The notes below the pieces were generated by a model. That model searched no databases, was not told the origin of the DNA, and saw only the letters and a list, made by a program, of their open reading frames with translations. Shown in pieces: positions 1 through 46,982 of a stretch of DNA of 46,982 bases. Origin of the DNA: a virus. The stretch lies in IMG/VR virus record IMGVR_UViG_3300037264_001228, positions 1-46,982 of that record, one strand, 5' to 3'. Made by a program: the position numbers and the translations under genes. Each line of letters opens with the position of its first letter. Positions within the stretch are counted from its first letter, which is position 1.

Positions 1-544
1 TTCCATACAGAATTTCTCCGTCCTCGGCTTCGGCCTCGGTTTCTCCTCCGACCTCAATTTTATTGTAAGAGAATCCATACTTGGAGAAGTTGCCCCTACT
101 CAAAACCCGAAGCACCATGACGATGATGTCGGTGAGGTTTTCCCGGTCATCCGTGCTGCCCTTGGTGAGGATGGTGATGGTGATGGGGACAATGCTATGC
201 CCTACGTATGATGTCTGTGCCAGTATCCCGCCGTCATCAAAGTGTTGGGTACCGGTCTCCCGCTCCTCGCTCAAGGCCATGAGTTCGGCTGTATACGCTC
301 CAGCCGATACGGTGATGGCTGGGTACAGTTCAATGCGCTTGGGGTAGGAGCGGAAGATGGCGATCTTCGATTCCCCCGCCCACTCCTTCGTTGCTTCGGT
401 GGTGGGAATATACCGATACCGCTCATCGACAACGACGTCGGGATTGGCAAACACTTCCCGCAAGACCTTGACCAAGGCAAGCTTGATACTGTGAGTGCCA
501 CGGAACAGCATCGTGGCAGATGTTGGGGCATTAATGTCCATCAT
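1..544 (-). CDS. Virion structural protein, possibly tail-completion/terminator-like (partial, 3' end outside window)
   Basis: Open from an ATG at 544 to the window edge, so about 181 residues are visible and the C-terminus is missing. The start overlaps the stop of the upstream gene as TGATG, which fixes it. The sequence is a compact alpha/beta protein without Cys motifs; a segment reading RIELYPAITVSAGAYTAEL, followed by a hydrophobic stretch (SIVPITITILTKGS) and a helix (DIIVMVLRVL), has the feel of tail-terminator or neck proteins that prepare a tail tube end. That role is inference from pattern and from position beside other virion genes; no catalytic motif is visible. It could equally be another small neck or tail protein. 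Confidence 0.6.
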   Translation of the reverse strand, partial: MMDINAPTSATMLFRGTHSIKLALVKVLREVFANPDVVVDERYRYIPTTEATKEWAGESKIAIFRSYPKRIELYPAITVSAGAYTAELMALSEERETGTQHFDDGGILAQTSYVGHSIVPITITILTKGSTDDRENLTDIIVMVLRVLSRGNFSKYGFSYNKIEVGGETEAEAEDGEILYG

Positions 545-1599
545 CAGCTCCAGATCGCCCAGTCAAACTTTGCGATGTCGAATCCACCCTCAGCCTCCAA
601 TGCAGCCCTGATCGTGTCATCCGATACTCTGTAAATGATAGCATTTCTGGTTTCGCTGACGAAATTGAATTCTTGGTGCATGGGAATGCCTCTCAGTTCC
701 GATTGCCCTACCTTCGTCACGATTCCGCGCTCCCCCGTCCGCAACCTTAGCAAGACATCCATCTCCTTCATTCGGGGATGCCATAGCGACCACGAATCGA
801 AGTCATTGCTGAACTCAATGCCCTGTTCTGCCAGCTTAATCACGCGCTTGGGGAGATTCCCGTGCCTCGCCCGAATCTTGATGCCGGGGAAATAGCCACC
901 GGCAATGCCAGTGCCAAAGCACTCAATGCAACGATAACTGGACTGGTATTCGGGGTCCGTAGACTCCATGGCCTCGACCTCCGACGTTTTCATTGGGTCA
1001 AAGGGCTTGCCAAAATCGGCAACGGTTGCAGCCGACATCGGCGTCACCCTCCCCGATTTTCCGGGTTGGTGAGTGAGGCAGACACAGGGTTGGCCGAACA
1101 TTCTCCGAATATATAGCGTGAAGTCCTCGCCATCATTTTGAAGCATGGCCAAGTTCCGCCGACGAATCTCTTCGACATAGAACTTCATGTCGTCGTCCTC
1201 GATGATGTCGCGCCTGATCTCCTCTGAAATAGCATTAGCATCAAAGGCGTGGTTGATCGTGATATACACTGGCTCTTCTTGGATCATGGTAATGCCACCG
1301 CGAGGATTGACGTACCCCACCCAAAAATAAAAGACGAAGTCGTCGGGAACAGTGACCGGAATCTCGAAGACAGTGTTATAGGTTGTGGGTGGGAGGTCTT
1401 GGAATTTGTTGCGATTGGTTGGGCAGGGCGAAGCGTAGACGATGTACCGCACCGCCTCCAATGCAGGAGACCACCGCACAAAGAACTGCCTTACGTTCTC
1501 TAGGTCGGGCGTCACCACGACTTTGTCGGTTAACCCAATCGTGGAAGGCAGTGAGGGGTCTACGAGTAGCCCCGGTGTTTTTGGTTCCCATAGGGCCAT
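544..1599 (-). CDS. Virion protein with fibronectin-like N-terminus and CxC/CxxC zinc-type motif; neck or connector candidate
   Basis: 351 residues. The first ~115 residues are beta-rich (EAVRYIVYASPC, FVFYFWVGYVN) and look like a fibronectin type III-type fold. The rest contains FGQPCVCLTHQP and, about 50 residues later, YRCIECFGTGIAGGYFPG. The pattern C-x-C ... C-x-x-C-[FY]-G-T-G-x-x-G-G-Y-F recurs in head-tail connector/neck-type proteins of tailed phages, where the cysteines probably bind zinc; I rely on memory of that family and have not searched. It sits between an 851-residue unknown gene (7 bases upstream) and the partial tail-type gene at the window edge (TGATG overlap), consistent with a neck position. 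Its exact role is unproven. Confidence 0.7.
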   Translation of the reverse strand: MALWEPKTPGLLVDPSLPSTIGLTDKVVVTPDLENVRQFFVRWSPALEAVRYIVYASPCPTNRNKFQDLPPTTYNTVFEIPVTVPDDFVFYFWVGYVNPRGGITMIQEEPVYITINHAFDANAISEEIRRDIIEDDDMKFYVEEIRRRNLAMLQNDGEDFTLYIRRMFGQPCVCLTHQPGKSGRVTPMSAATVADFGKPFDPMKTSEVEAMESTDPEYQSSYRCIECFGTGIAGGYFPGIKIRARHGNLPKRVIKLAEQGIEFSNDFDSWSLWHPRMKEMDVLLRLRTGERGIVTKVGQSELRGIPMHQEFNFVSETRNAIIYRVSDDTIRAALEAEGGFDIAKFDWAIWS

Positions 1600-1605
1600 G
1601 CTGTG

Positions 1606-4161
1606 TTATTTGGAAGCTTGTCTGACTTCCAACTCCTGTCTGAAGTAGGTGCTGATGCCCGTGCCAGCCTGAACCCGGAAGGCCCCGCCATCATCCAACG
1701 TCCTCACGACTTCGCCAAAGCGGTTCAAGGACCTGATGAAGACCCGGCTGCCGACGTCAATGTCGGCATTCACCCTCGGCCAGAGGTCGTCATGGAACTC
1801 AGAGGCGATGGTGATGTCGGACAAGATAGAGGCCGTGGTGACCTTGCCAGCGATTTCCGGATTGTCCTGTTCAAAGTCAGACCACGGAATCTTGCTGATG
1901 ACCTTGCCGCTAGCGTCCTTAGAGACGGCGTCACTCCCTTCCTTGGTCCACTGAATGGTGGCGGGATCGATGGCCGCCAGCCTGATCTTCATCAGGTGCC
2001 TGACGGTGCTTCCATACCGTATCGATGACTCAATCTTTTCTGGAAGGTCGTCTGCAACGTCCTTGGGGGCGGCGATGACGGCGGCATCCTCAACGACCTC
2101 TCTCACCAATGGCTCGGGATTAAAGCTGCCCTCGCCCTCCCACAGTCCCCAGTCCCCGTCTTCGTTGGTGCCGAAGTAGTAACCGGCAGGAGCTTTTTCG
2201 TTGAGGAAGTTTTCGGCCTCCTGAACGGTGTCATAAAATTCCTCTTCGTCACTGCTCCGAATCGCGCCATCCCATCCAAACTTCTTCGCATATTGCTGGA
2301 CTTTGTCCCCGACGAAATCAGGATTACCGCCCTCAGCCCAAACCCCAACATTTTGTGGGTCGATATCGAGCATGCCCGTGGGTGCGGGTTCCCGCAACTC
2401 GGATTCCCAGTCGGTGTCTTCGAGTTCGGCTCGGCCCGGACCACTGATCCCGTATTCGTCGGCTGCCTTCACAATGTCGTCTTCATTTTTGCTCTCAAAC
2501 ATTTTCATTTGTCTGGGGTCCTCCGCAACCTTGAGTTCTTCTATGAGTTTTTGAATGGAATCAATGCCCTTTCCCTTATAATACTCCTGCATAATTCGAC
2601 CTGCAAGCTTTGGGTTTTGCTGTACGAGATCGCCTAATTCTGGGGCGTGGTCGTCGTCCTTAATGCCGCTACCCCCACCTTCGACGACAGAATTCATAAT
2701 ACCAAAGGCTTGGGATTGACGATACTCAGTCGGCATATCCTCCCAGTGTTCTTTCATTTCGTCGAGGGAGCGGGGGGCTCTGGATTCACCATAATACGAA
2801 GAAGATTCCATGAAGGCGTACCACAGTATTTTCTCAAAGACGGGGTCGGCTTTGACAACTTCAAATACGGACTCCGGAACGGAGTTTTCAATGACGTTGA
2901 TCATCTCGTCCTTTCCCCATTCCTCAAAGTCCGTGTCCCGCTCCTTTGTTTGTTCGTCGCTGTAATCGTCCTCGTTGAGAACGGGGTAGTTTTCAAGGCG
3001 CTCCCCGATCTCGTCGGCAATCACCAGCTTCGACCCCGCGTCCCTATGAACGAGGATTTCGTCTCCGCTCGTAATGACGTACTGCCCGACTTCGGTGTCA
3101 TCATCAATGCTCTCCCCTCCTAGTTCGGCTAATGCCGTATTCCAGTTGGAACGACTCAGGGCATTGTCGTCATAGTCCTTGGTCAGGACCACGTAATACC
3201 CGTCATGCGTGGTACTGGGCTTGAGGTGGGTGGGGACGAAGTTGGGGTCGTATTTGGTGGGCTTGCCCCTTGCCGCTGTCACGGGAGCCACTTCTGCCAA
3301 CCCCTCCTGCTGCTTCCTAATATCCAGCGCCATCTGCGCCATTTGCAGGTTCTTGAGAATGGGATCGAGTTGGTGGATGGTTTCGGGATTTGTTGATTTG
3401 AATCGGAGATAGGTTTGGGTTGTGCGACCAATCCACTCCTCAAGTTCGGGGATCGACAGTCGGTCAAAGTCTATGGTGGCGACCCTGTTCAAGAATTCGT
3501 TGGCCGAAGTGGGCACACCCTCGTCTTCGGGTTTGTTCTGTGCGATCACACCCTTATCAGCAATCCCCCGCAGGGTCCCGTAATTGGGGCCATTCCACCG
3601 CTCATCCCACCGGTCTAAATCGAGGTCAAATCCACCCCCACCTTCAGCCTCTTTGATCCACCCCATAACGCGGGCGACGTCTTCCGCGCCCACGTCGTCG
3701 AGTGTTCGTCCTTCGTCAGCGATTCCATGAACTGCATACGCGCCCTCTGCATACGCCACCAAGAACGGCTCGTCGATGGTGAAGACGATGTCATCGCCCT
3801 CCTCGCTCCATGACGGGATCGCGGTTCCGGATTGAAGTTCGCGGTCATAAATGGCCATTTGGGGTCCGCGCTTGCTCCAGTTATTGACCCTGTCCACCCA
3901 CGTATCAGTCGGGAACACGTATGACATGATTTTGGTTGGAGACCAGTGCGCCTCCACAGACATAGAAAACTGATCAAGGATTTCCTGCTTTGCGTCTTCG
4001 CTCAGCTCGACCTCATTCTCGACTTGGTATTCGTGAATGAAGTTATTCCCGGCTTCGTAGGCGGTGTCGAGGCCCCCATAGTCCTCTAAGGGGCTCTCGG
4101 ATAGCTCTATCCCCAAAGCCTTGGCGAACTCAGTCCACGATATCTTGACGACTTTGCTCAT
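1606..4161 (-). CDS. Large acidic protein of unknown function
   Basis: 851 residues, very acidic, with low-complexity Asp/Glu/Gly patches and no catalytic motif that I recognise. The N-terminus reads MSKVVKISWTEFAKALG; the SWT...KA part resembles, with an insertion, the N-terminal peptide shared by genes near the portal. The last ~40 residues (DVGSRVFIRSLNRFGEVV) look like a small SH3/KOW-type beta barrel. The ATG is preceded by GAGGAGAAC, a good ribosome-binding site, and a candidate promoter lies immediately upstream (4173-4202). It is followed by the zinc-motif virion gene. Length and position suggest a virion or ejected protein, but this is inference only. Confidence 0.65.
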   Translation of the reverse strand: MSKVVKISWTEFAKALGIELSESPLEDYGGLDTAYEAGNNFIHEYQVENEVELSEDAKQEILDQFSMSVEAHWSPTKIMSYVFPTDTWVDRVNNWSKRGPQMAIYDRELQSGTAIPSWSEEGDDIVFTIDEPFLVAYAEGAYAVHGIADEGRTLDDVGAEDVARVMGWIKEAEGGGGFDLDLDRWDERWNGPNYGTLRGIADKGVIAQNKPEDEGVPTSANEFLNRVATIDFDRLSIPELEEWIGRTTQTYLRFKSTNPETIHQLDPILKNLQMAQMALDIRKQQEGLAEVAPVTAARGKPTKYDPNFVPTHLKPSTTHDGYYVVLTKDYDDNALSRSNWNTALAELGGESIDDDTEVGQYVITSGDEILVHRDAGSKLVIADEIGERLENYPVLNEDDYSDEQTKERDTDFEEWGKDEMINVIENSVPESVFEVVKADPVFEKILWYAFMESSSYYGESRAPRSLDEMKEHWEDMPTEYRQSQAFGIMNSVVEGGGSGIKDDDHAPELGDLVQQNPKLAGRIMQEYYKGKGIDSIQKLIEELKVAEDPRQMKMFESKNEDDIVKAADEYGISGPGRAELEDTDWESELREPAPTGMLDIDPQNVGVWAEGGNPDFVGDKVQQYAKKFGWDGAIRSSDEEEFYDTVQEAENFLNEKAPAGYYFGTNEDGDWGLWEGEGSFNPEPLVREVVEDAAVIAAPKDVADDLPEKIESSIRYGSTVRHLMKIRLAAIDPATIQWTKEGSDAVSKDASGKVISKIPWSDFEQDNPEIAGKVTTASILSDITIASEFHDDLWPRVNADIDVGSRVFIRSLNRFGEVVRTLDDGGAFRVQAGTGISTYFRQELEVRQASK

Positions 4162-4172
4162 GTTCTCCTCGT

Positions 4173-4202
4173 ATCATACTCATAAACAGAAGGCATTGAC
4201 AA
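4173..4202 (-). promoter_or_regulatory. Candidate sigma70-type promoter upstream of the 851-residue gene
   Basis: On the minus strand TTGTCA (4202-4197) and TATGAT (4178-4173) are separated by 18 bases; each matches 5 of 6 consensus positions. The expected start point lies only about 4 bases before the ATG at 4161, so the transcript would be nearly leaderless and would not carry the whole GAGGAG motif. The intergenic stretch is AT-rich compared with its surroundings and contains an inverted ATAAACA/TGTTTAT pair. Confidence 0.4.
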
Positions 4203-4206
4203 TTGT

Positions 4207-6867
4207 TTATGGGGCCTCGACCCCATTAAAATCCTGCGTTTTGGCCATCACTTCTTCTGCCCCCAACATGTTCCTTTTCTCCCACGCGCTCAAGGCGTCA
4301 TCGCCTTCGCGTACCTGCACCTTCGTATCACCCACACCATCATTCACATAAAGGCTTTTGACGGCAAGATACCGTGGAGGAAGTTGCCGTAATACTTCGT
4401 CAGTGGTTGTGGTGTCACCAATATTCAGTGTTAGTTCCGATCCATCCAAAGCAAGGATTCCCGTAGACCACCCTTCCGCCCACGGGAGTTCATCGCCCTC
4501 CTCAACCATGCCCTCCCGTTCAAACCAATCCCAATGATGTGGGGTTTCGGAAAGATCGAGGGTGCTGATCTCTCCGTGGGGAGAGAGGATGAATTTTTCA
4601 TAGCTGCGGCTAGCCCGATACTTGGGCAATCCTTGCAACATCTCCAACCCCGACAACCCCCGATAAATTTCGTCGGGGTCAGCGGCGAGGTCTCCCCTCA
4701 TCTTGACCACGAATTCTTGGAAGACGGGAGTCGTGAGGCGATCCCTGACAGCGAGAATAGCGCGAATGTCTGAGCCCGTCAGCTCTTCCTTGAAGATGTT
4801 CAGCCACTTCCCCACCGCATGGGCTTCGTCGATAGTGACACCGTATTGACGCTGAATCGGCATCAACCGCTCCAACTCGTCCTGCAACGCCGCCATCGTT
4901 TCGAGGGGGCTGGCTTCTGCCGCATCCAAGTCTTCAAGCATGTCCTGCATGACTAGGTTTGCGGTTTCAAGGTCAGAACTGATCTGGGTTAGGGCGAGAT
5001 TGATTTGGTCAGCCAGCTCCTCCACCGTTTCTTCCACGGGTAAGAATGCGGGCATCTCCATAACGGCTTCAGCGCCCTTCTTCTCAATCTTCTTTTCCTT
5101 GGGGAGAAAGGTCGTGGATGGGACCGTGGTCTCAGCCTTTTCCACGAGATCGACGACAATGTCCAAGTTCGCCAAGGCGTCTCCCAAGAGCCTGTCCGTG
5201 TTTTGACCTCGTGCCCGTGCATGGTTGTAGGCAGCGACCCACCCACCCTTCGGCGTCACCTCAAGCAAAGACTTCTGTCCTTTCTTGGTTGGGTACAGGA
5301 TTTCCTTGAGGGCGTCGATGAATGGCGCATTTTGTCCGATTTGTTCCAGCCATTTATGCGCGAGATCACCCACGGGCACCACGGCCTTGCCGACCTTGGC
5401 CTTGATCTTGAGCAGGAGTTCGTCACTTTTCCTGATTCTCTCGTCCACCTCTTCAACCAGCGACAACGCCACCGACCTCGCAATGACCCCACGCGAAGAA
5501 TACATTCGGTACAACACACCATATTTTTGCTTGAGGTCATTGACCTTGTCGGAGATCGCGCTGACCACGGCCAGCATGAGACCCTGTACCGATTTGACTT
5601 GAGCCTCATAGTGAAGCCGATTCTTTGCCCCTTGCTTAATGGAGGAGAACTCGGCGGGGTCCATCTTTTTCAGCCGCTTCATCTGTTCGACCATGTCCGC
5701 GACTTGTGCCGGTGTCGCCTCAATGCCAAGCTCCTTGAGGTTCAGCATGAGGGCGTCAACGTCTTCCTCGTCTTCAGCCCTGACCTCGATCTCGGAGGCT
5801 GATGCCGTGACTGCGGCGATTCTCGCCATCTCCTTTTCGAATCCTTGGAGTTGGTTGGGGTTGATGGGCATACAGATCAGCCCCGTGGGATAAGCCAAGG
5901 AGTGGGCGGTTCTCAGTCCACCCCCTTCATGGAGGGTGCTGTAGTCAACGCGCACAGACTCGGCCTCTCTAGTGACGCCCGTCGTGATGCGGGGATCAGC
6001 TCTGCCACTGACATAGGCCTCGGCTACCCTTTTCACCACCATCCTCGCGTCATCAGTATTGAGGGGGTGGGCGATGTGGGAGACGATATGGAACCCGGAC
6101 TTACCGGAAAACCGGAGTTCGGTTTTCATAACGTCTACCTCGTCAATAGCGGACATCGCCCGAAAGAGGTCGGCGGTCACCTGCTTCGTCTCCTCCCACG
6201 GGAACAAGTCCTTGGGGTCGATGTCGAGCCAGAGCAAGTTCGTGTTGGCTCCTACGGCAAAATGGAATTCGACAGTGCGTCCACGATTGAGGTCGTTGAA
6301 GGCGTTGGCATCAACCCGCATCGCCATGACCTCTTGTGCGGCATGACGCTTGAGCACGGTTTTGCCATCGACCTTGAGTAAGATCGCACCATCTAGGTCG
6401 TCCCCGTACTCGGCAATGATCTTGTTGGCGTTGTCTTGGTAATAGGCATGGATGTCGTGCTCAGTCAGGCCCTTAGGGTAATACTTGTTGGGGGTGACAA
6501 TGACCGTTTGTGGGTGTTGTAGCGGCTCTTGTTCGGCGGCATAGAACTTGTTATAGGGAGACCGCATCTCCAAGACCTGATAGGGTTCTCCCATGCCGTA
6601 GTCGAGCCTCGCCTTCAATGGCCCACTGACCTTGAATTTGGCCCTCTTGGTAGGAACCTTGGCTCCATAAGGCAGGATACAGGCCCCGTCAAAGTCGCGG
6701 TTCTCGCGCTCCATGCGGGACTGTACGGTGCCGACAAGGGTGAGGAGGTGGTGTTGAGAGTCAAAGGGGCGGGTATAGAAGACCCCGTCTTCAACGTCAA
6801 CAGCCCCTAGGATCGGGATGAGGATGTGCTGGGGGACTTCGTGACCAATGGCAGCGTAGTATTTCAT
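4207..6867 (-). CDS. Archaeo-eukaryotic primase (LigD polymerase-domain type) with long C-terminal extension
   Basis: 886 residues. Residues ~125-340 match the LigD PolDom plan: KYYPKGLTEHDIHAYY (129-143) corresponds to the conserved entry segment; LWLDIDP (212-218) supplies the metal-binding Asp pair D215/D217; SGKSGFHI (254-261) is motif II with its His; RVDYS (306-310) gives the third acidic residue D308. The family adds ribo- or deoxynucleotides during primer synthesis or end repair. Residues ~350-740 are mostly helical and unrecognised. Residues ~759-868 form a domain also seen in the ligase upstream and in the 322-residue protein at 29970-30938. The ATG overlaps the ligase stop (GCATGA), so the two are translationally coupled. 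The C-terminal extension is not part of usual LigD proteins. No Ku-like gene is visible in the window. Confidence 0.85.
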   Translation of the reverse strand: MKYYAAIGHEVPQHILIPILGAVDVEDGVFYTRPFDSQHHLLTLVGTVQSRMERENRDFDGACILPYGAKVPTKRAKFKVSGPLKARLDYGMGEPYQVLEMRSPYNKFYAAEQEPLQHPQTVIVTPNKYYPKGLTEHDIHAYYQDNANKIIAEYGDDLDGAILLKVDGKTVLKRHAAQEVMAMRVDANAFNDLNRGRTVEFHFAVGANTNLLWLDIDPKDLFPWEETKQVTADLFRAMSAIDEVDVMKTELRFSGKSGFHIVSHIAHPLNTDDARMVVKRVAEAYVSGRADPRITTGVTREAESVRVDYSTLHEGGGLRTAHSLAYPTGLICMPINPNQLQGFEKEMARIAAVTASASEIEVRAEDEEDVDALMLNLKELGIEATPAQVADMVEQMKRLKKMDPAEFSSIKQGAKNRLHYEAQVKSVQGLMLAVVSAISDKVNDLKQKYGVLYRMYSSRGVIARSVALSLVEEVDERIRKSDELLLKIKAKVGKAVVPVGDLAHKWLEQIGQNAPFIDALKEILYPTKKGQKSLLEVTPKGGWVAAYNHARARGQNTDRLLGDALANLDIVVDLVEKAETTVPSTTFLPKEKKIEKKGAEAVMEMPAFLPVEETVEELADQINLALTQISSDLETANLVMQDMLEDLDAAEASPLETMAALQDELERLMPIQRQYGVTIDEAHAVGKWLNIFKEELTGSDIRAILAVRDRLTTPVFQEFVVKMRGDLAADPDEIYRGLSGLEMLQGLPKYRASRSYEKFILSPHGEISTLDLSETPHHWDWFEREGMVEEGDELPWAEGWSTGILALDGSELTLNIGDTTTTDEVLRQLPPRYLAVKSLYVNDGVGDTKVQVREGDDALSAWEKRNMLGAEEVMAKTQDFNGVEAP

Positions 6868-8801
6868 GCCCAGACCTCGCTGATTTCAGTCGGATGAATC
6901 TCGCTGATTTCGACTTTCCCCCAGACCGGCTCCGACCATTGCACGACAACGTCGAAATCCGTGGGTCCAAGCTGCCCGTGTCTGGGGGAGATCGCCACGA
7001 TTTGACCAATTGCGCCTGTCACGGTTTTGATCAAGCGACCCGGAATCAGGGTCGCCGCCGATATCCACATTGAGGTCCGCACTACCTGCTCAACAGAGAC
7101 GTCGGCGGGAACCGGTTCCTTGTCATCGCGCTCCCTAACGAACTGGGGGAACCTCAGGCTCCCCGACAGCATGTTTTCTACCTTCACCCACTTCTTGTCC
7201 TTGAACTCGAAGGTGGGGCGATTTTTTTCGTTGGTTTCGATGGCCTCAACCTCAACAATCAACGGCTCCTTGAATGGGTCCACCCAAATCCGCTCATTGT
7301 CTTCCATGATTTTGTTACGCTCAGCCCATTCCATCAACCGAATCCGTTCCTCGTCATTGAAGCCCCCGCTAATGGCCCCACTCAACCGAAACCGGCCCTC
7401 CTTGTCCATAAAGGCGCAGAGGACGGCGCTGATCTGTTCCACGAATTTGGACTTGTTGATGCCCATCACCACCAAGTCATAGGACTGGATGGGCTTGATT
7501 TTATAGAGGTCAGCGCCAAAATGCACGACCAATCCCTCCCAGCCCTTGGTTTCGAGGTCTGCCCACAACGCCTCGGCCTTGTCCATGGTCCCGTGAACGG
7601 TGAGGGCGGGGTGCACGGTGTTACCGTTCCCAAAAATTTTATCGATTTCTTTCATGCGCTCTTCGATGCTCAGACTCTCGTATTCGACGCCATCCAATGA
7701 ATACAGGTCAAAGACAGAGAGCCGGAGCAGGTGATCGTTGCCGCCCTTGGGGTTCTTGAGGATGGCGGCGGATTTCATGTAGGAAAGCGGTTTCCCCATC
7801 TCGTCAACGGCATAGAGTTCGCCCAAGAAGATGGCGTTCTTGTGTCCGGATAAGAGTTGAGCGGCTTCCTTGGTTGGGGGCATGCCGGTTCTGATGGTGC
7901 CACGAATGGTGACCAACTCCACTTTGCCGCCGTCATAATAAATGGCGCAGAGTTCGCCATCGTATTTCACGCTGAAGGTAGCGGGCTTATCGCCAACGAG
8001 TTCGGAGAGGGAATCAAAGTCCATGAAGGCCATCTTGTGATAGAGCTTCCACGAATGCGCGATATCGGTGGCGGGGTGTGCCTTATTGATATACCCTTCA
8101 AAAGCATACACGAAGGCACGTGAGCTACTGCGACCATGCCATGCCTGAGCAAGGTCTTCGTCTTCGTTGAGGATCAAGGAGGCGACGTTTTTCCCGCCGA
8201 CATCCACGTGGAGCCTCTTGCTGATGAAGGGGAGGCGCGAGAGCGCGGTATCCACGTTGGCTTCGGAGACGGCCTCAATGTAGGTGTCATTCTTATCCGT
8301 AATGCCCCGTACCCACCCCCACTCCATCAGAGCGTCAGCCGTGTCATCCCAATCAAAATTTAGGGCCTCTAATCTTGTCTGTTGTTCGGTTGTGAGCGGC
8401 AACAACCCCTCCTCTATGACTTCGCCATGCCACATGCCACTCGTGCCCCCCGCATACGGGAAGGTCACAAGTTCACCACCGGGAGAAAGCCAAAACCCCT
8501 CCCTGATGCTCTCAAATAGCTCCAGTTGCCGGTTCTCTGCCGTGGGTTTGGGGGGCTCTGGCTTCGGCATCTGCTCCTCTGGAATTTCCTCAATGACTTC
8601 GTCGGTCATCTGTTCAATCCTCTGTGCCCAGCCCCGCTCCCCAAACCGCTGCTTCTGCTTCCACACGAAAAGGCCCACGTTCTCATTGGTGCCGAAATAC
8701 CTGACAATCGAGTGATGCACGGCATCTCTCGGGTCTTTGGCCGTCGTGAAGTCCTTGAAGTCGAGGCCAATGGGGTGAAGGTCTACAACAAACTTGGGCA
8801 T
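6864..8801 (-). CDS. ATP-dependent DNA ligase with extra N- and C-terminal regions
   Basis: 645 residues. The nucleotidyltransferase core is clear: motif I KYDGE with the adenylated Lys K279; FLGELYAVD (325-333) motif III; LSVFDLY (361-367) motif IIIa; EGLVVH (422-427) motif IV; YKIKP (433-437) motif V. An OB-fold follows (DLVVMGINKS; FRLSGAISGGF), closing with LRFPQFVRERDDK (549-561), typical of ATP ligases that seal nicks. Unusual are ~260 residues before the core, including a domain (~103-226) shared with the primase downstream and with the protein at 29970-30938, and a C-terminal ~75-residue beta-rich segment that looks SH3-like. Ligase and primase together mimic bacterial LigD. It overlaps the preceding virion gene by one base. 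Confidence 0.92.
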   Translation of the reverse strand: MPKFVVDLHPIGLDFKDFTTAKDPRDAVHHSIVRYFGTNENVGLFVWKQKQRFGERGWAQRIEQMTDEVIEEIPEEQMPKPEPPKPTAENRQLELFESIREGFWLSPGGELVTFPYAGGTSGMWHGEVIEEGLLPLTTEQQTRLEALNFDWDDTADALMEWGWVRGITDKNDTYIEAVSEANVDTALSRLPFISKRLHVDVGGKNVASLILNEDEDLAQAWHGRSSSRAFVYAFEGYINKAHPATDIAHSWKLYHKMAFMDFDSLSELVGDKPATFSVKYDGELCAIYYDGGKVELVTIRGTIRTGMPPTKEAAQLLSGHKNAIFLGELYAVDEMGKPLSYMKSAAILKNPKGGNDHLLRLSVFDLYSLDGVEYESLSIEERMKEIDKIFGNGNTVHPALTVHGTMDKAEALWADLETKGWEGLVVHFGADLYKIKPIQSYDLVVMGINKSKFVEQISAVLCAFMDKEGRFRLSGAISGGFNDEERIRLMEWAERNKIMEDNERIWVDPFKEPLIVEVEAIETNEKNRPTFEFKDKKWVKVENMLSGSLRFPQFVRERDDKEPVPADVSVEQVVRTSMWISAATLIPGRLIKTVTGAIGQIVAISPRHGQLGPTDFDVVVQWSEPVWGKVEISEIHPTEISEVWA

Positions 8802-9190
8802 TATACCCCCACAGCAGTTATCTTCACGGAGACGTTGCCACTGGCACCACCATTGGGATTGTAAAAGATCACGGGTGCCGTGATGTCAGCACCAATCGCC
8901 ATGACGTTTCTAATCCGGAATGTGGCGGGAGTTGCAGTCGGTGGCTCCAACGGCCCGATCTTGGTGACGATGGTCACGTCAATTGGGAGATTGGTTTCCA
9001 GCAACAGGTACTTGGCCGTTGTGACATTGCACAAATACCCCGTGACCGTGGTCAGGGGGTCAAGGATGAATTCGAGGGGGTGGAAATACTTGCTTTGACC
9101 GGCATCACCAACGGAAAAACTTTGGTTAAAGTTGAGGCTGCTCCCAGAAGAGGCCTCCAAAAATGCCGAAATCCGCGTCGTCATCACCAT
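8801..9190 (-). CDS. Small beta-rich virion-type protein
   Basis: 129 residues, rich in Thr, Val, Ile and Ala, with almost no charged helical segments, the composition of small phage surface or tail proteins. GGAGG seven bases before the ATG at 9190 supports the start. The stop codon overlaps the ligase start. No recognisable motif; a structural role is inferred from composition. Confidence 0.65.
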   Translation of the reverse strand: MVMTTRISAFLEASSGSSLNFNQSFSVGDAGQSKYFHPLEFILDPLTTVTGYLCNVTTAKYLLLETNLPIDVTIVTKIGPLEPPTATPATFRIRNVMAIGADITAPVIFYNPNGGASGNVSVKITAVGV

Positions 9191-9224
9191 ATGAAGTCCT
9201 CCATTTTGTCTTCATTCTACTTCA

Positions 9225-9485
9225 TTATGGTGCAATCTTCAAATATTTTACCAGCATCTCCACAATGTGGGCGTTGATCGATTTTTGCTCGGCTATCAAC
9301 CCATTAATTTCCTTGTTAATGCTGGCAAGATACACGTAGGGGAAGTAGGCTCTACACGCTTTCTCCCCGTGCTTAGACAGGGTCACGTGGTATTCAGCGA
9401 GTTCGGGGTGATGGCGAACACCGACTCCCCACCCCTCCCTCACCAACTGCTTCGCCCGTTCTACGGAAATGTCTTCGTATATCAT
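9225..9485 (-). CDS. Small hypothetical protein
   Basis: 86 residues with an N-terminal part suggestive of alpha/beta structure (MIYEDISVERAKQLVREGW) and a helical C-terminal tail (INGLIAEQKSINAHIVEML). It lies ten bases after the stop of the heptosyltransferase-like gene and 34 bases before the small beta-rich gene. I do not recognise a family. Coding is supported by tight packing and plausible composition. Confidence 0.55.
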   Translation of the reverse strand: MIYEDISVERAKQLVREGWGVGVRHHPELAEYHVTLSKHGEKACRAYFPYVYLASINKEINGLIAEQKSINAHIVEMLVKYLKIAP

Positions 9486-9494
9486 TGTAGCACC

Positions 9495-9914
9495 TTAGTC
9501 GGGCGTTTCATGACGCTCCCTCAACAGTCTCCCGATCTCGCGTAGCACAAGGTCTGGGGACACGAACACGGCAGGATCAATGGGCTCATCCACCCACCAC
9601 TTAAACTGCTGCGGCCTCAAATATTGTCGGTCCTTGAGCAGGTTCACGTTGTGCGGGTACCCAAAGATCAGGGGGTCGGATTTTCCCCACAACACGATCC
9701 CTCGTTTGAGTTTGTGATAAGCGGCAAGGTGCTGGGCGAAGCTATCAATTGTAATCCAGACATCGCACCAATTGATGAGTTCCATGATCTGTTGCTCCTT
9801 GAGAATACTAGCAACGCCCCTCACCTCATGCTCCTTCAACAGGGCCAGTAGCGGCTCCCAGTACGGATAGGATTTGGCGTTTTGTGTGTTCCCCGGTATC
9901 ACCAGTATCTTCAT
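9495..9914 (-). CDS. Truncated glycosyltransferase-9-like (heptosyltransferase-type) protein
   Basis: 139 residues. The segment CDVWITIDSFAQHLAAYHKLKRG followed by IVLWGKSDPLIFGY resembles the C-terminal nucleotide-sugar-binding half of GT9 enzymes (D-S-x-x-x-H-x-A followed by x-x-x-G-x-[ST]-D-P). The N-terminal half starts like a Rossmann strand (MKILVIPGN). Full GT9 enzymes are usually above 300 residues, so this is either a minimal domain that works with its neighbours or a remnant. It overlaps the GT2-type gene upstream by four bases, so the three sugar-related genes form one unit. Substrate unknown. Confidence 0.6.
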   Translation of the reverse strand: MKILVIPGNTQNAKSYPYWEPLLALLKEHEVRGVASILKEQQIMELINWCDVWITIDSFAQHLAAYHKLKRGIVLWGKSDPLIFGYPHNVNLLKDRQYLRPQQFKWWVDEPIDPAVFVSPDLVLREIGRLLRERHETPD

Positions 9915-10894
9915 AGCGTTTTATACATCTCCCTGAAGGCCTCAATCAGCGTTCCCTTCCAGTTGTGCTCTCCACACCACCGATACACGTCGTAGGCGTC
10001 AATGTCAACTATTTGCTTGGCGTCTGCGATGCTGATGACCTTGCGCTCATGAAAAACTTCTGGGTAGCAACACGCGATGATACTGCGCGGGTCTGGGTTG
10101 ATGGCCTGACGAAACATGTAGTGATCACCCAGCCCATTGTTCAGGACGTACATCTGCTTCCGACTACGAACGAAGGTCAGCCATTCCCTGAAAATGTATT
10201 CGTCGTGGTGAAAGTCTTGGGTGTCGGCATCGGATCGGATGCCCCCGGTTTGTGATTGCAGGTGCCACGTCACACACGGAGTCACCAGTATTCGGTACCC
10301 CTTCATCTTCATGGCGAAGGTAAACATCGTTTCTTCTCTGTGGGCTTTCTTGCTGAGGCGTAGGTCGTAGTTGACGATACCCGCACGATAGAGGAAGGAG
10401 CAGTGGAGGTGATCGACCTCGTGAGTTTTCTGTATCTTAAACCATTGCTTGTTGGGCTGACTCAGTTCCCAGATCATGGAGCTGGCGTTGGCGGGGGCAT
10501 CGGTAACAGCATGGGACGGATTGAGGATGCTGCCACCAACGGCTCCGACTCCCGCCACCAATTTCGACAGCAATTTCTCTAAGACATCGGGCTCAGCGAC
10601 ACAGTCATCATCCAAGCGCCAAACCGCATCATACCCGGCTTTGTTTGCAGTTTGGTGGTTGTGGTGCTGCCCCTTCTTCTGACCAAAAACAACATCCCAC
10701 TTAATGCCCTTGAGATCGAGGAGGTGGAAGAGGTAGCGATAGGCTTGGTTTTGCCTGAGGTCTTGGGGGGCGTCATTGTCGTCGTAAATCGTGAGGTGGT
10801 CGGGTTTCCGTGTCTGCTGGATCACCGACATGATGGCGAGAGGCAGGTAGTTCTCGTACCTGCCTTTGGTGCTGATAGAACAGAGAACACGCAT
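9911..10894 (-). CDS. Family 2-type glycosyltransferase
   Basis: 327 residues from the ATG at 10894; a TTG at 10903 would add three residues and overlap the upstream gene, so I prefer the ATG, two bases after the preceding stop. The GT-A plan is visible: MRVLCSISTKGRYENYLPLAI at the start, repeated nucleotide-sugar-fold strands (HLTIYDDNDAP), and WRLDDDCVAEPDVLEKL, in which DDD is the metal-binding D-x-D type motif. The C-terminal half carries acceptor-side features (HREETMFTFAMKMKGYRI) typical of GT2 enzymes. In a virion gene block it may decorate fibres or capsid, or modify host surface sugars; the sequence does not say which. Confidence 0.75.
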   Translation of the reverse strand: MRVLCSISTKGRYENYLPLAIMSVIQQTRKPDHLTIYDDNDAPQDLRQNQAYRYLFHLLDLKGIKWDVVFGQKKGQHHNHQTANKAGYDAVWRLDDDCVAEPDVLEKLLSKLVAGVGAVGGSILNPSHAVTDAPANASSMIWELSQPNKQWFKIQKTHEVDHLHCSFLYRAGIVNYDLRLSKKAHREETMFTFAMKMKGYRILVTPCVTWHLQSQTGGIRSDADTQDFHHDEYIFREWLTFVRSRKQMYVLNNGLGDHYMFRQAINPDPRSIIACCYPEVFHERKVISIADAKQIVDIDAYDVYRWCGEHNWKGTLIEAFREMYKTL

Positions 10895-10896
10895 AT

Positions 10897-12087
10897 TCAG
10901 CAACGCTTACTCCAGATCGTGCCCCCGACTCTAACATTGTCATACCGCTCATGCACGGCTTTCGTCACTCCCGGCCATGTCCCGTAATCATGGCCGCAAA
11001 TCACGCCCTGAACCTTTGGTTCCCAGTTGCTTAGGTCTTGTGCCACCGCTTCGTAGGAGTGGTCGGCATCAATAAAGAGCAGGTCGAGGGCGTGTGCGGG
11101 AACGAGTGCCGCCGCTTCGGTGGTGGTGGCTTGATGAATGGTCGCGGTAATCCCAAACCTTGCCAAGCTCTCTTCAAATGCGCCCCTGTAATTGAGCTTC
11201 ACTAATCTTTGCTCCGGGGTTTTTTCGTTGTCTGTTCCGGCGAACGTGTCAACGACAACGACATTGAGTTTCCGTTCTTTGATGATGTCGGCAATAGAGC
11301 AGAGGGAGCGGCCTTTCGCACACCCTAATTCCCCGATACTGCCACCCACAGGCACATCGAGGGCGAGTCTCCGGTATTCTTCAATGTCGGGACCATAGAA
11401 CCAGCCCTCTGGTAATTTATAACGAAGGCTGAGTAGGTCATTGTTTTTGGCGACAACGCTATGCCAGCGTGGGGCGTGTTCGGGATCGAGCATGGTGGCC
11501 TCTCCTCGATGATAAATAGGGAGGCCCCCGACCATCACCTGCCCCTTCACCACCACTTCTGCCGGGACCTGTAACACCTGATACCCCAATTGCTCGACCT
11601 TAATGCAGAAGTCGATGTCTTCCCCACTCCCCGGAGAAAACACCTCATCCAGCAACCCACACTTGTCGAACATCTTCTTCTGTATGGCGGCACAAAAGAA
11701 CACGGCAAAATGCCTTTCTGTGGCTACGCTATAGAGCTTGAGCGGAGCCGTAATCCCGACCCCGTCTTTGAGGGGGGCGCAGAGGATGTTGATCCAGTCG
11801 TTCTTGTTTTGGGGTAAAAATACGACGTCGTTATTGACAAGGACAATGACGTCGCCCTTGGCCGCCTTGATGCCTTCGTTCGTCGCCTTCGTATAGCCTA
11901 GGGCCGCATCAAACCAGAGCATTTGTACCGGTTTATCTTTCAGGTAGTCACGGGTATGGTCGGTACAGCCATTAGCCACGACAATGATCTCGATGTCATC
12001 GAGATCGGTGTATTGGAGGAGGGAGTCGAGGCAGGGGGTGAGGAGGTCGGCGCAGTGATTGTAAGTGGGGATTATGATTGTTTTCAT
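10897..12087 (-). CDS. Fusion of family 2 glycosyltransferase and class I SAM-dependent methyltransferase
   Basis: 396 residues. Residues 1-~200 are a GT2 domain: MKTIIIPTYN start, IIVVANGCTDHT, VLVNNDVVF (82-90; N85-N86-D87 replaces the usual D-x-D) and GEDIDFCIK (155-163), as in rhamnosyltransferase-like enzymes. Residues ~245-396 are a methyltransferase of the Methyltransf_24 kind: GELGCAKG (252-259) binds SAM, VVVVD ends at acidic D280, and LLFIDADHSYEAV (336-348) and GHDYGTWPGV follow. One protein could therefore transfer a sugar and methylate it, or act on two steps of the same glycan. The ATG lies six bases after a candidate extended -10 element, suggesting a leaderless message. Confidence 0.85.
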   Translation of the reverse strand: MKTIIIPTYNHCADLLTPCLDSLLQYTDLDDIEIIVVANGCTDHTRDYLKDKPVQMLWFDAALGYTKATNEGIKAAKGDVIVLVNNDVVFLPQNKNDWINILCAPLKDGVGITAPLKLYSVATERHFAVFFCAAIQKKMFDKCGLLDEVFSPGSGEDIDFCIKVEQLGYQVLQVPAEVVVKGQVMVGGLPIYHRGEATMLDPEHAPRWHSVVAKNNDLLSLRYKLPEGWFYGPDIEEYRRLALDVPVGGSIGELGCAKGRSLCSIADIIKERKLNVVVVDTFAGTDNEKTPEQRLVKLNYRGAFEESLARFGITATIHQATTTEAAALVPAHALDLLFIDADHSYEAVAQDLSNWEPKVQGVICGHDYGTWPGVTKAVHERYDNVRVGGTIWSKRC

Positions 12088-12093
12088 ATCCGC

Positions 12094-12102
12094 ATTATAT
12101 CA
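12094..12102 (-). promoter_or_regulatory. Candidate extended -10 promoter for the sugar-modification genes
   Basis: The minus strand reads TGATATAAT, a TG-N-TATAAT extended -10 element, with no convincing -35. The A of the ATG at 12087 falls at about +1, so the message may be leaderless; no Shine-Dalgarno sequence precedes that ATG. The element sits in the short gap after the stop of the upstream fibre-type gene. Confidence 0.4.
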
Positions 12103-12105
12103 GAT

Positions 12106-12810
12106 TTATTCCATGTCTCCGATCCAAGGCATGAGACTCGTCACGACATCAGCGGGCTTCATCGCTGCCGCGATCATCGCCCACTCATTGGCCGTGGTCA
12201 CCGTCCAAGTCATGGTGGTGGAGGTGGCATCGCCATTTTTATCGGAGCCAGCGTGTGTGCCTTGTTGGCTGTTACCACCAGTACCAATATCGGAAAGGTA
12301 GCGCTGAGTCTGTCCTGCCCCCGCACTAGCGATGTTGCCGATTTTGTTTACGAACAACGTATCGAGGACGGTGTCTCCTAATGCACTCGCTGGAGTTAAG
12401 GAGGCGGGAGTAGTAGAGCCAGTCCCAAGGGAGGCGGTGCCAAAAGGCGTGGATTGGTGGACGCCGTAATACACACGCACCGTAAACTTGAACCGCAAAC
12501 GAATGGCGGGGCTCGTGAATGACAGCGTGAAGGTTCCGACATCGGGGGCAACCTTATACAGGATTTGGGATGCCGCAAGTGGGGTCGAACTATTTTGGAC
12601 CCCCAACGACACAAATCCCGTCGCCCCATTAAATGACACAGAGGTCATGGTGGTCATGGTGCCAAAGGGACGGGCGTCAATCGCCAGCACCATGACCCGG
12701 TTCGGGTTGTTGGCAACGGTAATAGATTGGGTGTGGGTTTCGGGATTGGTGAGGTTGGTGTCGATCAATGCCGACTCAAAGAAGTTGACGGAATCAAATT
12801 GGATGGCCAT
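12106..12810 (-). CDS. Beta-rich virion surface or fibre protein
   Basis: 234 residues, dominated by Thr, Ser, Ala, Val and Gly with alternating strand patterns (TVTTANEWAMIAAAMKP near the end; TFTLSFTSPAIRLRFKFTV in the middle). This resembles lectin-like jelly-roll modules in phage fibres and tail appendages. It overlaps the 90-residue gene upstream by one base and belongs to the fibre block that runs to 15759. No catalytic residues are apparent. Assignment as a surface protein is inference from composition and context. Confidence 0.7.
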   Translation of the reverse strand: MAIQFDSVNFFESALIDTNLTNPETHTQSITVANNPNRVMVLAIDARPFGTMTTMTSVSFNGATGFVSLGVQNSSTPLAASQILYKVAPDVGTFTLSFTSPAIRLRFKFTVRVYYGVHQSTPFGTASLGTGSTTPASLTPASALGDTVLDTLFVNKIGNIASAGAGQTQRYLSDIGTGGNSQQGTHAGSDKNGDATSTTMTWTVTTANEWAMIAAAMKPADVVTSLMPWIGDME

Positions 12811-13082
12811 TACCCGACCTCATTCACGACGATCTTCGTCGTCCCCATTCTAGTGTCGCCGTCAACGCCAATGGTCACAACAAATGATTCCGTGATTGTT
12901 ACTGTCGCCTGTGTATTGGCATCTTGTGTGTGTGTCCACGACTTCGTGTCGTCGTTGATCGTGACCCGGACTCCACTCGCACCCCCAACCATGTCCGCAG
13001 TGGTTAGAGCTAGCGTCGTCTCATCGTAATTCACGATGACGCTGGCACCATCACGTAGAACGGAGTGATTTACCGTTCCCAT
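12810..13082 (-). CDS. Small beta-rich fibre-block protein
   Basis: 90 residues, almost entirely predicted beta strand (GVRVTINDDTKSWTHT, ATVTITESFVVTIGVDG). It shares one base with the collagen-like fibre gene upstream and one base with the gene downstream, so it is translated as part of the fibre block. It may be a small tail-fibre accessory or tip protein; no family recognised. Confidence 0.65.
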   Translation of the reverse strand: MGTVNHSVLRDGASVIVNYDETTLALTTADMVGGASGVRVTINDDTKSWTHTQDANTQATVTITESFVVTIGVDGDTRMGTTKIVVNEVG

Positions 13083-14728
13083 TACGGCCTCGTGAAGTCG
13101 ATTTGGACGGCGAACTGGGTCGGGGAACTGCTGACGTCAATCAACGCAATGAAGACCGCGTCTCCACTGGCCACGGCCAAGTTAGCGGCTGAAGCCGGTG
13201 TCCCCGCCGTCCATGTTTCGGAGCTAGCGATAGTCTGACTTCCGGTGAGGAAGTAGGTCCCACCACCCGTCGAAGTCCCGTTCTTGTAGGCGTTGAACGA
13301 GTTTCCGGTGGCTCCACCAACCCTGTACCCTCTAACGGCTGTGACGGTGCAAGCGAATGGCGCTCTCCACGCAATGGCGTTGACGGTACCAGTCGGGTTG
13401 AAGACGGTTCCGCCACGGCTAAAGATACCGGCTGTCGCACCACTGTAGCCGCTGATGCCACTGTATCCACTGATCCCGCTAAAGCCAGAGTAGCCGCTGT
13501 AACCACTGATCCCGCTAAAGCCAGAGTAGCCGCTGTAACCACTGATCCCGCTAAAGCCAGAGTACCCACTGATTCCGGAGAACCCGCTATAGCCAGAGAT
13601 GCCGCTAAAGCCGGAGTAGCCGCTAATGCCGGAGAATCCACTGTAGCCACTGATTCCAGAATCACCGCTGTAGCCGCTGATTCCAGAGTAGCCGCTAATG
13701 CCGGAGAATCCACTGTATCCACTGTATCCACTGATCCCGCTAAAGCCAGAGTAGCCAGAGATTCCAGAGAATCCACTGTAGCCGCTGATTCCGGAGAACC
13801 CGCTATAGCCAGATATTCCGGAGAACCCGCTGTACCCACTGATTCCAGAATCACCGCTGTAGCCACTGATTCCAGAGTAGCCACTGATGCCGGAGTACCC
13901 AGAGTAGCCGCTGATACCGCTAAAGCCAGAGTAGCCACTGATCCCAGAGAATCCACTGTAGCCACTGATCCCGCTAAAGCCAGAGTAGCCACTGATCCCA
14001 GAGAATCCACTGTAGCCGCTGATCCCAGAATCACCACTGTAGCCGCTAATGCCGCTATAGCCGCTGATTCCAGAGTAGCCACTATAGCCGGAGTATCCGC
14101 TAATCCCAGAGTAGCCAGAGTAGCCACTGATGCCGCTAAAGCCAGAGTAACCAGAATAGCCACTGATTCCGGAGAATCCGCTGTAGCCACTGATGCCGGA
14201 GAATCCGCTGTAGCCAGAGATGCCGGAGTCGCCACTGTAGCCACTGATTCCGGAATATCCACTGATCCCAGAGTAGCCACTGTAGCCACTGATCCCGCTA
14301 AAGCCAGAGTAGCCACTGATCCCACTAAAGCCGGAATAGCCACTGTAACCACTGATTCCGGAGAATCCGCTATAACCGCTGATGCCGCTAAAGCCGCTGG
14401 CCCCAGCCTCTTGCCACACCGACCCATTGAAGATGTAGAACTTGTCATCGTCATCGTCCCAGAACGCCTGTCCTTCAAAGTTGCCTGTCGCGGGGACAGT
14501 GGGGCCAGTTGGAAGCGTGAGCGTACCATCACTCGCATCAATGCTGCCACCAACAGGAATGATGAGGTTGGTGATGCCGTCAGTGACGTTACTAAAGCTC
14601 AGACCAACGGAATCCGTGTCAAGTGGTGCCCCGCCATTGCTGAGCGTGGGTGGGGTCGATGACGTTGTGGTGACGGTTTCCCATTGACCACTGGAGGGGA
14701 CGAAGGCGTTCCATGTGTAGATAGTCAT
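13082..14728 (-). CDS. Collagen-like tail fibre protein (Gly-X-Ser repeats)
   Basis: 548 residues. Residues ~1-105 form an N-terminal attachment part containing the module FEGQAFW...FNGSVWQEAG, also present in the next fibre gene upstream. Residues ~106-430 are about one hundred Gly-X-Ser triplets in which X is Tyr, Phe, Ile or occasionally Asp; proline is absent. The C-terminal ~115 residues (IFSRGGTVFNPTGTV to the end) form a beta-rich tip. Phage collagen-like segments trimerise into rods; this one would form a long thin spacer between base and tip. The reading is unambiguous because the repeat keeps period nine bases in this frame only. Confidence 0.9.
   Translation of the reverse strand: MTIYTWNAFVPSSGQWETVTTTSSTPPTLSNGGAPLDTDSVGLSFSNVTDGITNLIIPVGGSIDASDGTLTLPTGPTVPATGNFEGQAFWDDDDDKFYIFNGSVWQEAGASGFSGISGYSGFSGISGYSGYSGFSGISGYSGFSGISGYSGYSGISGYSGISGYSGDSGISGYSGFSGISGYSGFSGISGYSGYSGFSGISGYSGYSGISGYSGYSGYSGISGYSGISGYSGDSGISGYSGFSGISGYSGFSGISGYSGFSGISGYSGFSGISGYSGYSGISGYSGISGYSGDSGISGYSGFSGISGYSGFSGISGYSGFSGISGYSGFSGISGYSGYSGFSGISGYSGISGYSGDSGISGYSGFSGISGYSGFSGISGYSGFSGISGYSGFSGISGYSGYSGFSGISGYSGYSGFSGISGYSGISGYSGATAGIFSRGGTVFNPTGTVNAIAWRAPFACTVTAVRGYRVGGATGNSFNAYKNGTSTGGGTYFLTGSQTIASSETWTAGTPASAANLAVASGDAVFIALIDVSSSPTQFAVQIDFTRP
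13440..14400 (-). repeat. Nine-base-period tandem repeat encoding Gly-X-Ser collagen-like triplets
   Basis: Nearly 1 kb of imperfect tandem repeats with period nine and higher-order blocks of about 36-45 bases such as GISGYSGFSGISGYSG. Codon usage varies between copies (GGC, GGA, GGT; AGC, TCC, TCT, AGT), so the repeat is kept at protein level while DNA copies drift. Such tracts expand and contract easily by slippage or recombination, changing fibre length. Confidence 0.9.
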
Positions 14729-15759
14729 TAGGCCCTCAGTGTAGCACCGTGGAGGAAGGTTCTAGCCATGCCACCACCGCCACTTCTCTTGTGTTCAAAC
14801 TTATACAGCTTCGTTCCAACTGCTGGGACCGCCACCTGTTCGGCGGTGGTGGTTTGGGTGGTGTTACCAAATACAATCATTTCCTTCACCAAGACGTTGT
14901 CGGTGACATTGTAGAGCCGATAGTATCCAGTGACATTGGTATCTTGCTCGGTAATGACTTGGATGTAGTAGCCATCAGGGAATGTTGCATCCAAATCAAA
15001 CTGAATCCACGTAATGGATGAGTACGGAACTGCCGTTGTTGAGATGAGGTGGTCGCTGAGGGTGATGATGGGATTCCCTCCACCCGCCTCCTGCCACGTC
15101 GTGCCATTGTAGACCCAAAGTCTGTTGGCCCCGGTCTGCCAGAAGACATCGCCCTCAAAAGACCCACTGGGTGCGGGGATCACGCTACCCTGAGTCAGGG
15201 TGACGTGAGTAGCATTGGAGGCATCAAGTCTGCCCGTGACAGTAAAGTCGCCAGTGACAGAGGAGCTGCCTTCAATGTTGACGTCGCCAATGGTGTAGAG
15301 GTTGCCGTTGGATGCGATAACGCGGAACGTCTGGACGTTGTTGCTATCGACGGCCCTGAGGGTGGCAAATCCACCACCCGCATCCACGTCCTTGATCGTG
15401 ACGTGGGTGGGATTGGCGCTACTGATCTTAAATAATGTGGACCCAGTCAGTTCGTGGTTGTCGGCTTGGGTATTACCAGCGGTGAGGTTATCGGCAACAA
15501 ACTCACTGACCTCAACGATCTCCGAACCATCGACGACGAGATTGCCGCCGATGTGGACGTCACCAGTGGTTTCGATCTGGAAGTTGCCACTTCCAGACTG
15601 GGCGGCATCAAAGGTGATTTGGGCGGCATCATTGGCATCTTTGAGGACGATCTGGCCGTCGCCATTACTATCGCCCTGAAAGTATCCAGTGACGGCACCG
15701 CCAAGGGTGAGGACTTTCCCCTTGACCTGTGTATCAACCCTTACAGCCGTTTGAGCCAT
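14728..15759 (-). CDS. Tail fibre or spike-like protein
   Basis: 343 residues. The N-terminal two thirds are repetitive beta structure of the type in trimeric fibre stalks (GDVHIGGNLVVDGSEIVEV; GDVNIEGSSSVTGDFTVTG), i.e. the Gly-asp/val pattern also seen in peptidase-S74-associated fibres, although no S74 chaperone domain is present. Residues ~195-225 carry the FEGDVFW...YNGTTWQEAG module shared with the collagen-like fibre. The C-terminal ~110 residues are beta-rich with a Gly-rich end (KRSGGGGMARTF). One-base overlap with the downstream fibre gene suggests the two are made together and perhaps assemble together through the shared module. Confidence 0.8.
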   Translation of the reverse strand: MAQTAVRVDTQVKGKVLTLGGAVTGYFQGDSNGDGQIVLKDANDAAQITFDAAQSGSGNFQIETTGDVHIGGNLVVDGSEIVEVSEFVADNLTAGNTQADNHELTGSTLFKISSANPTHVTIKDVDAGGGFATLRAVDSNNVQTFRVIASNGNLYTIGDVNIEGSSSVTGDFTVTGRLDASNATHVTLTQGSVIPAPSGSFEGDVFWQTGANRLWVYNGTTWQEAGGGNPIITLSDHLISTTAVPYSSITWIQFDLDATFPDGYYIQVITEQDTNVTGYYRLYNVTDNVLVKEMIVFGNTTQTTTAEQVAVPAVGTKLYKFEHKRSGGGGMARTFLHGATLRA

Positions 15760-15766
15760 CTCGCCG

Positions 15767-16765
15767 TTAGTCCCCTAGGCCGTGTCGATGCTTATACTCA
15801 ATAAGGCGAAGCTGCCTTATTGCGCTCCTTTTATTGGCGTGAACGCCCAGTTTTTCGTTTCGATTTGAAACAAGGGCGTATCGATCATTCTTGGCCCTGA
15901 TAAAGGCCTTACGTGTGAGGAAGTATTGGTTGAGCATGGTGTCGGCCATGATCTGCGTAATCGCAACTACCGCAGGAATCTTGAGGTCTTCGTCTGTTGT
16001 AGCTGCGTCCACCTTGACCTTGATGCTGTCCAAGTGGCTGTCGATCATTTCCGGTATCCTGTCGATCTCTCCTTCTTCTTCTCCGGCAGTGAGACTGAGC
16101 ATACCCGCCTCAATCATGGCCTTGAAGTCTGAGGCGTAAGCGTCAATCACGTGCTTCGCCACCACTTGTACCTTCTTCGACTTCTGGAGTTCGCTGGCCT
16201 TGCGGTATTCGGCCTTGCTAGCCATGGCCTTAGCCATGTCCTGCTGTACGGCCTTACGTGGGTCCATGGCGCTGGCCTTCTCGTGCTCAGCCTGTAGGTC
16301 CTTGATCAGTGCCCGTGCTTCTTTGGCGCGTTGCAGGGAGTCGGTATCGCAGGATTGCTGGATCAGGCTGATGTCCTTGAGGTCTTGCTGGGTCATCCAG
16401 CGGTTATCAGCGGGGGCATCCCACAGCACCACCACTTCGACGGCGGGGACTTCGGCACCAAGGGTATCGATAATGGTGCCCTGACGCCGTTCTTCGCCGC
16501 CATTCATGCCCACGCGCTGCCACAATGCTGGCGTCCAAGGATTGACGGGGGTCATCTCATTCCCGTGACTGAAGACGGTGCTTCCACGATGCTCTGAATA
16601 TGGCATCGTAATCGTCTTCATGCCATCGATATCAGTGGACTCGATCACATTTGTCTCGGGATCGATATTAGCCAAGACAAACTTCCGGGCCTTCGGGTGA
16701 ATAGACCAGACCTCACCCTTAGCGAGGTCTTCGATTTGCTTTGTCACGGGTTCAGTCTTGGTCAT
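15767..16765 (-). CDS. Hypothetical virion-block protein with central coiled coil
   Basis: 332 residues. I start it at ATG 16765 because AAGGAG lies seven bases upstream; a longer reading from 16876 overlaps the preceding gene and lacks such a site. The N-terminal ~130 residues are mixed (KARKFVLANIDPETNV), followed by a charged helical middle (RAKEARALIKDLQAEHEKAS ... QKSKKVQVVAKHV) and a helical C-terminus ending in basic residues. No recognised motif. It lies between the fibre genes and other capsid-proximal genes. Confidence 0.7.
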   Translation of the reverse strand: MTKTEPVTKQIEDLAKGEVWSIHPKARKFVLANIDPETNVIESTDIDGMKTITMPYSEHRGSTVFSHGNEMTPVNPWTPALWQRVGMNGGEERRQGTIIDTLGAEVPAVEVVVLWDAPADNRWMTQQDLKDISLIQQSCDTDSLQRAKEARALIKDLQAEHEKASAMDPRKAVQQDMAKAMASKAEYRKASELQKSKKVQVVAKHVIDAYASDFKAMIEAGMLSLTAGEEEGEIDRIPEMIDSHLDSIKVKVDAATTDEDLKIPAVVAITQIMADTMLNQYFLTRKAFIRAKNDRYALVSNRNEKLGVHANKRSAIRQLRLIEYKHRHGLGD

Positions 16766-16775
16766 CGAATGCTCC

Positions 16776-17468
16776 TTATCCAACAGCTTTGGGGTTAATG
16801 CCCCGATCACGTAAAAATGCCTGACGAGATGCCTCCATATGTCCCAATATCTGCTGGGCCTCACTAATAATGTCATTCAGAACTTCTTCGAATTCCACGT
16901 ACCCCATCTCCATGTCGTCTCCAGCCATCTCCACGACGGCCTGATTGCTCCAGTCGATAGCGTGAAGGTTAAGAGAGATGGCGGCAAGGCGTTCGTACAT
17001 GCTCCGTGGCTTTTCCAGCATGTTCGCATAACGGGCATGGTCATTGCGGACTTCATCGTCAACGGGAGTAGGTGTGCGTGGCCCCGGTCTCGGACTCTTG
17101 AGTTCCTTGGGGAAGACCTTGTCCTTGGGAATGACGTCGCCCCCAGCAAAGTCCTTCTTGGTGACATCTACAAAGGCCCCGGTCTGCTGTGGGTTCAATG
17201 GGTTCCCGTGTTCGGGGCCGGGGTCTTGCCACATATCCAGTTCACGAAACTGACTCGGATTCAGGACCTTGGTTTGGTCCAAGCCCCTGATCTCGTGAGA
17301 GGCGAGGCGACGAATAATGGCCTCATCCCCACTCACAGACTCCACCTGAAACATGCCCTTGCCCCACGCAAAAGAATGACCACCCTGAATCTCGTTCGAA
17401 GGACAACCAGTGAGGACTGCCAGCTGTACGCACTTCACGGGTAAGGAGGTGCCGACATCAAGCTTCAT
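16776..17468 (-). CDS. Hypothetical protein
   Basis: 230 residues from the ATG at 17468, whose bases overlap the preceding stop as ATGA; the longer in-frame reading to 17549 would lie inside that gene. The N-terminal half has two Cys (PVKCVQLAVLTGC) and a globular look, a Pro-rich linker (SPRPGPRTPTPVDD) follows, and the C-terminus is helical (MYERLAAISLNLHAIDW ... EEVLNDIISEAQQIL). Ten bases separate it from the next gene. No family recognised. Confidence 0.65.
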   Translation of the reverse strand: MKLDVGTSLPVKCVQLAVLTGCPSNEIQGGHSFAWGKGMFQVESVSGDEAIIRRLASHEIRGLDQTKVLNPSQFRELDMWQDPGPEHGNPLNPQQTGAFVDVTKKDFAGGDVIPKDKVFPKELKSPRPGPRTPTPVDDEVRNDHARYANMLEKPRSMYERLAAISLNLHAIDWSNQAVVEMAGDDMEMGYVEFEEVLNDIISEAQQILGHMEASRQAFLRDRGINPKAVG

Positions 17469-17734
17469 GGCAATGCCGCTGGCCCCGGTACAGCCCCCAC
17501 CCCAACAGTAACCCCAGCAATGCCCTGTGCCGCTTGCCACGTCACCCACGCCGCCACGACGCCGTTAGTAATGGCTTCGATCATGCGCTTGGTCCCGTCT
17601 GCGAGTTCTAGTGGTAGAATCACGCTCCCATCAAAATTTCTTTTGACGAAGGCGGGGTTGCCCTCGGCATCAAGGACGCCCTTGAATGCAGATTCAAGGG
17701 CTGGCTTCAACACGTTCACCGGCATCGCTGGCAT
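17465..17734 (-). CDS. Small hypothetical protein
   Basis: 89 residues. N-terminal helix (VNVLKPALESAFKGVL), a central segment DGSVILPLELADGTKRMIEAI and a hydrophobic Gly/Ala/Val-rich C-terminus (WQAAQGIAGVTVGVGAVPG) that could touch a membrane or pack in a virion. GGAG lies 12 bases before the first ATG. The stop overlaps the next gene. Function not recognised. Confidence 0.6.
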   Translation of the reverse strand: MPAMPVNVLKPALESAFKGVLDAEGNPAFVKRNFDGSVILPLELADGTKRMIEAITNGVVAAWVTWQAAQGIAGVTVGVGAVPGPAALP

Positions 17735-17740
17735 GTAGTC

Positions 17741-17900
17741 TTAGGACTCCTTAGGCTTGGGGACGTCAAAACCCTTTTCACGAGCCATGCCATAGGCCTG
17801 ACCAGTGGCTTGTTCTGGGGTCTTGCCCTCTTCCCTGACCTTTTTGATTTTCTTACTGATGTAGGCTTGGGCCTTCGGACTTACCTTCTTGCTTTTTTTT
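17741..17900 (-). CDS. Probable -1 frameshift extension of the preceding gene (no start codon of its own)
   Basis: After the A9 tract at the end of the gene read from 18696, the -1 frame is open for about 50 codons and encodes KKVSPKAQAYISKKIKKV followed by REEGKTPEQATGQAYGMAREKG, then stops with TAA at 17743-17741. This K-V-S-x-K-[IV]...GK-x-x-x-QA...A-Y-x-x-A-R-x-x-G pattern is common in small phage proteins, so the frame looks truly coding. It has no ATG, GTG or TTG before the motif, and a TAA closes the frame just upstream of the A tract. The simplest readings are programmed -1 frameshifting or transcriptional slippage on A9, or a one-base assembly error in the homopolymer. Confidence 0.6.
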
Positions 17901-18696
17901 TAGCGTAGGCCACAAAGCTCTCGACGAGGGCGAGATCGCTAGCCGCAATCCTCCTGACTTCGAGCATCGTGGACGCCAACTTCGACTTTTCCGTCAAAGA
18001 GCCCTTGCCGCGCTTCAGCGCTTCAATCTCCTTGTCGGCCTGAGCCGCCATCGCTTCATGGTCGGTCTTCAGTTCGTGGCCAGTCTTCACGGCCTTAGGC
18101 AGGGTATCGAGGGCAGGACCCTCGGTAATGACCTTGCCGGGGACGACGGGCACATTGCCCTTGGGACCGGACGAAGCCGACTCACCAGACTGAAACCCGG
18201 AGACCTCACCGGCCTTCGGGTTCTGCTTTGCATCTGCCGTGACAACGTTCGCTGCCATAACTTCCTCCTTCTTGGGTTCTGCTGTGGATTCAGGTGTTTC
18301 GGATGAAACCTCTTTCGTAGACTCTGTCTTTGCCTCTTCTGCCTTCAATGCAATGTTGGCCAATGCCGTCAGTGAGAGTGGGTTGACCATCAAGACCTCA
18401 AAAGACGTGAGCCATGCCCTCTGATCTGCGGCAGCCATGGTGAGGAGGTCCTTACGCATCGTGGCCTTGACTGCCTCGGCTACGGGGAGTGCGGTGACGC
18501 CGTCACTGATTTCTTTCGAGAGTTCGGGTGCCTTGGGCGCATCCTCTGGCTTTTCTTCGATTCCGAAAGCCACCAATAACTTCGAAGCCACCCGATTCGC
18601 CGCCGTTTCCAGCATCTCCCTGACCTTGGAAACGGGTATAACGCCTGTGTCGTCTGTCTTGACTTCTTCGACCACCGCTGCTGCCGGTTTCTCCAT
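17881..18696 (-). CDS. Hypothetical virion-block protein ending at an A9 slippery tract
   Basis: 271 residues from ATG 18696, chosen because CAGGAG lies six bases upstream; an ATG at 18720 without a Shine-Dalgarno sequence would add eight residues. Composition is Ala/Glu/Lys/Ser-rich with helical ends (SKVREMLETAANRVASKLL; KLASTMLEVRRIAASDLAL) around a disordered centre (KEEVMAANVV...SGESASSGPKG). The 0-frame ends AYAKKKARR; the Lys triplet is a run of nine A. Slippage there by -1 would add the basic helical extension at 17741-17900. The gene follows a 99-base gap. Perhaps an internal virion or scaffold-like protein; not recognised. Confidence 0.7.
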   Translation of the reverse strand: MEKPAAAVVEEVKTDDTGVIPVSKVREMLETAANRVASKLLVAFGIEEKPEDAPKAPELSKEISDGVTALPVAEAVKATMRKDLLTMAAADQRAWLTSFEVLMVNPLSLTALANIALKAEEAKTESTKEVSSETPESTAEPKKEEVMAANVVTADAKQNPKAGEVSGFQSGESASSGPKGNVPVVPGKVITEGPALDTLPKAVKTGHELKTDHEAMAAQADKEIEALKRGKGSLTEKSKLASTMLEVRRIAASDLALVESFVAYAKKKARR

Positions 18697-18720
18697 GTGC
18701 GACTCCTGTTTGTCAGCCAT

Positions 18721-18819
18721 AATTTTGATTTTTATACCGATCCCGTTGCTTCATTAGAGCATAAAATAGTGTCAAGGTTCAACTTATTCGTTATGCGAAA
18801 CCACCTTAAATCAACGGCT
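18721..18819 (-). promoter_or_regulatory. Intergenic gap with weak promoter candidate
   Basis: This AT-rich gap on the minus strand contains TTGAAC (18782-18777) and TCTAAT (18758-18753) 18 bases apart, and an overlapping TTGACA (18775-18770) with poor spacing. It could start transcription of the genes from 18696 downwards. No stable terminator hairpin is obvious. Support is weak. Confidence 0.3.
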
Positions 18820-19545
18820 TTATCGTCCTTGCATGTTCATGATATCGAGCACGTTTAGAAGCCCCCGGTTCAAGCTGCCACCAATACTGATGTTGAGGGG
18901 GATGCTGCCCATACCCAAGCCTTGATGGATGAAGTTCCACTTCGCTCGTTCGATGGTGCCATTGTAAATATTATTCAGGTCCTCGGCGGCCTTCCCGATC
19001 TTGGTACCACGATCAATGTTGATCGAGAACCCCATGTCGGAATAGCTGAAGTCACGGATACTGACCTTCAGGTACTTCAACAGAGCCAAGTTAATCTGTG
19101 CCCCCATGATGAGGTACTGTTCGTAGCTTCGAGGAAACGAAGCCAAGTTGAAGTTGGTCTCGGGGGGGTAGATGTTGAAGTGGTTGAGGGCCAGCTTCAG
19201 GGCCAAACTGATGTCGAACTCAGTAATGTCCTTCTTGAAGATATCGGGAATCCAACCCGTGATGTATTGCACGAGCCGCTTTTCCTTGGGTGTGAGGGGG
19301 AAGAACCCTAGGGCGTAATCACTAAATTTCTGAGTGGTGACAGGATCAAGGAAGTCGATGATATAAAACAGGTTTCGCTGCCCAGCAGGATCGAACCAAG
19401 ACGTGATCGCAATCCCATTCTGCACCGTGTCCATTTGATGGGCGGCCACATAGGGACCGTTCTCAGAGTTCGAACGAGAGACGATGAGCTTGCTGTAGTT
19501 GGCGGTTAACCCCTGCGGCAATATCCAGCGAACTTCTTCGGCCAT
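18820..19545 (-). CDS. Virion structural protein, possible head-tail adaptor
   Basis: 241 residues from ATG 19545 (TGATG overlap with the stop upstream; a GTG one codon earlier is less likely). N-terminal ~80 residues are beta-rich (SKLIVSRSNSENGPYVAA, ITSWFDPAGQRNLFYIID), resembling a fibronectin-like fold, followed by helices and a C-terminal SINIDRGTKIGKAAEDLN and Gly/Asn-rich end (GMGSIPLNISIGGSLNRG). It follows the capsid genes with two other small genes in between, where neck and adaptor genes commonly sit. Role inferred from position. Confidence 0.65.
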   Translation of the reverse strand: MAEEVRWILPQGLTANYSKLIVSRSNSENGPYVAAHQMDTVQNGIAITSWFDPAGQRNLFYIIDFLDPVTTQKFSDYALGFFPLTPKEKRLVQYITGWIPDIFKKDITEFDISLALKLALNHFNIYPPETNFNLASFPRSYEQYLIMGAQINLALLKYLKVSIRDFSYSDMGFSINIDRGTKIGKAAEDLNNIYNGTIERAKWNFIHQGLGMGSIPLNISIGGSLNRGLLNVLDIMNMQGR

Positions 19546-20009
19546 CACTCATCTCTCAATTTGCGAATCTCCTCGACTATTGACTTCTTCAAGTCATCAA
19601 TTACTGTGGGGTGGAGGCCGATCACGTATGCGGGGTCAGCGTAGACGAACTGGCCATTGGCCAATTGATACCGTTCCGTCTTCACATACGCCTTGTGCTG
19701 ATTCTTGGGTTCGACATCAAGGAAGGCCTCGACGCCATCACCAAATGCCAACCGTACTGAAAATGACGTATCAGCCGTGAGCTGATCGTTGTGGACGATG
19801 GTCACGGTGTCGGTCTTGCCGTCCATGATCTTGCCCATGCGAACCGTATCCGGCATTCCGGTTTCTGGTTCCTCCCACGTCTCCGACCCCTCGGGCTTAA
19901 TCCAGACCTTCACCCGGCGTCTTTGGTCGTCGGTCAGGGGGTCGGTGTTCCAGATCAGAATCGTCCCCTTGTATCCGCGCTTATAAACCCTGATGTTGAT
20001 CTTATTCAT
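19545..20009 (-). CDS. Hypothetical structural protein
   Basis: 154 residues, beta-rich first part (YKGTILIWNTDP, TVTIVHNDQLTADTSFSVRLAFGDG) resembling an immunoglobulin or fibronectin-type domain, then a helical C-terminus (VIDDLKKSIVEEIRKLRDE). It overlaps the 271-residue gene upstream by 8 bases and the adaptor candidate downstream by 3 bases. Function unknown; virion role inferred from position. Confidence 0.65.
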   Translation of the reverse strand: MNKINIRVYKRGYKGTILIWNTDPLTDDQRRRVKVWIKPEGSETWEEPETGMPDTVRMGKIMDGKTDTVTIVHNDQLTADTSFSVRLAFGDGVEAFLDVEPKNQHKAYVKTERYQLANGQFVYADPAYVIGLHPTVIDDLKKSIVEEIRKLRDE

Positions 20010-20817
20010 CCCCTGCTCCTAGTACCGCCAACTTTTCACGCACGGCTTTCGCTAGATCGCCCTGCCACTCTATTGTAGCAACTTCTTTTAAGAACTCAAC
20101 GTCTTTGGTGTTGTCAACGAACTTCGCCCTCACGTCTTGGTCTCCGGCCATGTAGATGGCGAGTTTGCGACTCTTGGCGGCCTCATCCAAGATTTTGTTG
20201 GTCATGGCCCCGGCCTTTTCCAAGTCCTCGGCGTTGGCGTCATTGATTGATACCGCTCTCGCCTGACCCGGAATCCCGCTATCGTTGATGATGAGGGTAC
20301 CGTCAATGCCACCATTATCCAGTGCGACATCACCGCCATCACCAGAAATCTTGATCACGCGAGGCTGCTTGACAACTGTCTGCTTGGATTCCACCGTGGT
20401 CTTGACCATGGGAATTAGCTTCTTCTTGACGGTCTTGCCCCTCACCAACTTCTGTCCGATATCCTGTACCGGGGACTTGGGCTTGGAGGGTGGGGTGAAG
20501 TCGGAACCGTCTTCGGGCTTTCCGGCTGTCACTGTGCCCTCATTGGACTCGTCGTCTTCATGCTCACGCTTCGTGAACTTAGAGATGAAGTCCTCAACCT
20601 TGGCGGCACGAGCGGGAACGGCGACAGTCACCTGTGGCTCGGCCTTCCCGCCCTTTTCCACGATCTTCAACATGCCATCGTTGATGGGGTTGGCAATGCA
20701 CTCGACTTCAAGGCAGGAGTCGTCAAGGTAGGTCTTTTGACCGGGCTTTAGCGTGGCATAGTGCTTGACGGAGTCCGCGAGGACGATGAGCATCTTCGAA
20801 ACGTTCTGAATAATCAT
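20002..20817 (-). CDS. Hypothetical protein following the capsid genes
   Basis: 271 residues. The N-terminal ~75 residues read as a small beta barrel (MIIQNVSKMLIVLADSVKHY, LKPGQKTYLDDS), a pattern that recurs in small head-associated proteins and vaguely in the 92-residue gene at 38459. A disordered Lys/Glu/Pro-rich middle (PSKPKSPVQDIGQKLV) and a helical C-terminus follow. AAGGAG lies six bases before the ATG, and two inverted repeats occupy the gap upstream (20847-20909). It could be a head-to-tail joining or head-surface protein. Confidence 0.65.
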   Translation of the reverse strand: MIIQNVSKMLIVLADSVKHYATLKPGQKTYLDDSCLEVECIANPINDGMLKIVEKGGKAEPQVTVAVPARAAKVEDFISKFTKREHEDDESNEGTVTAGKPEDGSDFTPPSKPKSPVQDIGQKLVRGKTVKKKLIPMVKTTVESKQTVVKQPRVIKISGDGGDVALDNGGIDGTLIINDSGIPGQARAVSINDANAEDLEKAGAMTNKILDEAAKSRKLAIYMAGDQDVRAKFVDNTKDVEFLKEVATIEWQGDLAKAVREKLAVLGAGDE

Positions 20818-20846
20818 TGTTGCTCCTTGTGACTATCTGTGTATTT

Positions 20847-20866
20847 CCTGATAACTATCTATCAGG
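20847..20866 (-). repeat. Short inverted repeat in the leader of the gene starting at 20817
   Basis: CCTGATA and TATCAGG are perfect complements with a six-base loop. It lies between the strong hairpin after the capsid gene and the AAGGAG ribosome-binding site. It may be part of a two-hairpin mRNA processing or attenuation element. Confidence 0.45.
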
Positions 20867-20870
20867 CTTA

Positions 20871-20909
20871 TTGATTCCGGGGGTGGGTTACCCCACCCCC
20901 GGAGATCAA
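20871..20909 (-). terminator. Strong GC-rich hairpin downstream of the major capsid gene
   Basis: A ~17 bp stem (TTGATTCCGGGGGTGGG against its complement, one bulged base) closes a four-base loop, ten bases after the capsid stop. No U-run follows on the minus strand, so it is not a textbook intrinsic terminator. It could partially terminate, protect the 3' end of capsid mRNA, or mark a processing site, allowing more capsid than downstream protein. Confidence 0.6.
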
Positions 20910-20918
20910 TTTAAGACC

Positions 20919-21896
20919 TTAGACCGTAGGCGTAATCGCGGCCTGAGCAACACCGGAAGTGTTGAACACACCCACACCGATCTGTTCCCACGCAAGGATA
21001 TCATACCTCATGTGCGGAACGTTGTCGAAGATTTTCACCTCGACAGCCTTTCTCTCGGGGAGGCGGCCAAACTTATCGGCAGTCGTCAACGCATAAACGC
21101 GATCCTTCCGGCAACGGGTGCTTACAAGCAGCTTTGCACCAAAGTATCCGCCGACCATTCCGGTCTCAACGACCTTGTTCAGCGTAACTTGGTCCAGCTC
21201 GTTAGCCGACCACTTCCAGATTTCCGCATACTGCACGGGGTGCATCAGGAAGGCGGCAACTTGCAACTGCTTATCCATAATGCGCTTACCAAGTTCGGCA
21301 AGCACGTACCTATTCATTGATGTTCCGGTAATCGTTCCGTTGGGGCCATTCGAGGCCGCAACATCCACAACGCCATCCTGTCCTAGGATCGTATCGTCTT
21401 CGCCAATGGCGATTGCGATTGCGACCCGTTCCTTCGCCCTGTCGAACACAGGGTACCGGCGGACCTGAATTTCGTCATACGCGACCTGCTGGACCGCGCT
21501 TAGTGGACTGGTTGGGAACTGAATACGCTTTACATTCGAGAACTGACGCACGGGCTCACCGCGACCTGCGAGGTAGACCGCCCCGAATTCAGGCAAGTCA
21601 ACGTCGTAGAAGGGCACGTCACCCGTAGCGATTTCGTCCACGACAAGGATGTTGTTACGTCCAATGGCGTGGTAGTCCAACCGTCTCTTCAAGACCGGAT
21701 GCATAGCGAAGGCGATACGGCGCAAGCCGTCCGGACGGGCCAAATCCTGCTCAAGCTTCTGTTCCAGAAGGGCAGTCGTTGGTGCCGAAGGGGAAGTAGC
21801 CTCTACCGAAATCTCATCAGTAGCGGACTTCATCAACGCATCGATAAACGCATCACGGGCTTTCTTACTCACGTGTGCTGCACTCACTCCAAACAT
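20919..21896 (-). CDS. Major capsid protein (HK97-fold candidate)
   Basis: 325 residues from ATG 21896. An upstream GTG at 21908 lies inside the ribosome-binding sequence AGGGGGTGAT and is rejected. The sequence has an N-terminal helical arm, an E-loop-like beta region (NILVVDEIATGDVPFYDVD), a long central body (QVRRYPVFDRAKERVAIAI; GKRIMDKQLQVAAFLMHP) and a C-terminal strand region (YDILAWEQIGVGVFNTSGVA), the layout of HK97-type shell proteins. Gene order protease, scaffold, decoration, capsid, each with a strong ribosome-binding site, and a hairpin after the stop, agree with the most highly expressed virion gene. Confidence 0.85.
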   Translation of the reverse strand: MFGVSAAHVSKKARDAFIDALMKSATDEISVEATSPSAPTTALLEQKLEQDLARPDGLRRIAFAMHPVLKRRLDYHAIGRNNILVVDEIATGDVPFYDVDLPEFGAVYLAGRGEPVRQFSNVKRIQFPTSPLSAVQQVAYDEIQVRRYPVFDRAKERVAIAIAIGEDDTILGQDGVVDVAASNGPNGTITGTSMNRYVLAELGKRIMDKQLQVAAFLMHPVQYAEIWKWSANELDQVTLNKVVETGMVGGYFGAKLLVSTRCRKDRVYALTTADKFGRLPERKAVEVKIFDNVPHMRYDILAWEQIGVGVFNTSGVAQAAITPTV

Positions 21897-21903
21897 TCTG
21901 TAA

Positions 21904-21913
21904 ATCACCCCCT
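21904..21913 (-). promoter_or_regulatory. Extended Shine-Dalgarno of the major capsid gene
   Basis: AGGGGGTGAT matches the full anti-Shine-Dalgarno complement AGGAGGTGAT except one position that still allows G-U pairing. It is eight bases from ATG 21896 and decides that start over the GTG embedded in it. The same motif precedes the decoration (22535-22544), scaffold (23546-23555) and protease (24668-24677) genes. Confidence 0.75.
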
Positions 21914-21923
21914 CAAATTTGTG

Positions 21924-22526
21924 TTATAGCGCTGCGTACACTGAAAGCTTGTTCGGAAGCATGATGTCTACTTCCTCACCCCTGACGTCCACAATCACGG
22001 CGACTTCGTCGAAGCCGTTTCCGGTTGCACCAGTGGAAGGTGTCCACGCCAAGTGGCTGCCACCGCCCAATTCGGTTTCAATCGTTACGACCTTGGCTGC
22101 CAAAAGCGCACCCACGTCATTCGCCTGAGGGAAATCAGCACCACCGTCCCACACCCCGGCCTCGAAAGGATTGATGGTGACTTCGTCACCATTCGAATCG
22201 AGGAACACGCTCTGCCTGACCGTGTAAATACCCTGAAGTTCTGCGTTCGCCCTTACGGACGTCCACTCACCCAGAGATACATTGCCATACAGTGTGTTGA
22301 GGTTGCTGGACGAAAGACCATAGAAAATGTCTCCCGCCGCAGCTGCGGACTTCAGCTTGCCCACGTTTGCTGCCGTCGTGGACCCGTCAAGGGCCAAAGG
22401 CTTACCGGCGACAAGCTCCTGTCCCGTCACTACGACGGAACGGGTCGAATCAACCAGCACCCTGTTGCGAGGATCAACACCCCACGGGAAAACTCCCTGT
22501 CCTGCTGTCACAATCTGCTTACTCAT
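21924..22526 (-). CDS. Head decoration or stabilisation protein candidate
   Basis: 200 residues, Ala/Gly/Val/Thr-rich and beta-dominated (NRVLVDSTRSVVVTGQELVAG; GEWTSVRANAELQGIYTVRQ), lacking catalytic motifs. It sits directly before the capsid gene with its own extended Shine-Dalgarno. Decoration proteins commonly occupy this position between scaffold and capsid genes and have this composition, which is the basis of the call. A minor capsid protein is the alternative. Confidence 0.7.
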   Translation of the reverse strand: MSKQIVTAGQGVFPWGVDPRNRVLVDSTRSVVVTGQELVAGKPLALDGSTTAANVGKLKSAAAAGDIFYGLSSSNLNTLYGNVSLGEWTSVRANAELQGIYTVRQSVFLDSNGDEVTINPFEAGVWDGGADFPQANDVGALLAAKVVTIETELGGGSHLAWTPSTGATGNGFDEVAVIVDVRGEEVDIMLPNKLSVYAAL

Positions 22527-22570
22527 TTGTTCAAATCACCCCCTGTGATTTTTTTTCTGATCAAAGAAAC

Positions 22571-23539
22571 TTATCGCTGAGCCAATTCCTTAGCACGATC
22601 CGCCTTGAGCCAGAGAGCAGCGGTATCCGCGACTCCTGCGCCCCAACCGGCATCGTCGAAGCTAGCATGGATGACGTTTGCACGGCTATCCAAGGGCGAC
22701 TCCAAACCTTCCGGCTTCTTCGGAGCACCACCAATTCCCCCCATCGGAGGCTTTGGGGCACCACCAAACGGAGCCTTGGGCTTTACTTCGCCACCACCAT
22801 CAGCGGCCAACACATCCTTGAGAATGCTTTCCAGCACTCCCATGGCTTGCTCCGGCAGACTCGACAGCTTCTTGGTATAGGCGTCCTTATCCTTGGCATC
22901 CTCTGCGACACCAAGATCAGCGAGTAACTTGAGGACCTTTTCGGCACCACCGGCCTTCTTCATCCCCTCATTCTCTTTCTGGACACCGTCAAGCTTCTTC
23001 TCGACGTCTTCCTTTTCTGCTGTCACTGCCTTCAACTGCTCCTCAACGGCCTGAAGCTTGGACTGGAGGTCCAAAGCAATTTCAGGGCTGCCACTGGCCT
23101 TACCGGGAAGCTTCCCAAAGAACTTGCGAACTGCGGGCGAGCTTTCGGTCTTGACCTCATCGGCAACGTATTGAGCTTCAGCGGCCACTGTTGGCTCTTT
23201 CTCTACCTTGACCTTCTCCGGGTCTTCGGTAGACATCACTGGCGCGTCACTTTCCTTGGCTGCCTTAACCCCGACGCCCTCATTCTCGATAGCCATGCTA
23301 TAGGCCAACTTCTTGAACGACTCCAAATCAGGGCACATCTTTTCGAACTTCTCGATGAAGTTCTCAGGCTGCACCTCTAGCTTCGGCGTCGTCGCGTTGT
23401 TGTCCTCATTCGCTACGGTATGGAGCTTAGGATCAAGGACCTTACTGGCGCGAACCACAGCCTTGTCGCCCTTTTCGTCCGTGGCAACAAAGTAGGTCTT
23501 TTCCAGCGTCGGACCCTTCTCACATACGACCTTAATCAC
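22571..23539 (-). CDS. Prohead scaffold/core protein candidate
   Basis: 322 residues starting with GTG at 23539, supported by AGGGGGTGAT seven bases upstream. The N-terminal ~60 residues look globular (KTYFVATDEKGDKAVVRAS), then a long charged coiled coil (LQSKLQAVEEQLKAVTAEKE, DVEKKLDGVQKENEG), a helical stretch, a Gly/Pro-rich linker (PFGGAPKPPMGGIGGAPKK) and a short C-terminal helix that could bind the shell. Coiled-coil architecture between protease and capsid genes is the hallmark of phage scaffolds. Function inferred from architecture and position. Confidence 0.75.
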   Translation of the reverse strand: MIKVVCEKGPTLEKTYFVATDEKGDKAVVRASKVLDPKLHTVANEDNNATTPKLEVQPENFIEKFEKMCPDLESFKKLAYSMAIENEGVGVKAAKESDAPVMSTEDPEKVKVEKEPTVAAEAQYVADEVKTESSPAVRKFFGKLPGKASGSPEIALDLQSKLQAVEEQLKAVTAEKEDVEKKLDGVQKENEGMKKAGGAEKVLKLLADLGVAEDAKDKDAYTKKLSSLPEQAMGVLESILKDVLAADGGGEVKPKAPFGGAPKPPMGGIGGAPKKPEGLESPLDSRANVIHASFDDAGWGAGVADTAALWLKADRAKELAQR

Positions 23540-23554
23540 TGTAATATCACCCCC

Positions 23555-24658
23555 TTATGTTTTTGCGGTTGTGGAAGCATCGGATGCTTCCTCAACCTCT
23601 TCTTTCTTGTCTTCAACTTTTTCCTTAATCTCAGGCTTGACCTGAACTTGCATGTCCCTCAAATAGGGACCAAGTACCCGGTCAACCTCTGCCTTCACGA
23701 GCTTGTTGACCCTGCTCTTGACTGCTTGATTCACGGCACGATCAACGAGCTTGTTCAGCATGACTTCATCCGGCACCTTGACATCAACAAGGCCCGCACC
23801 CAATTCCGCCTTCTCCCCTGTCTCGGTCACGTCACCAATCTTCGACACGCCCTTATCGTCGGCGGCCTTGATCTCAGCACCTTGCACGTAATGCGGGAGG
23901 GCGTCGTGGTCGGCTGGTGCCTTGGTGAATGAAAGCTCATAGAACCTGAGATCGCGGCAAATGTCGAAGGCGATCCTGCTGTCGGGAAGACTCCGACCCT
24001 TGACACAGTGCCCGCTCTCACGATCCATGTGGGCACAGATTTCGTTCTTGCGCTTGGCGATATTCCCACAAATAGAGCACTCCGCAGAACCAGCAATGCA
24101 CCCAATAGAAACTCCCGCTTTCTTGCTGGTCCTGAAGGCGTGGCGAACCATGTCCGCTTTATCAGGGAACAACACCTTGTCGATGAGTGCGACACACTCA
24201 ACGAACTGTTCCTCTGGCATCCACTGGGCGTGGGCAATAATGCCCATGGCATTCAGCGGATCAAAGGAGTTGTGTTCGTCGTAGAAGCCTTTGGCAATCA
24301 GGCTTTGGTGGGAAGTTTCAAGTTCTTTGCCGGGGAAGGCGTCACCATTGATATTGGGACCCCACTTTTCCATGGCTGAAACCGCACGTACCCTGACGGC
24401 AAGGAAGCGGTCAAGGTCGAGGGGCATGAAGATCGACGGCATGATCTTCTTATCAACGTCCCCGTATTCGGGGTGGGTGGCCGTGACAATGTCCTGCCAG
24501 TACCGGCCCAGCTTGGTGCCATCCAAGACTTCGGCAGGAGAAACCAGCGTGGCTTCTGCTGCGGCAGTGATAACGATATCACTGTTTTTCGGCGTATAAA
24601 AAGAGCTTTTGACGACCTGATTCCAGACCCGACCAACAACCTTGTTGTCTACGAACAG
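23555..24658 (-). CDS. Prohead maturation protease with scaffold-like tail (probable CTG start)
   Basis: About 367 residues if translation begins at CTG 24658. The frame is open back to a TGA at the ribosome-binding site and holds no ATG, GTG or TTG before TTG 24526, which lacks a Shine-Dalgarno and would cut off a sensible N-terminus (FVDNKVVGRVWNQVV). From CTG numbering, H129 (YDEHNSFDP) and S184 (KAGVSIGC) are candidate catalytic residues of a gp21/U9-like prohead protease, followed by a Cys-rich insert (CSICGN...CAHM). The C-terminal ~90 residues are Lys/Glu-rich and helical like an assembly core. The gene precedes scaffold, decoration and capsid. Catalytic assignment is inferred from pattern. 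Confidence 0.75.
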   Translation of the reverse strand: MFVDNKVVGRVWNQVVKSSFYTPKNSDIVITAAAEATLVSPAEVLDGTKLGRYWQDIVTATHPEYGDVDKKIMPSIFMPLDLDRFLAVRVRAVSAMEKWGPNINGDAFPGKELETSHQSLIAKGFYDEHNSFDPLNAMGIIAHAQWMPEEQFVECVALIDKVLFPDKADMVRHAFRTSKKAGVSIGCIAGSAECSICGNIAKRKNEICAHMDRESGHCVKGRSLPDSRIAFDICRDLRFYELSFTKAPADHDALPHYVQGAEIKAADDKGVSKIGDVTETGEKAELGAGLVDVKVPDEVMLNKLVDRAVNQAVKSRVNKLVKAEVDRVLGPYLRDMQVQVKPEIKEKVEDKKEEVEEASDASTTAKT

Positions 24659-24667
24659 AGTAAAGTC

Positions 24668-24677
24668 TTCACCCCCT
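24668..24677 (-). promoter_or_regulatory. Extended Shine-Dalgarno of the prohead protease gene
   Basis: AGGGGGTGAA, same motif as before the next three capsid genes. It is the evidence for initiating at CTG 24658 (ten bases after the core) rather than at TTG 24526, 142 bases away. Confidence 0.6.
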
Positions 24678-24683
24678 CAGATT

Positions 24684-24890
24684 TTAGTTGTGGTTGATGT
24701 TGCCAGAGCAATGTGGGCAGACGGCGTCTGCACCGGCCCTGATATTTAGAACGCTAGAAAGTGTGATCCCGGCAGCGGTTTTAACCAACTGTCCGCACTT
24801 TGGGCAGTGCCGGTCTTCAGCAATGTCATTGATAACGACACCACCCGGTTCCACGGCCCCCCTCACGATAATTGCGTCCGCGAGATTCAC
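24684..24890 (-). CDS. Small zinc-ribbon protein
   Basis: 68 residues with two CxxC knuckles (HCPKCGQLV and VCPHCSGN) 36 residues apart, a zinc-ribbon layout. The GTG at 24890 has no Shine-Dalgarno, but lies at about +1 of a near-consensus promoter, so a leaderless message is likely. It stands at the head of the capsid operon. Zinc ribbons of this size often bind nucleic acid or protein partners; function here is unknown. Confidence 0.6.
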   Translation of the reverse strand: MNLADAIIVRGAVEPGGVVINDIAEDRHCPKCGQLVKTAAGITLSSVLNIRAGADAVCPHCSGNINHN

Positions 24891-24896
24891 GACTTA

Positions 24897-24925
24897 TGAA
24901 TACCACGGGTATAACGGAATGTCAA
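24897..24925 (-). promoter_or_regulatory. Sigma70-type promoter of the capsid operon
   Basis: Perfect -35 TTGACA (24925-24920), 17-base spacer and -10 TATTCA (24902-24897) on the minus strand. The predicted start falls on or next to the GTG at 24890. It lies in a 61-base gap after the HNH gene and could drive protease, scaffold, decoration and capsid expression. Confidence 0.6.
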
Positions 24926-24951
24926 GCTTTTCGATAAGTTAATGTCTGGGG

Positions 24952-25443
24952 TTACGATGCTGGATTTGGGCGTTTGTGGACACAAATACCGCCATTTAAA
25001 TGCTTACTGGAATTACAGTTGTAACACATTACCTGTAATTTGGTGGGAAACCCATTGTTTTTTAACCACCGATAGTAATGATAGCCCCTACCGATTTCTT
25101 TCTTGTGCCTTGTTCCTCCACCGTCTACGTGATCTAACGTAAGCATCGTCGGCTCAGTTATGCCACAACATACGCATTTATATCCACCGTAAAAATTATA
25201 TGCCTCGTCCTTAAGTTTCCTGTGTTTTTGTGCAATGCTGGTTCTACACCCCTCACAATAAATCTTTCCAGCGATTGCCTTGTTATGACACGAAATACAA
25301 ATGCCTCCCTTCTTTTTATCCTTATAATTTTTGGCCCTTAATTCTTTATTTATGTAGCCCCGCCATTTAATTCTGCATTTTTCACACATTTTATAAGTCG
25401 AACCAACAACTGGCTCAGAACAGGTCGTGCATCGTTTTACCAC
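24952..25443 (-). CDS. HNH homing-type endonuclease
   Basis: 163 residues. The C-terminal half has the phage HNH plan: YKCVCCGITEP zinc knuckle, LTLDHVDGGGTRHKKE (HNH core His), YHYYRWLKNNGFP and VMCYNCNSSK. The N-terminal half has three further CxxC pairs (CTTC, CEKC, CISC) that likely form zinc fingers for DNA recognition. Base composition is visibly more AT-rich than in neighbours, and codon choice differs (many AAA, TAT, AAT), suggesting recent arrival as a free-standing homing endonuclease. It starts with a GTG overlapping the stop of the 1428-residue gene. Confidence 0.9.
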   Translation of the reverse strand: MVKRCTTCSEPVVGSTYKMCEKCRIKWRGYINKELRAKNYKDKKKGGICISCHNKAIAGKIYCEGCRTSIAQKHRKLKDEAYNFYGGYKCVCCGITEPTMLTLDHVDGGGTRHKKEIGRGYHYYRWLKNNGFPTKLQVMCYNCNSSKHLNGGICVHKRPNPAS

Positions 25444-28400
25444 AAATCACCGGGGACCTTGGTCTGGTACATTTGCCGGTCAAACTTCATTTCGTTGGGG
25501 GAGGGGCCGCCCATCGCTACTTCTGCGCCCGTAGTCTCACGGGAAGGATCATACTGAAACCGTTGCCTATCAACCTCTACAGCGAGTTCCCGGCGACAAT
25601 ATGGGCACTGGAGAACGCCCCTGTCCTCAAACAAACGCATGGGCTTCCGGCAGTACGCGCACTTAGCGCTGGCTTGGTGGGCTTCGGGGTTGGCGGCCTC
25701 AGCCACGGCTTTCGCCGGATCAACAATTTGTTTTTGTTCGGGGGAGAGTAGGTGCCAGAACTCGGCTTGGGCACGGTCCCGATCCTCCGTCACCAATCTT
25801 TCGATCACCACCCGCTTTTGATCTTCGGTGATCTTGTCCCCTACATCCCTTAACACCAGATGTGGTCGGGCTTGATCAATGGCGTACTGTATCTGTTCCG
25901 GGGTCATGGCCTCAAATGCCCGCTGTAGAGCCAGCATTGGATCACGGGCGATCATGGTGTTGGCCTCCTCAGACACTCTGGTCTCATTCACCTTGATCTT
26001 TTGTTCTGGGGAGAGTTGGTCCCAAAAGCTTGCCTCAAGCTCATCCTTGTCTTCAACAATGGCCTGTTCAATGGTGTATTGTTGTTGCTCGTGATCGAGT
26101 TTATTCCAAACATTCCTCATCACACGCATCGCATACGTGTTCTCAATGCAATACTTGATTTGTTCCGGAGTCATTTCCTCAATGAAGTCGGTGAGTGCCC
26201 GCAACGGTGCATCCCGCATAATCTGCTTGATATGGTCCTTGCGCTCTTTACCAACGGATTCCGGGTCAAGTCCTAGGGCGCTAATCTGTTCTGGAGTCAG
26301 AAGTTTATCAATGCCAAAGCGCTTATACTTGTACCATTCCCGCGCACGGTAGGGTTCCTCGCCCACGAGCCTCGCCACCACCGCAGCCTTCTGTTCTGAG
26401 GTCAGCTCCCTCTCAAATACCTCCTCAGCAAATAGGTTTGTGACGTTCCCGCGTTCAACGGCCCACTGTATGAGTCCCGCCTTCTCCTCCTCCGTCAACA
26501 ATCCACTAGCGAGTGCCCACTTGAGATTGCGATACCCATCCTTCACCGACTCCACAATCTTCATATGTTTGGCCATGGCTTGCCGTTGGGTTGGAGTCAA
26601 TTGATCCATGATCTGTTCAAACATATAGTCCCTAGCGTTACCATCTTCTATACCGGCATCAACGAATTGTGATTTTTGTTCCGGGGTCAGGAGCTTGGCA
26701 AAGGATCGCCAGAGAGCACCGAAGGAGTGGTCCCTGCCCTTCCACGCCCCCATCACCGCCTTGAATACCTGTTCTGGAGAGAGGAGATTACGAAATTCTT
26801 CCCTGTCCAATACCCAGCCCGGAGACTCGTCCACGACCAACATCACCAATGTCTGCTTCTGTTCTGAAGTCAGAAAGCTACGAACATTGCCAAGTGTCCA
26901 CGTCGCCATGTCCACATCCAATTTTGCTAACTCCATCAACGAAGCCACCGCCACCATATGCTGTTCTTTTGACAGGTCTGGGAGGTTCCTCAGCGCCCAC
27001 CGTGGATTCTTTTGGAGGGCGATGTCGATCACGATCTGCTTCTGTGGATCGGTCAGGTTCCGGAAGTGGTACGAATTAAAATGTTCGGCGTTTTCTGTGG
27101 CCGCTCTTGTCACACAGTCCGTCACCTGTTCTGGCGTCAGCCCCAAGCTCTCTCGATAGGCAAAGGCGACGAAGGGCTTGTCTTTGATGATTGACGCAGT
27201 AATTTCACGCCGCCTATCTTCCGGCACCTCTTTCCAGTAATCCCCAAACAAAAATTCAAAGTCCTCAGACTTGACGACATTACCCAGCACTTCCTGTCTT
27301 TGTTTGTCTGTGAGTAACGACTTATACGTAGTCAACAATGCCCGCCCTGCATACGCCTCCTCCACCTCAATCAGGGATTGGAGGGCATGTTGACGCCGCT
27401 TCTCGTCAAAGATTTCGGGATGGTCCAAAATCCCGGTAACGTTGTGGCGCATGAGGGTGGTGTACGCCGACGTTGTTGCCTTCTTCAATTGTGCCGGTGT
27501 CAAGAGTGGAGAGATGTTGACATAGTCACCGACAAATTTGTCGTAGCCCAACCGACCCATCATGCTGTCAAGTTGTTCGGGGCTAGCATTCGTATAAATG
27601 AAATCGTGCTGCCAGAACCTACTGGGATCGCCATCTATAACCGTTGACACGGCCTTGTGCTTGAGTTCGGGCGAGAGATCGGTCAAATTCTTTAACGCCC
27701 AGCGCGGCTTCACGCGTACCACCTTTTCCAAAACCTTGACCCGGTACTCTGGCGTGAGATCGCCACCGTGCTGCTCCAATACGTCGTCAGGGTCCATTCG
27801 GTCAAAGGCTTCTTCCAGTTGTTTCGGGGTCAACAGGGACTTGATCTTGGTCACGGCCCAGTTCGGGTCACTGCGTATCTGCTCCTGAATCATTTTCTGT
27901 AGACGGTCCTTGGGGAGGAGGTGGGGGACCGTCGTCAAGACTGCACTGGCGTAATCACGCTTGATGGCGATATCAATAATGGCTGTGCCCTTAGCCTTAG
28001 ACATGGTGTCAATGGCTTCTAGGGCCATAACCACCTGATTGCTTGACTCTTCCACGATCACCCTGTCGGCGGCGGCCTCTATCATTTGTGGCGTCATAAT
28101 CTTGCCACCCTTTTTCTTGTTGAGGGCAAGGAGTTGGCCCGGACGTCTTTTGATCAGGGACTTGAGTGCCTTGTCTTTAGCTTCTGTATCGGCCTCCTCA
28201 AAGAAGCCCTCGGCATCAAAGATGTCGTTGCCGTCTTCGGCACTCTTAGCAACGGCATCGGCCAAGATTTTTTTATGAGCGGGCTTAAATTTCTTGTGAA
28301 ATTGATTCCATGCCCCCTCAGTATCAACGCGGGGCAGGGTATAGGTAAGGGCTTTTTCGACCTGATCGTTAGATAGGTGCTCGTAGAGGTTGGTCAGTGC

Positions 28401-29723
28401 CCAGTAGTGCTCACCATCAACAAGAATAGCCTCGATGCCCCTGTGCTTTTGTTCAGGCGTCATAAGGGAAGAGAAATTGGTCCACGTAGACTTCGGGCTG
28501 TTCTTCATAGACTGATTCAGGGCATCATCCCGTTGTTGGTCGGTCATCGTGTCACTAAAGAAATTGAGAGCAAGCTGCGGCCTTTGTTTAACGTGTTTCG
28601 ACAACGCCTCTTGATCCGGCTTAGACTTGAGAATCTGTAGGTCCTCTGATTCCAAGTCTAAGCCGCCTTGTCCGCTCATCCACTTCTCTGGGAAGGAGAG
28701 AACGGTGTCCCGCTTAATGGCGGGTGAAGTCATGCGCCAGTCTCCGACAAATTCGGGGTGCGCCGACTCAACTCCCTGCTTCTGTTCTGGATTCAGGTCA
28801 GAAATGGCGAAGTTGTTAGGCGGATCATGCCCACCACCAAAGATGCCATTAATACCCGGCTGCTTTAATAGTTCCACGATATAGGGGTGGTACTCTTTCA
28901 CGGGCTTCTGGTTTGACCTCCCCTTCATCTCCCCCAGCCACCCCCCATTTAGGATGAACGTGAGTTCGGGCCTGACATAGGAGCGCCCCATCTGCTTTCT
29001 CAGGGAATAGATGACGTCTTTGTCGTCGGCATTGGCCGTGTTCCCGCAATGCCCCATGGCCTTACCTTCTTCTGGGGACTCCTTCTTGCCTAGGTTCCAC
29101 CACCCCCACCCGTCACCAAAGTCCATGACCTTGGTCCCTTCTACTGGGAGAATGTGGTGTTCGCTGATCTTGGACAGAGACAGCCAATTTGTGCGTCCGC
29201 GTTGGAGGTTGGTGAAGACGTCCTTGAAATTTGTACCCGTCCCCAACCCCACCCGCCGAATGTCTTCGGAGATATTATAGAGGTCGTCGATATCGATCAG
29301 TTTTTGCGCGGTCTCATCATCAAAGATCGAGGGATCATCTCTCCAGCTCCGCACCAGCCATGTCTGCAACGGCTCATGGTTGAGGTCGTTGGCCACGAAC
29401 TCCAAAAACCTTTTCTTGTTCGGGTCCGTGCTCTTTGTTGTCATTTGCTCAAATTGTTGCCGTAGCCGCTTGCTGGCTGCGGCCATCACCTCCAACCCAA
29501 AGGCCTTGGCGTCAAATTCGGTACCCGTAAACGGCATACCCGGCTTAATGGTGGAGTCGTCGTAGTCATTGAAAATCCGGTCAAAGTCGGAGAACCCCAT
29601 GTGTTCGGATTCGGTTTGTCCGGGTTTGATCAGGGACGGACCAGAGCCGGTTTGAACGCCCTTCTTGGGTCCAATCCGGTCCCGATAAATACGAGGCCTT
29701 GCTTGTGGCTTAGTCCAGCCCAT
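25437..29723 (-). CDS. Giant helical-repeat protein with PcfJ-like N-terminal segment and C-terminal zinc ribbon
   Basis: 1428 residues. It begins MGWTKPQA, a variant of the shared N-terminal peptide. Residues ~185-290 contain GHCG (C226), YSLRK, LTFIL and GEMKGRSNQKP (264-274), followed by YHPYIVELL, which resembles the conserved block of PcfJ-like phage/plasmid proteins. From ~330 to ~1340 there are many ~35-40-residue helical repeats, each carrying phrases such as LTPEQ, LSPEQK or MTPEQI next to D-P-x-x-A-L, i.e. an alpha solenoid. A zinc ribbon (CAYC 1355-1358, CPYC 1373-1376) closes the protein before a disordered tail. Its size, tag and position near the portal suggest a virion-carried or ejected protein; activity unknown. 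Confidence 0.85.
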   Translation of the reverse strand: MGWTKPQARPRIYRDRIGPKKGVQTGSGPSLIKPGQTESEHMGFSDFDRIFNDYDDSTIKPGMPFTGTEFDAKAFGLEVMAAASKRLRQQFEQMTTKSTDPNKKRFLEFVANDLNHEPLQTWLVRSWRDDPSIFDDETAQKLIDIDDLYNISEDIRRVGLGTGTNFKDVFTNLQRGRTNWLSLSKISEHHILPVEGTKVMDFGDGWGWWNLGKKESPEEGKAMGHCGNTANADDKDVIYSLRKQMGRSYVRPELTFILNGGWLGEMKGRSNQKPVKEYHPYIVELLKQPGINGIFGGGHDPPNNFAISDLNPEQKQGVESAHPEFVGDWRMTSPAIKRDTVLSFPEKWMSGQGGLDLESEDLQILKSKPDQEALSKHVKQRPQLALNFFSDTMTDQQRDDALNQSMKNSPKSTWTNFSSLMTPEQKHRGIEAILVDGEHYWALTNLYEHLSNDQVEKALTYTLPRVDTEGAWNQFHKKFKPAHKKILADAVAKSAEDGNDIFDAEGFFEEADTEAKDKALKSLIKRRPGQLLALNKKKGGKIMTPQMIEAAADRVIVEESSNQVVMALEAIDTMSKAKGTAIIDIAIKRDYASAVLTTVPHLLPKDRLQKMIQEQIRSDPNWAVTKIKSLLTPKQLEEAFDRMDPDDVLEQHGGDLTPEYRVKVLEKVVRVKPRWALKNLTDLSPELKHKAVSTVIDGDPSRFWQHDFIYTNASPEQLDSMMGRLGYDKFVGDYVNISPLLTPAQLKKATTSAYTTLMRHNVTGILDHPEIFDEKRRQHALQSLIEVEEAYAGRALLTTYKSLLTDKQRQEVLGNVVKSEDFEFLFGDYWKEVPEDRRREITASIIKDKPFVAFAYRESLGLTPEQVTDCVTRAATENAEHFNSYHFRNLTDPQKQIVIDIALQKNPRWALRNLPDLSKEQHMVAVASLMELAKLDVDMATWTLGNVRSFLTSEQKQTLVMLVVDESPGWVLDREEFRNLLSPEQVFKAVMGAWKGRDHSFGALWRSFAKLLTPEQKSQFVDAGIEDGNARDYMFEQIMDQLTPTQRQAMAKHMKIVESVKDGYRNLKWALASGLLTEEEKAGLIQWAVERGNVTNLFAEEVFERELTSEQKAAVVARLVGEEPYRAREWYKYKRFGIDKLLTPEQISALGLDPESVGKERKDHIKQIMRDAPLRALTDFIEEMTPEQIKYCIENTYAMRVMRNVWNKLDHEQQQYTIEQAIVEDKDELEASFWDQLSPEQKIKVNETRVSEEANTMIARDPMLALQRAFEAMTPEQIQYAIDQARPHLVLRDVGDKITEDQKRVVIERLVTEDRDRAQAEFWHLLSPEQKQIVDPAKAVAEAANPEAHQASAKCAYCRKPMRLFEDRGVLQCPYCRRELAVEVDRQRFQYDPSRETTGAEVAMGGPSPNEMKFDRQMYQTKVPGDLW

Positions 29724-29973
29724 CGTCTTTCTTGGTCTCCAATTCCTTTATCTTCTGTAGCTGCTCGTCAAGTTCTTTTATCTGTAGCTGCTCGTCAAGG
29801 TATTTTACAGTATTCGCAAGATTCTCGGCCACCTTTTCTAGGCTGAGCTGGGCTGAGAGGATGGTATCGTCATAGTCTTCGTCCGTTGAATAAAGGGCGG
29901 TTTTAATGGCTTGGAGATCAGATTCCATCTCCTGAACAAACGCCAGCAAGGGGTCAATGTCCTCCCTATTCAT
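29710..29973 (-). CDS. Small coiled-coil protein
   Basis: 87 residues, nearly all helical, with heptad-like stretches (LSLEKVAENLANTVKYLDEQ; LDEQLQKIKELETKK) and a duplicated LDEQLQ-IKEL unit. Overlaps by 14 bases with the giant repeat gene and by 4 bases with the preceding gene. Probably an oligomerising partner of one of these. Confidence 0.65.
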   Translation of the reverse strand: MNREDIDPLLAFVQEMESDLQAIKTALYSTDEDYDDTILSAQLSLEKVAENLANTVKYLDEQLQIKELDEQLQKIKELETKKDDGLD

Positions 29974-30938
29974 ACGTGATACGGCAATCTGCCGCCCATC
30001 TGTGTATAGATTTCGGCCAAGGCCTCCCTAGGTCTGCCCCCACGCGCCTGAAATCCCCACCCCCAAAGATCATTGGCGAGATACGCACCCTTCCCCGTTT
30101 GCCTGATGGATATGCCAACCCTTTTCTCTTGTTCTGTGGGGGGTGTGCCAGAGGGGAGGGCGGGGAGATCGGCAATATCCATCCACTCCCATTTCTGCAT
30201 CGTCTGAAATCTTTCCGGCGTATAGGTCTTTTCCATCGTCTTCTTGTGTTCTTCTTCGTAGACGCGGTTTCGATCTGGCATGGGCAAGTCCTTGCCAAAC
30301 TCAAACCTCAGGAATCCCGTCACTTCCTCGGGTTCGGTCTCGGCTTCTAGCCACGCCCACGCCTCGTGGTAGCTGGGATTCTCCTCGGGTCCACCCATGG
30401 TCCGGTACAGCGTCTCATACGAAACCCCTAGATCGGGGACGAGCACCTTCAGCTCTGCCCACGTATAGGCGTGACTGGCGTATCTCCAGCCTGTTTTGGT
30501 TCGACGCTTCTTATAGGCTTCCAAGGCATCCTCTCCCTCATCAACATGAACCGTGATCCCCGTTGCCCCATCCAAAAATTCCAAGAATAGGGTCGCAACA
30601 TCCAGCATCTCCACCGGCAGCCACGTTAGTACCTGCTCGACAGTGGCTTCGCCCCTGTCCTCACCCAACATTAGATTAAGCTCTGTGCCCGGTTCCCAGC
30701 GTCCCCTGCACCAGCCACGTCCCACCAACTCCCTGACAATCTCCCAAGCCTCTTCATCGGCACGGCGATAGTCACGTACTGAGATGGCCTTGATCTGACG
30801 AACCCGGTCTTGGAGATCGTCAGGGAATGCGTCCACTCTATCGAGGATGATGTCGTGGTGCCATTCCCCTTGCAGGATTCTGCCGTTAGGGTCTACGAGG
30901 AAGGCAACGCTGGCGAGATCAGCCTGAACCCAACTCAT
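29970..30938 (-). CDS. Tagged protein carrying the domain shared with the ligase and primase
   Basis: 322 residues. N-terminus MSWVQAD is the recurrent peptide of this region. Residues ~13-146 (FLVDPNGRI ... HHDI ... RGWCRGRWEPGTELNLM ... TWLP ... DEGEDALEAYKKR) align by eye with primase residues ~759-868 and ligase residues ~103-226. The rest has several Trp-rich segments (EAWAWLEAE, WEWMDIADLP, NDLWGWGFQARGG). No catalytic motif recognised. It is coupled by ATGA junctions to genes on both sides. The shared domain links this block with the LigD-like pair 20 kb away. Confidence 0.7.
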   Translation of the reverse strand: MSWVQADLASVAFLVDPNGRILQGEWHHDIILDRVDAFPDDLQDRVRQIKAISVRDYRRADEEAWEIVRELVGRGWCRGRWEPGTELNLMLGEDRGEATVEQVLTWLPVEMLDVATLFLEFLDGATGITVHVDEGEDALEAYKKRRTKTGWRYASHAYTWAELKVLVPDLGVSYETLYRTMGGPEENPSYHEAWAWLEAETEPEEVTGFLRFEFGKDLPMPDRNRVYEEEHKKTMEKTYTPERFQTMQKWEWMDIADLPALPSGTPPTEQEKRVGISIRQTGKGAYLANDLWGWGFQARGGRPREALAEIYTQMGGRLPYHV

Positions 30939-31309
30939 TGGCGTCCCTCAATATATCTGGCGGCTTCGGCAATTTGTTCTTCGGTAACCCCCTCCATAGT
31001 AAAAGTTTCCTTCGCCTCACTTTCGGATATACGCACTACTTGTATTTCCTCCGGAGGATGGGAAAAGCCAGCCTGTTCTATGATTTCTTTGAGGGGGCGT
31101 TCCCCAACTATATCGATGCCAGTATTCGGGTCTTTCAAAACAATGGCGTGGACCGGTTCGTAATCTTTTTCTCCCCATTTGTCAGTCCTAACTCCTTGAA
31201 TAATTGCAATGGGGTATCCAAATTTACGATGTAGGGCGATAGCATAAGCATCGCACATGCCGTGACCATAAGAATAGGTGCTGGTTTCAGCGGCCTGAAC
31301 CCACGCCAT
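30935..31309 (-). CDS. Tagged small protein with possible papain-like Cys-His-Asp residues
   Basis: 124 residues beginning MAWVQAAE (shared peptide). After it, YGHGMCDAYAIALHRKFGYP contains C19 at the start of a helix, EPVHAIVLKD gives H54 on a strand and GIDIVGERP gives D66. This Cys-helix, His-strand, Asp-strand order is that of papain/transglutaminase-like hydrolases or of inactive relatives. C19 lies close to the N-terminus, so the peptide directly precedes the presumed active site. A helical tail ends the protein. Activity is a hypothesis. Confidence 0.65.
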   Translation of the reverse strand: MAWVQAAETSTYSYGHGMCDAYAIALHRKFGYPIAIIQGVRTDKWGEKDYEPVHAIVLKDPNTGIDIVGERPLKEIIEQAGFSHPPEEIQVVRISESEAKETFTMEGVTEEQIAEAARYIEGRQ

Positions 31310-31509
31310 TATCCACCCACCGTATAAGAGCCATCTTCCCCAGTCATCCGGTCCCTGAGGATGATCAGCTTCTCGGCCACAGCCGACACCAAGTCCCGAA
31401 CGACTTCTGCGGTATCGGTATCTGCGGACGCAGAGACTTCGACGCCCTCAATTCTTTGTAGGAGGGAGTCGATGTGTGCTAGGGCGTCTTCATAGTGTGG
31501 GTCGGCCAC
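31309..31509 (-). CDS. Small helical protein
   Basis: 66 residues, two predicted helices (YEDALAHIDSLLQRIEGVEV; EVVRDLVSAVAEKLIILRDRM) and a short C-terminal end. One-base overlap with the next gene; the start abuts the stop of the 346-residue gene. Lacks the MSW-type peptide of its neighbours. Function unknown. Confidence 0.6.
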   Translation of the reverse strand: MADPHYEDALAHIDSLLQRIEGVEVSASADTDTAEVVRDLVSAVAEKLIILRDRMTGEDGSYTVGG

Positions 31510-32550
31510 TTACCTAGGCTCGGACATGGTTTCGGTGGGGTCTTCGGGAACCACAGACCCACGATTCTGGAATGGGTTAGCGTACACAGCCGCAACAAGA
31601 TTCGGATAGGGGTAGATGCCGTTGGCTTGCAGGACCTTGGCGATGACGTCTTTGACGGCGGCATCACTCGGCTGTACCGTGCCCCACTTCGTCAGGGCCT
31701 TGACCTTGTCCTTCATTTCCTTTTCGTGGTTCTTCTTGATCTGGTCTACGGCAGACTTCCAAATCTTTTGTTCGGCCAATCCCAAGAGATAACAGGCCCG
31801 GATTTGGGCTGGGATATCCTTGTACCCCATTGCCTGAATCACCAGCTTCCGTGCATCTTCGGATGCGGTCACGGGATCGATGACTGAGGCCTCGGTTTCG
31901 ACCATGCCCCCCTCTTCCTGCATCTTCCTGAAGTCTTCGGGAGCCGCAGTAGATGCGGGGCTGTATTCGGTAATCTTCCTGAGTTCGACTAGCGGTGCCC
32001 ATTCCGGGGTCTTGGCATCACCATCGAGATTGATCTGGGCGACGTCATTCTCAATGGACGCAATCTCCCCCTGTGCAAAGCTATCATGTCCCATCCAATG
32101 CACGGGGAACTCAACCTTATCCCCCACCTGAAATGATGCCGGGGCATCAGCCGCCTTCCTCACCAACTTTTTATTCGCGCTTTCTGTGGCCACAATCGAT
32201 TCCTCCTCTGTCGCGGGGGCTGGAGCTTCGGCTTCCTTGGCGTAGTCTGCCCTGATCTTGGCGATCTCCGCAGAGCCCGTCGTCACAATCACGAATCCTT
32301 GACTCGTACTTTCAATGGCGATCTCCGTCACATTACCTAGTTCGGGGAATGCCTTCAGGTCGTCGGCACTCACGGCAATGATAGTGACGAGAGAACTATC
32401 GTTAAAATACAGGTCTTCACCTGCCCCCTCCATCACCATATCCCAGAAGTAGGGGACGTACAGCATCTCGCTTTCGAACTTACCGGGATTCTGAATAATG
32501 CCCCGTTCGTCAACGTTAAAGTCCTTCATGATCTGGTCCCTCGTCAACAT
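31510..32550 (-). CDS. Hypothetical protein with central SH3/KOW-like barrel
   Basis: 346 residues. N-terminal alpha/beta part (TIIAVSADDLKAFPELGNV), Ala/Glu-rich linker, then FQVGDKVEFPVHWMG...GEIASIENDVAQINLDG, which reads as an SH3/KOW-type barrel. The C-terminal half is helical (IRACYLLGLAEQKIWKSAVD) with a closing YPYPNLVAAVYANPFQ. No catalytic motif. It lies between tagged genes but lacks the tag. Confidence 0.65.
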   Translation of the reverse strand: MLTRDQIMKDFNVDERGIIQNPGKFESEMLYVPYFWDMVMEGAGEDLYFNDSSLVTIIAVSADDLKAFPELGNVTEIAIESTSQGFVIVTTGSAEIAKIRADYAKEAEAPAPATEEESIVATESANKKLVRKAADAPASFQVGDKVEFPVHWMGHDSFAQGEIASIENDVAQINLDGDAKTPEWAPLVELRKITEYSPASTAAPEDFRKMQEEGGMVETEASVIDPVTASEDARKLVIQAMGYKDIPAQIRACYLLGLAEQKIWKSAVDQIKKNHEKEMKDKVKALTKWGTVQPSDAAVKDVIAKVLQANGIYPYPNLVAAVYANPFQNRGSVVPEDPTETMSEPR

Positions 32551-32558
32551 CTGTCCCC

Positions 32559-32951
32559 CTAGTAGTTAAAGATTTGTTCTGGTGATAATACGGAATCTGG
32601 ATCGACCTCGTTCACGGTCTCCACATTGATGTTCAGGGAGAGGTCGGGATTCGCACTGGGGTCGATCTCGGCTTCCACCCGCTCTTGAATATATGCGTTC
32701 AGTCCTGCCTTCAATTCTGGCATCTTTTGATGCATAAGTCCAACATATTTGTCACGAATACGATCATGCATGACATCCCGCATGCCCTCGTCTGTCGTCC
32801 TCATGAACGCATCCTCAATTTCTTTCCTGAAGGCGTCATACATTTCCTTGACGCCGGGGGCCGACGTCAGGTCCAAGGAGCTGAGATCAAAGGAGAAGGT
32901 GAGGGTGCCCGTGACTACGGGAGCGCGGGCGGCTTTCCGGGTCCAACTCAT
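32559..32951 (-). CDS. Tagged portal-adjacent protein
   Basis: 130 residues starting MSWTRKAARAP. A short beta segment (TGTLTFSFDLSSLDL) is followed by a helical body (VKEMYDAFRKEIEDAFMRT; LKAGLNAYIQERVEAEID). The start overlaps the portal stop by 4 bases. The length equals the 130 residues of the possible internal product at 34719-35111, which also starts with the tag followed by a beta segment. A portal-associated or internal virion protein is a reasonable guess. Confidence 0.65.
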   Translation of the reverse strand: MSWTRKAARAPVVTGTLTFSFDLSSLDLTSAPGVKEMYDAFRKEIEDAFMRTTDEGMRDVMHDRIRDKYVGLMHQKMPELKAGLNAYIQERVEAEIDPSANPDLSLNINVETVNEVDPDSVLSPEQIFNY

Positions 32952-34744
32952 CCCTCACCTCCGGGCTCTTTTTCACCGGGTCTGGGCTTACGCTCAGGCA
33001 AGCCCCCCTCAGGTGGTGATGCCGGGGCCTTGTCTTCGGATTCGGCTGGCTTCTTCCCGCCTTCAGGTGGGGTGACCATCGTCGATGGTCCAATGGCTTC
33101 CGGCAGCTTGAATTCCTCGGGCTTCCCCCGCCCCTTGGCTGGAGTCGTCTTCGGTGGCTCTGGTGGGGCTTCGTCCTTCTGCTCCTTGAACTTGGCCTTC
33201 AACGCTTCATCGATGTCGTCACCTAGGATGAGCTTCTTCGCTAGCTCTGGGTCCTTGGCGATGGCGTCGTCAACCGCCTTCCTCCACTTCGGGTCGAGTC
33301 TCGTTCCTTCCTCGCGCTTCAACTGGTAGATGATGTCGTCCAAATCCCAGCCCATCATTTCTGCGACAAACCGCATCGGAATTTCCTTCTTGTCCCGCAG
33401 CGTCATCGCCATGGTCATGATGGCCTGATTCGAGAGTAGGTTCGCCTTCTTCCAGAAGAACTCGGGGATGATGAGGTTGCTGTCGGTACGCCGGGTCCTG
33501 ACGTTGTGCGCTATATCGGCTGGGGATGGCTTATAGAACTTCCGTGCCCGTGCCAAGTGATAGAAGACCTTGCGCTTGATCTCGCGTTCGAGCTGGTTCC
33601 GCACCGTCAGGTAGCGGTTCATCAACCCCTTCATAAAGGTGATGCCAGATGCATACGGGGTCTTTTCACCAGACACGATGGCATCACTCACAAACAAACC
33701 GGCAAAGATTCTCGACTTCACCAGTTCGTAGTACGGGATCAAGTGCAAAATCTTGTCGTGCCCAGTCACATATTCAATATTGATGAAGGGGTGGGTGACG
33801 AGGTTGTAGTCGGGGTCGTTGGAGGCTTGGACGAGTTGTGCCCGGAACTCGCTGAACATCTTCCGGCTCGGGATGAAGCCCTTGGATTCGGACCCCAGCT
33901 TGAAGAGCTTGAGCGGATACGAGTGGCGCTGGATGAAGGTGGTGCGGTAAAGGTTCAGGAAATCCTCGTACATGAGGTCCTTGACCACGGACAATAACGG
34001 ACTCACACCCCTCTCTATGTACCCCGCCATCGTCCTCTGCATCACGATCAACTGGCTCGACTTCAGAATGTGGGGCTGGTTATTCGCAATGGCGTGGGCC
34101 TGTTGGGGCATTGCCGTCCTGATGTAGTCGGCAATGATGATGTCGGAGGGATTCGTTGACCCCATGAGCTTGGCAATGTCTTTGTTCGGGCGCAACGCAT
34201 ACACCTTTTGGGGGCTGATATAAGCTGACGAAATCTGGACCTCTTCCGGTGGGTAGTGGACAAAGGAGTCGAATTCGAGTTCGGTGTCATCCCAATTCCC
34301 GAAATGGAAGCTCTCACCCAACAGCCAGTAATCGCGCAGGGCTTGGGTGCAGACCTCAAACAGGTCTACGCGATCCTTATAGTCCCTGTAGTATTCTTCG
34401 GCTTCGGTACTTTCCGGACACCGTAGCTCAAAATCAGAAATCGGGGTCTCGGTGTGGAAGTCGATGATGGAGCGGATATAGGGGTTGTACCTGTAGTAAT
34501 GGCGTAGACGCCGATTGAGTTCGCGGATATTGTCTTGGGGGAACAGGACAAGGATTTGGTCGAACATCGGGTCCATGTAGAGCATGGGAATACGAATGGT
34601 TCCCATGTCTCCCGACCCAAAGAATCCACCGTCAGCAGCCGTAACCTTAAGCAGACCCTCTTCTCTGTTGTTTTTGGCGGCTACAGCGGCTTCAAGTCGT
34701 AGGTCGGACTCGCTTCGATTAGACGACTGCCTCGGGTTGCTCAT
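32948..34744 (-). CDS. Portal protein
   Basis: 598 residues from ATG 34744, chosen because AAGGAAGGA lies seven bases upstream; the frame extends to 34840 but that part overlaps the preceding gene. The fold cues match portals: N-terminal wing with RIPMLYMDPMFDQILVLFPQ, NPYIRSIIDFHTE, GESFHFGNWDD, a clip/stem region (TPYASGITFMKGLMNRYLT), long helices and a C-terminal Pro/Lys/Glu-rich disordered tail (PKTTPAKGRGKPEE). It forms the dodecameric ring through which DNA passes and on which terminase docks. It lies about 4.4 kb after the large terminase with small unknown genes in between. Length is within the family range. Confidence 0.88.
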   Translation of the reverse strand: MSNPRQSSNRSESDLRLEAAVAAKNNREEGLLKVTAADGGFFGSGDMGTIRIPMLYMDPMFDQILVLFPQDNIRELNRRLRHYYRYNPYIRSIIDFHTETPISDFELRCPESTEAEEYYRDYKDRVDLFEVCTQALRDYWLLGESFHFGNWDDTELEFDSFVHYPPEEVQISSAYISPQKVYALRPNKDIAKLMGSTNPSDIIIADYIRTAMPQQAHAIANNQPHILKSSQLIVMQRTMAGYIERGVSPLLSVVKDLMYEDFLNLYRTTFIQRHSYPLKLFKLGSESKGFIPSRKMFSEFRAQLVQASNDPDYNLVTHPFINIEYVTGHDKILHLIPYYELVKSRIFAGLFVSDAIVSGEKTPYASGITFMKGLMNRYLTVRNQLEREIKRKVFYHLARARKFYKPSPADIAHNVRTRRTDSNLIIPEFFWKKANLLSNQAIMTMAMTLRDKKEIPMRFVAEMMGWDLDDIIYQLKREEGTRLDPKWRKAVDDAIAKDPELAKKLILGDDIDEALKAKFKEQKDEAPPEPPKTTPAKGRGKPEEFKLPEAIGPSTMVTPPEGGKKPAESEDKAPASPPEGGLPERKPRPGEKEPGGEG

Positions 34745-35111
34745 TAATTCCTTCCTTTGGGGCTGCGATTTCGGGCTTCTTGGTACCGGGCTTAGTCTTG
34801 TCGATGCGGTTGAAGTATTCGGCCCAGTCAATGTTACCATCCTCGGGTTCGGGTGAACCCGTATTCAGGATGATGATGCCTTGAGACGATGCGTATTCGT
34901 TGATCCCGCGTAACTTATCAGCCACAATCTCCCTCAACATCTGCGGGGCAACCTCTTGGGCCTTGGCGACCTTGCGGTCCACGGGGTCAGTGCTGGCACG
35001 AAGCCGTTCGATTTCGGGACGCTTCTCAATATCGGCAATCCCCACCGTGACCTTGGCTTCGGCGTGTACCGTAAACTCGATATTGCTTGCCGCCTTCACT
35101 GTCCACCCCAT
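34719..35111 (-). CDS. Possible nested internal-start product (130 residues)
   Basis: In-frame with the 215-residue gene. ATG 35111 has AAAGGAG nine bases upstream and starts the peptide MGWTVKAAS, matching the N-termini of other proteins here. If used, it yields a protein with the same length and the same tag-plus-beta-strand layout as the gene at 32559-32951. Not certain to be expressed separately. Confidence 0.45.
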   Translation of the reverse strand: MGWTVKAASNIEFTVHAEAKVTVGIADIEKRPEIERLRASTDPVDRKVAKAQEVAPQMLREIVADKLRGINEYASSQGIIILNTGSPEPEDGNIDWAEYFNRIDKTKPGTKKPEIAAPKEGINEQPEAVV

Positions 35112-35366
35112 GGTCTTGTGCTCCTTTGCTGCTCGATGAAACTGCATCGCCTCTGTCGTATCTTCCTGAATGCCTTCACGTTCCATCAACTGCTTCAGCG
35201 TTTGTATCGCCTCATCTAGAAAGCCGCCCTGATACTCCCACCACGCCTCTTGAAAGGTGGCGTCGATGTGGGGGTCGAGATCGTTTTCCATGAGCTTTTT
35301 CGCCAGCTGCTTAATAAGCCTAACTTTGTCGCGGCTGGCATCATCAGCCTTAATCGTCCAGCTCAT
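34719..35366 (-). CDS. Tagged protein, with second in-frame tag and internal start site
   Basis: 215 residues starting MSWTIKADD. The first 85 residues are helical (KVRLIKQLAKKLMEND; DEAIQTLKQLMEREG). At residue 86 the peptide recurs as MGWTVKAAS, followed by a beta segment (IEFTVHAEAKVTVGI) and a helical C-terminal part. AAAGGAG stands nine bases before that internal ATG (35111), so it can be translated as a separate 130-residue protein, or the gene is a fusion of two tagged genes that kept the second start region. It overlaps the portal start by 26 bases. Confidence 0.7.
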   Translation of the reverse strand: MSWTIKADDASRDKVRLIKQLAKKLMENDLDPHIDATFQEAWWEYQGGFLDEAIQTLKQLMEREGIQEDTTEAMQFHRAAKEHKTMGWTVKAASNIEFTVHAEAKVTVGIADIEKRPEIERLRASTDPVDRKVAKAQEVAPQMLREIVADKLRGINEYASSQGIIILNTGSPEPEDGNIDWAEYFNRIDKTKPGTKKPEIAAPKEGINEQPEAVV

Positions 35367-35614
35367 GTTGGGGTCTCCAATTCTAGCGCCAACTCAGACT
35401 CGTTCACGTTCACGGCTTCTTCATAACGCCGCTGTGCAGTATCAACCCGGTCCTGAGCCACCTGAATTTGGGTCTCAAGCTCCTGAATTTGTGCTCGGTT
35501 ATGCATTTCCACTACTGCCAGATATTTTTCGGCCTCATTCACTTCCTTCTCGGCCTCCACCATGGATTGATAGGGGTCGGCTCCGAAGTGGTCGGCCTGA
35601 ATGACCCAGCTCAT
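35363..35614 (-). CDS. Tagged coiled-coil protein
   Basis: 83 residues starting MSWVIQADHFG, then a continuous charged helix with heptads (MVEAEKEVNEAEKYLAVVEM; IQELETQIQVAQDRVDTAQ). The stop overlaps the next gene as ATGA, the start overlaps the previous stop. A tagged oligomerisation module next to the portal; function unknown. Confidence 0.7.
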   Translation of the reverse strand: MSWVIQADHFGADPYQSMVEAEKEVNEAEKYLAVVEMHNRAQIQELETQIQVAQDRVDTAQRRYEEAVNVNESELALELETPT

Positions 35615-36990
35615 TTCTTGGTTACCGATAGCTGGCGTTCGGACTGGAAATACTTGCTCAGGCCCTCATCACTCAAAGCGTAGACCCAGTCGTCCTCACC
35701 CTTGATGGTGTCGCTGGTATAGAGTTCGGTACCGATCACGCTAAACACCATCAGTCCTAGCTTGGTGTTGTAGGGCTCGGCGGCCTTGTTGTCCGTGACC
35801 TCAACGAGCACCGACACCGATGCCGTCGCATCCATGATGTCGGCAGGTTCCCCGGACACGGGGCTGCCCTTCCCCTTCTTTTTGGCGGGTTGCACTGTCG
35901 CATATTTCAGGCTGTGGACTTCCACGCCAAAGTCTTGGAGGTTGGCGTTCGCCTGATACAGGTACCGCGAGATCGTGTCCACGACATCAGCCGGGAGCAT
36001 GGAGTAACGGTTCTGCATCTTGTGCTTCTGGAAATACTGTGCCGGTGTCTTTTCCGCGATCTCGTCACGAATAGGCCGATCCATCTTTTCCTTTTCGATA
36101 TCGTCCAGCTTTTCCCTGACCGCCGTCTCTTCCATTTGGGCCTCAGCATCAGCGAACTTGCTCAAGAGGAAGTCGCGCTCGATGTCAGTGATCCGATCCT
36201 CATCATAGGCCTGACGGATCATGGCTCCACGCTCATCAATAGAGTCGTAGTTGTTCAGGGTCTTGGCCCAGTCCTGAATCTCGCTGGCCTTCATAAAGAG
36301 TTGGGGCTGCCGGTAGAGTTGCGTGGCATCCGTCATCTGGTTCTTGACGTCCTTCACGGGCGGGTCCCACTGCATCACCTTCTTCACCAGCTTCTTCAGG
36401 GCTTCCTTAGCCTCCAAGACTTCAAGGTAGGAAGAGTGTTCGATCCTAACCATGTCGCTTTCCTGACACAGGATCACGTACTTGTCCGCAATCGACATGA
36501 TGAAGTAGATGTCTTTGCCTTTCCTCGCCATCCCCCATGCATAGTTGAACTGAGGAATAGAGCCGGGGCTGTAGATGGCGTCAATGTTCACGGCTTGTTC
36601 CGGCGTCATCCCCGCCAACTTGGTGAAGGCACGACGGATGACGTTGTACCCATACCCATTCGACATCAGGTACGACTCCATGTAGCGGTAGCCGTAGCCA
36701 GCGTCAATCAGGTCGCGGATATGTCCCTCGCACTCCAGCAACTCCTCCGGTAGACCTAGTCCCGCATACGGGATACCGTGCAGTTGCCGGGTCCGCTCGA
36801 TTTCACCGTGAGAGGAGATGACTTCGAGTTGGTGGTTGTGGAAGTTGGCTTGTACGGGAACACCATCGATCTTCGCCTCAACCACGGCCCCACTGTGATC
36901 GGAAAAAACGACGTTGCCCTTGGTGCTCTCAGGAATCCCCTCGGAAGCTACCAGCGTTCTGACCCTGTCTCCGGCCTGATGTACGAACAT
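35611..36990 (-). CDS. Hypothetical protein upstream of the portal block
   Basis: 459 residues. The first ~70 residues look like an SH3/KOW barrel (QAGDRVRTLV ... KGNVVFSDHSGAVVEAKIDG). The middle contains GYGYRYMESYLMSNGYGYNV and a helical acidic stretch (ADAEAQMEETAVREKLDDIE, KEKMDRPIRDEIAEK). The C-terminal ~120 residues are beta-rich (ASVSVLVEVTDNKAAEPYN). No catalytic motif. Overlaps by 4 bases with the coiled-coil gene and one base with the next gene upstream. It does not carry the tag. Confidence 0.65.
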   Translation of the reverse strand: MFVHQAGDRVRTLVASEGIPESTKGNVVFSDHSGAVVEAKIDGVPVQANFHNHQLEVISSHGEIERTRQLHGIPYAGLGLPEELLECEGHIRDLIDAGYGYRYMESYLMSNGYGYNVIRRAFTKLAGMTPEQAVNIDAIYSPGSIPQFNYAWGMARKGKDIYFIMSIADKYVILCQESDMVRIEHSSYLEVLEAKEALKKLVKKVMQWDPPVKDVKNQMTDATQLYRQPQLFMKASEIQDWAKTLNNYDSIDERGAMIRQAYDEDRITDIERDFLLSKFADAEAQMEETAVREKLDDIEKEKMDRPIRDEIAEKTPAQYFQKHKMQNRYSMLPADVVDTISRYLYQANANLQDFGVEVHSLKYATVQPAKKKGKGSPVSGEPADIMDATASVSVLVEVTDNKAAEPYNTKLGLMVFSVIGTELYTSDTIKGEDDWVYALSDEGLSKYFQSERQLSVTKK

Positions 36991-37325
36991 TACCGCTCCT
37001 CCCCGAACATCTCTGGTATCTCGGACAAATATTCTTCGGCAACCGTCATGCGGCTTGTAGACCCAGTCGGTTGCACGATATACCCCTCATCTACTTTCGC
37101 CACCACCACCACGGCATCGCCGTTGCCGAAGACAGAGGGACAAAATGCCTTGGTCCCGATCCTGTCATCGCCTGTCGCCTTTTTGGAGAGGTGGAGGTCG
37201 CCCAATAATCCGGCTGCCGTCTCAAACTCCTTGAATGAGTCCAGAAGGGTCTCGCCACTATAGACGTAGAACCTTCTGCCATCACTCTTGATGGAGAACC
37301 CGCCAATCCCGTACTCCGTGTTCAT
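36990..37325 (-). CDS. Small hypothetical protein
   Basis: 111 residues, beta-rich N-terminus (YGIGGFSIKSDGRRFYVYSG) with a helix (KEFETAAGLLGDLHLSKK) and a strand-rich end (AVVVVAKVDEGYIVQPTG). It lies between two larger unknown genes with a one-base overlap on one side and direct abutment on the other. No family recognised. Confidence 0.65.
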   Translation of the reverse strand: MNTEYGIGGFSIKSDGRRFYVYSGETLLDSFKEFETAAGLLGDLHLSKKATGDDRIGTKAFCPSVFGNGDAVVVVAKVDEGYIVQPTGSTSRMTVAEEYLSEIPEMFGEER

Positions 37326-38459
37326 TTATGCCTCCTGCTGACCTTCGGCCTGACCGTCTTCATTGAGATGAATCGTAAACTTTCCCGCGAGGATGTCTTG
37401 CGATAGTGAAGCCAAGTTTCCGGCACCGGGATCAAAAACGACCTGCGCCCCCATCATGTCTTCGATTTGTTGCAGGGACTTACCCAACGCCCAATACGAC
37501 TTCACCGCATCCTTCATTTGTTTGTGGAGCCGGGGTTCGGGTGTGCGCTGGGGCTGCTCATGAGGCCACGGGCTCTCAATGGCGCTGGTGATGGGGGCAG
37601 GGGCATCGGCAGCAGGACCGGCCTTCAGGTCTTCGTCTTGAAGTGGGGACGCGCCCTTACGTGGCGGCATCCCCTGATCAATCCACGCCTTCAAGTTTTC
37701 TTCGGTCATGTATGCGTAGGGAGTAAAGTCTACTGCCAAGAGTTTGCCATCGGGTGCGGTGACGTCGTGAAAAATCTTGGTGACGTCATCGTCAACGTCC
37801 AAGCTCGGGGTATACGTGTATCCCTTATATTCAATCGTGGGGGCAGCAGCAGCAACGGGGGCGATAGCGGTGGACACGAGATCGAGTTCGGGGTTTTCTG
37901 CGGACATCACGGGCTCAAGGTCGTAGACAGACACCATCAGGTCCCCAGCCTTCGCTCGAATCATGACGTAGTCGCCGTTGACTCCTGCCACCGTCCCCAA
38001 TTCCCCACCATGCTTCACTGTAGCCTTGAGGTTGGTGCGAACGTCTTTAGCGGCGACGAGGTTGATGGGCCATTCATGTGCCGCGATATCGATGACCTTG
38101 AAGTCCTTGGTGACCAAGAATGCCTTTTGATTGACTACGCTCTCTAGCAATGACATCTCTCGTGGATGCAAGACCTGACAGATTTGAGACCCATCGGTGA
38201 CACCGTGCGTGGTCAACAGGTCCATTTTGTTCGACGCCATGCCCTTTCCTCCCAGTGACTCTGATCCTTCGACCCCCACGGTTTTGCCCGTGGGATACCC
38301 GCGCTTAAAAACCTTCTTCGGTCCTATCGTGATTTCGGTGGGGTCCCCGGATACTTCCGTATCCGGGGGCACCGATATCTCCTGATTTTCGATGTTGACC
38401 CTGCTCTTTGGAATACGATTCGCAGGAAAATTATCCCAATAGAGATGTGGGTCAGGCAT
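37326..38459 (-). CDS. Hypothetical protein with SH3-like segment
   Basis: 377 residues. Start ATG 38459 overlaps the preceding stop as TAATG. N-terminal ~60 residues are Pro/Gly-rich; a segment VNQKAFLVTKDFKVIDIAAHE is followed by KHGGELGTVAGVNGDYVMIRAK, resembling an SH3/KOW barrel. A linker rich in Ala/Pro follows (AGPAADAPAPITSAIESPWP), then a helical C-terminus (HKQMKDAVKSYWALGKSLQ). Possibly a virion protein; not recognised. Confidence 0.65.
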   Translation of the reverse strand: MPDPHLYWDNFPANRIPKSRVNIENQEISVPPDTEVSGDPTEITIGPKKVFKRGYPTGKTVGVEGSESLGGKGMASNKMDLLTTHGVTDGSQICQVLHPREMSLLESVVNQKAFLVTKDFKVIDIAAHEWPINLVAAKDVRTNLKATVKHGGELGTVAGVNGDYVMIRAKAGDLMVSVYDLEPVMSAENPELDLVSTAIAPVAAAAPTIEYKGYTYTPSLDVDDDVTKIFHDVTAPDGKLLAVDFTPYAYMTEENLKAWIDQGMPPRKGASPLQDEDLKAGPAADAPAPITSAIESPWPHEQPQRTPEPRLHKQMKDAVKSYWALGKSLQQIEDMMGAQVVFDPGAGNLASLSQDILAGKFTIHLNEDGQAEGQQEA

Positions 38460-38737
38460 TACGCAACGGTCAGAGGCAATCCTACGATGGGGCCGCCAAC
38501 TTCCTTGGTCGGATCAGAACCATCGGGCTCAACTGTTCTGTCAGTCGTGACGACGCCGTCGTCCTTCAACTTCTTGACTGCGGCAGAGTTCCCGCCCTGA
38601 AGGTTCGGCACAATCCGATAATCGCTTGCAGGAATCAGGAGGTTGCGAAGACCGTCCTGCCACTGCGTGATCGAAGAGTCGCTGCCCAACAGGTCCGTGA
38701 TCTGAACCGCGTTTGTGCTAATGTTCGTGATCTTCAT
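38459..38737 (-). CDS. Small beta-rich protein
   Basis: 92 residues (MKITNISTNAVQITDLLG ... RNLLIPASDYRIVPNLQGG ... EVGGPIVGLPLTVA), reading as a small beta barrel similar in style to head-associated proteins. AGGAGGT lies nine bases before the ATG; that ribosome-binding site overlaps the loop of a small hairpin (38744-38762). First gene after a 123-base non-coding gap, so probably the start of the portal-block operon. Confidence 0.65.
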   Translation of the reverse strand: MKITNISTNAVQITDLLGSDSSITQWQDGLRNLLIPASDYRIVPNLQGGNSAAVKKLKDDGVVTTDRTVEPDGSDPTKEVGGPIVGLPLTVA

Positions 38738-38743
38738 GCCTAG

Positions 38744-38762
38744 TTAACCTCCTAAGGGTTAA
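38744..38762 (-). promoter_or_regulatory. Hairpin overlapping the ribosome-binding site
   Basis: TTAACC and GGTTAA pair around a seven-base loop CTTAGGA on the minus strand. The Shine-Dalgarno AGGAGG is split between loop and stem, so folding would hide part of it. It may tune translation of the gene starting at 38737. Confidence 0.4.
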
Positions 38763-38784
38763 GTTTACGTTTATGTTCGAAGCA

Positions 38785-38856
38785 TTAAACCGTTTCTAAA
38801 CTGCTCCGTGTCATTTTCTCCTTTGTATTCAACCACGAACATTAAGGTTTTGTCAA
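38785..38856 (-). promoter_or_regulatory. Leader region with promoter candidate and nine-codon mini-ORF
   Basis: In the 123-base gap, TTGACA (38856-38851) is followed after 19 bases by TGAATA (38831-38826), a weak promoter. Downstream AAGGAGAAA precedes an ATG (38814) opening a nine-codon frame (MTRSSLETV) that stops at 38785. With the hairpin before the next gene this resembles a leader-peptide arrangement, though chance is possible. Confidence 0.3.
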
Positions 38857-38860
38857 TTTA

Positions 38861-39172
38861 TTAAGTCAGGGCCTTGGTCATGAGGGCGTTCGCCTCTTTG
38901 TCCAAATCCCCATAGTTATTGGGGATTTGCCAGTTCACCAACACCATCTGCTTCAAGGCCTCAATGTGGAAGGGGGTGTGGCAACGCTCCAAATACCCCA
39001 TGATCTCAGTCGCTAGCTCTGGTGTCATCACTGGGGGACGCTTGTGCTCGTTGCAATACTTGGTCTCGGTGTCCTTCCATGCCCGCATGAAGTTGTCGCG
39101 GAAATCTTTCTTTAGTGCCTCGACACTGTTCTTGTCTCCAAATGCCTCCAACAGCCTCAAAGTGTTTGCCAT
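38861..39172 (-). CDS. Small hypothetical protein after the large terminase
   Basis: 103 residues, helical (SVEALKKDFRDNFMRAWKDT; PELATEIMGYLERCHTPFH). The start directly follows the terminase stop, so it is co-translated. Contains two separate Cys only, no clear metal site. Function unknown; perhaps a packaging accessory. Confidence 0.65.
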   Translation of the reverse strand: MANTLRLLEAFGDKNSVEALKKDFRDNFMRAWKDTETKYCNEHKRPPVMTPELATEIMGYLERCHTPFHIEALKQMVLVNWQIPNNYGDLDKEANALMTKALT

Positions 39173-40924
39173 CTACGCCTCCTGAATTAGTGTGCCGAAT
39201 TCTGCGAGATTGCTGGTGATCACTGTCCCCGGCAAGTTGCTTGTCGTCATACTTTTATCGATCAAGACATTGAATCCGCCGACAGTGGCGTCCACAATGT
39301 CCTTCCGCTCACTGATCTTCTTGTCCAAAAACGTCACCCCGTCCCGCTGCTTGATCGCCTTCAACTGATTCATGAAGGAGGGGTCACGTGCGGGATTGAT
39401 GATTTTGGCAATGTTCATGGCCATGGCCCGTCTGAAAATACCGTAGTCTCGATCCGTGGTGTGATACTCTTCGGTTTTAGCCCCACGCTTATGTAGGTCT
39501 GCCATAAAGAGCTTAGACTGCCACTGGTCAAAGCCAAACTTGATGTGGGGGACAAATGCCGCAATCAAGAACAGGGTCTCGCGGACATTGTCAAAGTCCA
39601 CCGGAATCCCCTTCTCTACGTTCGGTGTCCACGTCCAAAACGCATCCTGAATGTAGCCAACATTGGAGTCGTAATGCTGAAGCACCATGGCTGTGGCAGC
39701 GAAACTCTCCCCTAAGTCCGTCGTCAGCAGGTAGTCTTCTTTGAATCTGTCCTTGTTCTTGGGGTCGAGGCCGTGCAACTTCATACAAATCTTGCCGCCA
39801 CTCACAAACTGTTCGCCTACGATCAACGGGGATTGACCGTGGACGGCGCGAATCAATACGTCGTCGGGGAGGACGCGAGTCGCGCCTGAAGGTGGCTCAC
39901 ACAGGTATAAGCGCATGCACGTCGAGAAATCGCTTTCGAAGCTCTCCTTGAGTTCGATGGGGACCTCGACATCGGCAAGGTCTTCGGGGACGTGGCTGCC
40001 AAGGCTACCTAGCTTAAAGGTGACGCCACTCTTCCAGCGCGTGGGATTGAACTCCCAACTCGTACCCTTGGTCCCCCAAATACTGCACTTGGTGACGTTG
40101 CCGTCTTTGTCGGTGACAACGTCCTTCCCCTTCAGGGCTTCCTCGTAGAGGGCGTAGGTGAAGTCAACGTCTTTCTCATAACGAGGGAATGAGATCACCA
40201 TTCCCTTCCATTTGCCGGGGAAACGGGAATTGGCCGAACTCTTGAGGGTATCGTAGACCTTTTGGCCATTGCGTTCCTTGTTCTGGGCCTTGAACGCGGA
40301 CGACTCCGACATCACCCAAAACAGGATGTTGTAGCCTTCGAAGGACTCGTTGGCAGAGTGCTCAGAATAAATACGGACGTTGTTGTGGCTGCAAATGGAG
40401 TCGCCAAGCACGAAGACCTCGGGCTTGCCCTTCTCACTCACAAACTTCTCCCCCCAGACCACGGTGTAGTTGGCCCTCAACCACTTCCAGTATTTAAATC
40501 GCTGCTTGATCTTTTCAAAGGTGATGCGCTTGGCTTGCTCAGCAGAGTAGCTGATGATGATGATGTCGATGGGTTCTCCCGTGGGAAACCCGAAATATGC
40601 TTGTGGGTCTTTCATGCACATCAACAGGTAAAAGCAGTAGGTGACAGCGACAGACGCGATGTAGTCCTTGCCACTGCCCTTACCCGCCAGAATGCAGATC
40701 AGGTTGTAGGGGGAGCCGTTGTCAAAGACCTTGCTTGAGTCCTCACCTAAGAACGTGATGAGTTCTTGGTATTGTCTGGGAGTGAGTGGGGGCAACCGCA
40801 AATGTTCCCTCACGAACTCCTGAAGGGGGAGGGGTTGGTGTTGCCAAATCTCGGATCGGGTCCGGACTAAGTTGTCGGACTCCTTGAGGAGGTGCTTGAA
40901 AACCTCAGGGTTGATGTTGGGCAT
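39173..40924 (-). CDS. terL: Large terminase subunit (packaging ATPase and nuclease)
   Basis: 583 residues. ATPase: Walker A LAGKGSGKDY (79-88) with Lys K86 and the P-loop in the variant G-x-G-S-G-K-D; DIIIISYSAEQAKR follows; Walker B region YNILFWVMSES (198-208), with E207 as the likely catalytic Glu. Nuclease (RNase H fold): LTTDLGES with D403, GFDQWQ with D466, DIVDATVGG with D542/D545. It drives DNA translocation into the prohead and cuts genome ends, docking on the portal. The start overlaps the small-terminase candidate by 20 bases, the usual order. Length is typical. Confidence 0.93.
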   Translation of the reverse strand: MPNINPEVFKHLLKESDNLVRTRSEIWQHQPLPLQEFVREHLRLPPLTPRQYQELITFLGEDSSKVFDNGSPYNLICILAGKGSGKDYIASVAVTYCFYLLMCMKDPQAYFGFPTGEPIDIIIISYSAEQAKRITFEKIKQRFKYWKWLRANYTVVWGEKFVSEKGKPEVFVLGDSICSHNNVRIYSEHSANESFEGYNILFWVMSESSAFKAQNKERNGQKVYDTLKSSANSRFPGKWKGMVISFPRYEKDVDFTYALYEEALKGKDVVTDKDGNVTKCSIWGTKGTSWEFNPTRWKSGVTFKLGSLGSHVPEDLADVEVPIELKESFESDFSTCMRLYLCEPPSGATRVLPDDVLIRAVHGQSPLIVGEQFVSGGKICMKLHGLDPKNKDRFKEDYLLTTDLGESFAATAMVLQHYDSNVGYIQDAFWTWTPNVEKGIPVDFDNVRETLFLIAAFVPHIKFGFDQWQSKLFMADLHKRGAKTEEYHTTDRDYGIFRRAMAMNIAKIINPARDPSFMNQLKAIKQRDGVTFLDKKISERKDIVDATVGGFNVLIDKSMTTSNLPGTVITSNLAEFGTLIQEA

Positions 40925-41498
40925 CGTCGGTCCCCTCGGCTCGATTCAGGACTTGGCCCATGCAATACCGCTGGATTTCTCCGGCGATCCTCTCCCGAAT
41001 CGGCATCATGTCTGCGGGAAGATTGGTCCGCACGATGTCCACGATGTCGGTGATAATCCGCATGACTTCGGCAACAGGGACAAACTTGTCGGGACTGATC
41101 TTGGACTGCTTTTCGGTGAGTTCCCCGATGAGCTTGGTCCCGGCATACACGTACTCCAAGTCTTTCTTGGAGATGACGACATTGCCTTCTTCGTCAATGG
41201 CTGAGGTCTGTTGCAGGAGTTTGCCTACCAGTGCCCGGATATTGGCGATCTCCGGCACAAGGTTCTTGTGGTCGGCATCCTCCAACATCTCCTCAAAGTC
41301 ACGCCTGAGGGTGTCGGGGAGGTTGTGGCCGTACCTGTTCGTACCACGTCCCTGTGGCCTCCCAATCTGCTGCATGTGGTGGTGGCAGAAGGGGTAGTTG
41401 GGGACGGGGGCGGCGTTACAGGGTTCGCCACGGCGGGGGCCAGCATTGACCACGGCTTGGCATCTGGCGGGAACAAGTTCCTGTCCCTGTTCAGACAC
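40905..41498 (-). CDS. Small terminase subunit candidate with N-terminal zinc finger
   Basis: 197 residues starting with GTG at 41498 after GGAGAACGAGC. Residues ~13-41 have the pattern C-x8-9-G-x2-C-x10-C-x2-H (RCQAVVNAGPRRGEPCNAAP ... PFCHHHM), known in N-terminal zinc fingers of terminase-linked DNA-binding proteins. The rest is helical with a probable oligomerisation coiled coil (ALVGKLLQQTSAID; GTKLIGELTEKQSK). Position directly before the large terminase is the main evidence that it recognises the packaging site. Confidence 0.75.
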   Translation of the reverse strand: MSEQGQELVPARCQAVVNAGPRRGEPCNAAPVPNYPFCHHHMQQIGRPQGRGTNRYGHNLPDTLRRDFEEMLEDADHKNLVPEIANIRALVGKLLQQTSAIDEEGNVVISKKDLEYVYAGTKLIGELTEKQSKISPDKFVPVAEVMRIITDIVDIVRTNLPADMMPIRERIAGEIQRYCMGQVLNRAEGTDDAQHQP

Positions 41499-41515
41499 GC
41501 TCGTTCTCCCTGAAC

Positions 41516-41812
41516 TTACGCAGGAACGAGTGTTCTTTTGAACGTGGCCTGTGGATCAAACTTCTGAACGCTTCTTTTAAAAAGTGCGACAAACGTGTCC
41601 AGCTCTTCCTGAGGAAGTTCACCGGGGAAAGGATTCGAGTGAACATCCCAACGACCCTTGTGCCGACTGATGAATAGCCAAATCCCATGAGCCGTATTAT
41701 AATCTAACCTCATCCGACAACGCAATCCGTCATCGCCCTCGTATTTGACCGGGAAATCAGATGACGTAATCCGCAGCGTTTGTATGCCTTTAGACGACTT
41801 CTTCTGTGACAC
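41516..41812 (-). CDS. Small hypothetical protein
   Basis: 98 residues from GTG 41812 preceded by GTGAGGG. Basic N-terminus (MSQKKSSKGIQTLRITSSD), a strand-rich middle (GLRCRMRLDYNTAHGIWLFI) and a helical end (EELDTFVALFKRSVQKFD). Not recognised. Lies 17 bases before the small terminase. Confidence 0.6.
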   Translation of the reverse strand: MSQKKSSKGIQTLRITSSDFPVKYEGDDGLRCRMRLDYNTAHGIWLFISRHKGRWDVHSNPFPGELPQEELDTFVALFKRSVQKFDPQATFKRTLVPA

Positions 41813-41942
41813 GTGCCCTCACGACATTGGTGAGCTTGAGGCAGAACAGAGACATCGCCATCAAGGGCTTGGCAAAGAACATCAGAAATTCCGATGCCGT
41901 CATCAAGACCTCAACCAAGGCGTTACCAAGAGTGTGATTCAT
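41790..41942 (-). CDS. Small hydrophobic protein, possible membrane protein
   Basis: 50 residues from ATG 41942, preceded by GGGAGGG at eight bases; a longer frame to 41990 lacks this site. A hydrophobic stretch (SEFLMFFAKPLMAMSLFCLKL) could cross a membrane once, with a short charged C-terminus. A holin-like or regulatory membrane peptide is possible but nothing else here points to lysis. Confidence 0.5.
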   Translation of the reverse strand: MNHTLGNALVEVLMTASEFLMFFAKPLMAMSLFCLKLTNVVRARVTEEVV

Positions 41943-42252
41943 CTTTGCGTCCCTCCCCCAATTCAAACAGTACCCGCTCACAGATTTCAATGGCGCGTTG
42001 AAGGGCCTTCACCGCCATTTTTCTGCGCTCGATGGTGGCCACAAGTCTAGCATCACCGGGGTCCTCAGAGTCAAGTGGACTCTCGTACACGCTCTTGCTG
42101 GTGAGGAGGGTTCCGGCATTGTTCAAACAGGCCACGGCGAACCCAATTTTCTGGGCGGTCAATGCGATCCCGCGATCTCCAGCCAGTGTGACCTTGGCGG
42201 GGGCTTCCGGGGTCTTGGTGGCATCTATTACTTTCTTCTTTCCTTTTGGCAT
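41923..42252 (-). CDS. Small hypothetical protein
   Basis: 109 residues. Lys-rich N-terminus (MPKGKKKVIDATK), a helical core (LTAQKIGFAVACLNNAGTLL) and another helix (RRKMAVKALQRAIEICERVL). It begins nine bases after the SbcC-like stop and overlaps the small hydrophobic gene by 20 bases. Function unknown. Confidence 0.6.
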   Translation of the reverse strand: MPKGKKKVIDATKTPEAPAKVTLAGDRGIALTAQKIGFAVACLNNAGTLLTSKSVYESPLDSEDPGDARLVATIERRKMAVKALQRAIEICERVLFELGEGRKDESHSW

Positions 42253-42261
42253 TGTCTTCTC

Positions 42262-44250
42262 CTATATCACCTTGGCTTCACTGATCTCGTTTTGTTTGGC
42301 GACCATTATAGCATTGGGAAAACTATTCTTGATGCTGTCGATATGCGACATCACAAAAATTTGCTGGTATTGGTCGCGGAGGGTGTTGATGGTGGCGATG
42401 AACTGACTGATCCCGACTGGGTCCAAATATTCGGGCTCGTCTACGATCAAGCAGTTGAAATGGCATCCCGACATTTCTTGTAAAATCTGACTCAGGGCGA
42501 CACGTAGAGCCAAGCTCACCCGTGTCCCTTCACCGCCCGACAACGACTCAATGGGCCTGAGGGTGTCTGTTCCCGCCGACAACTCAATGCCTTTCTTGGT
42601 TCCGGCTTCCGTGATCTCGACCCTAACATTGAGTTGTCCGTCCGACATCATATGCAACAGCTCTTGGGTCCGTTGCGCGACTAACGGCATGTAGTGGTCA
42701 GTGATCATGAGCGGGATTCCAGTGGGAGAGAGGGCTGCTGCCACGAATTCGGTTTCGGGGAGCTTGTCCTTGAACAAGGCCAAGTTATCTCGGGCGTCCT
42801 TCAATGAATTCTCAAGGGTCTCCCGGCTTTGCTTGGTCGAGGCGAATCCCACTAACCTCTTCGAGCAGATGTCCCGTTGCGCCGTTATCATCGTGATCTC
42901 GGACCCTAAGACGTTGACTTCGGTATTGAGCTTGGTCCCCACCAACTTCAGGGTTTGGGTAGCGGCTTCCAGTTCCCCCCTTAACCCGTCCCCCACTTGC
43001 TGCTTTTGCAATTTGAGGTTGGAGAGTTGGTCAAGGAGAATCTGCTTCGTGTCCTGCTGCCCCTCTAGCTTAGCCACCTTCTCCTTGGTCTCGGATATCT
43101 GCCTCGCAATGACTTCGGGCTGGCCATTGGTCTGAGTCCGTGGGAGTTTGCTGAGTTTATCCATGAAAGACCGCATCTCGTCTTCAATGGCCTTCACAAT
43201 GGTTTGCCACTTCGCCGGTTCTATTGTGGTCCCACACACGGGGCAGATGTCGCCACCGTCCTTGATCACGGCAATCCTCTTCCTGCACCCCTCAATTTCT
43301 CGGTTGGCGTCCTCGATCTCCTTCCCCACTCTCGCCATTTCCGCTAAAGCGTCATTTGCCTCTTTGAGGCTGAGTTCAAGCGAAGGCAACATCCCGCGCA
43401 AGTTGTCGATGGTCGTGACCCGGTTCTCGCAGACCCGAATATCGGATTCGGCCTTGCCGATCTGGGTGTCAAAGTTGATTTCGGCGTGAGCGATTTTTGT
43501 CGTCAGGGACTTGATGGTGACATCGAGATTCGCGCAAGTCTCTCTAGTGGCCCTATCCTCAGCTAGTATCCGCTCCTGCTTTTGGGTGAGGTCAGTGATT
43601 TTGGAGTTAAAGGCCCCAATCTCTGCCGACGTCGTGGCGATGGCGGCATTGAGGTCATCGTAAGACGGCATGGCCGTGATCTGGCCTTCAATAGCGTCAA
43701 TCGTGCCCTTGCGCGAGGCCACAGCCACCGTCATCTCCCGCAATGAGTCTTTGGCGGTTTCCCATGCCCTACCGTACTTATCCAGCCCCAAGATCGAGGC
43801 GACGAGGTCCCGGCGCTGTGAGGGCGTGGACTTGATGAAGGAGTTGAGTTGGCCTTGGGGGATGACCACGGATTCCTGTAGCAGTTCTTTGGTTGCGCCC
43901 ACGGCCTTGACCACGATAGAGGCAAGGTTCTTGGAACCCTGAGCCACCGCCTTCCCATCCACCTTCACCGACAACCCCATCTTCCCGTCATCGTATTCGC
44001 GCTCAATGCGATAGAGTTTGCCGTCAATCTCAAGATCGAGTTCGACATAACAATATTCGGTGCCAGACCTGACCACGTCTTTGTTGCCGGTTTTGGCGGA
44101 GCCGTAGATAGCCCAGACAATGGCCTCAACGATGGTAGACTTCCCCGCACCATTGCCACCGATAATGCTGCATGCGCTGACATCAGCGAGATTGAGTTCA
44201 CAGTCAGCATAGGACTTGTAGTTGTGGAGCTTGAGCCTCATGAGCTTCAT
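42262..44250 (-). CDS. SbcC/Rad50-like SMC-type ATPase (T4 gp46-like)
   Basis: 662 residues. Walker A GGNGAGKST (31-39); Q-loop Q132 (VIPQGQLNSF); coiled-coil arms on both sides of a zinc-hook CPVC (336-339); signature SLSGGEGTR (569-577); Walker B LIVDEPEYLD (601-610); H-loop H636 (MSHID). It is short for Rad50 but fits phage recombination ATPases. With the SbcD-like protein encoded upstream it would form an end-processing nuclease for recombination or host-DNA breakdown. The start overlaps a tiny ORF as ATGA. Confidence 0.93.
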   Translation of the reverse strand: MKLMRLKLHNYKSYADCELNLADVSACSIIGGNGAGKSTIVEAIVWAIYGSAKTGNKDVVRSGTEYCYVELDLEIDGKLYRIEREYDDGKMGLSVKVDGKAVAQGSKNLASIVVKAVGATKELLQESVVIPQGQLNSFIKSTPSQRRDLVASILGLDKYGRAWETAKDSLREMTVAVASRKGTIDAIEGQITAMPSYDDLNAAIATTSAEIGAFNSKITDLTQKQERILAEDRATRETCANLDVTIKSLTTKIAHAEINFDTQIGKAESDIRVCENRVTTIDNLRGMLPSLELSLKEANDALAEMARVGKEIEDANREIEGCRKRIAVIKDGGDICPVCGTTIEPAKWQTIVKAIEDEMRSFMDKLSKLPRTQTNGQPEVIARQISETKEKVAKLEGQQDTKQILLDQLSNLKLQKQQVGDGLRGELEAATQTLKLVGTKLNTEVNVLGSEITMITAQRDICSKRLVGFASTKQSRETLENSLKDARDNLALFKDKLPETEFVAAALSPTGIPLMITDHYMPLVAQRTQELLHMMSDGQLNVRVEITEAGTKKGIELSAGTDTLRPIESLSGGEGTRVSLALRVALSQILQEMSGCHFNCLIVDEPEYLDPVGISQFIATINTLRDQYQQIFVMSHIDSIKNSFPNAIMVAKQNEISEAKVI

Positions 44251-44432
44251 GACCCTAGTCCCCCAGCCATTACACAGCGTTTACGAGTCTTATACAGTTT
44301 CCATGTGCGGTAGAACGGATCGGAGACCGTAAGCCTGTGCTTGGCTTCTGTTGCGGTGTAGGCGTGGATGCTGATCTGTGACTTGGCATCACCAAAAACA
44401 AAGCAGAGTTTCTGGCGCTTTAGTTTTTTCAT
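44247..44432 (-). CDS. Small basic protein between sbcD- and sbcC-like genes
   Basis: 61 residues, Lys/Arg-rich (MKKLKRQKLCFVFGDAKSQI ... YRTWKLYKTRKRC). Overlaps both neighbours with ATGA-type junctions. Could bind nucleic acid; not recognised. Confidence 0.55.
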   Translation of the reverse strand: MKKLKRQKLCFVFGDAKSQISIHAYTATEAKHRLTVSDPFYRTWKLYKTRKRCVMAGGLGS

Positions 44433-44614
44433 GACGTCCCTTTGGTGCGACGAGGTCTGACGTACTTGGTGATCACGCGCAACGTTTCCACGGCTTCGGT
44501 TAGGTCACACCACCGACAAGGGTCTTTGAAGCACCAGTGACCAATCCCGTCTCTCACACATCGTTCTGCCGCCCTGACCACCTTCGCAATCGCCAACCGC
44601 TCCGATTTGGTCAT
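44429..44614 (-). CDS. Small Cys-rich protein between sbcD- and sbcC-like genes
   Basis: 61 residues with Cys/His at RCVRDGIGHWCFKDPCRWC, perhaps one zinc site, followed by a helix and a basic tail (YVRPRRTKGTS). Four-base overlaps with both neighbours. Function unknown. Confidence 0.55.
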   Translation of the reverse strand: MTKSERLAIAKVVRAAERCVRDGIGHWCFKDPCRWCDLTEAVETLRVITKYVRPRRTKGTS

Positions 44615-44817
44615 GACTGTGTCTCCGTTAATGTTCTCTGCTTGCGGGAAAACTCCTTAAACTCCTCATCGGTTAGGCCGATGACCACCAACGGCGTACT
44701 CGAAACGGTGCCGGTCTCTTCCGATGAATGACAGGCACATCGAGGCGATGTGGAGTGATCCCCCTGACTCATGGCGTAGGCTTGCCCCAACAAGGTCCCC
44801 ATCAAGAGCCCAATCAT
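44611..44817 (-). CDS. Small protein with signal-peptide-like N-terminus
   Basis: 68 residues. MIGLLMGTLLGQAYAMSQG has the hydrophobic core and A-Y-A end of a Sec signal peptide, though it lacks an N-terminal Lys/Arg. The mature part would be acidic with a Cys pair (RCAC). An exported protein in the middle of a DNA-repair operon is odd; the hydrophobic start could instead be a membrane anchor. Confidence 0.5.
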   Translation of the reverse strand: MIGLLMGTLLGQAYAMSQGDHSTSPRCACHSSEETGTVSSTPLVVIGLTDEEFKEFSRKQRTLTETQS

Positions 44818-45887
44818 AGCTGGTTGTCCACGGTATCGAGAATGATGCGGGTGGCGGCGACAACATCGCCCTTATACCCGGTCTTCTCAGCGAATCTACG
44901 CACGAACTCAGACACGTTAATGCTCGTGGCTTTGGGGAGTTCGTTCACGATCTGGTCCGCACTATGGAGTCCCGCGACGAAGTAACAGCCAGCATCAACA
45001 AGGGCCTTGCGTGTGTTCTGAAGTTCGCCCTTCACGACACCCGTAATCCTGACGATGGCGTCTTTCACCGACATCCGTCCCTGCTTCAATTCCTCTAGCT
45101 GGGTGTAGTGCATGGTCACCATCTTCCGCGCATTAGGGAGCGGGATCGTGTTCACGCTCAAGTTCTTGCCGTCATCAAACACGTGCAAAAATGACTTGGG
45201 GCTGAGTTCATCGCCAAAGGCAAGGCGTTCGGGGGAGCCGGGATACCAGACATTGTTAAAGTGCTGGGCGTCATGCAGATGCCCAGCGAAGACAGCCCTA
45301 AACTTTTTCACCGTGTCATAGCGTATGACATCCTCATCAAAGAGTTCGTAGTCCACGAGCTTACTCATGACCCCGCCTTCAATGGTGCCGTGAACGAAGA
45401 GGTAGTCTTTGTCGGTGGCGTCCTTCGTGAATTCGGCTAGGGGCTTGTCTTGGCTGTGCCATTGATAAGGAAAGAAGTAGGCGTGGCAGCCCCCACCAAA
45501 ATTCACGCGAGTCGGCTCACTGACGATGTGGACGCACGTGTCTTTTGTCAGGGCGATGAATGGAGCCAAGGCGTGGGGTTGACCGACGACCTTACTCGCG
45601 TCGTGGTTGCCGGGGAAGATGTAGGACTCCACCTTATACAGGCTGATGAGTTCCTTGATAAACTCAGAAAACACCGTCAATTCGGGGATGGAGGGGTGTT
45701 TATGGACGAAGGCATCCCCAGCCATGATGAAGGTGATGGGGTCGTTGGAGACTTGGCGCTTCCGGATAAAGTCCAAAATCTCCCACATCCTCGCCTTAAT
45801 GTCGAGGAGGCGTCCATTGACGCCGTTGATGTCGGGGCCATTGCGATAGGGTCCGACATGGAAGTCTGCGCTCACTACCAAGCTCAT
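44814..45887 (-). CDS. SbcD/Mre11-like nuclease (T4 gp47-like)
   Basis: 357 residues. Metallophosphoesterase motifs: D8-x-H10 (SADFHVG), GD 57-58 (IMAGDAF), GNHD (93-96), H166 (FVHGTIEGG) and GHLH (202-205). It is the nuclease partner of the SbcC-like ATPase downstream. AAGGAG lies seven bases before the ATG. The tRNA-Tyr gene ends 20 bases upstream on the same strand, so the tRNAs and this operon may share a transcript. Confidence 0.93.
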   Translation of the reverse strand: MSLVVSADFHVGPYRNGPDINGVNGRLLDIKARMWEILDFIRKRQVSNDPITFIMAGDAFVHKHPSIPELTVFSEFIKELISLYKVESYIFPGNHDASKVVGQPHALAPFIALTKDTCVHIVSEPTRVNFGGGCHAYFFPYQWHSQDKPLAEFTKDATDKDYLFVHGTIEGGVMSKLVDYELFDEDVIRYDTVKKFRAVFAGHLHDAQHFNNVWYPGSPERLAFGDELSPKSFLHVFDDGKNLSVNTIPLPNARKMVTMHYTQLEELKQGRMSVKDAIVRITGVVKGELQNTRKALVDAGCYFVAGLHSADQIVNELPKATSINVSEFVRRFAEKTGYKGDVVAATRIILDTVDNQL

Positions 45888-45906
45888 TATCGTTCTCCTT
45901 AAATTC

Positions 45907-45994
45907 TGGTGGGTGCAGTAGGACTCGCACCTACGAAGGCCACAAGGACCGTCTGCTCTACAGGCAGATGCTTTTGCTGCTCAGCCATACACCC
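45907..45994 (-). tRNA. tRNA-Tyr (anticodon GUA)
   Basis: Acceptor GGGTGTA pairs with TGCACCC, discriminator A and encoded CCA. Anticodon stem TCTGC/GCAGA encloses CTGTAGA, anticodon GTA. The long variable arm (GGTCCTTGTGGCC) fits bacterial tRNA-Tyr. The T-arm GTAGG-TGCGAGT-CCTAC has G where U55 is nearly universal, and the D-loop lacks a GG pair. Confidence 0.92.
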
Positions 45995-46006
45995 ATTTTA
46001 CGAAAC

Positions 46007-46081
46007 TGGCTCCGGAGGTAGGACTCGCACCTACAACCTCGCGGGTAACAGCCGCTTGCTCCACTATTGAGCTACCCCGGA
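46007..46081 (-). tRNA. tRNA-Asn (anticodon GUU)
   Basis: Acceptor TCCGGGG pairs with CTCCGGA, discriminator G and encoded CCA. The loop CTGTTAC gives anticodon GTT. The T-arm is identical to that of the neighbouring tRNA-Tyr (GTAGG-TGCGAGT-CCTAC), with G at position 55. The D-loop AATAGTG lacks the usual GG. The bottom anticodon-stem pair A27-G43 is a mismatch. Confidence 0.92.
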
Positions 46082-46106
46082 ATATTTTGAACAACTGTCA
46101 CCGATC

Positions 46107-46134
46107 AGTATATCACGGCATCCGGTCTTTACAA
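46107..46134 (-). promoter_or_regulatory. Candidate promoter for tRNA-Asn, tRNA-Tyr and the sbcD operon
   Basis: TTGTAA (46134-46129), 16-base spacer and TATACT (46112-46107) on the minus strand, about 20 bases before the expected start and 26 bases before tRNA-Asn. A fair sigma70-type match in an AT-rich stretch. Confidence 0.5.
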
Positions 46135-46314
46135 TCAGCGCCTACTATTTCCCCATTTGGTAGAAGTTTTGGGTACTTTGCCGATTTCGAAGGTCCAGCT
46201 ACCCCTGTCCTACTGATCTCACGCTTGCTGATTCTCGCCTCTACACGGGCTACGCTCAACACGTTTTTTACCCGAAGAGTCTAGCGGGTGTTACCCCGCC
46301 CTAAGACAATTGTC
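46135..46314 (-). other. Unassigned non-coding segment between tRNAs, possible structured RNA
   Basis: 180 bases with no gene. On the minus strand, GTAGAGG (46244-46238) can pair with CTTCTAC (46166-46160), and inside it GGGTA (46204-46200) with TACCC (46175-46171). Nearer the Thr-CGU tRNA, GCGGG-GTAACA-CCCGC and the palindrome GACAATTGTC may fold. It does not fit a tRNA cloverleaf; no tmRNA tag frame was seen. It may be a small RNA, a degraded tRNA or spacer. Confidence 0.35.
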
Positions 46315-46389
46315 TGGAGCTGACGGTGGGTACCGCCCCCACCTCGACTACTTTACGAAAGTAGTGCCTCGCTTCTCGGCCACGTCAGC
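46315..46389 (-). tRNA. tRNA-Thr (anticodon CGU)
   Basis: Acceptor GCTGACG pairs perfectly with CGTCAGC, discriminator T and encoded CCA. Anticodon stem CTACT/AGTAG encloses TTCGTAA, anticodon CGT. The T-arm is GTGGG-GGCGGTA-CCCAC: a very unusual T-loop without UUC or A58. The D-loop has GC where GG is expected. Confidence 0.85.
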
Positions 46390-46391
46390 AC

Positions 46392-46465
46392 TGGAGCACC
46401 CGACAGGAATCGAACCCGCGTCTGCTCATTACAAATGAGCGGTCCTACCATTGAACGACAGGTGC
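46392..46465 (-). tRNA. tRNA-Thr (anticodon UGU)
   Basis: Acceptor GCACCTG pairs with CGGGTGC (one G-U), discriminator T and encoded CCA. Anticodon stem GCTCA/TGAGC encloses TTTGTAA, anticodon TGT. The T-loop TTCGATT and D-loop ATGGTA are canonical, unlike the other three. It is two bases from tRNA-Thr(CGU). Confidence 0.93.
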
Positions 46466-46479
46466 CTATCTACGACTAT

Positions 46480-46508
46480 ATTATACCACCGATCTCCGAA
46501 CTTTGCAA
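46480..46508 (-). promoter_or_regulatory. Strong sigma70-type promoter of the tRNA-Thr pair
   Basis: TTGCAA (46508-46503), 17-base spacer and perfect TATAAT (46485-46480) on the minus strand, about eight bases before tRNA-Thr(UGU). It overlaps the 3' end of the upstream small gene. Confidence 0.7.
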
Positions 46509-46669
46509 CGCCCCCTCTTGGGCTTGATGAGGACGACGTTTTGGTACTGCTGATGTTCGCCGCATTTACAGCGATGAATGACGGGGTCATTGAGCCGCCG
46601 ACACTTATGGCAGCGCCAGCGCCCCGGCCTAAACCCAAGGTCGGGGACCCCCTTGCGATCAGGCTGCAT
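46481..46669 (-). CDS. Small zinc-knuckle protein
   Basis: 62 residues from ATG 46669 (overlapping the previous gene by 11 bases); an earlier ATG at 46714 would overlap it by 56. WRCHKCRRL and HRCKCGEHQ give a CxxC/CxC zinc knuckle, followed by a basic C-terminus (IKPKRGRCKVRRSVV). Likely nucleic acid or protein binding. No clear Shine-Dalgarno; coupled translation is probable. Confidence 0.5.
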   Translation of the reverse strand: MQPDRKGVPDLGFRPGRWRCHKCRRLNDPVIHRCKCGEHQQYQNVVLIKPKRGRCKVRRSVV

Positions 46670-46973
46670 TGGGCTTCGCCACAAGGTCAGGGTTGGCTTT
46701 GGCCCACTCCGCATATCCCGGTTGCCACGGCATCAGGAGCGGTCTTGTGTCGGCAACAGCATAATGCACGGCGATGTCGCGCTCAACGGGTCCCTCCCAG
46801 TCACTCTGTGACCACTGAGAGCGTTCTCCGACACAATGCTCTTGGTCTTCGTACTTGATGCAGAGGCAGTGGTGGATAGCACAACTGCCTTCGGCTGATG
46901 CTGTGACCTCGCCGTTCACGACCCTTCGATCACGCTGTTGTGTCCAGTGCTTGCAATTGCCGCAAATTTGCAT
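46659..46973 (-). CDS. Small Cys-rich protein
   Basis: 104 residues from ATG 46973 with GGAG five bases before it. CGNCKHWTQQRD is followed by SCAIHHCLC and HCVGERSQW, a Cys/His set that could hold one or two zinc ions. The C-terminal half (LLMPWQPGYAEWAKANPDLV) is globular. The pattern CxxCKHW...GxC is common among small phage proteins of unknown role. Confidence 0.65.
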   Translation of the reverse strand: MQICGNCKHWTQQRDRRVVNGEVTASAEGSCAIHHCLCIKYEDQEHCVGERSQWSQSDWEGPVERDIAVHYAVADTRPLLMPWQPGYAEWAKANPDLVAKPNAA

Positions 46974-46982
46974 TATATCTCC

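Follow-up and report, generated by a model that had tools for sequence, protein, structure and literature searches.

Why do six genes around the portal of a phage, encoding proteins without meaningful similarity to each other, begin with nearly the same short peptide? The stretch analysed here (the window) is a virus record of 46,982 bases, and its genes lie nearly all on the minus strand. Six of its ~50 genes start with M-[SAG]-W-[TV], all on that strand, and a similar site lies inside one of the proteins (Table 1). An earlier note had listed these six start peptides and the internal MGWTVKAAS, and all are present exactly as quoted. It had also claimed that the proteins are unrelated behind the tag and that the DNA varies at wobble positions while the peptide is kept. 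Both claims held: comparison of the tagged window proteins with each other gave a best E of 0.24, and the tag codons vary synonymously (AGT/AGC, ACC/ACG/ACT/ACA, AAA/AAG, GCC/GCT/GCG). The 851-residue gene, proposed there as a diverged case, failed. Its ISWTEFAKA sits at residues 7–15 and not at the start; this gene was therefore rejected as a tag carrier and is not counted.

Table 1. Tag peptides and head genes located in the window
Feature	Position	Strand	Context or best match
Tag MSWVIQAD	35591..35614	-	start of 83-aa coiled-coil gene 35363-35614
Tag MSWTIKAD	35343..35366	-	start of 215-aa gene 34719-35366
Internal tag MGWTVKAAS	35085..35111	-	residue 86 of 215-aa gene
Tag MSWTRKAA	32928..32951	-	start of 130-aa gene 32559-32951, immediately following portal gene
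Tag MAWVQAAE	31286..31309	-	start of 124-aa gene 30935-31309
Tag MSWVQAD	30918..30938	-	start of 322-aa gene 29970-30938
Weak tag MGWTKPQA	29700..29723	-	start of 1428-aa gene 25437-29723
Portal gene	32948..34840 (likely start ~34744)	-	phrog_16240, E 2.8e-42
Head maturation protease	23555..24526 (start uncertain)	-	phrog_2774, 3.7e-22; phrog_18299, 2.4e-10
Major capsid protein (MCP)	20919..21908	-	phrog_2522, 2.4e-28
Terminase large subunit (context)	39173..40924	-	

Gene calls were simple and were made within the analysis. Tryptophan at residue 3 is found in 6 of the 50 explicit window genes versus 11 of 1507 background genes (~0.7%; binomial P = 1.8e-6). The tagged genes hold ranks 26, 28, 29, 32, 34 and 35 of 50 and so span ten consecutive genes around the portal. 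No background gene (0/1507) has an x-[SAG]-W-[TV] start, a pattern which was picked post hoc. All six tagged ATGs overlap the upstream stop, as ATGA or TAATG in five cases and by 14 bases in the sixth. An ATGA overlap biases residue 2 toward Ser/Asn/Lys-type codons; it does not favour Trp at residue 3 or Ala at residue 7. The tags are not uniform: MSWVQAD is one residue shorter than the other window tags and MGWTKPQA is without the [KQ]-A core. The window core is x-[KQ]-A-[AD], and the criterion of an [aromatic/aliphatic]-[KR]-x-A core at the same position is not met; nor is a [KR]-x-A core enriched at the N-termini of window genes. The internal MGWTVKAAS is preceded by aAAGGAGcacaagacc, with an SD-like AAAGGAG, and could be an internal start or a second module. 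We note that NWYKxAQ copies are also internal in some proteins of the related phages described below.

The portal, MCP and protease all meet the criteria for the Bacillus phage G-type head lineage, to which the window belongs. The nearest named relative of the window portal is that of phage G (27%). The window protease matches phage G gp19 and the protease–scaffold proteins of tag-bearing phages (tblastn), and alignment of the MCP revealed an N-terminal extension of ~36 residues with ALMKSA/TDEIS that is absent in relatives. The peptide recurs in the window, is kept at the protein level and sits on proteins of unrelated sequence close to portal, protease and MCP. The window thereby satisfies the criterion that several unrelated genes by the head genes carry a recurrent N-terminal leader. 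A single-sequence portal search found no close relatives of the window in the collections. The portal relatives in IMG/VR (L076–L113) are ~30% identical or less and have Trp3 in only 2 of 520 genes; a close relative that shares the tags is thus not available. No such leader is seen in the actinophages Myrna, E3 and Stormageddon, whose MCP is related.

The earlier note had proposed searching related phages for the pattern. Comparable leaders were found, but no series of window-type MSWTxKA: a plain scan of IMG/VR for that peptide gave 69 scattered, chance-like matches and no contig with a series. The start-peptide scan M-[SN]-W-xx-K-A brought in a contig (L218) in which four close genes near the MCP start MNWYKSEE, MNWYRIAQ, MNWYLFKQ and MSWYKKAG. 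Scanning IMG/VR for MNWYxxAQ gave 45 stretches, with 30 loci having a tagged ORF start and 13 having two or more; the scrambled control MNYWxxAQ gave 38 matches, five loci with an ORF start and one locus with two. The raw counts (45 versus 38) are uninformative alone, and only ORF-start position and recurrence are informative. Adjacent genes starting MNWYKxAQ form runs of up to 15 in this lineage (15 tagged genes in L254, ~12 in L270, 6 in L239). ATGARYTGGTAY occurs ~125 times in 20 whole records, against 2 for the reversed pattern, and 257 Gb of bacterial and archaeal genomes contained 4 matches to MNWYKxAQ versus ~7 calculated for chance. MNWYKKAQ had no match in the open-licence literature searched, in which matches to ‘NWYK’ look unrelated by title.

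The 137 tagged proteins fall into 88 unrelated sequence clusters, with synonymous variation present. Only M1 and W3 are near-invariant among them; residue 7 varies (A, I, S). These leaders carry a PhiKxA[QS] core. Tags are also seen at residues 5–8 and inside proteins, and one contig (G002) has a true paralogue array. A tag-blind MCP search yielded 80 loci, 14 of them with MNWY/MSWY-type starts within 10 kb; most MCP-related loci have no W tag. Of 62 tags in the tag phages only 27 are found 10 kb or less from the MCP, where 15.5 would be expected, and tag clusters sit beside MCP and protease in G003, G005, G008 and L397–L419. Tags are also found far from head genes in several contigs, and some of the tag contigs, several in number, are fragments in which no MCP was recognised. 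Where checked, the head genes of the tag phages belong to the window's families (protease, MCP and portal in G015, protease in G005), and alignment located the window-family MCP in G005 and G008 and the protease in G008.

For the tagged window proteins themselves, PHROG and Pfam searches gave nothing reliable, and no Pfam domain passed in the 1428-residue protein. The 322-residue protein had no match in 50,697 phage records, neither it nor the 124-residue protein matched named phages (tblastn), and a PDB sequence search with the 322- and 1428-residue proteins also gave no match. The single-sequence AlphaFold fold of the 124-residue protein was unusable (pLDDT 47). Tagged cargo in the relatives is mostly short and single-domain, with Pfam matches to ART-PolyVal, AAA_33 kinases, GNATs, methyltransferases, cREC, 2H phosphoesterase, HicA, G6PD and PcfJ. 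In the well-matched cases checked, the domain begins right behind the tag, at residues 11–23. The Thoeris inhibitor Tad6 matches one tagged protein at 4.5e-35 (L295:555-980); an Acb1-like match (L341:12162-12680) was under its cut-off. This cargo is effector-like (ART-PolyVal, Tad6, 2H phosphoesterase, cREC). G6PD and the HNH- and HTH-like tagged proteins are not obvious virion cargo.

The leader core also appears around the head protease. In about 20 divergent members of the protease family a KTA[SAK] site or a near variant lies shortly ahead of the protease domain; these sites include VKTASKVVKIAP, VKTAAKVVKIAP (phage G), IKTASGRV, VKLASGTI and IKTASVDI. Most tag phages encode the protease as the N-terminal part of a ~1,840–2,030-residue protein, and in most of these protease–scaffold proteins PhiKxA[SAQT] is 4–10 times commoner than in shuffles. 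Several of them themselves start M-x-[FM]-[IYM]-K-x-A. Since the leader core recurs at protease-flanking and scaffold sites, the leader is a plausible head-protease substrate. This is inferred from motif and position only. In the window structural proteins x-[KQR]-A-[ADS] sites are not enriched (12 versus 8.1 expected, p 0.13), thus any cleavage site in the window is a guess.

Leaders of this kind are not restricted to the MNWY type. A motif-free test for recurrent N-termini recovered MNWY together with MKIIKTAxY (L418, L419), MKRLV (L080, L113) and MDKVII (L098). Phage G, whose lineage form is MKRL[IV]KKA, has MKRL[IV] leaders on seven proteins (among them gp13, gp38, gp53, gp126, gp334 and gp610). 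In three an HGT motif follows: LMHGTSS in gp53, FFHGTD in gp610 and LYHGTSS in the minus-strand gene starting at 179,204. Our reading of this motif as ADP-ribosyltransferase-like is inferred from sequence alone; PARP-family matches for gp53 (E 2.5e-4) and gp610 were under the cut-off. We found no published description of the phage G leader in the open-licence literature searched. An N-terminal Phi[KR]xA[QSTKNE] is present in 4–6% of lineage genes versus 0.8% of controls. Leaders are also swapped on homologous bodies: MKLIRTAKS (L403) and MSWYKTASD (L391) precede bodies that are 61% identical over 176 residues, and MKIFKISQ (L389) and MNWYKQAQ (L254) precede bodies 35% identical over 214. The second of these four, MSWYKTASDES in full and found in an MCP relative, is the closest bridge to the window's MSWTIKADDAS.

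Residues 150–345 of the 1428-residue protein form a domain in common with gp31 of Salicola phage SCTP-2 and 31 other viral loci. SCTP-2 gp31 starts MRLNNLFES, and five SCTP-2 genes start MKxxHITQYLFES. Many homologues of this domain start MRAKEFLLEAQ, MLSYKQFILTEA, MKNIRILLEAQ, MRFQEFSKF or similar, and at one such locus (L513) seven neighbouring genes start M[KL][TS][YW]K[EQ]WLxE. We take these starts, in T4-like jumbo phages, to be T4-like capsid-targeting leaders. In T4-like phages this cargo family thus follows T4-like leaders; in the window it follows the Trp tag. The earlier note had held that homologues lacking the peptide would refute its reading; they do lack it, only in that they bear another leader.

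The tags on unrelated window proteins, together with comparable peptides that dozens of enzymes and defence inhibitors carry in related, uncultivated giant phages, make a loading-and-delivery mark the most likely explanation. We therefore read the peptide as a leader at the N-terminus that takes cargo to the capsid, is processed and so serves proteins bound for ejection, and consider this likely (probability about 0.7); targeting, cleavage and ejection are all inferred. It would act as the T4 capsid-targeting sequence does, without being related to it in sequence or in protease. The 7–9-residue leader would bind the prohead scaffold core or protease assembly and so build otherwise unrelated cargo into the head. 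Targeting would rest on W3/[YTV]4, and A7 would be P1: the phage's own head maturation protease is predicted to cut after the conserved Ala (W-x-x-x-A / x). Cut cargo would be freed into the DNA-filled head and ejected into the next host. That the window's MSW[TV] version equals the relatives' MNWYKxAQ version in function is likewise inferred. The earlier note's proposal of a virion-loading or processing tag is supported as the best reading by evidence independent of the window: recurrence in relatives, the match to protease sites, effector-like cargo, leader swaps and T4-like leaders on homologues of the 1428-residue protein. Packaging and cleavage lack experimental proof. Several points count against our reading: neither the window nor any MNWY phage has virion proteomics, the collections gave no close relative of the window and no other contig with repeated MSWTxKA starts, the window's structural proteins are not enriched for its tag core, fewer than half of the relatives' tags are near the MCP, the actinophages named above and most MCP-related loci are without such tags, and some tagged proteins are not obvious virion cargo.

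A tag for targeting only, directing proteins to the prohead, portal or other phage structure without being removed, is a rival reading. It would account for W3 being more constant than any other residue, with variation in the A7 region of tagged proteins, and for the variable window core (QAD, KAA, KPQA) and the lack of enriched internal sites; the T4 residues that target can be separated from those that process (PMC9026906). We consider it unlikely, however, as the relatives' core matches sites beside the protease domain and along the scaffold and survives leader swaps. Less likely is a localisation signal for some other phage-made compartment (membrane, replication factory or phage nucleus) and not the virion. 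The tags far from head genes and the HNH- or HTH-like tagged proteins are in its favour. Against it stand the tag clusters beside MCP and protease, the match to protease sites, the ART and anti-defence cargo and the T4-like leaders on homologous cargo.

Shared ancestry of the 5′ ends, by duplication, recombination or the ATGA start context with translational coupling, would need no function at the protein level. The stop–start overlaps of the window tags and the paralogue array in G002 fit this idea. It is disfavoured, and we think it very improbable, given the synonymous codon variation, the 88 unrelated clusters, tags at residues 5–8 and inside proteins, and homologous bodies that bear different leaders. 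There remains the possibility that MSW[TV] in the window is a local coincidence or has no relation to the relatives' MNWYKxAQ: the searches turned up no series of window-type tags that would be intermediate, and window N-termini show no enriched [KR]-x-A core. The P value for W3, the identical W3...A7 spacing (seen for example in MSWVIQAD), the bridging peptide in L391 and the head families in common all argue against this, and we hold it to be improbable.

Returning to the loading-and-delivery reading, a bolder version of it is that phage G-type jumbo phages use a widespread, undescribed cargo-loading code. Each lineage would have its own address (MNWYKxAQ, MKIIKTAxY, MKRL[IV]KKA, MSW[TV]xKA), placed on any body and cut after Ala by the head protease; cargo would be exchanged between phages by leader swapping, and the virion arsenal (ADP-ribosyltransferases, anti-Thoeris, Acb1-like and other enzymes) would be readable from metagenomes. 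We lean, by a narrow margin, toward this version. If true, the first eight residues would predict which proteins are packaged and ejected by jumbo phages, most of them uncultivated; such proteins are normally invisible without virion proteomics. The anti-defence and host-modifying proteins of the lineage would arrive together with the DNA, ahead of any action by the defences. Address peptides of the kind known from T4 would have had independent origins, or have diverged independently, alongside different head proteases. Phage G is culturable and its virion mass spectrometry data have been cited (ref. 4 in PMC8570332), so the leader idea is testable there.

Several known systems resemble the one proposed. 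The polyvalent proteins (Iyer et al. 2017, PMC5512222) are virion-delivered conflict proteins that include ART-PolyVal, which is found behind the tag. They are large and multidomain (2–15 domains), whereas tagged cargo is mostly single-domain with a small leader, so that criterion is not met; a search of that paper by terms turned up no N-terminal leader. In SPN3US and phiKZ the ejected head proteins lose N-terminal propeptides to the prohead protease, gp245 (PMC10052503). Those propeptides are mostly 111–254 residues long (two are 20–24) with another cleavage motif, and there is no short tag common to many small genes. Bacillus (Lysinibacillus) phage G has the same portal, MCP and protease families as the window, but its leader is without Trp. 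What ties the window tags to the leaders of the phage G-type head lineage is residue position (W3, A7) together with the head genes; the core does not.

The closest parallel is the T4 capsid-targeting sequence (CTS), the precedent proposed in the earlier note. The CTS has 10 residues, of which 4 and 7 target and 8 and 10 process; it suffices for the loading of foreign proteins, and gp21 cuts it (PMC9026906). The T4 internal proteins are diverse anti-restriction proteins with only the CTS in common (PMC3012670). Leaders of the T4 type are propeptides of 10–19 residues on unrelated internal proteins; in the window and its relatives a short N-terminal peptide common to unrelated proteins is established, and its being a propeptide of internal proteins is inferred. 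As in T4 (IPI, IPII, IPIII, Alt; gp21), a short N-terminal peptide is carried by diverse host-takeover or anti-defence proteins (PMC9026906, PMC3012670), a head protease is encoded in the window, ART cargo is present and tagged genes lie near head genes. The differences are also clear. The motif is W3...A7 (MNWYKxAQ, MSW[TV]xKA), the tag phages use another protease and head lineage (phrog_2774/18299, phage G-type), and they have far more tagged genes per genome. No window tag contains the [LI]xE site, and the leader is therefore not the T4 CTS itself. The precedent holds as a working analogy, and by this analogy the leader likely works as the CTS does, with targeting and cleavage inferred.

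The short N-terminal tag is found on a glucose-6-phosphate dehydrogenase, whose domain begins at residue 18, and on a homologue of the type I Thoeris inhibitor Tad6. A second leader module of about 36–45 residues, KISxxEWxxIGKxAGWxKxAQ, sits on different bodies and ends in the same GWxKxAQ core. Around 11 paralogous tagged genes lie in an array in one viral contig (L284), each starting MNWYKxIK[ILV]ALP followed by Y-x-[DS]-[IV]-GH; we infer a tandem cargo family.

Positions of leader-bearing genes and other features (L-numbers, compared viral loci)
Locus	Position	Feature
L291	12179-13501	MNWYKWAQPQ, dehydrogenase
L291	10014 region	longer module
L295	555-980	MNWYKQAQ, Tad6 homologue
L310	1042-1407 and 1425-1844 (-)	longer module
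L333	4450-4968	longer module
L284	9505-16808	array
Window	1606-4161	851-residue gene
Window	20919-21908	major capsid protein
Window	28689-29276	AMGHCGN...TFIL..GxLGEMKG...GGG

Within the window, ISWTEFAKA, proposed in the earlier note as a diverged tag, occupies residues 7–15 of the 851-residue protein, which matches the MutS2/Smr-associated SH3 domain (MSSS, PF20297) weakly at its C-terminus. The AMGHCGN domain is conserved, of unknown function and shared among jumbo phages. The major capsid protein carries an N-terminal extension with MIYRMFGVSAAHVSKKARDAFIDALMKSA/TDEIS, absent from relatives, possibly a cleaved delta-like region.

In Salicola phage SCTP-2 (L386) and L513, neighbouring genes in runs each bear a T4-like leader (MKVKHITQYLFES; MKTYKEWLxE); each genome apparently encodes many internal proteins with T4-type capsid-targeting sequences.
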